Source of the DNA: Punctularia strigosozonata HHB-11173 SS5
Taxonomy: Eukaryota; Basidiomycota; Agaricomycetes; Corticiales; Punctulariaceae
NCBI RefSeq assembly: GCF_000264995.1
Contig: NW_006767433.1
Span: 1,044,577-1,108,576 of the forward strand
Reading direction: 5' to 3'
DNA: 64,000 nt
Positions 1-64,000 of the stretch are shown piece by piece. The translations under genes were made by a program, and so were the position numbers. The notes under the pieces are model-generated. The model saw only the letters and a list, made by a program, of their open reading frames with translations. It did not search any database and was not told the DNA's origin. Position 1 is the stretch's first letter. Each line of letters starts with the position of its first letter.

Positions 1-30
1 CGCCATGTTGTCTTCGTCTAGCATCTGTGC
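1..30 (-). CDS. Last exon, copy 1 of a repeated unknown family (cut by window edge)
   Basis: Read on the minus strand, a splice acceptor (TTCACAG) is followed at once by codons for A-Q-M-L-D-E-D-N-M-A, then the window ends. This matches the start of the conserved last exon at 1394-1465, 5224-5298, 5732-5806 and 19684-19761, with the same acceptor position and phase. The rest of the gene lies outside the window. Function unknown. Confidence 0.55.
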
Positions 31-1393
31 CTGTGAAGGCGCCAATGCTTAGGGCAGCAAGACGCGGAGAGCTGTCCAGTGCTGTACTTACGAAACCTGG
101 ACTCGGCTGTTTCTTTGCCTTTGAAGGTTTAGACCCCTTTCCAATTTGAGCGCCTGGTTGGGCTGATTTTGGTAGATTCTAGGTTCGAGCAGGGGCGTTA
201 GCGCGGACCGCCATGACTGCGCACCGACTGCGTACCAATGGGACGTTGTAGCGATCTTTGGACCCTGTCACCTGGACGGCGCCATCGAGAAACTCCGATG
301 ACGCTCGCGTGCTACTGGACGATATCGAGCTCGTGTTCGAGCTCTGTGGAGGCATTCAGAGGACGTTAAATGTCGCGTCTAAGCAACCCACGTTCGATGA
401 CCGAGAAGTGAGACGACGTAGCAGCGAGTTGTTAGACATGGCAGTGCTCTGCACGAGTAATTTGTCGGAGTATGGTAAAGACTGTGTGGGGGTAACGAGA
501 GGAGCAGCTCGAGCTTGAACGCGGACCCGTTCTCCCGAATGGGTCTCCTTTATACCTCGCAGTTCTGATCCCCTTCAGATCGCAGCGGCCGCGCATGTCA
601 AACCCCGACGTGCGTTTTAGATATCAGCGCGACGAATATCAGAAGCGCGCTGTATCTGTTTCCGTTGTCTCAGCCGCATTTGGTCACCTGGCGGGTTTCG
701 GGGGCCCATTCACATGGGCCGGAAATATTGCTCACAGGAGATGCAAAGGAGATGTGCACTGGCACGGTATTTACGGGGAGTGTAACATCGTTTGAACCTT
801 CGGTTCCGAGTCCGATTTGCGAGCCACATCAAGTCGCCTGCAATACCAATCGAGAGCCTGGGATGAGTGCAGTATGCTATCAGTCCAAGGCAACCCTGAC
901 AGTGAGATACGCCTGGTACCGGGCATCACATTGGCCATGTTCTCAGCTCATGGCTATGGACCATCTATCGAGCTGCCGTCTATCGTTACCTAGAAATAGT
1001 CGGTCCAGACATTTATACTTATTTTGGTCGACACGCATGTTGCGGCGATATTTCGGGCTGCAGGTTCTGAGTGGGAACGGTCTCTGGAGAATGCTATCTA
1101 CCCAATTCGTTGACATGAGAACCAAGTCGCGTCCTTCCTTCAGTACGCCATGCGCTCCGCACGCGAGTAAGATGCACTTAATGAGCTTGATATGTAGTCA
1201 TCGTTAGGTAATGTAATACAGTACTACTAATAGTTCACAGACATTCGTTGTTACACGGCAGATGCTTCCTCGAGTTTGCCCTAATCACCGAGAGACCGAC
1301 GCAGCCCGTCAACCACCGGGTACGACGTGCGTCATCCTGAATGTCGATCGACACCAGTGATGACCGTGGTGTATAGTATGCTTAGGTGCTTTA
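31..1393. other. Gene-poor stretch, no supported gene
   Basis: Only short open frames on both strands (up to about 180 codons), with no recognisable domain and no coherent chain of exons. It may hold upstream exons of the copy cut by the left window edge, but I cannot define any. Confidence 0.5.
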
Positions 1394-1465
1394 TCACCTG
1401 CGGGCAGACTGCTTCTTCGTGACAGGTGAGCCCCAAGCGTAATTGTCTTCGTCAAGCATCTCCGC
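1394..1465 (-). CDS. Conserved last exon, copy 2 of the repeated unknown family
   Basis: A 24-codon terminal exon on the minus strand. A CTCACAG acceptor is followed in phase 0 by A-E-M-L-D-E-D-N-Y-A-W-G-S-P, then a basic tail containing KK and RR, then TGA. The core matches four other loci in this window. Just upstream (about 1500-1610, minus strand) is a Ser/Thr/Pro-rich open stretch, as seen before the same exon in copies 3 and 4, so it is probably the penultimate exon. More 5' exons could not be traced. Function is unknown; the basic C-terminus could be a nuclear signal, which is inference. Confidence 0.5.
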   Translation of the reverse strand, partial: AEMLDEDNYAWGSPVTKKQSARR

Positions 1466-3050
1466 CTGTGAGGCAATTTGCACATCAGTCGTGCGGTCCA
1501 GGAAGAGCAAAGTGAAGCACTGACCACCACGCTCAACGAATTTGGCTGCGAGTTAAGGGACAGCATTGACTTGCTCGTCGTCGGCGTAAAGAGGGATGAG
1601 GACTGTGGATAAGGATTAGTGACGTCCTTCATAGCGCAGATCCGAGACATACTGTCGACAGCGGGCGCAGGCTTGGTCGCAGGGAGTTCTGAGACACAGA
1701 ATCGCGCTTCGAAGACAGAGAGGCCTTGGAGGTTCCGAAGCTGGCGCGCATTGTGTGATGTATGGGTGGTGGTAGTAGTAGTATTGGTAGTGTTGAGGAT
1801 GGGTGGGTTCGATGGAGCAGACGCCTCGGTTGTTGTGATGCGTTACCTCTACGTCCATGGGTTCTTTATATGCACCCCAGGATGAACGATATGACACAGC
1901 GCCAGGCCTCCGGATGGATAGAGCCGGTCGCGCCTCCTCATGGAACACCCGAGAAGGAGTAAAGGAATGCTCGGAGGCCGCATCCTCGCCACGCCGAGGT
2001 ACAGTTCGGACCAAGGCTGTCCAGATGAGCCGAGAAAGGTCGGGCGATGTCCGGACAGGACCTAGATGACGAGCGACGTGCTCATCCGCGTGCGTTCGAA
2101 GGGGCCAATTACCACCTCCTTGCGCTTTTTGTCTCGATCTACTCACACTGGTCAACACATCATGTGTACCTCTGTTGGAGAAGCCGGGACACACCATCCG
2201 GGTCGGCTGATGAAGGCATGCATTAGCATGGTTATGTCCGGGGTAGGCAGTCCATCGCCAATGGGAAGGACGCGCGATCGTCATGCAAAGCATACCAGCA
2301 TGTGGGGTATGACAGCTTCCCGGGATCCCGCGGAGTGGAGACGCGGTACATGCCCTGTTTGCAATGTGATACCGCTGTTCGGCCTCACCGAGAATCGTGT
2401 ACGACCGTGTAAGCAAATACCCAGAGATGGGAGCATAGCCGAGAGTAACCGGTGAGAGTGGGCTTGAGGATCGATCACGTGGTGTGCATGAAGGTCGAGT
2501 GGTTGACTGTAGTTTGACAGAAATTGCAGAGCAAAGCTCGGATGGGTGGATTTCTTGTCGAAGCGGAGATAGAACACAGATAATCAAGTGCACAAGGGCA
2601 ATGCATCGGTCGAGGTAAGTCTTAGAAGTCCGAAAAAGACGCCCTGACCGTTGTACGCCGCCTTATCGAGGGAAGGCCCAGCCTGTATTCGTCCATTTTT
2701 GCGAGTTCGGCGCATCCGGTAGCTGGCACTGATTAGTTCCAAGCCATTTGTCGGGTCTCTGGAATGCTCTGGAGTCCTACGTTTTCGCCGTCCAAGAAAC
2801 AGGGATTCCGGTCGAGGCCCGACACGTATGAGATCAGGCTAGGGCACGTCCTTTGAACTCGGCGACCATATGCATTACATGCCCTATCAATATATCAGTA
2901 ACATTGTTCTGGATGGCGCGAACTTGGTTGAGCGACAGGAGGCGTACCCTATGCCCCACAAACCCGGTGCCGCTGTGGTTTGTGTTCGCACCGTCGGCTA
3001 ACATTGCCCAGTGCAGCACCAGAGTGACAGCCATATTGATAGGTTAGAGC
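1466..3050. other. Gene-poor stretch with unconvincing long ORFs
   Basis: Contains a 325-codon minus-strand open frame (1616-2593) and several overlapping plus-strand frames. Composition is random-looking, with runs of Pro, Arg, Ser and His and no domain. Short GGT/GTA triplet runs lie near 1763-1800. It probably includes undefined upstream exons of copy 2. Confidence 0.4.
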
Positions 3051-3052
3051 TA

Positions 3053-3725
3053 CAGTGTTCAACCACTCCTTGATGCAGTCACGTGAGAGGGGTCCATAGC
3101 GCCTGCAATTCCGCAGTTCATGGCAAAGTAAGTATCTCATATGAAAGCTGCGAGCTGTAGCATCATGAGGAATATTTTTTGGAGCAAAATGAACCGGAGG
3201 GCAGCGTCAGTGAGACATTTTGTAAACGAGGTCGCCAGGTCGCCTCTATCACTCCTTGATGCACCGCTTACTGATGCCTCCGGTTACCCGGTGTGACTGT
3301 TCGAGTCACAGAATGTATTGGCGCGCGGTCAGTTGGCCGACGCGCGTCGGGCTCAGATGGGGTTCAAGCCTGAAAATGCAAGCTATGGACCCGGCATCGA
3401 CGATTTGGAACTTGGTGTCATAGCAAAAAATGTAGCCAGGATGGTGTTTCATAAGGAAGAGTCGAAAAAAATGCGACTGCCAGTGATGTTGAGAGCAGTT
3501 CTGGGCCCAACTCCTTAGCGCGATGTGCCAGAATGTTCATTCTCAGGCACTCGATGATTTTTCAAAAATCGACCATTTGCCCCACGGACTAGAAAACTTG
3601 ATACATTCTTGCAACAGTATGAAGGTACACTCTGAATTAATTATAAGAGGGTTCAGAGCCAGTGAAAGGCAGGAGAGCCGATTGCATCAAGGAGTGATAG
3701 TGCATCAAGGAGTGATTCAACACTG
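3053..3725. mobile_element. Non-autonomous Tc1/mariner-like element with TA target duplication
   Basis: The two ends form an imperfect terminal inverted repeat of about 26 bp. The left end reads CAGTGTTCAACCACTCC and continues TTGATGCA; the right end, reverse-complemented, reads CAGTGTTGAATCACTCC and continues the same way. Both ends are flanked by TA (3051-3052 and 3726-3727), the classic Tc1/mariner target site. The inner half of the repeat (CACTCCTTGATGCA) occurs again near 3250 in the left-end orientation and near 3687 in the right-end orientation, resembling the inverted-repeat/direct-repeat layout of Tc1 elements. I see no transposase inside, so it is probably a 673-bp MITE or decayed copy. 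Confidence 0.75.
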
Positions 3726-3727
3726 TA

Positions 3728-5114
3728 GCATGTATTTCCTTTCCGTGGTACACGTTAGAGAGATCAGGGGACGTATTCATATCCCATCAGGGTCCGACAA
3801 AGAGAGCACAAGTGACGTGATGACAAGATCGCGGCAGAGGTTGGCATGCATTTGTTTTAGAATGTTTATATCGAGGTCCCAAGGCCTGGACAGTGTTGTT
3901 ACAGAGCTCACGCGTTCATGGAAGCCGCTTGGTTCCTTGGTAGCGAATCGTCGTCCTCTTTTCGAAGACGCGTTGACACCGCAGTAGCTGCACATTCCCA
4001 CGGTCCCGTGGCTTGCACTGAGCCCTCTAGATCTCCGAGAACTTGAAACAGTGAGCTCGAGCTTGAGTCCATGTTGATGAACATTTCTTTGTACTTCAAG
4101 CTCTGCCACTCGATGGTCGTGATTTGTCTGAATCCCTTTGCATGGCTGTTGCTTCGACTCCGAGCCCGAGGATGCACCTAGGTCCCCGCCAGCGCTGCCA
4201 GTGCATGCGCACATGCTCTACGATGCTAGCTGTTCTAGTCGTGTGAGTGTGCGCAATACGAGATCTTCCCGAAGCAACGGGTAAGAAATAGAAGGTGTCT
4301 TGTTGCTGAACCAGTAACATCAGCGCACATTCTTATACTAGTCATCCCGGCGACACCTCTTCGAGACTCTGAGCCCCGTGCGCGTCCCGCCTTGGGCAAG
4401 GCCTCTCGCTTCATGTGTCCCATGTTACTGATTTTGGAGCAACCCTCGTTTGTTTTTAGCGCATATAGTTCAAACACGCAATAGCGGCGCGGGCGATGCG
4501 GGTACGCTCTCGCGCTGGTCTCGATGCCGAAGGTTCCAGGACGTTTTTGAGTTCCCGGTTGAATTGGTACCCGCATCGTCCAGGGGAAGATCTGAGGCCG
4601 ATCAACGGTTCGCGATTCTCCAGCACATTGGTGTCGACTATATGCGGTAACCTGTCGGTCGAATCCCGGATGAGAGGAGCACTGGCCTTATGCTAGAGTC
4701 GGCTTCCATTCATGTCCGACTGGGTGACTGACGCTTGATAGCACCCGCAGCGAAGAATGTCGAAGTCCAGCATCTTATAAATTTCATCGTTGCAGAGATT
4801 CTTTATCTTCGTTCCCGAACGCCTCCTATACCTCCGGCCCCTGCACACCTCTACTCCTCGACCCATCACTCCTTTAAACTACCATCACATGGACACAAAG
4901 GCGCAGGCGGTGACTTGACCATGACATCCGATAGTACATATTGCTGACTGCATTCGACAGACAATGCAAGAACATGTTATGCGGTCAGAGGAGACGGCGT
5001 CGATTAAAACCACACTTCGTCGCATCCCCTTCCTCAGACTTCATTCATTCTCGGCATGTCGAGTGGATTGTATGTTAACGCAAAGCACTCACGCAACACT
5101 TCATCATATAGAGC
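3728..5114. other. Gene-poor stretch, possible exon fragments
   Basis: No gene could be modelled. Around 4480-4650 on the plus strand a short coding-like segment (reading R-F-Q-D-V-F-E-F-P-V-E-L-V-P) ends next to a GT-poor junction. It could be an exon of the gene ending at 5298, but the link is not shown. Confidence 0.3.
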
Positions 5115-5298
5115 GTCTCGTCGTCTCGTAGCCAATCTTCCTCCTATCTTATATCGGAGTCCGGAATGCCCGTGAGCGAACCTGGTGCCTACATCTTTGT
5201 AAGAGACTTCTGACCTACTTTAGGCCGAGATGCTCGACGAAGATGACTGCGCATGGGGATCGCCTCCGAAACGTTCGCAGCGCTACAGGAAGCCTTGA
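5115..5298 (+). CDS. Last two exons, copy 3 of the repeated unknown family
   Basis: Plus-strand copy. A Ser-rich exon of at least 19 codons ends at 5171 with M-P. It is joined by a 52-nt intron (GTGAGC to TTTAG, 5172-5223) in phase 0 to a 25-codon last exon (5224-5298): A-E-M-L-D-E-D-D-C-A-W-G-S-P-P-K, then a basic tail and TGA. Copy 4 has the same order: a Ser-rich exon ending S-M-P, then an intron, then A-E-T-L-D-E-D-D. Upstream exons are undefined. The gene converges on copy 4. Function unknown. Confidence 0.5.
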
Positions 5299-5636
5299 AA
5301 ACTCCTGACTCCGGGGATAGTGATTTGCTTTGTGGACATGATGAAACTAGAGCATAGAGGCATTGAGCTATGTAGAAGGCCGGGAATCTAGATACGTTCG
5401 CGCGCATCATGATGTACACTCATTCAGGGAGCTATTCTGCATGGATATTGCTCTACATAAACTTCACTCGCTTCAGGGCGGTTTCAGGGTCATCCACTTT
5501 CCTAGAGTCATCGAAGATGGTAAGGATTGATTCAACACGTATTATCTATCGGCACACTACAGCTAGCTACCTCCACGAAAGTTTCACGAACGCCCATTGG
5601 TAGAGATACAATTGTCCAAATTGCAAGGCACACAAG

Positions 5637-6591
5637 ATAAGAATGCCCAAGAGAAATAACCAGCACCAGGCTCAAATAGGACAGATATTACTGCGCCAAG
5701 GCCTGGAAGTATGTTTCGATAAGTTGAACTTTCAGTGCATGTGCTTGCGCTGGCGGCGAGAAGGGCGAGATCCCCAAGCTTGGTCATCCTCGTCCAGCGT
5801 CTCAGCCTAATCCCCAGACGTTGAGCTTGAATTTTTCGCGAAAATATGGCGCAACTTACGATTACGGGCATGCTCGACGCTTTCGAAATCGACGAATCTG
5901 ATGATGATGATGACTGCCAGACGCTTGAGCACACGCGTTCACGGGAGGTGCGGTCACCTACTCACCGGCATAGAGTATCCCAGCTTCATGGGCTTTACGC
6001 TCTGGAAGCTCAAAGTTGACGAATTCGCACTGGTACCACTGGCAAGGGAGCGCCGTTTGGAGGCCTAGATAGTAATATGTAAGTTCATGCCGATTGGGCG
6101 TGCTCCATAATTCGGGACATACCTTGCTCGAGAGCGAGAAGGTCGACAAGGAGAACGAGGAAGGCATCAGGATGTTCAGTGCGCGATGAGGTATGTGTAT
6201 GTAGGATGATATCGATGCGGGTTGGGACAACGAACTTGACTGGGGCCGGGACGATGCTCGACCCTCCATTTACATCAGGAAAGTCCCCCCGTGCTCAGCA
6301 GACAGTAATTAGTGACTAGTGGTGTGAATCCTGCTAATGGTACTAATAATGCAGCAAGCTTGTAGTGGCAGAGGCTGCTCAGCATACTAATGCTCATAAT
6401 CTTGACTAAGCATAGTAGCATGACTGGCCATGAACTTGTTTGGATTTGAAGGGTACATCACTACTGTAGACAGATATTATTATATGATAGTAAGAGATGT
6501 TGTGAATAGAAATGAGATGCTGGCCAAGGCACAACATAATGTGATGTAGGTATGCCGGTCTGTGAAGCAATTCACATAAAAATTGTCACAT
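5637..6591. repeat. First copy of a 955-bp perfect direct repeat flanking the N gap
   Basis: This 955-bp segment ends exactly at the first N (6592). Every stretch I compared is identical to 6848-7802, which starts exactly at the first base after the N run, at a constant offset of 1211. A repeat whose ends coincide with both gap edges is the signature of two contigs with overlapping ends that were joined with Ns instead of being merged. Confidence 0.9.
5732..6123 (-). CDS. 3' exons, copy 4 of the repeated unknown family
   Basis: Minus strand. The last exon (5732-5806, 25 codons) reads A-E-T-L-D-E-D-D-Q-A-W-G-S then a basic tail and TGA, after a GATTAG acceptor. Upstream lies a Ser-rich stretch ending S-M-P (about 5860-5930). 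A further exon at 5966-6064 carries a coding-like frame (Q-W-Y-Q-C-E-F-V-N-F-E). It is joined by a 58-nt intron (GTATGT to ATCTAG, 6065-6122) to a 5' exon ending at 6123 that can be read upstream to about 6290 (F-L-V-L-L-V-D-L-L-A-L-E-Q). The phase between the middle exons is not fully settled. The whole locus is repeated at 6943-7501, which I attribute to the assembly overlap. Function unknown. Confidence 0.45.
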
Positions 6592-6847
6592 NNNNNNNNN
6601 NNNNNNNNNNNNNNNNNNNNNNNNNNNNNNNNNNNNNNNNNNNNNNNNNNNNNNNNNNNNNNNNNNNNNNNNNNNNNNNNNNNNNNNNNNNNNNNNNNNN
6701 NNNNNNNNNNNNNNNNNNNNNNNNNNNNNNNNNNNNNNNNNNNNNNNNNNNNNNNNNNNNNNNNNNNNNNNNNNNNNNNNNNNNNNNNNNNNNNNNNNNN
6801 NNNNNNNNNNNNNNNNNNNNNNNNNNNNNNNNNNNNNNNNNNNNNNN
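6592..6847. other. Assembly gap (256 N)
   Basis: A run of 256 undetermined bases. Because its two flanks are the same 955 bp, the gap is probably artificial and the true sequence likely runs 5636, then one 955-bp copy, then 7803. Confidence 0.95.
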
Positions 6848-7802
6848 ATAAGAATGCCCAAGAGAAATAACCAGCACCAGGCTCAAATAGGACAGATATT
6901 ACTGCGCCAAGGCCTGGAAGTATGTTTCGATAAGTTGAACTTTCAGTGCATGTGCTTGCGCTGGCGGCGAGAAGGGCGAGATCCCCAAGCTTGGTCATCC
7001 TCGTCCAGCGTCTCAGCCTAATCCCCAGACGTTGAGCTTGAATTTTTCGCGAAAATATGGCGCAACTTACGATTACGGGCATGCTCGACGCTTTCGAAAT
7101 CGACGAATCTGATGATGATGATGACTGCCAGACGCTTGAGCACACGCGTTCACGGGAGGTGCGGTCACCTACTCACCGGCATAGAGTATCCCAGCTTCAT
7201 GGGCTTTACGCTCTGGAAGCTCAAAGTTGACGAATTCGCACTGGTACCACTGGCAAGGGAGCGCCGTTTGGAGGCCTAGATAGTAATATGTAAGTTCATG
7301 CCGATTGGGCGTGCTCCATAATTCGGGACATACCTTGCTCGAGAGCGAGAAGGTCGACAAGGAGAACGAGGAAGGCATCAGGATGTTCAGTGCGCGATGA
7401 GGTATGTGTATGTAGGATGATATCGATGCGGGTTGGGACAACGAACTTGACTGGGGCCGGGACGATGCTCGACCCTCCATTTACATCAGGAAAGTCCCCC
7501 CGTGCTCAGCAGACAGTAATTAGTGACTAGTGGTGTGAATCCTGCTAATGGTACTAATAATGCAGCAAGCTTGTAGTGGCAGAGGCTGCTCAGCATACTA
7601 ATGCTCATAATCTTGACTAAGCATAGTAGCATGACTGGCCATGAACTTGTTTGGATTTGAAGGGTACATCACTACTGTAGACAGATATTATTATATGATA
7701 GTAAGAGATGTTGTGAATAGAAATGAGATGCTGGCCAAGGCACAACATAATGTGATGTAGGTATGCCGGTCTGTGAAGCAATTCACATAAAAATTGTCAC
7801 AT
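6848..7802. repeat. Second copy of the 955-bp repeat flanking the N gap
   Basis: Starts at the first base after the N run and matches 5637-6591. It contains a second apparent copy of the copy-4 exons (last exon 6943-7017) and the 3' end of the Plavaka transposase coding sequence (7691-7802). The first repeat carries the same transposase 3' end with nothing upstream, as expected of a contig end. Confidence 0.9.
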
Positions 7803-10800
7803 TCATCAAGGACATTGAAGCTGGTCCACTGTAAGGGAACTTCAGGTCCGAAACATGGAATAAGGTGGACACTGCGGTAAATGCACTGTATGTCAATCAC
7901 CGATGCAAGCCGGCGATTGTTCTGGTAGGAACGTCGAATCTTATACATTCCATGTGATGAATGTGGCCTGGCTGCAAAGGGTGTGAACCATTCGACATAT
8001 GCCAGGTGCTTTGGCGGTGGTGGACCTGGATGACTTGTATTTGAAGGAAACCAGCGTTCAATAGCATGTTGGGGAAGTGTAAATATTGCTCGGACTTGAG
8101 CAACCCGGTAAGCTATGATGCACTATTGTCAATGCCCTAACACATAGTGTGTAACATGCTCTCAGAACTTACGATGAATGTGGCGTCCAGCTCTTGACTC
8201 ATCCTTTACTAGGACAGTGTCAAACCGTCCAGGGATCAGTTGTCCACGTGTGTTCTTGCGTGAAGGCTGGGCATCAATAGCATCATATATGCTGCCATTG
8301 TTGTCCCTAAACTTCAGATGATGGAACACAGGAACCCGTCGAAATGGAATGAGCAGATTTTCTGCAGCATGACGTATCTGTGAGGTTGACCATGAGGGAT
8401 TCTTGTAACCAATGATGAAATCTGCAAGGGCATCTCCGAAGTCATGTGTCCCGTAGTTGTCTGTCAGTGAGTCAAGTGAGACCGCCTTTACTGAGGGATA
8501 TTTAGATGCTGTCGGGTGCAAATGAAGGCATGATTCCTGATTGTCTCTTGATGAATCTAAAGGGTTCAATCTTGCTGATATATGTGTGCTGTGGCGCTGT
8601 ATTTTCTCCCGCCGCTCGAGCCAACCTGTCATCTGTGGGTACTCATCGCGGTGATTTGTTGAACGATATGCCTCTTTGGCGAGGTCAATGTGTAGACGCT
8701 CAGACATCTCTGTGTTGTAGTTGTCTGTGGTGCCAAAGTTCATGATTCCTTCATAGTAATGCGACATACTATGAAGCTTGGGAAGATTGAAATTTTTCCG
8801 AATCCCAAGTTCGACAAAGATCTGCTTGTTTGAGTGAAATATCTTCAATGAGTCTTGCATAACTGTGAGAGTGTCTGCAGATTGGACAGGAAGCTGTGCA
8901 ATGTAGAGGAAATCCAAGGCTGCACGAGTAGCAGTTATGAGACGTGTTGGTGACTGTCCAGAAGGAAGGGGTAGATCAACGATGAGACCAAGGAGTATGG
9001 CACAAATTTGACGGTGCTCCTTTCCTGTGATTCTGCTGAGTGAGGTGATACCATTGGTGAATATCCGTGTGCAGTGATTTAAGGGCATCCGTTGGCACCG
9101 TGCATCAATCTCGTGCGCACCGAATATCTCCTTGAGCCATGCGATGAGATGTTTTATGAGACCTTGATACAGCTGATGGAGAATGTCTGGGGTGATTGAA
9201 ACATAGATGTTGTGATATGGAAGGTCCTTCCAGAAAGGCCGCGCTACTGGTTTGATGCCTAAATGATTGCATGCATGAACGAAACCTGTTGGATCACGTG
9301 GATAGAGCTCGAGTGCTTGAAGAATGGCTTCGATATCATGTTTAGGGCAGCCAGACGAGGTGTGGGGATTACCCGTAGGATTGTGTGGAGGGGGTTCACC
9401 CAGTTGATCATGAGGGGTTGTGCCTTTAGGACAGTGTCCGTGTTTTGTGGCAGTAGCTGCGCACTGCTCTGGGTAGTCACCAACAAAAATTGCAAAGATT
9501 GGATGACACCTGTGGATAGCACCACTTGCTCTTGTCATAGGGATCCCTGTTTCGCCATAGGTAATGATGGGCTCCAAGATTCTTGCAACCGCACCATGAA
9601 AGAGATTTCCTAGTGCTCGACGGCGGCTTGCATCTCCTCGAACATGTTCAAGGCGAGCAGTCGGCAAATAACCTAGGAGTATCTGAGCATGCTTCGATGG
9701 CTTCGAACGTATATGCTTGGGAATATTGCCAATTGTCAGATAAATGGGATAGGCTGACTTGTTTCGGAAGAGTGTAAGCTGTGTCTTATCCGAAGAGATG
9801 ATAAGCGGAACAATTGTAGCACCAGGCTTTGCTGCCTCGAGATCAACCTAACACAGATGTCTAAGATCAACTTATGTGTAGCATTGGCTGACGAACCTGT
9901 GTATCCCACCACCACATGCCCGTGTGCATGTCATGGTACACACGTTTCTGCTTGCTTGAATCTGTATAGTGCCGTTCAGGCTGCAAGATGAGATTGGGAT
10001 CAAAGTTTGGGTCGCCAAACAAGGCTCTGACACATTGAATGATGTCCCGATAGTAGACGTCATATGACTGGCCTGCGACTTCTATCTGATCACGAAGGAA
10101 TGGGGGGCGATTACTTGGTAGCTTGTTGTCGATGATACGATTGAGCTCGGGAGTGTTTTTAAATGATAAGTTGAGTGCATCAGCAACCTTTGAACGCATA
10201 GTAAGTATGAATATGAATGAAATAGAGCGAAGAACATACCCCATCGATAGCCAGGAGCTCAGAGAATGCGGTTGAGCCTGGTCCTCGCAGCTTTGCCCAT
10301 TGTGCTATTTCCCAATCCATCTTAGAGATGAATGGTGCATAGACATTTTCATGATCTGGTACAATTGATGGATTCAAAGTATGGATCGACTGCTGATAAG
10401 CCTCATTTGCACGTGGGGCACCATGTGACATGGGTGCGCCAGCAGTAGGTATAGGAAAGCGTACAATGGTTGGGGGGGTTACAGGACTATGCCCTGTGGT
10501 AGTAGGCCTAGATAGCCCCGGTGCGCCTGCAGATTGGGCAGACATTTGTGGATCATTACCAGGGAGTGATTGTGGGCCCATTGGTGCAGTTGCCCCTGAT
10601 GACAAGGGTTCCCGGTGTACGTGAAGCAGATCTTCCATGTCCTGGCTATCGTCAAAATTATCGTCATGCCTGCAGTAATATTTACTCAATCCATATTTCA
10701 TGTAACAGCTTAGGAGCTTCACAGACTCACGGTTCATGGTCTTCCCCTGGTTCCACTTCTTCAGCCTCGAGGCCGAAGTCCGCAGGGTGCTGGTATGTAC

Positions 10801-11069
10801 CGAAGTAATCGGTGAATATTGCCTATGTGTAATTGAGAGTACATCGATGATCACATCACTACTAGATATACTTGATTTGCTTGAGATGACGAGTCTCCTG
10901 GGGCACTTGAGCTCGTTGATGTCGATCCACCCATTGCACTCGGAAATGCACGGGCATACGCGGCCTCCCAGACAGCTCTACATCGTAAATCTGATGTGAT
11001 TGAGAGATGCCGCTTCCGATCACTTGCTCTACGAAAGGTTTTACCACATCCCTCGCATGTATTCGACAT
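7691..11069 (-). CDS. Plavaka-type (KDZ superfamily) transposase
   Basis: Six exons on the minus strand (10872-11069, 10731-10822, 10240-10669, 9897-10187, 8173-9847, 7691-8112) splice in phase into 1,035 codons without a stop. The N-terminus has a C2H2-type zinc finger (C-E-G-C-G-K-T-F...H-L-S) near residues 5-30, then a Pro/Ser/Thr-rich linker. The large fifth exon holds the conserved core: Y-P-I-Y-L-T-I-G-N-I-P-K, then P-F-W-K-D-L-P-Y, then T-P-D-I-L-H-Q-L-Y-Q-G, then E-R-L-H-I-D-L-A-K-E-A-Y. This order is typical of Plavaka transposases, which move DNA by a DDE-type reaction. The start at 11069 puts the zinc finger at the very N-terminus. Introns are 47-61 nt; one donor is GTTCGT. The intact frame suggests recent activity. 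The 3' end is also duplicated beside the assembly gap. Confidence 0.85.
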
Positions 11070-11303
11070 TGCGCTGCCGCTGTATGCACGGAGATGAAGG
11101 GCAATGTGGTGGTAAGAGTAAAGATACGGACGATGTGTGAAGTTGATGCACCGCCAGATGGCCTGAGTCTCGGCGTGTCGCCTCTTCACCCTCCTCCTCG
11201 TTGTTGCGTGCTGGCATGCAATGGCTCCCATATTTATACCCGCTCTATTCAATCGACTCTCCAAGCTCTCTTTTCCCCTTTCTCATTCCCTACCCTATTT
11301 ATT
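11070..11303. promoter_or_regulatory. Shared promoter region between the transposase and DUF6532-like gene
   Basis: 234 bp between two divergent start codons. The right half has pyrimidine-rich tracts (CTTTTCCCCTTTCTC near 11270) and a TATTTATA-like stretch near 11231, plausible core promoter elements for the plus-strand gene. No experimental support. Confidence 0.4.
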
Positions 11304-13712
11304 ATGTCTGGACGCAAGCTGCGGAAGAAGGCGACTACAAGGACAGCTGACCATGCTGGCTCAGGCATGGACTCGACTCAGAACATCGCGCACACAAGGT
11401 CTACAGGTCGACGGGGCAAGAATTCGGGAGACAGCAATCCAACACTCACGGCCATCCTCACCCCTGCGCAGAAGGCTGCGCGAACACGAGCAGCAAATCG
11501 GGCAGCCAGAGAACATATTGCCGATGGTAAGCCTGAAATGCATCACCTCCCAGCCATATTCTGATACTCTTTCACAGCCGTTCTGCCCAACGCAGTTGAT
11601 GATGTACCAGCCATGGCTCGCAAGCGGCCGGAAACTGGGTCAGAAACCAGTGCACCGTCGACCGACATGCCAGCGGCAAAGCGTGTTCGCAATGGTCAGT
11701 ACACCCTGTCATATCTTTGTGCATTGCTCATGCTTGAGTGGTGAGCAGATCGCCGTCCTCCACGCACCGCAATTCGTGACAACCCTGAGCATGATGCAGC
11801 TCAGGAGGTTATGGACCGCATGGCACTACATCCTCCTAGCCAGCCATCAGACACCGAAGGTAAGCTTATTGAATGCATGTTTCATTCATACTTAATACTA
11901 CATGCATCTAGATGAAGACAATCACAGCCAGAAGACGGATGGCGAAGAGTCAGAGACCGAATTGGAGGAGGACCCAGTGACTGACCTGATGGGACAGTCT
12001 GGTCGTCGCAATCTCCGACGCCAGCTTGCTCTTGAGGTATGTAGTGGATTATGGTGTACCTTATGGTGTACACGTCCCTTTCTGACTGCGCTTTGTTTTG
12101 TAGGAGATATCATGGGCCTCCGATAAACATCATGCTGTCCTGCAACCCGTCATCGCCCTCCAGTCCCGGTCAGCGGACTTGGCTGTTCCGTCTCCATCTC
12201 ACTCGCCTGCAAGCTCGAACAGGACCCCTTCGCTCAGTTCATCGTCTTCGCAGACACCGGAATTGCCGTTTACGCATTTCATCGATCCCGTTCTCCTCGA
12301 ACAGTCCGAATCCGGTGCATCATCACCAGCACCAAACTCCTCATCATCCTGCATCTCGCAAGCGTCCACCCGTCGTCCATCCGCAAACATCCGGGCATCA
12401 GCCCGTGCAGCTTCGGCCACGCCTCAAGTAGCACACATGGCGGGTACATCACTCTTGCCACCACGATCGGTTTCTATGCCTTCCGCGGCCTCGATATCAT
12501 CCGCTCCCCCTCCAGTTACCAGTACCTTTGTGTCGTCGACATCGGCTGCGGTCGCGGTTACCAGTCCCGGGCCTGGAGTGGTAGCGGTGGATAGGGTGCG
12601 GTTCTCTGCGGAGTCTCAGACCTTCAATGCTGGATGGCCCGACTGTACGTGGATCGAAGTACCGAAGAAGGGCAAGACTATCCTAATCACAGCTCAGCCT
12701 CAACATATACACAAGCTCCTCAACGATGCAACATACTATACTCACCTTTTCATGTGCTTTCACGATGCATTTCCTGACCACGATGCTCGCGCAGAGCTTC
12801 TTCAACGTGCGGTCAAGGCCGCCGTGGAGAAACTGCAAGCGTCAGTTCGGGACCCTTTTCTCCATCGTCTAGAAGCCCAGCCAACGTTCGCTGAGTACAT
12901 GATGTCTTCGGTGAGCTTGGTACACAGTGTATGAAAGGATGCTTATCATTCCTCATGAAGCCTCTGGGTCGCATCGGCATTCTTCGATCTGACATCAAGC
13001 AGTCGTGCGAAGCCGCTGTAGTCGGTCATTACGGACTGGTGTCGGGGTGCATGGAGCGCGTCATGGCCGAGCTCGACAAGGACAAGTACATCTATGCACG
13101 ATCTCCCACTGTACGTACGTCTGTGCTACCGTCTGACCGATCTCACATGCTTGTCTAGAATGCGCGGCTCAAAGACCGGCCATTCCAACATCCCTGCATC
13201 ATCGATCAACTCAGGACCCATTTCTTCGCGCATAGCCCTCGCAAGGGTCGCCCTCTCACCCAACGCTTCAACGATAATTTCATCTCAAGTGTCACCTGGG
13301 ACGCTCGGAAGGAAATCCCGGCTCCTATGCTTGCCCTTATTGCAACTGCTGTCAGTGATCCGTGCCATGCCTCGCATTCAAGCTCACCTCGGCCTCGTAG
13401 ATATACGCAGCCATACGCGAGTGGGAGACCGGTGAATGCGTTACCGAAGACTTCACGGCCGACACGTACATGGACGTTTACAGCTCACACATGCTCACCC
13501 TTGCGGACATCAAGCAGGCATCGGAGCGGGCATATCATGGGATGATGGCAGGGTTATACGAGGCTGCTTCGTGAGTACAGTCATGTTGTTCACAAAGCCT
13601 TGATTATAGAACAAAAACTTCAGAAACACTGCTCCGAAACCGCGCCGAACGCAAGCCATCACAAGCAGGATCCAAGATATCGATCTCGAAGGAATGGCTT
13701 CGTAGTATGTAG
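11304..13712 (+). CDS. DUF6532-like transposon-associated protein
   Basis: Nine exons (11304-11526, 11578-11694, 11749-11869, 11912-12036, 12114-12910, 12961-13110, 13159-13350, 13401-13570, 13610-13712) give 665 residues. The N-terminal half is basic then acidic and strongly Ser/Pro/Ala-rich, hence probably disordered. The C-terminal half (about residues 390-630) carries the fold: S-D-I-K-Q-S-C-E-A-A-V-V-G-H-Y-G, then R-P-F-Q-H-P-C-I-I-D, then I-P-A-P-M-L-A-L-I-A-T-A and R-E-W-E-T-G. I recognise this as the DUF6532-type domain common in agaricomycete repeats. Its biochemical role is unknown; DNA binding or a transposition accessory role would be a guess. The acceptor used at 12960 (AAG) is weak, so that junction is less certain. 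Divergent from the transposase. Confidence 0.7.
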
Positions 13713-15545
13713 TATCGTGTTCGTCGCATTGATACCCGCATTCTGGTCCCACTCTTTTGTGCTCGTTTCCGTTTCGTTGATATCAGTTTGCCTATGCGTA
13801 GCTAGCTCCGTATAATGTCGTACACGCGGATCTAATGTCATCGGACGTGACCTCATCTTCGACGAACCATGCGCTAATCGCAGCTCACTGAGCATCTGAT
13901 CGAGTGCTAATCGCGACGAACTTAGTGACGATTCTCAGAGCCCGGTTTCCTCGCCCCCGATGGTTGGTTCGGTCTTAGACGAGCGCTTGCGCTTAATTGG
14001 CAGATAGCTTGAACGCATAAGAGGGGGTGGGTGTATAATGCTGCCAAGGTCTCCAAGCCTCTAGATTCGTACTAATTGTAACTCATTAGGCCGGGGCGAA
14101 AGTCCTGATGTATACAACAGGGTATCCTAGGCAAAGCGGGGCGGGCCGCGCAATGGGACCAAGCCAAGACCATCCAAGTGCCTCAGGGCGGCGTGAGTAT
14201 TCGTGGGTTATCCTGGCGGGTCCAAAAATAGCTTTGCGCAGCGGCAAAGAAAGACTCGGGGGAACCCGCTCGTACTCGTCCTGAGCACACGCAATATTAC
14301 ATGAGAGACCTCCGCCAAGACGAAGACACCCATGCATGTGAACCGCAGAGGTAGCGGTACTGAGCGTCGCGAGCTCGCTGTGGATGCGCGTTGCCTGACA
14401 AGGATGTCCTAAGTGTTTGCAGTAGGCTAGTTTGCTACCAAGAACCTCTCTCCAAAGGATGTCTCCCCGCCGGAACATCGATGAGGATGTTATCGGCTTG
14501 AGCTCCGATGATGCTGCACGGCTTCCTTTCGAAGCTAGGCGTGGAGACCATGCTTGGGTATGGTTTCCTGTACGCGGGCAGTGCACCGCAATTCGTTAGC
14601 CCCGTTGAGTAAACACGTATGGACGGGTGGAGTGTGCTATGAATCGTTCATAATGGCGAACCAGGCCTAAATCGGGTACGTTTTCGGGCCGAGTCGAGGC
14701 TCCCCAGGAAAAGATATATCGACCTTCAAGGTCCGGTCGATGTCAGTTGCTTCCGCATACTGTGCACGAATAAGCCTCCACAATGGCGTCACAGGTGAAT
14801 CGTCGGTGTGAAACGAGCTTGAGACACCTCCACCGTCAAGTTCTAATAAAGCATGAGGTATACCTACCATTCAGTAGTGATGTGGTGTCTGACCTTGATC
14901 AGCAGCACCCTACGCATCTGTAGGGTTCAAGTCCGTAAAGAACCAAATCCTCTGAACACGACTTTGCTGAAAGGGCAGTATGTTACGTGCATGAATCATC
15001 AGAGGGATTGAATATTGTAGACGGTGCATAGCAGCCATTACGCACCGTAGCATTAGTCAGATCACCATACGCTGCAACTGATGTGCAGGAAAAGATCAAC
15101 AAGATTCCCAGAGATGTAGAGGTCGAATTACAGCGTGATCAACCCCTGCATGTCGAACGGAAGAAATCTGTTCGAGGTGACGGAGTCCTTCTCTGGCCAA
15201 ACAAAATCGTACGGGAGCCCTCATGCGCAGCCCTACAGCACAAGGAGCGTCGAACGAACACCGTCGGCTGGCAGTTACTGTGAGTTCTATGTAGGTGGAT
15301 AGGTACTGCACGCTTGAAGCCAGCGAGGCCCCTTACAGTCCCCCACGCACACGTGGCATTCAATGCACTGACATTTAGTGACGCGAAGGTCGCGCATGTC
15401 GGGCATCGCTTGCCCGTGCGGCGTGCATCAATTCATCCGAGGCAGCACTGTTCTCAACGGATATCCGACGGTGCAGAATACCGATTATATTATACCGACA
15501 TTGTGTAATAATACATTGCAAGATGCGCCGCGATCAGGTGTTCTA
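13713..15545. other. Intergenic stretch, no supported gene
   Basis: Several short frames on both strands, none with a domain or a convincing exon chain. A lone B-box-like sequence near 14925 has no tRNA fold around it. One end of the Plavaka element probably lies here, but no boundary is visible. Confidence 0.5.
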
Positions 15546-16028
15546 TTACTTCTTCACCTCGTTCTTAAAGTCTTCTTTTGCAACCCGTGCGCCAGCCGCG
15601 GCCTGACAAGGTGGTTAGAGTTACTGACGATGGCGAAATCTCTGGAGACCGACCTGGTTGGCTTTCTGACCAACGAGATCAGCATCTTCCTTCGCTCCTT
15701 GTTTAGCCTGCTCCGTCTTTACACCTGCAGGTTGTGTTCGTCAACGAGATGAACGCTACTATGCCATGCATCACGTACCCAACGTCTCTTTAGTTGCTTG
15801 AGTCGCCTTCTCTCCCTTCTCAATGCCAGCTGCCAACGTTTGTCCTACCTTGATATTGACCTGATATGTCTTTAGTACCCAGGCCTGCGCTCCTCAGGTA
15901 CGGACACGTACATCTTTGGCGGTCTTCTTGACCTTCTCCGCTGCAGATTCAGCCGCCGCCGGCGTGTAGTGGAAAGCGCGGGCGGCCGAGAGAGCGGGGA
16001 TGCGAGCGGTGATTGCGGTGCGAAACAT
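15546..16028 (-). CDS. Small LEA-like mitochondrial protein
   Basis: Four exons (15912-16028, 15779-15860, 15654-15724, 15546-15602) splice in phase into 108 residues. Residues 1-23 are rich in Arg, Ala and Ser without acids and fit a mitochondrial presequence (M-F-R-T-A-I-T-A-R-I-P). The rest is a Lys/Glu/Ala/Thr-rich amphipathic helix with K-x-x-A and A-x-x-T-K-E-T repeats, ending A-K-E-D-F-K-N-E-V-K-K, typical of group-3 LEA-like small proteins. Such proteins are thought to protect membranes or proteins under drying or stress; that role is inference. The gene is too fragmented by introns to show as an ORF, so it is easily missed. No neighbour within 2 kb suggests a shared function. Confidence 0.75.
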
Positions 16029-18563
16029 CGTGAATACAGGGATGCGCGTTGAAGATGAGTTAATGTGTATGCAGTGGTGGTATAAGTATAAGATGAGGGC
16101 CCTGGTGGTGCGTTGTCCAATTTCATGGGCGCTTTATGAGGAGAGCAGGAGGAGAGGCGCAACCAACGCGTGACGTCATCGATGTCATTTCGGACCCCTC
16201 TGTAGTCCCGAACCCCTAGCTCCTCGTGCGACTCTTTCTGCGGTACAGCTTATATTTCGCCTACTGTCGTCGACGATCGAGGAGAGCTCAAGCGCTCACG
16301 AGCACTAAGCAGATAATGCGCAAGAGCTTTCCACGTACGCGGGTTTGCTCGCGCTCCGCAAAGGGGCGTGAAACGATGATACGCTTGGGGCTCCGGGAGT
16401 CAGGGTCGACTGAAGCATTCTACGGTGCTGTGGACCGAATGACTAACGTCGTGGTCTGATCGTTAGTACACATAGCGTTCAGACTGACATCTTCCATACG
16501 ATTAAGTCTTCAGGACACATTGTTACTCAACTCGGAGGTCCAAACACTTGCGTGAATATACACTGCTGAAGGGTGTCAGAGCAAAATCACAGAATCCGTA
16601 AATGTAGCATGAACGTCCATACATATCCTAGTTATGCCGCTAACCCTCCTCGGCGGAGTCTGCCCTTGTAATTTCCGGACAAGAATGTATGGTCGCATGT
16701 TCATCACGTTGTCTACTTGGCGCGGACGGTTGTGCCATTTCTGAAGGCCCAGGAGATGCCATGTTCTACACTGCATGGACGGAGTTAGTTGCTGCAGTAT
16801 GGAAGGTAGACGGAAGTAGCTCGCCTCAGTAATGCAAGACATACGAGCACCTAAATGTGCTCGTACGCCCACGCAGCGCCTCACTGACCTATACAGAACA
16901 CCGCGAACTGCCCTCATTCCTGCGGACGTAGATCCTGTGAAGACGTGGGTATTCGTTCCCCTGCCTAGGATTGCCCTAACGCGGAGAGTACCACAGATGC
17001 GGTGTGGGACCAGTCTGTGAATCTGGGACCTAAAATAGGAAATGTCGTTCTCCGACTAAACGACCTCCGCAAGACCTCCAATACAAACCGGTGTACGATC
17101 AAGCGCCGCACCTCATCGTGTAAGGGCGGTCGACTCTCGGGAAGGGCCTGATAGCCCTGCATGGATATCGTTTCATCAATGCCGAGATCGTCCGCTGCGC
17201 AATGAACGGGGGTATGGGTATATTTCGACTACGCGCCAGAGGCCGCATTCCCGATTCTAGTGGAACTGCGTTGATACGAGGCCGCCCGGACCATGGTGCT
17301 TATTGGACGGTCGATAGGATGATAGATGGTATAGAACGCCTGAAGAAACTACGTTTTGCCACATCATCAACACCAACTTCATTAGAAGATCCGCGAGCGG
17401 CTTACCACGGTGTCGTTATGTCTCCCAGAACCTGTCCTGCGGTAGCATCCAATATCTGGGCTCGACATTCTCTGGGCGTACCACACGCCCGGTGCGACTA
17501 TCTCGATCCCTGTCAACTGCGAGGCAGTCTCCGAAGTGCTTGGGCGTTGCCTTGCCCAGGAAGACAGGCCCAGTCGTATCTATTCTTGCAGCGGGCTTGG
17601 CGCCGCTTCCGACGATCCAAATTCTTTCTCGCACCCTTCCTTCCAGGCTGCGGACAACCTGAAGACGAGAGTCTTGGTGGACATTGGTAGTTTCCTTGGC
17701 CAGGCGATTCGCAAGGCGCCGCTGCGCGTCGGAATCGGAGATTTGTATATAAAATGGGCGGCGTCTGCGATGTTATCTGCATAAACAGCTCTCCTCGAAC
17801 CCCGGATCTGCACCACATAATCACCCGCACTTACTGGACCACCCGCACCATCCGCAATCAACATGTTCTCCTGGACAACTACCAAGGTACGGCAAGTTGT
17901 CCACGTGTAAATAATCCGCGATTGACGGCCCGTACACAATCCAGCGCAACTCCACCGCATCGTATCACCGCCGAGCTTCGAGTTGTTACTCTCGGTATAC
18001 GAGCGAGCCTCGACCAGAACTGCAGCATCTTCGTTTGGAGATAAACCGGGTAAGGATCCATTGTGCGCCTTGTTGAAACGCTGGGCTCACCAATACTTAG
18101 ACGCTCGCGACGCCTCCCTATCAGCCGTCTTCGCTGAGTCTGGAGAGCACCACTGGCCCAGTAAGATAGCCTTGTTGTACATCACTGATTACGACGTAAC
18201 ATCCGTCAGGCACTTCTATTAGACGAGGATGATTGGTCTGCATGGGGACCACCACCTCGCCGACGCCAGAGGAGGAGGCTCTTTTAGGGTGTCTATGTTT
18301 ATACCCATCTCGGTTCAGTCATATTGTATCAGAATAGCATACTGCGGACCTATAGACTGTACGGCGACGCCACCCTGTATTGGGCGACTTATGAAACCCA
18401 AACGGAATCATCCTAGCTTCGAGATAGTTATTATATCTAAGCAAGCAACGTCAGCGTCGAGTTCTCCGAGTTTCCTCATACACCAAACTATGCAGGACTC
18501 ACCACGATGCGTCTGTGGCCATCCCCAGGGCATAGTTTAGGGTAAGATAGATTGTATCCGGAT
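16029..18563. other. Intergenic stretch with undefined ORFs
   Basis: Open frames up to about 160 codons occur on both strands. Near 17580-17900 both strands read coding-like at once (minus: G-D-Y-V-V-Q-I-R-G-S-R-R-A-V-Y-A-D-N; plus: L-V-D-I-G-S-F-L-G-Q-A-I), so at most one is real. I could not connect either into a gene or recognise a domain. Confidence 0.35.
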
Positions 18564-19349
18564 TCAGAGAGCCTGTTGCGGTTCCCTATGCCACAATCCA
18601 AGAGAGTCGGCCTCGGCCTCCACCTCAGCAATAGCTTCCGCCACTTCCCCGCCCCCGCGTAAATCCATAGGCACGGTGTCCCTCCCATAGACCCTGCCGA
18701 ACAACTGCGCCAATGCCACCATCTCATCGTCCACGCGCACCGGCGCCCCAACAGCCCCTTCTATCGACCCCGCCTTCACATCCGCCAGCCCACAAGCCAC
18801 GACTGTATTGAACCATGCCAACGGCTCATCTGTAACGTTGATAGAGAACCCGTGGGACGTGAGACGATGCCGTACTTGCACCCCGATGCTAGCCATCTTC
18901 GTCTTCCCATCGCCCGCAAAGACGCCTGTATGTTCACTCGGCACGGCTTGTATACCATGACGCTCCTTCAAGAACATCTTCAACATGTTCTGCATGTTGC
19001 ATATATAGTCGTGAACGCGCATGGAGGGCTTCCAGCGACTGAGGTCAATCAAGGGGTAACCGATGATCTGACCTGGGCCGTGATACGTGAGCTGGCCGCC
19101 ACGGTTCGTGGCCTCGAAGTCTGCGCCCATTCCCGTCAAGCGCGCCCTCTCCATCGACAACTCCTCCTCGGTCTGTCGGCGTCCCGCGGTGAACACAGGC
19201 CGGTGCTGCAGAAGCAGAAGCACATCTTGGTGCGAATTGCTGATAGAGCGAAGGTCCAGCTGTAGCCGATGTATTCGTTCCTGAAGAGCTAGTGTCCGAG
19301 CATAGGGCAATGGGCTGCGAAAGCAATGGTAGAATATGGGTTGAACCAT
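18564..19349 (-). CDS. LIP2: Lipoyl(octanoyl) transferase
   Basis: Intronless, 261 residues. LipB-type enzymes move the octanoyl group from mitochondrial acyl carrier protein to a lysine of lipoate-dependent proteins (H protein, E2 subunits), the first step of lipoate synthesis. The family signature R-G-G-Q-L-T-Y-H-G-P-G lies at residues 83-93. G-D-G-K-T-K-M-A-S-I-G (147-157) gives the conserved lysine at 151, and A-C-G-L gives the catalytic cysteine at 186. Length fits the family. The frame is open for about 20 codons upstream without another ATG before a stop, so this start is the only AUG; the basic N-terminal extension of some fungal homologues is absent. Isolated between two gene-poor stretches. 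Confidence 0.92.
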   Translation of the reverse strand: MVQPIFYHCFRSPLPYARTLALQERIHRLQLDLRSISNSHQDVLLLLQHRPVFTAGRRQTEEELSMERARLTGMGADFEATNRGGQLTYHGPGQIIGYPLIDLSRWKPSMRVHDYICNMQNMLKMFLKERHGIQAVPSEHTGVFAGDGKTKMASIGVQVRHRLTSHGFSINVTDEPLAWFNTVVACGLADVKAGSIEGAVGAPVRVDDEMVALAQLFGRVYGRDTVPMDLRGGGEVAEAIAEVEAEADSLGLWHREPQQAL

Positions 19350-19683
19350 GAGGCGCGCTGGCAGAAGACGGGCGAAGCTTTGAAGTCGATCGCGTCCATC
19401 TGACTAAACGGAGTCAGCGGAAGTCCTTCAGCTCCGCAGGTCTAAATGCACAATGACCGTGGGACCCTGCTGTGTGATGAAGTAACTTTGATGAACTGAT
19501 CCATTCTAATCGGTGGCTTCACTTTATCACTGAGTGAGCTATTAACTCAGGAAGTTCATGCGTAGCCGGGCAGAGCAAAACGAGGCGCGGCTACAGGCAA
19601 AGGACAGATAATAATGATACATGTCAAGAGGTATCCTCGTGTATAGTGGTCGCAGTTTCGTCCAACAACAAGAGCATCGTTGT

Positions 19684-19897
19684 TCAGTACTTGGAGCGGG
19701 TCTTGCGCTTCCGCCTTGAAGGTGGTCCCCAGGCTTGATCGTCGTCATCGAGCATCTCAGCCTGAGTTCGCTCGTCAACAGATTGAACACTGCGGGGAAC
19801 GAGAAGAGCTTACCACATAATGACCGTCATGGCTTGCTGCAGTATCCTGTTCCTGAATACTAGTCATGCGTGATGAAGGTGTCTGATAGTAATTCAT
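19684..19897 (-). CDS. Last two exons, copy 5 of the repeated unknown family
   Basis: Minus strand. A Ser/Thr/Gln-rich exon (readable from 19897, ending at 19814 with H-D-G-H-Y-V) is joined by a 52-nt intron (GTAAGC to AACTCAG, 19762-19813) in phase 0 to a 26-codon last exon (19684-19761): A-E-M-L-D-D-D-D-Q-A-W-G-P-P then an Arg/Lys-rich tail and TGA. Possible upstream exons lie around 20162-20460 (V-R-Y-S-A-K-L-V-L-G-C-A...S-S-R-S-V-S-S-M-S-G-D) and 20740-21100, same strand, but I could not join them. The intron phase and position before A-E-M-L-D match all other copies. Function unknown. Confidence 0.5.
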
Positions 19898-22588
19898 TGG
19901 TCGCTGTCGACAAAGATAGACGAAACGTGACAATCGTACGCACCGTCAACCCCGCCAGTTGAATGACCTGCGATTCTGCGGTGCTAATGGTGGATACAGA
20001 AGTAGCGACAGAGGGTGTGAGGCTCTGTCTTTTTGAGCGCTAATAGGAGGATCAATATCGCTCGGATGACGACGAGCAGAGCGGCTCCCTCACCTTAGAA
20101 CCGAGAGACAGCCTCGATTTACTGAAGTTCGGAAAAGATAATATTGAGGGCATGGCTGGTATCAAGCAGAATGTCGTGAATGATAATCAGAGTCGTACAG
20201 CTGAGCCCTCTGGATAACACGAGGGAGGAGGGACCGTCGACTGCGCTGGCAGGTGCTTTTATAGCTACCATCCCGATCTGGCCACCCAAAGTCTCCAAGA
20301 CTATCGCCGGACATAGAGCTCACTGAGCGGGACGAGCTCCGAGAAGCGCAGCCCAATACGAGCTTCGCGCTATATCTGACTGCAGAAGCTGGCTCCTCCC
20401 GGAACACCGGAGGCTTGGTGAGCCGCCGCCTTCATTGCCCATGGTCATCCATTTCGCGGAGCAAGAGAATCATCCTGACCAGCTGACCTTTCATAGCGCA
20501 CCCATTGCGTAACAGCTGGCGCTGAGCCCTCCGCTGTTCGCCTTATATGGCAACCAGTTCTCGTCCCGCATCGCCTTACAGCGGAATGGGGATTGACGCG
20601 CAGTGCATGAGCATGGAAAACTGGAAGAGGTCAAGATGACGCCAGCTCTAGCAGACAGAAGTAAGCGTGCCGCGTTTCGCTATCGGGACACAATCATCGG
20701 GAAGGTTTCCGCGGCCGTACGAGTCGGTGTAACTGTTGTCTTTCATCTGTACAAATCGCAGAAGAGTCCCGTGATCGCTGGCGGTCCGTGATTGTCCTGC
20801 TGCATAATATGTGGAAGGGCAAAGGCATTTGACCAAAGCAGACCTTGAGAAATCGAGTTGAGAGCGCTGGTAACCTCGTTGTGCGCAGCGGTGAGTGCTG
20901 TGCCCGACTGAGAAACCGCAGGAGCGTCGGCGCTGGTCCGTGGGAAAACGCCAAATCTCTTTATCGTTGACGATGCCGGCGATGACCAGCATCTTAGTCC
21001 AGTGCCACCCTCCAATGAAGCCAAGTCAACGGAGTTTGAGGCACATCCGACGGTGCTGTTATAGACGGATTTGGTAAGCGCGCCCTGTCCATACTTCAAA
21101 AAATCCTATCACTACTGAGGCATCGTATTCCAGGCAATGACAAACCTGCTACGGGGAATGCACAGAGAGTGCACATGATAATGCCTCACCATATCATGCC
21201 TTTGACAGAATTCACGCAAAGGCTTGCTCAGCTGAGACAAAATTGCTTCGGTTCCTCTGGCCTAACCGCCGGATATGGCAACGAGGATCGTGCAGCAAAA
21301 TCTTCCAACGTCGAACAGGTTACTCTTGCTTCCAAACCACCGTCACATGAGAACATCAACCCCTGGCTTACTCTATGGAACGCCCGGTTGGTGCGACCGT
21401 CAAGACGGACGAAGCATCGCATATACTTCGTCTGGGAACATACATCCCCTACAGGACACCGCAAGGGCGCACTGAAGCCCGGAAGCGACGCCTTACTCGG
21501 TCGATGCACGATCATGGCACAATGCGTCACTGGGTACTTCATTCTCAACCTTACCTGCCGATATCCCTGATATCAAAGCCAGCTGCTATTCCTGCTCTGT
21601 GCATCGAATGCCCGACGGGATACCAAATGCACGGCTCGCAAGCGGGATGCGCCCTTTGCCTACGGCAGTATCCTCATGGCACCAGCAAGCCCGGCGGGAG
21701 AGGATGCATGAACCTCGTGGACATCGGGCCCGCTCGTCAACGAATAGCCGGAGCAGTGTTCAAACAACTCGGGCAGTCATTGCAGTCGAAGCAGCAATGA
21801 AGCTCCTGGCGCGACCTAAACATATTGCGTTCCAGCGGCGTTCGGATAAGAGCTGGGTACACACAACTTCCGCCCAGGCATAAGGCTTACTTCTAGATCC
21901 TGCTCACACCACGTTGTTCGCAATCGTTGTGTAGGTACTTGGCCGCGGATCCAGGCACAGCTGACGACGTTTGGGAGTCCACTCGAGCGAGGTTGCGCTG
22001 CCTCTCTTCTCTACTTCCTTCGCAACACTCCTTCGAGCGCTGATTGATCTGGCCATGCAGGTGGCCGTCATAGAACATGAACTGTTGAGTGCGTCGTGCC
22101 ATACGTGGATGCTCCGAGGACTTGCACGCATGAACTCTGCTCAAACTCGACCACTCTGGACTGCTGATCGGCTGTTCTGGGCGCTTGTCCGATACGCAAT
22201 GGCATGCGGCTCATAGGCTCTTCTGTCTAAGTGTAGCGTCGACTAAAGAAAGCCTTACCAAGGCATCGATGCACCCCACGGTCGAGTTTGTTCCCGTCAA
22301 GAATCGGTACCGAGGAGTCGTCATTGTGCAACAACTGACCCATCGTGGTGCCTAGCCACACTTCCTTTCCTTCACGTATGTTAGTAGTAGTAGGGCGCAG
22401 GGCAAGCTTGCCAGATGATGTTCACCATATTTGCACCTATGATGCGCACGATATCTATTCAATTCGACGAGATATGAGATGCTGTTTATGCTACATTTAT
22501 GCTGTGACGGAGCAGAGTGACAAAGCAGAGAAAGCAAAAATGCGACCGTGTCCTGTTCGCCGCGCCCGCTAAGAACATTCCCGACACC
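19898..22588. other. Stretch with possible upstream exons of copy 5, otherwise undefined
   Basis: Minus-strand segments at 20162-20407 and 20743-21099 look protein-like (the second contains G-T-A-L-T-A-A-H-N-E-V-T-S-A-L-N), and plus-strand frames at 21169-21880 and 21971-22216 are also open. No domain recognised and no continuous model possible. Confidence 0.3.
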
Positions 22589-25432
22589 TCACAACGCCCA
22601 GATCTTGACCGTCGCGTCCCGCGCGCCCGTGACGAGGTAGCGGTCGATGTACCGCAGCCTCTCCATGGGCTTAATGTGTCCATTGGTCGTCAGAGTCGAG
22701 TGTTGCATGCTCGTGCGATTGTAAATCTGCGCGTCGTGGTCGCATTGGGATACGGAGCGGTTCACGTGGTAAACACCAGGAACTCACTTTGACGCCGTTC
22801 TCTCCCGTAGCCGCCAAGATTTTCCTGGTGTCGAACTGCACTGCAGTCACTGCGTGGTCGTATTTGAGCGTCTCGAACACGCCGCCAGTGCGCAAGTCCC
22901 ATATCTATCGCAGTGGAAACATCAGGGATGGCTCATACGACAGACGTTGCAAAAGTGACTGACCCGAACAGACTTATCAAGGCTGCCGCTGACTACGTGA
23001 AGCTCATCGAACTGAAGGCACGTCACAGGTCCGGTATGCCCCATCAACGTCCTATGTGGTTGGCCCGTCCTCACTGGCAAGGTCGATCAGTTCCATTACG
23101 ATGTAGCAAGAACGAGTCAAGAAACACTCACTGTCCCACATTCTCACCGCGCCGTCCCCGCTGCCGCTCACGAGCGCATAGCCCCAGAACTGAACCCCAC
23201 CCACGAAGTCAGTGTACATGTCCCAGCTCCCGTCCGCGGCAGGCGGCATGGGCACGGAGAAATTGCCTGCGGCAGCGGCAAGGCCGCTGAAGGGCGCGAT
23301 GAAGGCGGGCGAAGCCGATGGCGGCGGGTGCGAGATCGCCCAGAGGATGTCCATCGTCATCACGCACTGGCCCGTCTTGAGGTCCCATTGGCGGAGTGTC
23401 TTGTCTGACGCACCCGTAACCTATTTGGGGTTTGAGCGGAGCTGCTGCAATGGTGCGAGCAAAGGAGAGCGTACTGACCAGGCAGTCGTCCTCGAAGTAG
23501 AGCGCCGTCACGGCTTTCGTGTGCCCCTCGAGCACTCTCACACAGGGGCCCGCCTCCTCCTGTTCGGCGACCTTCGCCTTCGCTTTACCCTTTCCATTGC
23601 TGTTCGTCTCCCTCCGGACCACCTCCCCGAACTCGCCGAACTCACTTTCGCCCTCCTCCTCCGCGACATCGCTCAGGCTGAGCACCGTCCCCTCGCGCTC
23701 CCATTCGTCCTCCTCCGCCTCGTCATCGCCTACGCGCCGCAGATCCCACAAACGCACGGATCCGTCTGCGGCGCCGGTCAGGCACACATGGTCCTCGACC
23801 TGCAGACACTTAACGGTGTCGATGTGCCCGCTGAGCCGGCCGAGCACCGTGCCAGAGAGCAGGTCCCAGACGCGCGGGTGAGGGTCGTCGGCAGAGGCGG
23901 AGACGAGCGTACCGTACGGCTCGGAGAAGTCGAGGGCGGTGATGGGCGTCTCGTGCCCTTGGAGGGTCTGTTTGGCGCATGTTTTAGTTGCAGGGGCAGT
24001 CGGTCAGGGGGAGACTGACCATGAATGCTACCCCAGGAGGTAATTCATCGTGCTCGGAGGGTAAGAATGCGGGACCTGTGCGATGTATCAATCACCTTCG
24101 TACGAGCGTAGACATTTAAAAGCGCACCCTTGCGTCGTCTCGAGCTCTGGGCTATATGAGGGGTCGGCGCCGCCTGAGCAGGGACTGCTGGTGGTCGCCG
24201 GGCAGTTTCCTCAAACTCCAGCCTCTCCTGAACCCCTTGCACTGCGCGTGACAATATGTGAGCGATCGCACAGTGAACGATAATAACGGATAACGCATAC
24301 ACTCATCGTCGAGCTCGAGCTCATCTTCCTGCAGCTTGAGCAGGTCCTTCTCGAGCTTGGAGCGCAACGCGTCCAGCGTTTCAATCTTGTGCGTGATTTC
24401 CGCAATGTCGTTGTTGATCAGACTCTGCGCAAACCTCGGTTCAGCAGTTAGCATCGCGAGGAGATGAAGAAAAGCACGGACGCGTCGAACGTGAATGTTC
24501 TCCTTATCCCGCAAGATTTCTTCGGTCTGCCTGGTGAGCTCCTCCTTCCCCAGCGTCTTCATTGCACTTAGGCTCTCCCTCCCTTTCCTCTTCTGCTTCG
24601 GTCTCACGCCGCGCTTCCGCCCGACAATTACCACGTCCTCCTCGCTCGCCACGCTCTCCCTCTCCTCGTCTTCCGCCAGCATACCCCGTGCACTCATTCC
24701 CAAGCGCTTCAACCCCATCTTCGGCGTGTCCACACTCCGTGCTTGCCGCCTTCGGCTCTTGCCCTTCTCCGCGCTCGGAATAGTCGCCTCAAATCCCCTC
24801 AGCAAGCTAACACTCGGCTTCATCCCGCCCTTGCCCCTATCCGGCCCCATCCGGCCCTCTTCTTCAGCTCCTTCATTGCTCCCGTCATCGTCTTCGCCCA
24901 GGGAGAGGTTCAGTAGCTCATCCGTCGCTTCGACGATTTGCAGGTCGCGCGACGTGACCCGCCGTCCGCCGAGCGAAATCCGCACGGCCTGCACAGGCGC
25001 ACGCCCGAGGGTGGCGAAGTCCATGGCGGTGCGCGGCATGGCGTTCGCGATCGACGCGCGGGCTCCCGGTCGAGCCGAGACGGTTGCGGCGGCGGTCATC
25101 ATGCGTGGGGTCATGAGTGCGGGTGCGACTACACAGGAGCAAAAAAAGTACTATGAGTATATGCACATCTGAATGCAGCCGTGCGTCCTCCGCGTGGTTT
25201 TCATCTACGAGAGGGGGGGGGGCACAAAATACGTACGGTCTGCGAGTATCTTGGACGAGTCTCCGCGCCGGTGTGAGAAGGGTGCCATGATCGCGCGGCC
25301 GACGATGTCGAGCTTGCTCGTGCCCGTGCGCTGCGAGGAAGATGAGGCAGACTGCCCGGTGACGAGCGGGTCGAGGGCAGCGCGAGGATTGCGCTTTCGT
25401 GCTCTATCGCGGTCGCGCTCGTCTTGAGCCAT
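22589..25432 (-). CDS. MDV1: Mitochondrial division protein 1 (WD40 adaptor)
   Basis: Ten exons (25237-25432, 24482-25128, 24301-24424, 24128-24241, 24020-24075, 23479-23967, 23132-23420, 22964-23073, 22788-22904, 22589-22726) give 759 residues in phase. Mdv1/Caf4 proteins sit on the outer mitochondrial membrane with Fis1 and recruit the dynamin Dnm1 for fission. Order seen: disordered N-terminus, Fis1-binding helical region with [13 protein letters not shown], coiled coil (about 285-350: [12 protein letters not shown]...[11 protein letters not shown]), then WD40 repeats beginning [14 protein letters not shown] and ending [14 protein letters not shown]. Two WD repeats carry long insertions, acidic near 23600-23720 and Pro/Ala-rich near 23230-23330. 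Divergent from ATP11 across 343 bp. Confidence 0.9.
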
Positions 25433-25775
25433 GTTGCCTCGTTATCCCCAGTGCCCGAACGCGTCGCAAAGTAGGTGGTCGTCGCCTGGCGAGGTCGCGG
25501 CGGTTCCCGAAGACTCCCGTTTCGCGTCGCGTGCGTCGCGGTGCTATGCGCACACCACCGCGTTGTGACGATACGTTATTGAGACAGGATAAGTGAAGGG
25601 ATAATATAGTCCTCAACGTCAATTGTGAAGGAGGGAAGGAGGCGACCAAGGACGAGATGCTGGAAGAGGCGAGGCAGGGAGCCAGCGAGAACTCGGACGC
25701 GAGTGGATGATGTCAAGCGCGGTCCGGACACAGGCCGACTTTTTCTGCTTTGCTCACCGACTACCTTCGCCGAGG
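25433..25775. promoter_or_regulatory. Bidirectional intergenic region between MDV1 and ATP11
   Basis: 343 bp separate the two start codons, so both mitochondrial genes must draw their promoters from here. GC-rich, without a clear TATA box. Co-regulation is inference. Confidence 0.5.
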
Positions 25776-27023
25776 ATGTCGTTCGTTGCGGCGACAGGAC
25801 GTCTGCGACACATCGCTAGGCGTGTTTCTCACTCGCGAACACGAACCTTCGGACCGTTGAGCTCCTGGATCCCAGCCTGTCGTTGGCAGCACGATTACAC
25901 CGCCAAGTATGCAGACAAACTGCAGAAAGTTGCCGAGGAGTGAGGTACTTGCTCCTGCTCTCCGACTGTATCATGATGATCCTTACAGGTGAATAATCCG
26001 TCCTGCAGGCGAGGGCTGAGCGTTGAGCAGCTCCGGGCCAAGTTGCGTGAGGAGGAGCTTGCCAAACGCCGACAAGCCGCTACGTCCGCAGGGCCATCGG
26101 CACAGGCTATCAGCAATGGGAAAAGCTCGTCGACGTCGACGGCTGGCGCTAGTATTGCAGGGTCGTCTCCTTTGTCCCAGCCTAGAGCGCGTAAAGACAG
26201 TTCTCCCGTTAAGGTATGTTCGAATCCCCTTCACCTCCCTCGAATCTCCTTGACCAAATCATATGCGTTACCATAGCCACTCTCGCAACTTTTCAATCTT
26301 CCAAAGCTGCTCTCTACCCCGCATACGCCCGCTCAGATCCAAGCGTTATGGACAGCATATCACGCCTCGCGCTCCTCCGGCACCGGCCGCGGCTTCCTCT
26401 GCGCAACCGTACCAGCGCCGACCTACGAGCAGATGCTCACCCGCGCACGGCGCTACCCATCCTTTATCCTCCCCCTCCCCCGTACCACAACAGACCCACA
26501 GCAGCGGCCGGACGGTGGCGACCAGGCTCACGAGTTTTTCTACATGCAGTGGGCGTTCCACGGCGCTCCGGCGACACCGACCTACGAGTCCGAGACCGCG
26601 CTTTTCCCCGTCTCGTCTTCGGCAAGCGGAGGAGAAGCAGCGAACCCGCACACGTCTACGGTGCTCTTCACTCCCCTGGGCGAATACAAACTCCGCCAGA
26701 CGTTCGCGACGCCGCACCTCGTACTCACATTCTACCCCGACCTCGCGCGCTCGCACGGCGTCGTCCTCCTCCGCGGCGAGATCACGCCCTCAGCGGCCTC
26801 GGCCGGAGAGGGGGCTGGGGCTGGCGACGTGCGGTACCTGCTCGGTCAGGAGGACGCTCAGATGCTGGCGATGGGCGTGCAGAAGTTTTACCTGTGGGGA
26901 GAGCAGCAGGGCGAGACAGTGGAGGGGAGGAGGAAGGCGGAGGAGCTCTTGAGGGTGTTCCACGAGGAACCGGAGAAATTCCAGTGGGAGGAGTTGCTAG
27001 CGGAGGCAAAGTTGACGCCGTAG
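25776..27023 (+). CDS. ATP11: F1-ATPase assembly chaperone Atp11
   Basis: Three exons (25776-25939, 26009-26213, 26337-27023) give 351 residues. Atp11 binds free beta subunits of the mitochondrial F1-ATPase in the matrix and passes them to the assembling hexamer. Residues 1-45 are Arg-rich and fit a presequence. Then come Y-A-D-K-L-Q-K-V-A-E-E-R-G-L-S-V-E-Q-L spanning the first intron, and I-Q-A-L-W-T-A-Y-H-A-S-R, T-Y-E-Q-M-L-T-R-A, F-F-Y-M-Q-W-A-F-H and F-Y-L-W-G-E, all usual Atp11 landmarks. The start at 25776 is chosen because the upstream in-frame codon is not AUG and the sequence from here is a good targeting peptide. The donor at 25940 overlaps an apparent stop (GAGTGAGG), which splicing removes. 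Confidence 0.9.
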
Positions 27024-27192
27024 TCGCCAAGTTATCTTGTCTAAACTAGAGCGTTGTAATGTAGGAACGCGCATGCTCAACTCTCTCAAGATGAAGCTGA
27101 GGGGTACGAGGCACGTAATCGTGCATATATGCATCAAAGATACTTGCAGTGATCGTACTGTACAAGGTGCGCGATGGGAGAAAGATCCCTCG

Positions 27193-28129
27193 TCACGTAT
27201 CCAAAGTCCTTGACCACCCAAAGTCGAGTATAATGTCGAATCCAAATGGACGGAGGTCGTATTCCTTCCTCAGCCACGGCAGCTTCTGCGCCGGCTCGCG
27301 CGTTGCGTCGGAAGGCGCCGCTGCCTCCCTCGGAGCCGGTGACGGCTCGCCTCCGGGTACGGGCTGCCCGATAGAGCTGCCCTTGAGCCAGCTGAACGCG
27401 CCCCGCCATGTTCCAGAACGTGTCCGCGCCGCCGTCGCTCCAGTCCCGTCGTCGGGAGCGGCACGGTCCAGTTCCGTCGGGGACCCATCCTCACCCGCCT
27501 CAGAGCGCACCCGCTCCCAGTACTCCCTCTCCCGCCGTTCCAGGTCCGCCTTGAGCTGCTCCACGCTCCGCCACTCCCACCGGGTGACGTTGAACGGCTC
27601 GAATACGCTCTCGGACCCCGCAAAGTCGACGAAGCACCGGTCGCACAGCTCGAGCGAGGCAGGGAGCGGCACGTCTGCGGCCGCTAGGCGTGCATCGAGG
27701 TCGGGCATCAGGGCACGCAGCGCGTCAGCAAAGGTAGTCGCGGGTGCTTCTCCAAGAGTCGGGGAGGAAGACATGGGCGCGGAGAGCGGGACGGGGTGCC
27801 GCGAGCAGGAGGATAGGAAGAGAGCCGTGAGGAGGCAGATGCAGTAGAAGCATGGCTGGGCGTGTAGCGTGAGCGTGAAGAGAAAGAGGACTAGAAAGTA
27901 GGCGGGCGCGGTGGGCAGCGGGAGGAGGAGGAGTGGAAGGTACCACCGAGTGCACCTGATTAAGATGTCAGTTGTGCGGTACCGGCGAGAACGACAGCTA
28001 CTCGCCACATGTCGGCACGACGACGATTGCGTTCTTCCCTCCGTATAGACAGTCGAGGTCGCAGTCGGCGTTTAGTAGAGCGTGCCTGCTTCTCCGAGCT
28101 CGACTGCCGCCTGCCCTAAAGCCAATCAT
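27193..28129 (-). CDS. Unknown membrane protein with hydrophobic hairpin
   Basis: Two exons (28002-28129, 27193-27955) with a 46-nt intron give 296 residues. I do not recognise the family. Around residues 45-95 two hydrophobic segments follow each other (P-L-L-L-L-P-L-P-T...F-L-V-L-F-L-F-T-L-T-L and F-Y-C-I-C-L-L-T-A-L-F-L), separated by a short polar turn, so a hairpin or two-pass membrane protein is likely. Downstream are a Cys pair (L-C-D-R-C), a charged helix (L-K-A-D-L-E-R-R-E-R-E-Y-W-E-R-V) and a C-terminus ending R-P-F-G-F-D-I-I-L-D-F-G-W. The first exon supplies the only in-frame AUG. Divergent from SBA1 over 209 bp and convergent with ATP11. GC content is high. Confidence 0.55.
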
Positions 28130-28338
28130 GTGCCCACTGGATCGGAAGATCCATCGCGATGAGATTCTCCGGCGTTCTGGTCGCTTCCAGACGTCATTTA
28201 CGCCTGCAAGTGCGCGCGTCCCCCTACTTTAGTCTCCATTCACTCAGCGGCCTGGCATACACGACCCCCAAACTCACGCCTTTTCGTTTCTTTGAACCAC
28301 GCGACTGTCCTTTTCTTCCGCATCTCGTCGATAACAAA

Positions 28339-29244
28339 ATGGCCCAACATCCTGAGGTTCTCTGGGCGCAGCGCAGCAGCGACTCCGATGCGAGCAAGGT
28401 ACGCGCCTGCACGCACCAATAATTTGGCATCGGTTCGGATGGGCTCATACAATACTTGCATGACGACAATAGAACATCATATACTTGACCATCAACTTGC
28501 CAGACATCGTCGAGAGCACACTCCAATATGATCTTACTCCGACAAAGCTTTCGTTCAAGGCGAAAGCCGGTAGGTAAGCGCCTGTTCCCCCACGGTGTAC
28601 GCGCTCGCAAAGTACGCGATTCTGATGGTCCGGTGTGTTGCGTGTAGCACCGAGCAACGCGATTTCGCCTTCGACCTCGACTTCTTCGGCGAGGTCGTCC
28701 CCGAGGTATGTCCCGCATCACGCTCTCGCATACATGCGCACCATCTCAATGCCCCGATTCATAACAGGAATCCTCCAAGCGTTTGACGAGCCGCTCGTTC
28801 GCGCTCATCCTGCGCAAGAAGGAGCTCAAGACGGAGTACTGGCCACGCATCACGAAGGAGAAGGTCAAGAGCCACTTTATCAAGACCGACTTTAGCAAGT
28901 GGGTCGACGAGGACGAGCAGACCGGCGCCGAGCCTGCGCCCGACGACGACTTTGACCCGATGGGCGGCATGGGTGGTATGGGCGGAATGCCGGGCATGGG
29001 CGGTATGCCAGGCATGGGCGGTATGGGTGGCATGCCTGGTATGGGCGGTATGGGCGGTATGGACTTCGAAAAGGTCCGTCTCGTATCAAAGTGGTAGATC
29101 ATACCGATTGGCTGACGCATAAATTTGCAGATGATGGCCCAGATGGGTGCTGCAGGTGGCGCCGGACCTTCGGGCGAAGAGCCCGAGGACGATTCCGACG
29201 ACGAGGGCCCACCGCCGCTCGAGGACGCGCCGGAGGCGAAGTAA
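28339..29244 (+). CDS. SBA1: Hsp90 co-chaperone p23 / Sba1
   Basis: Five exons (28339-28398, 28473-28573, 28648-28705, 28768-29073, 29131-29244) give 212 residues. p23 proteins bind the ATP-bound Hsp90 dimer in the cytosol and slow ATP hydrolysis so clients can mature. The CS fold covers about residues 1-120: H-P-E-V-L-W-A-Q-R, I-I-Y-L-T-I-N-L-P-D, L-S-F-K-A-K, F-D-L-D-F-F-G-E-V and R-S-F-A-L-I-L-R-K-K-E, with W-P-R-I-T-K-E-K and K-W-V-D-E-D-E closing it. A Met-Gly repeat of about 35 residues (G-G-M / P-G-M units) and an acidic tail follow. The Met/Gly repeat recalls DnaJ-type linkers and is unusually regular. Converges on the HAD phosphatase gene. Confidence 0.92.
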
Positions 29245-29504
29245 ACACACCAAAAGTTCTTGCCAGGATGCATCGGAAGGGACCTAATGATTGCTTGATG
29301 ATGCCGAATGTGTATCCGTTTGCCCTCGCACGATAGATGCCCACGTACATAAACAGTTGTTGCTCGCATCTAGCTCTCGAATGTAGTATCTGACGAACAT
29401 CGTGCACCATCGCAGATCGAGCAAGGCATCTACCTCATCTACTTGGCATCCATCGAACTCTACTAAGATCTATCCTTGTTCCGTTTCGACGGACCGCGAT
29501 CTTA

Positions 29505-30567
29505 CTATGATTCGTCGATCGTTACCTCCAACTTTCCAACCTTCCAGTTGACGCTGACTCTGGATCAGATCAACATGAGCCATACAATACCCATGGCCAC
29601 GATGGAATGGCACGAACTTCGTTAAATCCTGGACAATGTAGTCCGGCTTCGCATCCGACTTTTCGAGATACTCCCGCGTATGGGACGTGCACACTGCTAG
29701 CGTCTTCGCGCCGGCCGCCCGCCCGGCCTTCAAGCCGGACGGGGCATCTTCTACCACCAAACCTGCCCCAGAAGAAGTCAGTTATACGAGTGCCGGAGAA
29801 TTATGGAGGTATTAGATGAATCTCACAGTTCTTCGGATCGACTCCGCATTTCTTCGCGCCGGCGAGGTAGGGGTCCGGATGCGGTTTGCCAGCCGACACG
29901 TCGTTGGAGGTGACTAAGCCCGCGGGAGGCAAGTCGATACCACATCGACTAAGAGCTTTGGGCGTGTAGATGTTCGAGGCTGGTGAAACCGGTCAAGTTA
30001 CGGGACTTCTGGGCGCGGCGAGCAGGGACGAACCCGAAGTTACGATTGTCCAGCCATGAGATTGGTCTGAAGCACCGTCACGGATCTCAAAACGGCATAT
30101 GAGATGGCGTTGATGTTAGGAGGTAGAAATCGGACGCTTACTTGCTTCAATAGGGCGTGAACTCCGGGGAGAACGGTCGGTCCTCCTTCGAGCACCTCGT
30201 CCTCAAATCGTACGATCTCAGCCTAGCCACAACGATGATCAGACATGATGCGCGTTAAGTGTGGCACAGCGCGTACCTGCAACTTGTCCTCGTCGTCGAT
30301 CTTGCACCACTCCTTGAGCGTGTCGTCCAACCTCCGACCGTGCGAAGCATGCGCGACCTCGGTCGCGTTCAGGTCGTAATCGCGCGCGAACGTGTTCCAT
30401 GCTTTGTACACTCCCGGAGTAGAGTCTATTAGCGTACTGAGCGGGGCATGAGATGATTCCGGAGAATGATGAGGAAGGCCCAGCCCAGCGCTCCGGGTGC
30501 CCGAAAGAGGAAGGGACATTCACCCATCCATGTCGAACAAGATCGCGTCCACTGTGATGGTGACCAT
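29505..30567 (-). CDS. HAD-family sugar/glycerol phosphatase (GPP/DOG type)
   Basis: Seven exons (30524-30567, 30277-30436, 30142-30222, 30034-30085, 29827-29979, 29618-29762, 29505-29559) give 229 residues. All HAD motifs are present: motif I F-D-M-D-G-T-L-I-D-S, where the first Asp is the nucleophile; motif II I-V-T-S-A; motif III lysine in S-A-G-K-P-H-P-D-P-Y; motif IV V-V-E-D-A-P-S-G. The cap domain carries the substrate, so glycerol-3-phosphate versus 2-deoxyglucose-6-phosphate cannot be told from the sequence. The last intron is needed: unspliced, the frame runs on with foreign sequence, while splicing gives the typical end V-N-W-K-V-G-K-L-E-V-T-I-D-E-S. Two donors are GTTCGT. Intron 3 uses a short TTTTGAG acceptor. 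Confidence 0.85.
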
Positions 30568-30842
30568 GGCTCTTTGTATTCGTTTGCGGACGGGGGAGAG
30601 TCGGGATGAATTGGTGGACGTTGCTCTGGTCGGAGCGACGAGGGTAAAGAGATCGGTGTAAGGCGAACCCCGGCGACACCGGGCCGCTCTCCCGGACCGA
30701 TGGCATTACCACAACGGGCACCGCGCCTGCCTCATCCTGAAGCGCGCTGCGTCGGTCGGCGATTATGTCCCAATCATATAGTCCGCCGAGGGTTTCAGAC
30801 GCGCGATTCATCAAAGCGGTCTGGCCCTCTCAGAGCCATGAT

Positions 30843-32280
30843 GCCCAGTCAAAACACCAGCTGAGGAGCTCAGACGAGAGCTGAGGAGAATAAGATCGTG
30901 CTGAGCACGTATGAGCAGGACTGAGCTGGATGGATCTTCCACAACCTTAATCACAGATCGTGGCCCTTTTGAGCTCGTTTTGTCCATTTTTGACTTCGTT
31001 GTACACAACTTCGCAACGATGCCGAAATCTACGAAACTTCGACGTCCCGATCTGGCTCCCATGGAGGTACAGCGAAAATGAGAGACTTGGAAAGAATTTT
31101 GCCCAAGTCGCGCCGGACGCTTCTTGTCCTCCTACCACCACCATCCCCCGCCTACGCCAATGCCCACACCCACGCAACTCATGACTCACTGTGTCAGCGC
31201 AAGCTATCTATGACAGATGAATGGCAAATCCTGCGAGGCTGTAGCGGCCTGTGTGTGAATTAGCACTACAGCTGCTCAGCTGCATACTTGCTGTACGAAA
31301 CACTCGTGCCTGCCGTGTTTTCCTTGACTATATGCACATGCTGAGGCTCACGCGACACCGTAGAGCAAGAATGGCGAGTCTATGCAACAGAGAATATCAC
31401 AACAGGTCAAGACATGGTGCCATGCCACGGGAGCGCAAGTTCGGCTTTATGTCGAAGAGCACCAACGAAATTCAATATCACCGTCATCCTAGCCCGTGGT
31501 TTCCGTCTGAGAGCGAAACGAAGGTAGGTAAATGCGCATATAAGCTAGCCTCAATGGGTTGAAGAGCTTATATGGTGTGCAGGCATCTTCTTGGTGTTGT
31601 GCTTCCCGGTACGTGATCGCCGACTCGTCGGCTGGTAGTAACTCATCGCGCATGCAACTCAGATCACAAGGGCAAGGCCACCCAACAACAGTGGTCAGTC
31701 GGGTCCACAACTAGACCGCGGGCCCGCCCCGTCGTGTACTTTGCCGTCCTTGCAGCGTTACGTGCGCGCGCTCTCGCCATGCCGTTTCCAAACTTACGTT
31801 GACCATGGCTTCCCTGTTGTCTGCTGTACAGGTGTGTGCAGGCAAGATCATCAGGAGTGCGAGGTGGCAACCCGGTATGTTTGTGACATCCACGATTGGC
31901 TCAATACCCAGCTCACTCGCACTGTCTGTAGCGTAGAGACGCTGCTGCGCTGGTACCTGTATTCGACAACTGGTCACTATGATCCCACTGCGTAGATTGG
32001 CCGGTGCCGAGTATCTCAGGATAAATTCATGTAAATTACGTAGATGGTGAATAATATAAAACAGTTTTTCTATACTGTATCAAACCATCTGGAAGGCATA
32101 TCTATATACGCAGCTATGGTCAGTTCTGCTCATATAGATTCCATCCTGCTCAGTTGTGCTCAGCACTGCTCAGCGTCTTAGTCGCTTTTCGCTGAGCCCA
32201 GCTGACGTGAACTGAGCAGAGCGGCGGTGCTACCTTGCTCAGCTCTGCTCCGCCCTGCTCAGACGGCGTTTCGACTGGGC
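30843..32280. mobile_element. 1.44-kb terminal-inverted-repeat element with 5-bp target duplication
   Basis: The element begins GCCCAGTC and ends GACTGGGC, with an imperfect inverted repeat continuing inward for about 25 bp (AAAACACC-like on the left, GAAACGCC-like on the right after reverse complement). Both ends are flanked by ATGAT (30838-30842 and 32281-32285), a clean 5-bp target duplication. Subterminal CTGAG/GCTCAG motifs cluster at both ends (about 30859-30925 and 32120-32262), as transposase-binding repeats often do. I find no transposase inside, so it is probably non-autonomous. The superfamily cannot be fixed from what I see. Confidence 0.75.
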
Positions 32281-32285
32281 ATGAT

Positions 32286-33267
32286 GACGCAGGACCGCGT
32301 CCCAACTGGAAACGGTCGGGCTTGGCATAACGTTGCGTACCAGCGTCGTCGCCATGAGCATAAAGTACAGCTAGCAGGCAAAGAACAGTCGACAGCTGCG
32401 CAGACCACAAATCGTCAATATTCGAGTCGGTTGGGTTTGATTTCAGATCCAAGAGGGCGACGCGGTTACTGCGCGAACTTGATGACCGTTGCTTTACTGC
32501 ACGATCTTGCAGGCCGGGTTTCCTACTCTGGCGAGGCATTTTTCTCGAGCAAGGCACGAGATGCCCGTGTTTTGCCCAAGCTGCAGTATGCAGCTCAAGT
32601 TCTTCGAATGCTGAAGCCGTGATCAGGGCAGTGCTGCTTGAACTTGAGTTCGCACGAGGCAAGGCGATGCGCTGCGCTAGGATCGGCGAGTTCTTCGCCT
32701 CTCTTGTGGAAGGCGGCCGTGCAGCTCAATTATAGCCGGACCACCTGAGGTAACAAAGCATGGTTTCACAGTGGTAACGTGACCGTACTTCGTATCCATT
32801 GCGATGGATGACCGTTCAACCGCACATGTGGTGTTTGAGATGGTCTCGAGTCGAAGTGTATCTGGCAACGGTTGCCGGCATCGGCAGGCCATCGTGGCAC
32901 TGGTTTCGTTCCGAGAGTTAGGTCCATCCGAGTCTCATCAAAAGATGTGATGCGAGGCCGCACACGGCGAAGCCATCGGAACGAAGTCGGCACAGCATCA
33001 CCCCGTCTTGGGCTCGATCCAGCTCGATCCACGGCCATTCAGCCATTCACGCTCCTCCTTTATAAGATGCGGGTGGCCGCCATTGTCCCCTCACCTTTTT
33101 ATTCGATAGGTCACCTCTTTCTCCTGCACATCTTTCCCGGTTCACGATCAGGCATCGTCCACCGCCAGTCTTTACGACGAACGACTTGACCCGGTGTCTA
33201 TCCTTCGACTAACGTTCCTTACCCGACTCCCCACGTACTCCCGGATTACCTTGCTATACTCTCAATC
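32286..33267 (+). promoter_or_regulatory. Upstream region of secreted protein gene A, with TATA box
   Basis: No gene found. A good TATA motif (TTTATAAGA) lies at 33059-33067, about 200 bp before the start codon at 33268, followed by pyrimidine-rich tracts. A near-identical TATA context precedes the paralogue at 35476, suggesting both are strongly expressed. Confidence 0.5.
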
Positions 33268-34541
33268 ATGCGTACCTCAGTCTTCGTTGCGCTTGCGCTC
33301 TCCCTCGCGGTCTCCGCCCGCCCCCATCAACGCCGGGCGACGCCCCAGCAGATCCAAAACGGCAAGGATGCCGCAGCTTTGAAGTACGCGCTATCCGTGG
33401 CGTTCCACGCTGGTTTCGGCATTGCTGACGGATTTAATCAGCACCAAGTTCGCCTCTTTCAAGGTTGGCGATGCCTGCACCGTGGACGCTTGCATCGGCT
33501 CGCAGTTCGCGCCGTGCAGCCAAGGCAAGTTGGTCGCCCAAGACTGCGCACCCACCACGAAGTAAGTGGCGTTTCTGAACCGCGAACCCCCCCGTCGGAC
33601 ATTGATTATCAAAACTTGCGTAGGTGCGCGGCTCTGCCCAACGTCAACAGCGCCGGTACCAGCATCGCCTGCACGACCCAAGCTGACATCGACGCGCGCT
33701 TCGCGGCTGCCTCTGACCCCGACGCGACCGCTGCCTCGACCACGGACGCGGCGGCCTCTTCGACCTCGGCCGCGGCGGCGTCTACCGACACCGCCGCTGC
33801 GACCGTCGACAACGCGGCGGGCAGCACCGACATCCAGTCGTCGCTGACCCTCGACCCGTCCGTGGTCGCCACCGGCTTCGCCAACGACGGCCAGGACGTC
33901 CCCGCCGCAGGCCAGGTCGCATCGCTCACGTCGACCAACAACTTTATCAACTTCTGTGCCGGCCAGACCATCACCAACGGAAAGCAGATCACCACCGGCT
34001 CTTGCAACCCCGCGCCGATGGGTCAGCTCCCCGCCACGACCGCGATGCCGTCCTGCAAATTCGTCTTCCCGCCCAACGGCGACGCGTCCCTGAAGGCGAA
34101 CCAGGCATTCACCATCAAGCTCGCGATCAACAACCTCGAGACCGGCCACTTCGTGAACGCGCAGGAGAACTACTTTGCCGCGCCCCAGCAGCTCAACGCG
34201 GCCGGCCAGATCCAGGGTCACTCGCACGTCGTCGTTGAGCAGCTCGACTCCCTGGGACAGACCACCCCCACCGACCCGACCAAGTTCGCGTTCTTCAAGG
34301 GCTTGAACGACGCTGCCGTTAACGGCGTCCTCTCCGTTGACGTTACCGGTGGTCTGCCCGCTGGTGCTTATAAGGTGTCGACCATCAACTCGGCCGCTAA
34401 CCACCAGCCGGCGCTCGTTCCCATTGCGCAGCACGGATCTCTTGACGACGCTGTATACGTGAGTTCTTTTCCTCCCCCAATGTGCCGCCTCGACGCGATA
34501 CTCACGCATCTGTTGCCCTCATCTAGTTCACGATCAACTAA
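33268..34541 (+). CDS. Secreted protein A of a tandem pair, with Cys-rich N-terminal domain
   Basis: Four exons (33268-33383, 33442-33561, 33624-34458, 34527-34541) give 361 residues. A signal peptide (M-R-T-S-V-F-V-A-L-A-L-S-L-A-V-S-A) is followed by a Cys-rich module of about 75 residues, a long Ala/Ser/Thr/Asp linker likely O-glycosylated, then a conserved domain of about 220 residues starting I-Q-S-S-L-T-L-D-P-S and including N-F-C-A-G-Q, G-S-C-N-P-A-P-M-G, F-V-N-A-Q-E-N-Y-F-A and H-S-H-V-V-V-E. This domain is widespread in secreted fungal proteins of unknown function, sometimes listed under a misleading ribosomal S17 name (from memory). The last exon is only 15 nt (F-T-I-N-stop), exactly as in paralogue B. 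Likely extracellular or wall-associated. Confidence 0.8.
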
Positions 34542-35475
34542 GCCACGTACCGCGTCTTCACGTTTGGGATCTTGGGAAGCGGCGCACGCGTAATTTATTG
34601 AAGTATAGCATAATCACACCCACGCATTGTATACCCGCATGTACGTTTTGTCGGCAGTCTTTGGATACATCGATGTGCGCCTCATTCGCCACGCCGTGTG
34701 CTCGAGATGACGGGGCGTCCTTTGACTTGGGTCCAGCGGACGGATGAGTGATGCAGGTCGCGGTCGACGCGATAAAGCGTGATTCGTTCGCGTGTTGTAT
34801 CCATCACACCGCGCGGAGTCTGGATTCGTCGGACGGTCGCGTCGCACTCCTGGTCCAGTCGAATGGAAAGCTCCGTCGCAAGAGAACGCACGTCGGCAAT
34901 CTCGGCGTCATATTCCACTCGGTGAGCAAGCGTCATATCTCCCTCCGCTCGCGATCCTGCGGGCTTGACGCTCGAGCTTTGCCCCTGCGGAGGTCAATCA
35001 ACGGCACTGCGTTGCTGTGCTGAGACCGGCGCAGACTTTGGCTTGGCATGGCCCCGGGGATCACTCTCACAGTGGACTCCACTTGTTCCCATGGTAAGAA
35101 TAGCTCAATAGAACCCCAAAGAAGCCCCTGCAGGAGTGACAGTCGGTGGATTTCTTACCGCGTTCTCTTCGTTGCCATCGCTCCCGCGCCTCAACGAATC
35201 AGCGTGCGACGTTCGGGGCGCCTTATAAGACCTGGCATGCCCGGACAGCGGTAACCCTTCATTCTTCCCCCTTCCCCTCACGTTTTGCTCCCGGCAGCTG
35301 TGCTGTTTGCTCCCCTTCGGTGCGTATACACTCGTACTGGCCCCACCGATAAGCGTGCTTACCGCCGCTACTGCCTTGCTCTCGTCGCTGCAGCCCCAGA
35401 GGATCCTGCGCCCTTCACCTTCCTGTCTTTTCCAGCCTTCTGTGAAGCAAGCCTTCGTCCTCGACTAAATACACA
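34542..35475 (+). promoter_or_regulatory. Intergenic region and promoter of secreted protein gene B
   Basis: No gene found. A TATA motif (TTATAAGA) lies at 35223-35230, about 250 bp before the start codon, followed by CT-rich tracts (CTTCCCCCTTCCCCTC-like near 35265). Confidence 0.5.
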
Positions 35476-36574
35476 ATGAGGTTCTCTCTGGTCCTTCTTG
35501 CTCTCCTCCCCGTCCTCGCCTCCCAGGTCGAGGCTGCCCCGTCAAGTTCCAGCGGGAGCGTCTGGGCACGGCAGCGCGGCGGCAACCGCGCCGGCGCAGG
35601 CGGCTTTGGCTTCAATGGCGGTAAGGGTGCCCAAGCCGCCGGTGGCAAGGGCAAGGGCGCTGCTGCTGCTGGCGCTGCTGGTGCCGCCGCGGGTGCGGCT
35701 GCCGGTGCTGCTGGTGCTGCTGCAAACAACGCCGGCAACGCCACCGCTGCTGCCGGTGCTGACAACAGCACGGCTACAGCCACTGTATGCGATTTTCCTT
35801 CGTTCGGGCGTACATGAGATTGAAATGATCTATTTGATAGGCTACTCCCCCCGCCGGCGACATCCAATCGTCCCTCACGCTTGACCCGTCGGTGATCGCC
35901 ACCGGCTTCGCCAACGACGGTCAGGATGTCCCCGCCGCCGGCCAGGTCGCGTCCCTCACGTCCACGAACAACTTCATCAACTTCTGCGCCGGCCAGACCA
36001 TCACCAACGGAAAGCAGATCACCACCGGCTCCTGCAACCCCGCGCCCATGGGCCAGATCGCCGCGAACACGGTGATGCCCTCTAGCAAGTTCGTGTTCCC
36101 GCCCAACGGCGACACGTCGCTCAAGGCGAACCAGGCCTTCACCGTCCAGCTCGCGATCAACAACCTCGAGACCGGCCACTTCGTGAACGCGCAGGAGAAC
36201 TACTTTGCCGCGCCCCAGCAGGTGAACGCGCAGGGCATCATCCAGGGCCACTCGCACGTCGTCATCGAGCAGCTCGACTCGCTCGCGCAGACCACCCCCA
36301 CCGACCCGACCAAGTTCGCGTTCTTCAAGGGCTTGAACGACGCTGCCGTCAACGGCGTCCTTTCCGCCGACGTCACCGACGGTCTCCCAGCCGGCGTGTA
36401 CAAGATCTCCACCATCAACTCGGCATCGAACCACCAGCCTGCACTCGTCGCCGTCGCTCAACACGGTTCGCTCGACGACGCCGTTTACGTGAGTTAACAC
36501 TGCATTCCCCTTCGTGATGAATTATACCGGAAGGCGATGCTGATTGATTGCTTCTCTAGTTCACCGTCAACTAA
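35476..36574 (+). CDS. Secreted protein B of the tandem pair, with Gly/Ala-rich N-terminal region
   Basis: Three exons (35476-35784, 35841-36488, 36560-36574) give 323 residues. The signal peptide is M-R-F-S-L-V-L-L-A-L-L-P-V-L-A-S. The next 85 residues are low-complexity Gly/Ala/Asn sequence (G-A-A-A-G-A repeats) replacing the Cys-rich module of gene A. From I-Q-S-S-L-T-L-D-P-S on, the protein is almost identical to A over about 215 residues, and it ends with the same 15-nt exon (F-T-V-N-stop). The tandem arrangement shows duplication; the sharp change from unrelated N-termini to near-identical C-termini suggests domain shuffling or gene conversion. Function unknown, probably extracellular. 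Confidence 0.8.
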
Positions 36575-36859
36575 TTGACTGTTTGGTGATCATGATCATG
36601 CTCCGTTCTCTCTCGATTGTTGTGTTACTATACGTGATCGCGCCCACGCGGTTCTTTCTTTCGCTCTGCTCTGTCTTGCCTGGTAGTATGCAAAGGATCA
36701 GATGCCTCACTTGTGTTTGCGTGCGTGAGCGTAAGATCAACGCGACCATGAGTCAATAATTAAGGTCAAACAAATCGTCAAAGAGAATCCTGCGCTATTT
36801 TTGGCATGTGCCCATTCCCGCGTGAATGTCAGTCAGTACGCGCTTGAGCTGCAGCGACC

Positions 36860-38126
36860 ATGTCCGCATACCGTCCGCCCGTGTTTCCTCGAGCCCAGCA
36901 GGCGCAAATTAGTGTGTGTTCCGGCGCAGGTGTATCGTCCGGGCGAAGTGATAACAACTATATGCAGTCCGGGCAAATCAGCGCGATCTGTTCCATGTGG
37001 CCTCATTGAGAGAGCAAACGGAGAACGTCTTCCGTTCTTGGTTTGGTGAGCACCTCAAGGTCAGGCTATGGACCGGCGTTGAACCTTGTGATGCATAGGT
37101 ACCCGATGGCTGAGCCGCTGGGACAAGGAGATAGACCTCTTCACCAAGCTCGTCTACTATGGCTTCACGACCGGTCGCGGTATGCGTCGCCTGTATGAAT
37201 TTCACTCATCATGCCCTCTGACAAGGGTGTACACAGCTACGCAGAGCCTCGGGGAAGAATACACCGACATATGGCAGCATTCGGCGCGAACCGAACGACT
37301 CCCGGGTTGGCGTTTGCGTGCCGCCCTCGTGCTGCTCCCATCGGTGCCGTCGTACGTGCTTGCAAGATGGGGCGCGCGGCTGTCGAACGGAACGTCGCGT
37401 ACCGCCAGACTCATGCACGCGCTTCCTACCGCCCTCGAAATCGCGTCGGAGGTGAACCTGGCCGTGTTCTACCTGCGAGGCACGTATTATGATGTCTGGA
37501 AGCGTTTGCTCGGGATTCGACATGTGAGCCTTCTTTACCTTTCCATGGTCCCGGACCCTTCATGACGAGATACGGGGGGAAAAAAAACTTGAATAGCTGT
37601 CCTCGACGCCGGAAAACCCGCATACACGCCCTCCGTCCTATTCACTGCTCGGTGTCCTCCTCGCCGTCCGTCTGATCCACCGCATCGTCGTGTTCCTCCG
37701 CTCCCGGCAGACAAAACCGGAAGACGTACCCCCCTCGCAGAAGGTTCCGCAGCTGAACGCCACGAGCGAGACATACTTGGACGACCGGCCCGTCTCGTCG
37801 CTCCTTGGGCCATCGAACGCGGACGAGGAGCCCGTCGTGCAGGCCGAGGACGACGAACACACTGTCCTCGATATCTCACTGATCCCGCCGGCTTTGCGAG
37901 CAGGTCGGCAGTGCACGCTGTGCCTCGAAGAGAGGACGTCGAGCTGTGCGACGGAGTGCGGACACCTCTTTTGCTGGAACTGCATCGTGGGCTGGGGACG
38001 CGAGAAGGTGAAAGTACCATGTGAACTGTACGGAACTCCTGAAACTAACGTGCCCTCCAGGCGGAGTGCCCGCTGTGCAGGCAGGCACTGAATTTGGCCC
38101 GGTTACTTCCGATATACAACCTGTAG
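36860..38126 (+). CDS. PEX10: Peroxisome biogenesis factor 10 (RING E3 ligase)
   Basis: Six exons (36860-36911, 36968-37045, 37099-37179, 37237-37523, 37597-38007, 38061-38126) give 324 residues. Pex10, with Pex2 and Pex12, forms the peroxisomal membrane ubiquitin ligase that recycles the import receptor Pex5. The N-terminal Pex2/Pex12-type region includes I-I-R-A-N-Q-R-D-L-F-H-V, E-Q-T-E-N-V-F-R-S-W-F-G and L-G-E-E-Y-T-D-I-W. Hydrophobic segments lie around residues 125-150 and 180-205. The C-terminus has a C3HC4 RING: C-T-L-C-L-E-E, C-G-H-L-F-C-W-N-C and, across the last intron, C-P-L-C-R-Q, ending L-L-P-I-Y-N-L. The start is the first AUG giving an uninterrupted exon chain. Its stop codon is 85 bp from the convergent THR1 stop. 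Confidence 0.92.
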
Positions 38127-38210
38127 CGCTCGATGACTCTACAATCCTGACTTCGCTTTGCCTTTGCTATTATCTGCAGTCGCGAGGTGTCACTCCTAAA
38201 TACATGTAAT

Positions 38211-39404
38211 TTACTTTTGGGTTACAGCACATCCGCCTACGACCTCCAGCACCTTCCATTCAACCTCAATGCCCTCCTTCTTGAAGATCTTGCGCGCGTC
38301 CTCCGCTATCGCTTCGAAGCCTCCTGTGGCGAGGGCAAGGATGGTTGGGCCCGCGCCGGACAGGCATATGCCCAGTAGACCGGGATGCGTTTGGGGTGTT
38401 ATCTGACTGGTGACTTCGGGCAAGCCGGGAATCTGGAGTGAAATCAGCCCCGCGAAATTCAGCCCCGCCGCGCATAGTTGCATGCCATGAGAAAAAGGCG
38501 TACCAGGGTCTTGCGATAAGGCTGATGTATCCGGTCCTTCATGGCTTCGTAGATCAGCTCCGGATCGGGAGGCGATTGACCGAGCGCCGTTGTTAGTACC
38601 GCTAGTCGTTGGAGATTGAACACCTGTACAAGATACCGAGCTTTACGGTGGCGCAGGGAATGATCATGCGCGACGACGTACCAGGTCCTTCCGAGAGTAT
38701 TGGGTGGGCAAGACGTCTCGTGCTTTTGCGGTGCTCAGCTCAAACTGCGGGATGATCGCGACCGCCTTGATGCTCTGCTCCCACTTGAACCGCACGTAGT
38801 GTCCGATTCCCGTAGGCGGCAGGGGAGGGTTCAAACCCCATTCCTCGCCCGCATCCGGTGGGTACTCCGGCAGCACTTCGCTAAGGGGCACGCTCGCGGC
38901 CTCGGTCGCCTCTGCATCGAGTTCGCGCAGATACGATCCGACGAAACCCCCGACGAGCGCCGCGGTGACGTTGTCCGGATGACGCTCTACCATGAGCGCG
39001 AAGTCAAGCAGACGTTCGGTAGACAGCCCGAGTTGCCCCAGTTCGTTTCCCAACAGGACTCCCGCTATCACCGCCGCACCGCTCGAGCCCAGTCCTCTTC
39101 CGAAGGGGATCTCGTTGTGCGCGTGCATGGTGGTGATGGAGGGGAAAGTGCGCACGCCGTTGCATCGGAGCACGTAGAGCGCGACACGGGTGGTGAGGTT
39201 TTTGTACGCGTCCAGGGGTACCTCATCGGCGCCTTCGCCGGAGTAGGTGATGATCGGGGCTGCACGTTCGGATTCAGAGGTTGAAACGGTGACCGTGAGG
39301 GTCAAGTAGAGCGAGAGGGAGAGCCCGACGACGTCAAACCCTGGGCCAATGTTTGCGGACGTCGCGGGGACGCGGATAGCAAAGGTCCTGCTGCTGGACG
39401 TCAT
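38211..39404 (-). CDS. THR1: Homoserine kinase
   Basis: Three exons (38682-39404, 38504-38623, 38211-38432) give 354 residues. The enzyme phosphorylates L-homoserine with ATP, the committed step towards threonine, in the cytosol. The GHMP-kinase landmarks are clear: V-P-A-T-S-A-N-I-G-P-G-F-D at residues 12-24, the phosphate-binding loop P-F-G-R-G-L-G-S-S-G-A-A near 100-111, R-H-P-D-N-V-T-A-A near 140, and C-L-S-G-A-G-P-T-I-L-A-L near 308. Length fits fungal Thr1. Both introns are in phase 0. Convergent with PEX10 and upstream of FAL1 on the same strand. Confidence 0.95.
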
Positions 39405-39701
39405 GATTTCAACCGCGATTGTTTGCGTGCAGCCTGACGCTGGTCGAGAGGGAGTGCCAAGGCCATGATTGAACGCGACAGTCTTCAGTCAAGCTGCAAT
39501 CTCTTTTCGGCCGATCGAAAACAACTACTTGATCTATCGCCTACGCTTGTCTTCCGCGGATGTAGACAAAGGTTGCATGAATACCGAACTACAGGCAGAG
39601 CAGTATATGTACGGTGAAGGAACACTAGTCGCAACAGACGGTATGCTTCCGAAACATTACCCATAAAATACAAGATGGCATGCAGACGGGACCGCACAAG
39701 C

Positions 39702-41329
<1,628 letters not shown>

Positions 41330-41475
41330 GAAGTGCGGGCAGAGGTGATAGTCTCAAGTCAACCGAGCCTGCTTACCTCGGCGGTGCAACGCGCGCGTCA
41401 AAACTTCGAGTCCTGACGTTACACCGACGAGCGCTTGTCCGTCCCCCACAACATTCAGCGAACATTCCAGACGAA

Positions 41476-42079
41476 ATGGCACACAGGGTACAGGGACAAG
41501 GCGCAGAGCCCTCCGTGTGGCAAAAGAGTGCGTATGCACACCTGACTACATTGGTGAATGTCTGGCAATGCTAACGACCTTCGGCAGTGAAGTATGCTCT
41601 ACCTACTTTGGCCGAAGTTTGGAGACTCAATGAACATACTGGACTGCTCGTCTCTTTAGGATGGGTGCCATGATGGGCACTGGTGTTGGCCTGACTATTG
41701 GTTTCATCTTCGGTTCATATAGTATTCTCCGGTACGTGCTCCAAACCCGCGAACCTTCCTGTGCTGATGGTTTGCAGGGGTGGTGCTGGCCCTCGGGGTG
41801 TCATGGCTACGCTGTCCCAGTACATGCTCAGCAGTGCGGCAACTTTCGGTTTCTTCCTCTCAATCGGCTCGGTGAGTGAACCATGCCCAGTGCTCCGAGC
41901 TGGTCGTGCACGGCACGTTGACCGAATGGGTATCTCAGGTCATTCGCAATGATGGGTTGGTTCCTCCACACCTGGAAGCTGCGAGACTCCAGATGCTGCC
42001 GCCTGTGCTCCGGTCCAGAGCGGAAGGCGCGGCGCTGGTCAGGGCAAGATGGCAAGCGGAGAAGACTAGGAGAGAATAA
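41476..42079 (+). CDS. MGR2: Mgr2 / ROMO1-type mitochondrial inner membrane protein
   Basis: Five exons (41476-41527, 41588-41591, 41660-41731, 41778-41871, 41939-42079) give 120 residues. Mgr2 is a small subunit of the TIM23 translocase that gates lateral release of presequence proteins; the animal homologue is ROMO1. Two membrane helices are seen: G-A-M-M-G-T-G-V-G-L-T-I-G-F-I-F-G-S, and M-L-S-S-A-A-T-F-G-F-F-L-S-I-G-S, joined by R-G-G-A-G-P-R-G, with several Gly-x-x-x-Gly steps. The second exon is only 4 nt (TGAA). It is flanked by a 60-nt and a 68-nt intron with good consensus, and without it the frame of exon 1 (V-W-Q-K) does not meet exon 3 (M-K-M-G-A-M-M-G). The C-terminal extension after the second helix is longer than usual. 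Confidence 0.88.
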
Positions 42080-42282
42080 TAATGCCCTGAAGTATCAGGT
42101 GGTCTGTGCTGTACCATGTTTTCCACATCGTTGTTGGCTGAAGATTCTAATGCATTCCGAATTCATGTTTGGCGCAAGCGTACGAGGTAACTTTCCGCGC
42201 GACCGATGTCCGGAACAAGCAGGATTTGTGATTACAAGGACAAAGGCCAAAGAGCGACACACAGGCGATGTATGACAACGAC

Positions 42283-42910
42283 TTATACAACTTGTTGGAT
42301 AAGCGTGATGTTGTCTCCTTTGAGCAAGATTCGGCCTGTGGAAAATCGTATTAAAATCGCACGCGAGCACTGAGTGGTCATCGCTCACCAATTTCTCTCC
42401 GTGGCTTCGCCTCCTTAACGTACACTTCTGCAGCCTCGTCCATAACAACGTTCATGAATTCGTCGAAGCCCTATAACAGAATATAGAAACGCGTGTGAGC
42501 GACAGTAGCCTTCGTGAAGCCTTAGATGACAAGAAGAAGCGTGAACGACGGAGTGTATGCCATGCAAGGCGCCCGACACGTTTCATGAGATGGAACGGTG
42601 CAGGTCGGCCTTTGATGCGCAGGTTTAACCCGGGTGGTATGCATGTGGGGTAGATTGACGCACAATTATCCGGCCCTCGATGCGCATTTCGATGTTGTCG
42701 TACAACCATACGACGACTTTTTGGCGCTGCAGATCGGTGTTAGCGTTTCGCAGCATCATTGTGGTGCACATATATATGCCTGCTGCAGGTTTTTGAAGAT
42801 GACATTCTGCAGATGGTTCATAAAACATGAGATTCATAGGCGCTGGTGCACCAGAGCGAAGGTCTACTGACGATGGGCTGGACCATCACACGCTGCTGAC
42901 GTCCCGACAT
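42283..42910 (-). CDS. SME1: Small nuclear ribonucleoprotein SmE
   Basis: Five exons (42872-42910, 42780-42806, 42664-42726, 42389-42470, 42283-42335) give 87 residues, the usual SmE length. SmE is one of seven proteins forming the Sm ring on U1, U2, U4 and U5 snRNAs. Landmarks: [38 protein letters not shown] (Sm1), and I-L-L-K-G-D-N-I-T-L-I (Sm2). Intron 2 (42727-42779, 53 nt) has a GC donor (CAG/GCATAT) with a normal CAG acceptor; reading through it gives an in-frame stop, while removing it aligns perfectly with SmE. Intron 3 is long for this window (193 nt). Divergent from the dynein gene across 161 bp. Confidence 0.92.
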
Positions 42911-43071
42911 CTTGGCAAATGTTCCGCGATGTATATATCGAACAGCAAAGGATGTCTAGGTGACCGAGTACTCGTCGAGGGAGGAGACGAAGCCGATGAG
43001 TGGCACGTGGCTCGCGCGTCCCAAAAAGCGAGCACTGCAGTTGCGGAGACGCGTTGCTCACGACAACGACG
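42911..43071. promoter_or_regulatory. Short bidirectional region between SmE and dynein heavy chain
   Basis: 161 bp between two divergent start codons. No dynein-like coding sequence is present here on either strand, which bears on the missing dynein tail. No TATA box seen. Confidence 0.45.
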
Positions 43072-46000
43072 ATGGAGGTTCGTGCTGCTGAAGTTACGCG
43101 TGTCATCAAATTCTAATTTGCGTATGGACTAATTTGCAGGTCTTTGCGCCCTCCAACTCGTCGACCGCCGCGGCGGTTACCTTCATCACTTTCGTGCAAG
43201 ACCTCAAGCGCAAATCCAAAGCATGGGGCCCCATGATCGAGCTATGCGCAAGCGGCGAGAAGACGCTCGAACGATTTCGATACCAGTTCCCGGATGATTG
43301 GCTGTACAGCGACCAACTACGGGGGGAATGGAGTGCGTATAATGAGATATTGAAGAGGAAGAACGATTCGATTCAGGAGCAACTCTGTACGTGGCATCAA
43401 GACCTATTGCATACGGGTTTCACCGTGCTGACGATGCCGACAGCTGGCCTACAACTCAAGATCACCGCCGAAGACAAGATTGTCGAGAACAAGATCAACG
43501 ACGTTATAGCCGAATGGGAGCAAACACGTCCTGTGCAAGGCAACATGCGAGCCGACACGGCGATGAACACCATCAATATCTTCGAAGGCAAGCTTACCCG
43601 TGTACAGGAAGAATACGATCTCGTCTGTCGCGCCAAGGAGGCCCTCGACCTCGAGCTCATCCGGCACACTCGCCTCGAACCCGTCTTCGAAGAGCTTCGA
43701 GACCTGAAGGCCGTATGGACAGCCTTGAGCGGGGTGTGGAGTCAGATTGGCGAGTTGAGGGAGATCCCATGGGCGACGGTGCAACCGCGGAAGCTGAGGA
43801 CTCAGATTGACGGATTACTGAGCTCAACAAAGGATATGCCCACGCGGATGAGGCAGTATGCAGCGTTTGAGTACGTGCAAGATGTACTCAAGGGCCTGCT
43901 CAAGAGCAATACTATCGTGTCGGAGCTCAAGTCGGACGCTCTGAAAGACCGCCACTGGAAGCAGCTGTTCAAGGTGTTGAGGCTGCCAAGTCAGCCGAGT
44001 CTGTCTCTGTATGTGTTCTTGTGCATGGTACGCAACCCTGCTGACCCTGGTGGCTGTTCCACTCGCAGGATGACTTTGGGTCATGTCTACGACCTTGACT
44101 TGAAGCGTAACGAGACGTTGATCAAGGAGGTTATTATACAAGCGCAGGGCGAGGTATGTGGGTTTTGTCCACCGGACTATACCCGTTGCTGAACATTACG
44201 CTGCAGATGGCGCTCGAAGAATACATCAAACAGGTCAAGGAGACCTGGACTAGCTATACGCTAGACTTGGTTAACTACCAGAACAAGTGTCGGCTCATCA
44301 GGGGATGGGACGACCTCTTCAACAAATGCGGAGAGCATCTCAACTCACTCACCGCTATGAAGCTTTCTCCGTACTACAAAGGTCCGTTCTTCCTGGTGCA
44401 AGTGAACCGAACTCATCATCTATACAGTCTTCGAGGAGGAAGCCAGCTCTTGGGAAGAGAAACTGAACCGCATACATGTCCTCTTCGGTATGTCACATGC
44501 AGTTTGGTCCTTTCGCTTGCTGACTACGCACAAGACGTGTGGATTGACGTCCAGCGTCAGTGGGTATATCTCGAGGGTATCTTCTCCGGAAGCGCGGATA
44601 TCAAACACCTGCTTCCCGTTGAGAGCGCCCGTTTCCAGAACATCAATACAGAGTTTCTCGCCGTTATGAAGAAAGTCTACAAATCTCCCTTCGTCCTCGA
44701 CGTCATGAACATTCCCGCTATCCAGAAGAGTCTCGAGCGTCTTGCTGATCTATTGAACAAGATACAGAAGGCGCTCGGAGAGTACCTCGAACGGGAGCGT
44801 GCCAGTTTCCCGCGATTCTACTTCGTTGGTGACGAGGATCTACTCGAAATCATCGGTAATAGCAAGGAGATCCTGCGGATAATGAAGCATCTGAAGAAGA
44901 TGTTTGCGGGTATATCAACGGTTCTGCTGGACGACGAAGTGACGCAGATACAGGGGATGACATCAAGGGAGGGCGAGGAAGTACCTTTCACGACGCCGAT
45001 TCTGCTCAAGGAATTTCCCAAGATCAACGATTGGTTAGCCAAGATCGAGTCGGAGATGAGGTTATCCCTAGCCAACCTGCTCTGCGACGCAGTCGCCGAG
45101 CTGCAAGAATTCTATAACGTTGGTCGCCAGCTACCGCTGGAAACCTTTCGCGCATGGATGGAGAAATATCCCGCACAGCTTGTTACGCTCGCCATCCAGG
45201 TCGCTTGGACAGCATCCATTGAAAGCGCTCTCGAAAGTTCGCAGTCTCTGGATGGCCCCCTCAGTACTATCATTCAAGGTCTTGGTCTCCTTGCTGACGT
45301 CGTTCTCATGGAGCTCGCTCCTGTCACTCGTCGCAAATGCGAGCATCTGATCACGGAACTGGTCCACCAACGTGACGTTACTCGCATCCTCATCCAAGAG
45401 AAGGTCGCGGACAATAAAGCGTTTTCCTGGCTTTATCAAATGCGCTTCTACCTGGACCGAAACCTCGAGAATCCACTCGACAGGCTCTCAATTAGAGTAG
45501 CAGAGACAAGTTTTCCATACGGATGGGAGTATCTGGGCGTGCCAGATCGGCTGGTGCAGACCCCCTTGACAGACAGGTGTTATTTGACCCTGACCCAGGC
45601 GCTCGACAAGCAACTTGGAGGCGCGCCGTTCGGGCCTGCTGGAACTGGTAAAGATACAACCGCGTATCCGAGTGTTCGAGTTACTGACCATGCCTCGTAG
45701 GCAAGACCGAGTCCGTTAAGGCCCTTGGAGTACAGCTTGGGCGCTTCGTACTCGTCTTCTGCTGCGACGAAACGTTCGACTTCCAAGCAATGGGGCGCAT
45801 TTTCGTCGGGCTGTGTCAAGTGGGAGCGTGGGGCTGCTTCGACGAGTTCAACCGTCTTGAAGAACGAATTCTCAGCGCAGTCTCTCAGCAAGTTCAAACC
45901 ATCCAGCAAGGTCTCGCGGCTTTGGTCAAGAATCCAAACACCGAGATCGAGCTCGTGGGCAAGAATCTAAAGCTTAACAAGAACATTGGTACGCACTCAA

Positions 46001-49000
46001 GGACATGTAGAATTTACGTTGCTCAAAACGTCGCATAGGTATCTTCATCACAACCAACCCGAACTACGCCGGTCGGTCACAGTTGCCACCCAACCTGACC
46101 AAACTTTTCCGACCGTGAGCACATCTTCGCATCGAGCTGCAATATTCGCTCACGCACGACTTAGGATGGCCATGACGCGACCGGATCGGGAACTCATCGC
46201 CCAGGTCATGTTGTTCTCGCAGGGTTTCCGAACAGCGGAGTCACTCGCTTCGAAAATAGTTCCTTTCTTCAACCTTTGCGACGAGCAACTGTCGCCGCAA
46301 CCCCATTATGACTTCGGTCTTCGCGCGCTCAAGGCTGTCTTAGCCAGTGCAGGTATCCTCAAGCGTGAACGACTGCAATCCGATCGCGACAGCGCCGACC
46401 AAGCAAATGGTGCCGATGCCCACTCTGACATCGTTTCCGAACAAGTCATCCTGATCCAGAGTGTAACGGAGACCATTGTTCCCAAGCTTGTTGCTGATGA
46501 CGTACCTTTATTGACGAGGTATGCACCATTCTCGTCGACAAGATTGCGATACTGACAAGAACATCCCAGTTTGTTGGCGGACGTGTTCCCTGGAGTTGAT
46601 TATGAACCTGTTGACTTAGGTGCTCTGAAGGAACAGATTGTGAAAGTGTGTTCTGAGCGTCGTCTGGTCACGGGCGAGCGCTGGGTTGCAAAGATCTTGC
46701 AGCTCTACCAGATTCAGAAGATTCAACACGGTCTCATGATGGTTGGCCCGTCCGGAAGCGGCAAGACGAATGCATGGCAGGTTTTACTAGCAGCCTTGGA
46801 GAGGTTCGACGGTGTAGAGGGAATTGCATACGTCATCGATCCAAAAGCCATGCACAAGGACGCTCTTTATGGCACACTTGACCCCACTACGCGTGAGTGG
46901 AACGACGGTCTATTCACACATATCCTGCGCAAAATCGTGGACGACGTACGAGGCGAAAGTGGCAAACGACACTGGATTATATTCGACGGCGATGTCGACC
47001 CTGAGTGGGTCGAAAACTTGAACAGGCAAGTCAATCTCATGCTAATCCCGCCTCTCTTGATGTTCTGACTTCTTCCGTGAAGTGTACTCGACGACAACAA
47101 ACTATTAACATTGCCTAATGGCGAGCGCCTGAACTTACCGCCGAATGTTCGTATCATGTTCGAAGTCGAGCACCTTCGATACGCAACTCTGGCTACGGTC
47201 AGTCGCTGCGGCATGATCTGGTTCAGTGAGGATGTAGTCGAGCCTCCCATGGTTTATCGTCACTACCTTGACACATTATCGGCTGTTGCACTCGACGCCG
47301 ATGAAGACGAAGCATTGGACGTCGTTGGGCGTCGTGCGGAAGCCACCGATGCAGCAATCTCTGCAAATCTGACCACTCAACAGCAAGTCGCTGCCCTATT
47401 GGAGCCGTACTTCGCGGAAGGCGATCTCGTTAGCTCTGCTCTCGCTTTCGCGGAATCCATCGAACATATCATGGACTTCACTGCGACTCGCGCGCTCAAT
47501 ACGCTCTTCTCTCTCATCAACAAGACAGTGCGAAACATCGTGGAATACAACATTCATCACCCCGATTTCCCGTTATCTCCGGAACGCGTCGAACAATATG
47601 CGACGAAGCGTCTTCTCCTCAACATTATCTGGGCGTTCTCAGGTGACGCCAAGCTGGATCTGCGCTCAGAAATGGGTGACTTCCTTCGCAAGCAAACTGG
47701 GATCGATCTCCCACCCATGCCTCCTGGCAGCTCTTTGCTGGACTATGACGTGCAGGTAGCGAACGGCGAATGGACCCCGTGGCAGGGCAAGGTGCCTGTG
47801 ATCGAGATTGAAGCCCAAGCGGTGACCGCGTCCGATGTTGTGGTACCCACTGTTGACACCATCCGACACGAGGAAGTCCTATACTCCTGGTTGTCAGAAC
47901 ACAAGCCTCTTCTACTCTGCGGGCCTCCTGGTTCGGGGAAAACAATGACCTTATTCAGTGCATTGCGCAAGTTACCGGACATGGAGGTGGTCGGCTTGAA
48001 CTTCTCCAGTGCTACCACACCCGAGCTCATACTCAAGACCTTCGAGCAGTACTGCGAGTATCGGAAGACACCCAATGGCGTGGTTCTTGCCCCTGTGCAG
48101 ATTGGTCGATGGCTTGTCGTCTTCTGCGACGAGATCAACCTGCCTGCTGCGGACAAATACGGCACGCAACGAGTGATTTCATTCATTCGCCAACTTGTGG
48201 AATGCAATGGCTATTGGCGGGCAAGCGACAAGGCATGGGTCAAGCTTGAACGTATCCAATTCGTTGGCGCTTGCAATCCTCCCACCGATCCTGGTCGTGT
48301 ACCGCTCAGTCATAGATTCCTTCGCCACGCGCCACTTGTCATGGTGGACTACCCGGGAGAATTGTCACTCAAACAGATCTATGGCACATACATCCGTGGT
48401 GCCCTGAAGGTCGTCCCGAATCTCCGCGCCTACTCCGAGCCACTCACCAATGCCATGGTGGATTTCTACCTGGCTTCGCAATCGCGCTTCACTACCGATG
48501 CTCAGGCACATTATGTTTATAGTCCTCGTGAGCTCACCCGATGGGTACGTGGTGTCTATGAGGCAATTCGTCCTCTGGAGATTCTGTCTGTGGAAGGTCT
48601 CGTCCGCGTATGGGCACATGAGGCTTTACGACTCTTCCAAGATCGACTTGTGACTGAGGAGGAGCGCCGCTGGACTGATGAACAGATCGATAACATTGCG
48701 ATGGAGCACTTCCCGACGATCAATCGTGACGACGCGCTTGTCCGACCTATCCTGTTCTCTAACTGGACCTCCAAGTACTACATTCCCGTTGACCGAGAGT
48801 CGCTGCGCGACTACACCAAAGCCCGCCTTCGCGTATTCTACGAGGAAGAGCTGGACGTTCCCCTGGTCCTATTTAACGACGTATTGGATCATGTACTACG
48901 CATTGATCGAGTCTTCCGTCAAGTCCAGGGTCATCTGTTACTCATTGGAGTAAGCGGAAGCGGCAAGGTTCGTCTCCACTGAGGTTGAGTGAGGGGCGAC

Positions 49001-52000
49001 ATCTCACTTAACTCTACAGACTACCTTATCGCGTTTCGTCGCGTGGATGAACGGCCTCAGCATTTTCCAGATCAAAGTATCTAACAAGTACACAGGGGAC
49101 GACTTCGATGACGATCTGCGTACCGTTTTACGACGCGCAGGGTGCAAGGGCGAGAAGATTTGTTTTATCATGGACGAATCCAACGTACTCGACTCCGGCT
49201 TCTTGGAGCGCATGAACACCTTGTTGGCTAATGCCGAAGTACCCGGCCTTTTCGAGGGTGACGAGCACGCTGCTCTGATGACAGCATGTAAAGAGGGGTC
49301 GCAGCGTGACGGTTTGATGCTGGACTCGCACGAGGAACTTTACCGGTGGTTCACCCAACAAGTCGCTCGCAATCTGCACGTCGTTTTCACGATGAACCCA
49401 CCGGAAAATGGCCTTGCCTCGCGAGCGGCGACTTCTCCCGCCTTATTCAATCGCTGCGTACTTGACTGGTTTGGTGACTGGTCCGACCAGGCGTTCTATC
49501 AGGTTGGCATGGAATTCACCCAAACATTGGACTTGGATTTGGCGTCCTACACGCCCCCTATTCACTTCCCAATTGCATACCGCGAACTCGCTATGCCGCC
49601 CCTCCATCGTACGGCAGTCGTAAATGCTCTGGTATTCGTGCACCAGAGCATGCACCAGATTAATCAGCGGCTCAGCCGGCGGCAGGGACGATACAATTAT
49701 GTGACTCCTCGCCATTACCTCGATTTGTGAGTTATTTTCGCACCCCTGGCGCCCTAAAGTGGCCATGCTTACGCCATGCCTCAGCATTCATCATTATGTC
49801 CGACTATATAACGAAAAGCGCAATGAGCTCGAGGAGCAGCAACGCCACCTGCATGTTGGTCTGGACAAATTACGCGACACGGTCGAGCAAGTCGAGGAGC
49901 TTCGCAAAAGTCTTGCAATCAAGCGCACCCAATTGGAGGCAAAGAACGCGGAGGCGAACGAGAAACTTAAGCAGATGGTCACTGACCAACAAGAGGCCGA
50001 ATCGAAGAAAAAGGCTTCCATCGAAATTCAAGCGGCCCTCGTCGAGCAAGACAAACATATCGCGCAACGTCGTGAGATTGTCATGGCAGATCTTGCGGAT
50101 GCGGAGCCCGCCGTACTTGACGCTCAGTCGGCAGTGAGTGGCATCAAAAAGCAACAGTTGCAGGAAGTTCGGGCTATGGCGAATCCTCCGGAGGCGGTGA
50201 AACTGGCCATGGAGTCGGTTTGCACGATCCTTGGACACAAGATCGACGGCTGGAGGACAGTGCAAGGCATTATACGCCGAGATGATTTCATCCAAAGAAT
50301 CGTCAACTTCGATACCGCCAATCAGATGACCAAAGCCCATCGGGACCTCATGAAGAAGGACTTCCTTAGCAGACCGTCGTTCAACTTTGAAACAGTCAAT
50401 CGCGCCAGTAAAGCTTGTGGTCCACTTGTGAAATGGGTGCTCGCGCAAGTCAAGTTCTCGGAGATACTCGATCGCGTCGAGCCATTGCGCAATGAAGTGC
50501 AGTCGTTGGAGGAACAGGCGGAGAATACGAAGAAGCAAGCTGCCATGATGGTTAAGATGATCTCCGAACTGGAAGCCAGTATTCAGAAGTATAAAGAGGA
50601 GTACGCGCTTCTCATCAGCGACACGCAAGCAATCAAGGCGGAGATGGATCGAGTACAGGGCAAAGTCGACCGGAGCATGAAGCTCTTGGAGTCCTTATCC
50701 TCAGAGCGAGGCCGATGGGAAGCTGGCAGCCGTACCTTTGACGCCGAGATGAGCACGATTGTCGGCGATGTGCTGCTTTCCGCCGCCTTCCTTGCATACG
50801 GTGGCTTCTTCGACCAGCACTACCGCGAGGTCATGTGGCACGAATGGTCCAATCACCTCACCGAGGCCAACATCAAGTTCAAGCCGGAGCTTTCATTCGC
50901 TGAGTACCTATCTACCGCGGACGATCGTCTCAGTTGGCAGTCGAAGTCCCTACCTTCCGACAGCCTGTGCACGGAGAACGCCATTATGTTGAAGCGCTAC
51001 GATCGTTACCCCCTCATCATCGATCCCACTGGTCAGGCTACCTCGTTCCTTCTCAACGAGTACAAGGACCGCAAGATTACTGTCACCAGTTTCCTGGACG
51101 AAGCGTTCCTGAAAGTCCTCGAGAGCGCTCTCCGTTTTGGAAATCCTTTGCTGATCCAGGACGTGGAGCATCTGGACCCGATCCTCAACCCAGTCCTCAA
51201 CAAGGAAATCAGGCGAACCGGCGGACGTGTACTGATCAGACTCGGCAATCAAGATATCGACTTCTCGCCTGCCTTTACAATGTTCTTGACCACCAGGGAT
51301 CCCTCGGTTGAGTTCTCTCCGGATATTTGCAGTCGAGTCACCTTCGTGAATTTCACGATGACCAGAAGCAGTCTGCAAAGCCAATCGCTGGATCAAGTCC
51401 TTAAGGTTGAACGCCCTGATACAGAAAGGAAGCGCACGGACCTTATGAAGATCCAGGGCGAGTTCCGCCTTCGACTTCGAACATTGGAAAAGCTGCTCTT
51501 GCAAGCGCTCAACGAGTCTTCTGGCAATATCCTTGACGACGACAAGGTCATCGATACGCTCGAGACGTTGAAACGAGAGGCTGCAGAGATCACTCGCAAG
51601 GTGGAGGAAACCGACGTCGTGATGAAGGAGGTCGAACAGGTTACCGCAGAATACCTGCCTCTGGCGCAAGCCTGCAGTTCTGTGTACTTCATCCTGGAAC
51701 AGCTCAATCTCGTCAACCACCTCTATCAGTTCTCCTTGCGATTCTTCCTCGATATATTCGATTACGTGCTCCATCAGAACCCACATCTCAAGGGCATCAC
51801 CGATTATATTCAACGTCGTGACGTTTTATTGAACGACCTTTTCCTCGTGGTATACCAGCGTACATCCAGGGCACTCTTCCATCGCGACCAGCTGATTTTG
51901 GCAGTTCTTTTGGCTCAGGTGAAGTTGCGCGGCATCGACGAAATCCACGACGAACTGGAGTTTTTGCTGGAAAGTGGAGAAGGAATCATGCTCAACGATA

Positions 52001-54389
52001 GCCAAGACGCTTCACCTATCCTGACTGAGGAACAGTCGCTTCGCCTGCAGACCTTTGCGAAGGACGAGATATTCAAGCCCGTCAAGAAACACATTCAGGA
52101 GAACGAAAGTGACTGGATACCGTTCCTCGAGTCTCCCGCACCTGAGAATATTGTACCGTTACCGTGGGACCCCTCTTCTCGTGAGTGCACGTCTTCAGGT
52201 TTCAGGTTGAGGCGCATCGACTGACTGTCCCCCCAGCTGTGATTGACGCCTTGCGTGGAGTGCTCGTCATCAAATGCCTGCGACCCGACAGGCTGTTGCA
52301 AGCCACTACGCGCTTCGCGCAGATCGCGCTCGGTACAGACCTTGCAACCCAGGTTGAGTACAGCCTCGCGGCGATGGTTGCAGACGAAGTGCTCGCCGCC
52401 ACCCCCGTTGCTCTAATTTCCGTGCCCGGTTACGATGCTAGTTATCGAGTCGAGAATCTTGTGCAGGATAACGGCACTCGATGCGCTTCCGTTGCAATGG
52501 GTTCACAGGAAGGCTTCACGCTTGCTGACCAGGCAATATCGCTGGCTGCTCGCCAAGGATCCTGGGTGCTGCTCAAAAATGTCCACCTTGCACCCGCGTG
52601 GTTGGGTCAACTCGAGAAGAAGTTGCAGACGCTCAACCCCCACCGTAACTTCCGCCTCTTTTTGACCATGGAAGCTAATCCCTCGATACCGGTCAACATC
52701 CTTCGCCAATCACGCCTGATTATGAATGAACCCCCTCCAGGCATCAAAGCCAACCTGCTCGATTCGCTGCGTAGCATCGGTGGGCCCCGTGTCTCGCAAG
52801 GTCCTGCAGAGAAGGTCCGCCTCTATTTCCTGCTGGCATGGTTCCATGCGATCGTCCAGGAGCGCCTGCGATACGTGCCATTGGGTTGGAGCAAGACATA
52901 CGATTTCAACGACTCCGACATGCGCTCCGCATGCAACACCATAGACATATGGCTCAACGCAGCGGCTCGCGGTCGGGCCAACATTGATCCAGCCGCTATC
53001 CCTTGGGATGCCGTCCGTGCCCTCATTAAGCAGGCCGTCTATGGCGGTCGCGTTGACAGCGACTTCGACCAAAGGGTCTTGGATGCGTTCGTTGACGGTT
53101 TGTTCACCCCGTCTGCGTACAACGTCGACTTCAATCTCGTGCCCGGCGTTAGCGGATCCCAAGCGCTGACTGCTCCCGATGGCACGAAGATCGAGCATTT
53201 CTTGAGCTGGGTGACAGGTCTACCGGACCGCGAACCACCCTCTTGGCTAAGCTTGCCACCGACAGCGGAACGAGTCATTGCCATCGTGAAAGGTTTGCCT
53301 CTACCTAGCCGCCTGAACCACGGCTAATATCTCACCAGGTAACGAGTTGCTTGGCAACTTGCGCAAGATGCGAACTTTGGAGGACGATGACGACGAGGCA
53401 CCTATCGCAGGCCCTGCCGCGACCCAGGCTACGCAGCAGCCAGCATGGATGAGGCAACTTCACGAGCGATGCAAGGAATGGCTTGCTCTCTTACCGGCGG
53501 TATGCCTGTCCTCGTGTCTGCTATGTGAACTACGGCTAATTCCGTTCTAGAACTTCAACACGCTGTCGAAGCCAACTACTGAGAATCAGGACCCGCTGTA
53601 CCGTCTATTCCACCGCGAGGGCATGATAGGAAGCAAACTATTATCGCAAGTTCGGAGGGATCTCACAGACGTGATCAAAGTGTGCCAAGGAGAACTCAAG
53701 CAGACCAATCACCTACGCACATTAATGAGCGAACTCACCAAAGGTCAGTCAGGTTTTATGTTTTACTCATGCCTCGCTCATACTTTCTCGATTCTCGCAG
53801 GCGCTATACCGACGCATTGGAAGCGATATAAGGTTCAGAAAGGCATGACTGTATCGGAGTGGATTCCTAACCTGGCGCGCCGTCTTGGACAACTCGATCA
53901 CATTGCTGGCCTAGAAAACCTCAACAACCTCGAAGTCTGGCTGGGCGGTCTCTTCTTCCCCGAAGCGTATATTACAGCTACTCGTCAAGCTGTAGCCCAT
54001 CGCAAGAAATGGAGTCTCGAGACTCTTAGATTATACTTGGACATCGAACAAATCAACGATCCAGGCGCTTTCATCGTGGACGGTTCGTGCTATTCATGTT
54101 CTCTTCTCGTCGCAAACTCAATTCGTTGTCATCAGGTTTGGTTCTTGAAGGAGCCAACTGGTCAACAGATCAGCTAGTGTTGAACGACGGTGATGCGGTC
54201 AGGCTGAATCCCTCGCAGATTCGATGGGTTCAGACCGGGGAGGAGGATCCCGATAGGACAGTCGTCAACCTCCCGGTTTACCTCAACAACGACCGGAGCG
54301 ATGTTCTCTTCACTGTCGATCTGCCGTTTGATGGTAGCGCGGGCTCTCTGGTAGCGACTCGCGCTGTCTGTCTTACCGCGGGAGGCTAG
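43072..54389 (+). CDS. Cytoplasmic dynein heavy chain, motor part only (no N-terminal tail)
   Basis: Eighteen exons splice in phase into 3,471 codons. They start at 43072, 43140, 44069, 44207, 44428, 44535, 45701, 46039, 46165, 46570, 47083, 49020, 49785, 52237, 53339, 53551, 53801 and 54136. They end at 43077, 44008, 44153, 44381, 44487, 45647, 45988, 46114, 46518, 47025, 48967, 49726, 52180, 53292, 53499, 53743, 54082 and 54389. The product is the minus-end microtubule motor that moves nuclei and cargo. Walker A loops: AAA1 G-P-A-G-T-G-K-T (near 768), AAA2 G-P-S-G-S-G-K-T (near 1067), AAA3 G-P-P-G-S-G-K-T (near 1441), AAA4 G-V-S-G-S-G-K-T (near 1783). The stalk coiled coil and microtubule-binding tip fall at about 2030-2330, then AAA5, AAA6 and the C-terminal domain. 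The protein begins at the linker (V-F-A-P-S-N-S-S...[11 protein letters not shown]), so about 1,000 or more tail residues are absent. Exon 1 (ATG GAG, 43072-43077) is inferred. One intron (47026-47082) is GC-AG. Confidence 0.88.
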
Positions 54390-54756
54390 GGGCCAGATTC
54401 TCGCGGACCGGGTTGGGAATGAGTTTCACGACTTTTACGATATACTAATATGCTTCGATGATACCATGGCACGCATGTGGACGGATGCTGTAGACTAACA
54501 TATACTCGGTCTCAAAATGTTAATGATCACCTAACGATATAACTCGACATTCAAAAATCGGCTGTATGCATTGCTGCTTTCTCTTTGATTGCACGTGCTT
54601 GGCACCTCCGATGGTACCGTACCATTGTGCACGATAATCGAGTGCCTTGCTCCCATACATCAAACTCCCTGTTGCAATATCTCGCCACATGCTCATATCT
54701 CCTGAGTGACCAGTGCCCGGGAAGCAGGGCAGTTCCGTCGATGAATTTGCACGAAC
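54390..54756. other. Intergenic stretch between dynein and the MLKL-like locus
   Basis: Nothing recognisable; presumably the dynein 3' UTR and the upstream region of the next gene. Confidence 0.5.
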
Positions 54757-55873
54757 ATGGACAAAGTCGTTACCGCCTTGGAGCTAGCTACGTCAATTTC
54801 GAGAGCTGTCCCCGTCGCTGGAAACTACCTGGAGGGCTTACTGGGAACGGCTCTGCAAATTGCGAAGATCGCTGAGGTCAGTTAGGATATAATGATACCA
54901 GTGAATACCATCGTACTCAGTCCAGCACCCAGAATGCGGAAAATAGCAAGGAGGAATGCGCGCTGCTCGCGGAGCGTGCTGCCTCCGTCGCTATTGCCGT
55001 CACCAATCGTTTCTCGGAGAAGCAGCAGGAACTGGTGATGTCAACGTTGCAGAATAACATCAGTGCGTTACAAATGTAAGTACCTTACTTCATCGGGATA
55101 CAGTTCGTACTCTGCAGAAACTTATATCCAATATCACCAGCGTATTGGAGCGAACGCAAAGCCTCGCCCTCCAATTGTCTAAACTATCAAGATGGAAGCG
55201 AATGATTCATCGTTCTAAGATAGAGATCCAGCTTCGGGAAAACTCAAGCAAACTCGATAACGCGATTCAGGTCTTCCAGGTTGGCGGACTTAATGACCTG
55301 GCTCCCCTGATGTGCATTGGATAAATCTTTCACTCAGATAAAAACGCAACTACAATCCTCGCTGGATCTGAATGCGTTACAAGCTGGTTTGAAACTGGCT
55401 CTAGAAAACCTGTCCGAGATGCGCCGACGCACGGAAGCTACCGCTCATGACGTTGCCGCCGTCTCCAGTCGTCACGACGTTGCGATACTTGAGTATGATC
55501 CTGACGTGAGCCGGCATGTACCCGACCTGGTGCATCGTACTGATGGGTATGTCTTCTAGTTCCCGTTGTATGGTCGGGGCGACTTCGTGTTCAGAGAAGA
55601 GATATGACGAAGTGACGAGGAGGGATCTGTCTCTCTACTCGCCACTCTACGTTCGACGAATGAGTCGGTGGTCGTCAAGACATTCACTAAGCGAGATGTC
55701 GCATTTCAGGCCAAAATCGAACTCCTCCGAAGTCTTCCATTACAGTGAGCATTGCGACTCGGTGACTGGCACCTTAGTTATATCGACCGGGATACAGTTT
55801 GTCGCCTCTGTTCGAGCAAGTGATCGGCATGTCTCGACGCCAGTCAGCAATCCCTTTCTATGTTGCTCATACA
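54757..55873 (+). pseudogene. MLKL-type four-helix-bundle plus kinase-like gene, broken by in-frame TGA
   Basis: Six exons splice in phase (54757-54876, 54921-55075, 55141-55279, 55338-55505, 55560-55744, 55798-55873). The first four encode a helical domain of about 194 residues: L-E-L-A-T-S-I-S-R-A-V-P-V-A-G-N-Y-L-E-G-L, then S-K-E-E-C-A-L-L-A-E-R-A-A-S-V, then R-W-K-R-M-I-H-R-S. I recognise this as the MLKL N-terminal-like bundle common in basidiomycete cell-death and NLR-type proteins. Exon 5 starts a kinase-like lobe (L-Y-G-R-G-D-F-V-F-R-E-E-I, then V-V-V-K-T-F and A-K-I-E-L-L-R-S-L-P) but contains TGA at 55605-55607, with the frame open and coding-like on both sides. Exon 6 continues F-E-Q-V-I-G-M-S-R-R-Q-S. 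A recent nonsense change (for example CGA to TGA) or a base error would explain it. If translated to the stop, only the helix bundle is made. Confidence 0.6.
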
Positions 55874-57480
55874 GGTTGGATGTCTGTTTGCCATCTCCGT
55901 CTGTTGTACTGAACCACCATGCACAGGGCGGAGAAGTGTGAGTGATGCTTCAACAAGCTTGAGCTTGTGTGAACAACTTGAATTTGCTGTCAGATCTGTT
56001 CGTGCTAGTTCCCCTTTCGTCTGGATCGTTATTGACCGGGGGTGTCAGACTCGAGAAATCAGCGTGAGTTTCAGAGAGACTGGCATCATGTTGATATGCC
56101 AACTTATTCATCGCCAGCATGCCCTGATGTTCTTTCAAGACCATGTGAAACGCTCCTCCAGTCATACCCGTGACAAACCTTCATGTGTAAGTGCCCTAGC
56201 ATGCTGGCAATTGTGTTCATGCGGTTCATGTCATGATGCATAGGCAGCTCATCTACGAGGCAACCGTAACGGAACACACGAGACTCTTCGTCCCCAAGGA
56301 TATCTGGTTGACCTCTGGAACTATGTTCCATCATGTCCGTCGCACTCCTATGGAGAGCCTTAGCAGCATTACCTGACGAGAATATTGGTGTTAGCTCATA
56401 TGCCAACCTGTTGTCGATGATGGAGGTCGTGTACTGATCGAGTTTGACTTTTCCGTTATCGACCGAGGCGTTCGCCCTTTCTTCCAGCGCACAATGGTGC
56501 TCACCGTGAGTCATGCTTCCTGACGCGACGAGATTCATGCGATTTGACGATCGTGGTATATAGCACCTTGGGCATAACGTGACATCCTATTACGCAATCC
56601 CTGACATCGACGATCCTCTAGAAGAATGGTTTTATATACTGGGAAACCTCCGATCGAATTCTTGCAATGCCTTCAGAACGGTGCCTCACTGGTACCGTCG
56701 ACCTACTGGTGTGGCCATCGAAGATGGAGACAACTTGACGTGGCATCCGCTCTCTGCGATGGATCCTGCAAACGATCAGGATTTCCGCACCGAAAAACAT
56801 TCAAGTGACTACCACAAAGTATACGGTCCACGTCCCAGATTCAGAGACCGCCACTCTCGACTACGTGAAGGTTGCACGCGGTGAGCACCTCGAGGATGAG
56901 GCTTGTCCTGATCTCAACGCTGAATACCACAAGGCTTAATCGTACGAATCGGATGCCACCCTTTCAGGTGGTATACCGAATGGAGTCAAGAGCGCCTTGG
57001 TCTGACTCACACGCCCCCTGGATGTGGTTATATCACTGTGCGTTGTCCGTTGCGGATATGGTCGGAATCAACCCACGGAAGCTACACGCAGGTATAGTGA
57101 ATGCTTAAAATGGTGATGGCAACGGCGTACGTGGACTCACCTTCCCTCAGTGATGACAGTGGAGGATTCCGGTTCCTCCAGGATCCGCAGGCCCCGGCGC
57201 AAAACAAAACGTTTTCATCTGTCCGGGGAGAGTGCGCACGCAGAGAACGCGGATGCCGAACAGGAGAGCCACCACGCCTTGGCACCCGACACCTTGTACT
57301 TCTTCGAGTTGCCGTACCCGGAGGTTGGTCCGGCGCACATTGCCTGGGGCTATTGGGCGCTCGATGAAGCGGGAGAGCGCGCGTCAAAGATGACGTCTTG
57401 CTTCTATAACGCAGAACGCTGCCGATGGGAGCTGGAGCTGGAGTTGGAAGGTCTAACATTCTGGATGACACGGTAAGACA
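55874..57480 (+). other. Probable 3' part of the MLKL-like locus, kinase-like fragments
   Basis: Coding-like plus-strand segments continue but I could not join them. They include R-V-L-I-E-F-D-F-S-V-I-D-R-G near 56420-56470, reminiscent of the Asp-Phe-Asp part of fungal kinases; I-D-D-P-L-E-E-W-F-Y-I-L near 56605-56640, similar to a D-D-L-E-S-F-x-Y-V-L pattern of FunK1-type kinases; and a final segment 57150-57476 (L-Y-F-F-E-L-P-Y-P-E-V...I-A-W-G-Y-W-A-L) ending in a stop. They may form the C-lobe and a C-terminal domain of the same gene, or a second decayed gene. Stops in every frame between segments suggest decay or missed introns. Confidence 0.35.
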
Positions 57481-58374
57481 CGGCGCACCTCGTTCAGAAT
57501 CTCGCGGATGTTGAAACGATTACACCTCAGGGAATTAAGCGTGCGGTCGGCAAGTCTCAACGAGCAGCTGGTGCAACTCCTCAGAATGCGGCAGCGACAG
57601 CAGGGCGGGACAGCGTCAATCGTGGAAGTTGCATAGCGTACGTATAGACGACAGGGGAGATGGTAGGCGCCGCCGAGATGTGGCTAGCACAATCCTGTGA
57701 ATGCGTCGGCCGTAAATCAAACCAAGAGATGTTGGTTTGCTGCAAAGCGAGCGGCCGCGGCGGAAGCGGTGTACACGTACGGGGACGACTGGCAGATGCG
57801 CCACGGGTATCCTTTGAGACGCGTGCAGTTGTCCGTAGCGGGGACCATGGTCTATCCGGGGGCAATTCGATGCCGTCTTTGTCACGTCGGCGACGCAGAC
57901 CAATGATCAATTCAGTACTTTGCCCGGACGTCAAGCCCTGCGCTCCAGCAAGGGCGCTATATAGACCACTGTATGTCATCCGAAACACGGATGCATGCAC
58001 ATGTACATGAACTTGGCGATATATGCTGTACGAACAGACCCCTACTTCGACATCAACCACAATCGCTGACACCTCGGTCATCTCGTCCTGATCCAAACGG
58101 AGGGGCATGATTGTCCAGCAACTACGTCGTGACCGCGCTCAACGCGTCCGCGTCAGCCGGGAGAGAATCTCGGACTCCCGTCGAACCGGACGACGCGCGA
58201 CGGTGAGCGGGTACTGGGACGGCGCGTCCCCTTTGGAGCGAGAGAGAGACGATCGAGGCAGCGATCCCTGCTCTGGCGAGAGAGTGGCGTGGAGCGAGGT
58301 CCACCGACAACAACGACGACAACAAGAGGTCCACAGGTGGACGGGTAGAAGGTGAAGAAGAAGAGGCGAAAAAG
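57481..58374. other. Intergenic stretch, no supported gene
   Basis: Only unconvincing frames (a 175-codon minus-strand frame at 57581-58108 without any domain). Confidence 0.5.
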
Positions 58375-59456
58375 TCATGATACGAGGCTGCCGAGGAAGG
58401 TGCGCAGACGCCCGCTGCTGCGCATGCTGCTGTCCGACTTGACCGAGCGGATGCTCGCGGCGCGCCCGGCGCCTCGGCGGTTCTTGGTGTCGCTGGTCGC
58501 GCCGGACAATGGCGGAGGCGGGGCGAGGGGGTACGGCCCGGAGATCGACGGGCGGCGCTCGGTGCCGGAGCGCGGTGGTGGCCTCGCCTTGGGCTTGGGC
58601 GACGTCAGCCGGGCGAGGCGCTTGAACAGCCCGGGCTTGGTCTTTTCGTCTTTCGGCGGCTCCTCGGGGACGAAGGAGGGATGGTGGTGGTGGTGGCGAT
58701 GGTGGGTGTGGTGGGCACCGGGCCGGGGACGGCGGCAGACGTTCAGGTCCGAGTCGGCCGAGTCCATCGGGTCGTCGGAGTACTCCTCGTCCTCGTACGC
58801 GTCGTAGTGGATCGTGGGCATGTCCACGAATTTGACCGAGTGCTGCGTGTGCTGGCGCCGGATCGCGGGGCACTGGTCGGTCCGGGAAAGGATCGAGCGC
58901 GGGATGGTCGCCTTGGTCTGCGAGGACGAGGCGGAGGCGCGGGAGAGGACGGAGGAGGGCCGACGGCGGACCGGGGCGGGGTCGGTGAGCATGATCCCGC
59001 TGTCGGTGTCGGAGAGGGGGGTCGAGTAGAGGGCGCCGGCGCGGCGCGTGGCGGTGCGGGACCAGTCTGGGGGCGGGCGGCTGTAGGACACGGAGATGGA
59101 GGAGGACGAGGAGGTGGACGCGATCGGCGTGGAAGCGAACACCGACGCTGGATACCGCGGCGGGGGCATGGTCGGATCGTAGGCCATGGCGGTGTCGTCG
59201 AGGATGTCCATGTCCTACGGAGAAAGAAATAAAAGGTCAGAGGCGGCGAAAGAGTGAATATATGCGGCGAGACATACCGGGATATCGTCTACCAACGTTG
59301 ATATTGGCGAGTCTTCGACGGAAGACCGACTCTGTATGCCATTATCAGCGACGCCACGCAGAGTAATAAATCAAAGGAGGCCCGTACGTTGGATTCTAGG
59401 GACGCTGTACGAAGGCGAGCATCGTACATGAAAGCAGAGCGGTTGACGCTTGACAT
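58375..59456 (-). CDS. Disordered Ser/Pro-rich protein of unknown function
   Basis: Three exons (59388-59456, 59278-59331, 58375-59214) splice in phase into 320 residues. I do not recognise a domain. The chain is rich in Ser, Pro, Thr and Arg and very likely disordered. Features seen: an acidic N-terminal stretch (S-S-V-E-D-S-P-I-S-T-L-V-D-D-I), a short motif that looks conserved in style (S-V-K-F-V-D-M-P-T-I-H-Y near residue 170), an acidic patch (E-D-E-E-Y-S-D-D), a His cluster near 210-220 (H-H-T-H-H-R-H-H-H-H-H), and a basic C-terminal helix (L-F-K-R-L-A-R-L). The S-V-K-F-V-D-M-P motif may be a docking site, which is inference. Introns are 56 and 63 nt. GC content of the large exon is clearly above its surroundings. 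Confidence 0.6.
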
Positions 59457-61981
59457 CGTACTTTCGCGGTCAACTCCACTGTCCAGTCGCCAACAGGTCA
59501 GGGTCCGAGTCACAGAGCGTGCCGAGGCGGAAGCTAACGGGGCTTACGATCAACGTTGGAGGGAGAGGAGACGGGGGAGGGGGGAGGACGGGGGAAGAGT
59601 TCAAGCCATCCTGCCGATCCGTGACCGACGCCGAGGTGTGTGGTACCCATGCGTGTCCTGTGCATGTTACGGTCCGGAAGATGCGTGTAGGCCACTCATT
59701 TCAAGACGCCGTTGAGCTCATGAGAGGCTGCGGAAGCTGGTGCCGTACAGAGCGCACATGTTGGGAACACGCCTTTGCCTCGTGGTGGCGATTGTCTCCG
59801 ACATTCCGGCGGGCTTGCCGTCACTGCTGGCTAACTACGGCACGCACATCGTCATGAAGGCCCTATGTATCTGATCAAGGAAGACCGAGGATTCCTACAG
59901 GGCTACTGAAACTTGATCCTATGGCTTCACAATGGATGCATGCTGATCACTTCGGGGGATAACAGTTTTGTATACATGGTGCACACTACGCCGGCTAGAA
60001 GCGCGCACAGAGTCGAACTCGGGTCTCGGGAAAGACGTCAGCAGAAACCAGGGTGAAACATGCGGAATTATTCGTATGGCTCGTCGTGGCCGGTGGATGA
60101 GAACGAAGCGGAACAGAATAAGACTCCATCAATTTGGACGAGGCCGGGTCTGAGCATATGTATGCACTTGTGTAACCACGAGCGGCGACGTGGCAGGCCT
60201 TCGCCCATTTCTTCGCCCTGATCCCGATCCTCGAGATATAATCAATCACGTCTCGGACGGTCATTATGCGGGCACACTAGCCCTTCTTTCTTGGCGGCGG
60301 TCCGGCGCCATTCCGGTCGGCGTCGTCGACAACGCTCAGCGCGACGAGATCCGAGAGGAGCGCAAGTTTGGATCCATATACATATGTCAGTCCGCAGGGT
60401 TTGATACGACTGCACCCGCGAATAGTTACTTTGAATGTAACACATTTCCTTTCGTATGTTCTTCCTGCCGACTAAACGCGCCGCAGTGATTCATGCCTTG
60501 TTTATGTATAGGCAAAGCTTCCGTGATGGGGTCCACGCTGATCGAGAGGGTACGGACATTGACAAGGTCTTCCAAGAACTTGCGACGCGACTTTGAAAGC
60601 AGAATAAATGTGCTCGAACGTATTGCAGGACCACTGGGTCAGAACGACGAGCAACATACAGGGCTCAGCATGTGCGTTGATTGCGTCTGCAGCGAAGGCG
60701 GTACGTTAGTCCAGGAGACGAGTGATGATTGCATCGTTCATACAGTCACAGACCTTGCCCTCGTCAGAGCAGTCGCGACCGCCCACGCAGAGGATTCGGA
60801 TAGCACGCATATACCATCGGCACCGCATGGTCCAGCCCGGTTCCGGGCAGCTCCTCCTTTGTTCCTCCTCTACCACTGTTATCCACCGAATCCTCCCCTT
60901 CCCTCTTTTCGGCAAGGAAGAAGGCCTGACCGACTCCATGCAGCGTGGACTCTGCGATTGTCAGACCAGCGCGACAGCTCCGGCGGTTGGACGCTGTTCC
61001 GCCATCGGATGCCCCCTCATCTACGGCGCGGGTAATTCGTGGTCGGAGCCCAACGAAGAAAGTGGAACACGGCACCCTATCTAGCGCCTCATAAACGTCA
61101 CGATCCCAAACCTCCGCCGACAACAGTGCCGATTCAGAAGGCCCAGGCAGTGGAATCAGACTTCGTGGATATGGATGTTGGCAATGAACATGAAACTCAC
61201 CCGGGCGACGCACATACGAATACGAGGATGCAGCAAGGACTGATTCAATCGTCGTGATACTGCCGTCAACAGGCGCACAAGAGAACGAAACCTTGTTGAG
61301 CGCAAATCACTCGGAAGTCATCCACGTACATACTATATCCCTTACGCCAGCCAATTCCAAGCGTACTAAAGACAGGCACGATACATCAGCAGACTCTCGT
61401 AGTTGCGCCCGTCTTGCTCGCCGACCCGCGGCGAAGATCAGCCGACAGCGGTTTAGTAGATCCTATAGTCCAATGCTCATCGCTCCGCGCTACTATGAAC
61501 CACACCACATAGGTGGGCAACTGTGGTGCACGCAGTTGTTGTGGCAGCCAGCTACGCAGAGCAAGCTTACGGAGGCGCCTGGCGTGCTGTATGTTCTAGT
61601 CACAACAAAGGTGGTTTGAGTTGACATTGACGTACAGGATGCACTCAACACTGTCTCGCGCGACGTTTCTTCCACGCATTTTCGGACGAACGAACGAACT
61701 GGACGAACGACGATTGGGTGTCTCACTAGCCTTTCCTCCATAATCCATGAAGCCTTTGGATATGTTCAAGAGGGATTACTGACATAGGCTCGTGATCCAC
61801 CACCAACACCACCACCAACACCACCACCATCACCACCACCACCACCACCACTCAACGCCACATGTCCGTTGATGTTGTCCATCGTCCCATAACTCACCTG
61901 GCCGCAGCGTTTTGAGCTACTGGCAGGGAGACTATCATAAGTACGTCCAAACTGAACGTCCTGAGCGTCGCGATATTCATC
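59457..61981. other. Intergenic stretch, no supported gene
   Basis: Many short frames on both strands, none with a domain. A plus-strand frame at 60493-61035 and a minus-strand frame at 60764-61213 overlap each other, so neither is favoured. The right end carries the CAC/CCA triplet repeat. Confidence 0.5.
61797..61851. repeat. CAC/ACC triplet microsatellite
   Basis: About 55 bp of imperfect CAC repeats with occasional CAA and CAT units. It creates a spurious poly-Gly reading frame on the minus strand. It lies about 130 bp upstream of the acyltransferase start. Confidence 0.9.
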
Positions 61982-63748
61982 ATGCCGGAAATTCATCAGA
62001 CTCCCAAAGGCATCCTGCTAGGATCTCACGAAGTTTCATCTGATGTGCATTGGGTGAAGCCCGTTGTACCTACCGTGCTCGGCGACCTCGACCAACTACC
62101 CGTTCCCGGAACGGATCTGATCTTTGCCAGCGTAAGCCCTAGATACATCCTCTATGTCTCAACGACCGATGCTGACACCGCGTTAGCTTGACGGAGGGTG
62201 GTTCTTCCCTGGACCTCTGGACTTCGAAATGCTCAAAAAGGCATTCGCCGCCACTCTCCATGACTATCCTCACGCTGCCGGCCGGCTTCGGTCTGACCCG
62301 AAAACTGGGAAATGGCACATTACCCTAACAAATTCCGCCGTTCCTATCACCTTCAATCGCACCTCAGTGGACCCCAGACCTGAAGTGGAGTTCATGCAAG
62401 AATGGCACCCTGATTTCCTAGACCAGCTCCCGTGGAGTTTTGCTCCCACCAGCAACAACGACGAACCACTGCTTAGATGTAAATACACCTATTGGGAAGC
62501 CACAAACGAGTCAAGCTTCGCCGCGAGCTGGTGCCATGGACTTGGTGCGACGATATTTTCCCCTGCCATTCGGTCATCGGTATGCTGACACCCGCCGTCA
62601 GGCGATGGCCTGGCGCTTTTCCAGTTTTGTGATAATTTGCACCACCATTACCTCGGCCTCCAACCTCGGATCATGCCAACTTTCGAAAAGTATACTGCGC
62701 AGCCGCCTACTCTCGAACGGCCTGCGTTGGTCGAAACAATCCCACTGGTCCCTCATCTGGCCATTGATTATGCACCGGAGCACTTCTTTGCTATGTACAC
62801 GCAGATGCTCGATAGCACCTGTCGAGTCGATTTACAGTTCACAAAGGATCAGTTGCAGAAGATGCGCGCCATGGCAGAGAGGCACGCCAGGGTCAAGATC
62901 AGCACGCAAGACGCTCTAGTGGCTTACTTGATTACTGTTCTTAACCGCACAGAGAGGGTTCCGGCCAGATGGCTCATGAACGTCGTCAACGTACGTTCGG
63001 AGGCCTCTTCTCCTTCGCTCGCATTGACCTTCGACTAGTACCGTGGGGTGAAGGCGGCACCTGGATTCGACTACACCCCCCCGCCCGTCACCTCTGCAGG
63101 CAACATCACCCTCACGAGCTTTTCCGATAAAATCCCTGAGGAAGCCAAGCTCGATCTCGGGTTCGTGTGCATTTTATGTGCCTACATGCTCTCTTATACT
63201 GAGGTTGCCCAATGCGACAGCTTGATCGCTACAGTCGTCCGCGACACTGTCACCAAGGTTCGCGATCCTGATTACTGCCGGCGGGTCGTAGCTATCTCCG
63301 AGGAGTTGTACACTCGCAGCTCGAACGCGAATCGTTGCCAGTGGTGGTTTCCATGGGAGGGCGGGGTGGCGGTCAATAACCTGTATCGGTATGTGAAGAC
63401 TGTTTGTTACCGCATCCCATGCGTTAATCATAGAACGTTAGCGCACCGGCGACCGATTGCCATTTCGGATATCCCGGCAAAGCGCGTTTCCATTCGTACG
63501 GGTCATTTGAGCGCTATTTCCGTATCTGGCCCGGTAACCCGACGAAGAACGCTCAAGGGGTTTGGGAGGCGAACAATGGTGCGTCGTGGTTGGGAGCCTC
63601 ATGATGACGACTGACTGACATGATGCATACAGGAAGTGCCCGAGTATTTTTCCGCATTAAGCATCAGCTCAAAGATAAGTTCCTGGAGACCGTAAAGGAC
63701 GATCTACGCCTTATGAAAGAGGAAGACATCCTGAAGGCGAAGATATAA
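61982..63748 (+). CDS. BAHD-type acyltransferase (transferase family)
   Basis: Seven exons (61982-62131, 62187-62544, 62602-62990, 63039-63160, 63221-63388, 63442-63578, 63633-63748) give 479 residues. BAHD-fold enzymes transfer acyl groups from CoA to alcohols or amines, in fungi mostly in secondary metabolism. The N-terminal half has L-D-G-G-W-F-F-P-G and Y-P-H-A-A-G-R-L-R. The catalytic H-x-x-x-D motif appears as H-G-L-G-D exactly across an intron (near residue 168), which the unspliced frame hides. The C-terminal half has M-N-V-V-N-Y-R-G, then D-C-H-F-G-Y-P-G-K-A-R-F in place of the plant D-F-G-W-G loop, and ends with a helical lysine-rich tail. Substrate unknown. No other biosynthetic gene lies in the window. 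One donor is GTTCGT. Confidence 0.82.
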
Positions 63749-64000
63749 AGCGATAGCACCCTGTCCCATTGAGTTGTGACTTTTCGCTTCATGTTTGGGT
63801 TTTCTTCCAGTTTTCCAGTGTATGCGGGAACATACCCGTCCGCTGTGGTGTTGATCCCAGGGTCCTCTGTTATCTCTCCCCTCATTATATATGTAGAATG
63901 GTGATGAAGCTGGGATACCGCCCTAGCGGCAAGTTGTATTAAGTCCTTGATATGCCATTGCGTCGGACCACTAGACCCAACGCGCGCTGCTAGGAGCCGT
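63749..64000. other. 3' flank of the acyltransferase gene
   Basis: Nothing recognisable before the window ends. Confidence 0.5.

Follow-up and report, generated by a model that had tools for sequence, protein, structure and literature searches.

Six clustered genes with a shared acidic Trp-Gly last exon, and a tentative role for their products as small adaptor proteins

The gene cluster and its setting

Within one 20-kb stretch of the window, by which we mean the whole 64,000 nucleotides of DNA analysed here, lie six loci with a phase-0 last exon encoding A-x-x-L-D-[ED]-D-[DN]-x-A-W-G (Table 1), not five as originally predicted. The five last exons that had been predicted were found at their claimed positions and strands, each directly preceded by an AG acceptor, read in phase 0 and carrying the motif as described; the sixth, that of c6, had been missed and carries one inserted residue in the motif. 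What appears to be a second last exon of c4 (6943-7017) is best explained by a duplication in the assembly, because the two 955-bp copies are identical at 955 of 955 positions and each abuts one edge of the N gap (6592-6847) exactly, the pattern expected when overlapping contigs have not been merged. The description of this DNA as gene-poor was only partly right, as a lipB-like ORF and a Plavaka transposase ORF lie inside the cluster. Transposon sequence is present within and alongside the cluster.

Table 1. Predicted genes and neighbouring features, in window coordinates
Feature	Exons or position	Strand	Span	Predicted product or remark
c1	392-439, 236-343, 92-178, 1-30	-	1..439 (in window)	96 aa, ends AQMLDEDNMAWGSPS
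c2	1653-1751, 1525-1602, 1394-1465 (three exons)	-	1394..1751	82 aa, ends AEMLDEDNYAWGSPVTKKQSARR
MITE-like element	3049-3729			
c3	firmer exons 5112-5171 (SVSSSRSQSSSYLISESGMP), 5224-5298 (AEMLDEDDCAWGSPPKRSQRYRKP)	+	4889..5298	5' half ambiguous
c4	6123-6167, 5966-6064, 5860-5913 (or 5866-5913), 5732-5806	-	5732..6167	88-90 aa, ends AETLDEDDQAWGSRPSRRQRKHMH
Probable assembly duplicate of 5637-6591	6848-7802			contains second apparent c4 last exon; left out of gene count
Plavaka transposase ORF				between c4 and c6
c6	17863-17886, 17945-18049, 18101-18160, 18210-18287	+	17863..18287	88 aa, ends ALLLDEDDWSAWGPPPRRRQRRRLF
lipB-like ORF	18567-19403	-		lipoyl ligase A/B catalytic domain; between c6 and c5
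c5	20094-20153, 19944-20039, 19814-19882, 19684-19761	-	19684..20153	100 aa, ends AEMLDDDDQAWGPPSRRKRKTRSKY

Gene structures were obtained from hand models and from a blind enumeration of splice paths leading to the last-exon acceptors, with splice weights that we chose ourselves rather than derived from training data of this genome. The models of c1 (score 5.92, all phase 0) and c2 (3.55) rank first in this enumeration, and c6 has a single open path (6.33). The last exon of c1 extends 18 nt to the left of the window and reaches C1:1044559 (C1 being the contig); the penultimate exon of c1 is Lys-rich. For c5 the model given scores 5.99, and an alternative whose N-terminus is longer, and which lacks a TATA box, scores 6.52; for c4 the best path (5.03) is tied with one having a longer N-terminus from an upstream in-frame ATG. 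The upstream region of c4 and the 5' half of c3 are the weak parts of the models. In c3, one option adds exons 4889-4909 and 4961-5062 with weak donors (85 aa, score 2.20) and the other places the ATG inside exon 2 (76 aa, score 4.16, no TATA box), while the 78-aa hand model is absent from the enumerated paths. A TATA box, TATATA in c6 and TATAAA in the others, precedes the inferred ATG by 115, 119, 113, 110 and 117 nt in c1, c2, c3 (first option), c5 and c6, respectively; c4 has none.

Two structural details of the original prediction held for some copies and not for others. The last introns of c1 to c6 measure 61, 59, 52, 59 (53 with a stronger donor), 52 and 49 nt, so the supposedly common length of exactly 52 nt is true of c3 and c5 only. 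Of the penultimate exons of c3, c4 and c5, all claimed to be Ser-rich, those of c3 and c4 strongly are (Ser at 10 of 20 and 10 of 16 residues, respectively) and that of c5 is not (4 of 23).

Gene reality, constraint and extent of the family

An all-phase-0 path that has two or more exons before the last one and scores at least 3.5, a cut-off placed just below the lowest copy (c2), exists for 6/6 copies compared to 8 of 3,000 random AG acceptors drawn from the same 234 kb as the cluster copies. When a path of any score is accepted together with a TATA box 104-121 nt before the ATG, the figures are 5/6 and 3/3,000. The chance of finding a TATA box in five of six genes within one fixed 10-nt window is 2.8e-13, before correction for about 400 possible window placements. 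Common upstream 8-mers (one mismatch allowed) were no commoner than in 15 Markov controls. The genes look real and constrained.

The constraint is most evident in the motif. Over its eight core codons and all 15 pairs of copies, pS is 1.00 and pN 0.054, bearing in mind that the choice of these codons for their conservation lowers pN but not pS; over the first eight tail codons of the five tailed copies the corresponding values are 0.75 and 0.51. From the saturation of synonymous sites beside nearly fixed nonsynonymous sites in the motif, we infer that the six copies are old, constrained paralogues. The terminal motif is thus conserved as originally predicted, and the basic tail said to follow it is present in five of the six copies, c1 ending instead in AWGSPS.

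In pattern searches of the 33.6-Mb genome, exact matches were confined to the cluster. An exact degenerate DNA pattern gave six matches, the assembly duplicate included, and a more relaxed pattern the same six places, with none for the reversed control in either case. A pattern allowing for the one-residue insertion, with up to one mismatch, found c6 exactly and two one-mismatch places elsewhere (reversed control, 6), and an acceptor followed by A[EQ]MLD was found at four places in the cluster and at one on C14, compared to 3 for the control; the C14 sequence, AEMLDNLSLHREQS, was rejected as a member. With up to three mismatches, the motif pattern occurs at 104 places genome-wide compared to 32 for the reversed control. 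Of the 98 places outside the cluster 94 were listed and 53 fetched, namely all eight with one or two mismatches and 45 of the 86 listed with three; none of these 53 has an acceptor followed by a member-like motif in phase 0, and their best scores are 13.9 and 12.2 compared to 39-42.5 for the members. Because this outside excess was examined in part, diverged members may exist elsewhere in the genome. Of the full-length proteins, c4 and c5 served as queries against the genome, and they gave no outside match below E 1 and one outside row at E 1.18.

Together, the saturated synonymous sites and the confinement of pattern matches to the cluster bear out the earlier view of a diverged gene family that is neither a set of recent duplicates nor a dispersed repeat. 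A dispersed transposable element or repeat was rejected as an identity for the motif exons, given the six exact places (one being the assembly duplicate) plus c6 in a single cluster. The qualifier "lineage-expanded" found no support in this genome, where our searches gave six genes in one 20-kb cluster and no further member.

Properties of the predicted proteins

The predicted products, of about 76-100 aa, are rich in Ser and Thr (24-36% combined), basic and disordered-looking. Every 19-residue stretch averages at most 0.79 on the Kyte-Doolittle scale, leaving no hydrophobic membrane segment, and N-terminal hydropathy, taken as the best value over 12 residues, ranges from -0.94 to 0.73 and is by this measure low for a signal peptide. 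Net charge is +3 to +9 in the body, -3 to -5 in the motif and +4 to +7 in the tail where present. The sequence [KR]Rx[ST] occurs within the first 32 residues of five of the six proteins, c3 being the exception (shuffle P 9.5e-6, the motif and the 32-residue limit having both been picked after inspection). There is one Trp each in c1, c2, c4 and c5, one or two in c3 depending on the model, and three in c6, where the motif region DDWSAWG holds two and one of the three is that of W-G.

A Pfam scan of all six proteins at E up to 10 gave nothing at the curated cut-off, in agreement with the earlier remark that no family was known to have this ending, and no DNA-binding or trafficking domain was found in them. 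At E up to 10, c2, c5 and c6 had no Pfam match of any kind. Below the cut-off, c4 matched Flavi_NS4A (E 0.36, 11.2 bits, cut-off 27), c3 in both models Amidase_2 (E 0.064 and 0.084, 14 and 13.6 bits, cut-off 26), and c1 Erythro-docking (E 0.28) and the unstructured region RGS12_usC (E 0.0044, 17.8 bits, cut-off 28), the last of which most likely reflects composition. Among 177,635 PDB sequences a profile of the motif had no match at E up to 10, and one built from the six models none at E up to 1. Pattern stretches from GTDB contigs (253, compared with c5) and from IMG/VR contigs (140, compared with c4) included no relative, and neither the motif strings nor related topics led to a relevant paper among those listed from the open-licence literature searched. 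A laccase exon compared as well was closest to Laccase B (3kw7) and other laccases, though identical to none of them.

Possible function and relation to known systems

We propose, tentatively and with a probability of roughly 0.45, that the six old paralogous genes encode small disordered proteins that serve as adaptors, docking through their C-terminal motif to one conserved partner; retention of the motif while the body diverged points to such a partner. Each protein would then be a non-enzymatic adaptor or inhibitor, its acidic Trp-Gly peptide fitting one conserved pocket of the common partner, with the motif Trp perhaps acting as the anchor and the Asp/Glu run as the charge complement in that pocket. 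The basic tail might help the protein to enter the nucleus or to bind an acidic surface, and a nuclear role would be compatible with the sequences. A basophilic (PKA-like) kinase acting at the N-terminal [KR]Rx[ST] site could switch the activity, and the diverging Ser-rich body would serve as a linker and distinguish the paralogues. The lack of a basic tail in c1 and of a kinase site in c3 speaks against this scheme. With a nine-residue motif as nearly the sole kept part, these genes offer a well-bounded and testable example of a small-protein family; if the proposal is true, they also show how genes split into a few tiny phase-0 exons can be overlooked.

Other readings deserve consideration. 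The motif could be a nuclear acidic peptide, in which Leu and Trp amid Asp and Glu form a patch resembling an activation domain or binding histones or transcription factors and the tail is a nuclear localization signal. The juxtaposition of negative patch and positive tail in five of six copies fits this idea; however, activation domains are usually looser than the exact spacing and invariant A-W-G seen here, c1 has no tail and no DNA-binding domain was found, and we regard it as unlikely. We give almost no credence to a degenerate repeat or transposon-derived exon in place of expressed genes. The interspersed transposon sequence and the exact duplicate of one apparent copy might suggest it, but that duplicate is bounded by the gap on both sides, the pattern searches gave no further copy, and protein-level constraint alongside saturated synonymous sites, like the consistent splice paths and TATA spacing compared to 3,000 controls, argues against it.

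The Trp-Gly itself invites comparison with the Argonaute-hook GW/WG proteins (NRPE1, SPT5L, TNRC6 and Gwc1/Gwo1 of Cryptococcus), which share a disordered context of small or polar residues. Here the W-G, set in acidic, Ser/Pro-rich disordered sequence, would fill a Trp pocket in the PIWI domain of an Argonaute, and the proteins would act as competitors or tethers when surrounding transposons are silenced through RNA. Transposon sequence in and beside the cluster and Piwi-domain matches above cut-off on five contigs (C1, C4, C10, C12 and C16) accord with this, as do a passage in PMC12477606 stating that Argonaute binding by GW-repeat proteins has been reported from plants and from fungi and the listing, in a part of PMC4778953, of GWC1 (GW/WG protein) and GWO1 (GW182-like) for the basidiomycete Cryptococcus. 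However, hooks are typically repeats with conserved tryptophans, two or three of which suffice per Argonaute, according to a passage in PMC10991848, whereas most of our proteins have one Trp and no repeated GW/WG; the fixed acidic run preceding it is missing from the hook descriptions compared, and PMC12477606, in the same passage, describes one Argonaute Trp pocket as less conserved in fungi and plants. We consider this reading very unlikely, and it would be a very long shot that the proteins form an undescribed family of endogenous single-WG regulators, entering a Trp pocket of Argonaute under the control of phosphorylation as a small set of fast-evolving modulators of RNA silencing beside the transposons affected. 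It is highly improbable, too, that the proteins bind delta-COP or some other trafficking adaptor, with the C-terminal acidic W motif held in a mu-homology-type pocket. The diTrp ligands of delta-COP (Dsl1, ArfGAPs) likewise have Trp in an acidic setting, but the name of their ELM class, diTrp as given in a portion of PMC7145657, suits only c6, the motif having one Trp in the other copies, and neither a trafficking domain nor a hydrophobic membrane segment was found in our proteins.

Small multi-copy genes on both strands of a fast-changing region also recall the clusters of mating-pheromone precursors in basidiomycetes. Those precursors end in a CaaX box, which is absent from the six C-termini here (GSPS, SARR, YRKP, KHMH, RSKY and RRLF). 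A mating locus was rejected: all 25 STE3 matches listed are on another contig (C12), and the four Homeobox_KN matches, two near 2.50 Mb of C1 and one each on C2 and C11, fall outside the window. A further comparison is with taxonomically restricted (orphan) small-protein families, which our genes resemble in being short, locally clustered, fast-diverging in the body and free of a recognisable domain, and from which they differ in their exon-encoded C-terminal motif, strictly constrained in all six copies.

Occurrence and age of the motif

The last exon shared by the six loci (c1 to c6) opens in phase 0 with the motif L-D-[ED]-D-[DN]-x-A-W-G, followed by a tail, and this motif is genuine and confined to one locality. 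The searches covered 33.57 Mb on 32 contigs, the window being positions 1044577-1108576 of contig C1. LD[DE]D[DN]xAWG, written as a degenerate DNA pattern, had six exact matches in the genome, all within positions 1044572 to 1064328 of C1, and its reversed control had none; a relaxed pattern returned the identical six places, again with zero in the genome-wide control. The five places named in the original prediction were all recovered by a six-frame scan of the window, and to these we add one further true copy, c6, with one residue inserted. With up to three mismatches allowed, 104 places were found in the genome versus 32 in the control, and no family member was seen among the 53 places read of the 98 lying outside the cluster. 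A profile built on the copies, which demanded both an acceptor and phase 0, was run on the 234 kb around the cluster. It scored the copies from 37.1 (c6, insertion penalty included) to 42.5; the best score outside the copies was 9.5, if a second, shifted reading of c1 (26.4) is set aside. The family was not found by searches of one collection of openly licensed papers, searches for GW proteins included, although absence there is not proof of being unpublished.

Codon comparison, with the inserted codon of c6 left out, gave pS of 1.00 and pN of 0.054 for the eight core codons (15 pairs), and pS of 0.91 and pN of 0.17 for all 12 aligned codons. The five copies that have a tail, a set without c1, gave pS of 0.75 and pN of 0.51 over their first eight tail codons. 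These values indicate that the copies are old and that it is the motif, not the tail, that has been held. That these are diverged copies, as had been proposed, is supported; their full-length identity to c5 is 26-43%.

Gene structure of the six copies

The six copies look like real genes. We checked the hand models against an enumeration of GT-AG paths that exceeded fixed scores, each path being followed backwards from the last exon until an ATG was reached; the splice weights were set by us. The top-ranked path was the hand model for c1, c2 and c6. For c4, the best path departs from the hand model at one donor, a change of two residues, and ties with a model having a longer N-terminus; for c5, a longer N-terminus model ranks first and the hand model second; and for c3, the hand model is absent from the enumerated paths, where two alternative 5' models compete.

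As a control, we drew 3,000 [ACT]AG acceptors at random from these 234 kb, without excluding coding parts. Any path at all was obtained from 281 of these, compared to all six copies, and a path entirely in phase 0 with at least two upstream exons from 60, again compared to all six. Adding a path score of at least 3.5, a threshold chosen after the scores of the copies were seen, left eight controls and six of six copies. Replacing this score by a TATA box 104-121 nt before the ATG left three controls and five of the six copies, in which the distance is 115, 119, 113, 110 and 117 nt; no TATA box was found upstream of the ATG of c4.

Neighbouring elements and assembly

Features in and near the cluster (positions count from the window start, except for L009)
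Feature	Position	Strand	Remarks
MITE-like element	3049-3729		681 bp
Exact duplicate	within 5637-7802		955 bp, reaching both edges of a 256-N gap
Plavaka transposase ORF	8165-9847	-	PF18759, E 1.8e-76; between c4 and c6
c6	18210	+	copy with inserted residue
lipB-like ORF			between c6 and c5
Two adjacent ORFs (by eye)	33190-36521		common stretch TNNFINFCAGQTITNGKQITTGSCNPAPMGQ
Long ORF run (by eye)	43092-54177	+	resembles a dynein heavy chain gene
ORFs resembling a DIRS-type retroelement (by eye)	L009 1-2919		about 17-20 kb to the left of the cluster

One of the six pattern places falls in the exact duplicate, which is probably an assembly error, an unmerged contig overlap doubling gene c4. The Plavaka ORF also has a DUF6830 match, below the cut-off of that family, and the MITE-like element has 29-nt terminal inverted repeats, 93% complementary, parts of which are repeated internally. 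Among the ORFs seen by eye, neighbours within the DIRS-like locus resemble reverse transcriptase/RNase H and tyrosine recombinase, and the adjacent pair with a common stretch look like paralogues of a protein that is probably secreted. Matches to STE3 and Homeobox_KN, together with laccases, mark the genome as very probably that of a basidiomycete, and likely of an agaricomycete.

Products and possible partners of the motif

The predicted products are 82-100 aa long (76-85 for c3, depending on the model; the 85-aa version was used for composition and charge), with a Ser+Thr content of 24-36%, and none of the six has a hydrophobic 19-residue stretch. A [KR]Rx[ST] site lies within the first 32 residues of five of the six (shuffle P 9.5e-6, post hoc), and c4 and c5 share the aligned stretch SL-x-SK-x-SKR-x-SL. 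The motif has a net charge of -3 to -5. The basic tail of the original prediction holds for five copies, with a net charge of +4 to +7, but not for c1, where the tail has a net charge of 0 and a Lys-rich penultimate exon stands in its place.

The simplest reading is that of a docking adaptor with the C-terminal motif as its docking site, because no domain was found, the nine-residue motif is constrained and the body is free. The motif would then dock a partner. The likeliest of the named rivals, a nuclear acidic peptide with the basic tail as its localisation signal, leaves c1 uncovered. Two less likely rivals draw on known kinds of ligand: the Trp of the motif might be an Argonaute ligand, as in the Argonaute-hook, or the motif might be an acidic-Trp ligand of the delta-COP type. 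Each agrees with the copies in a single respect, a Trp set in suitable surroundings, but not in the repeated Trp.
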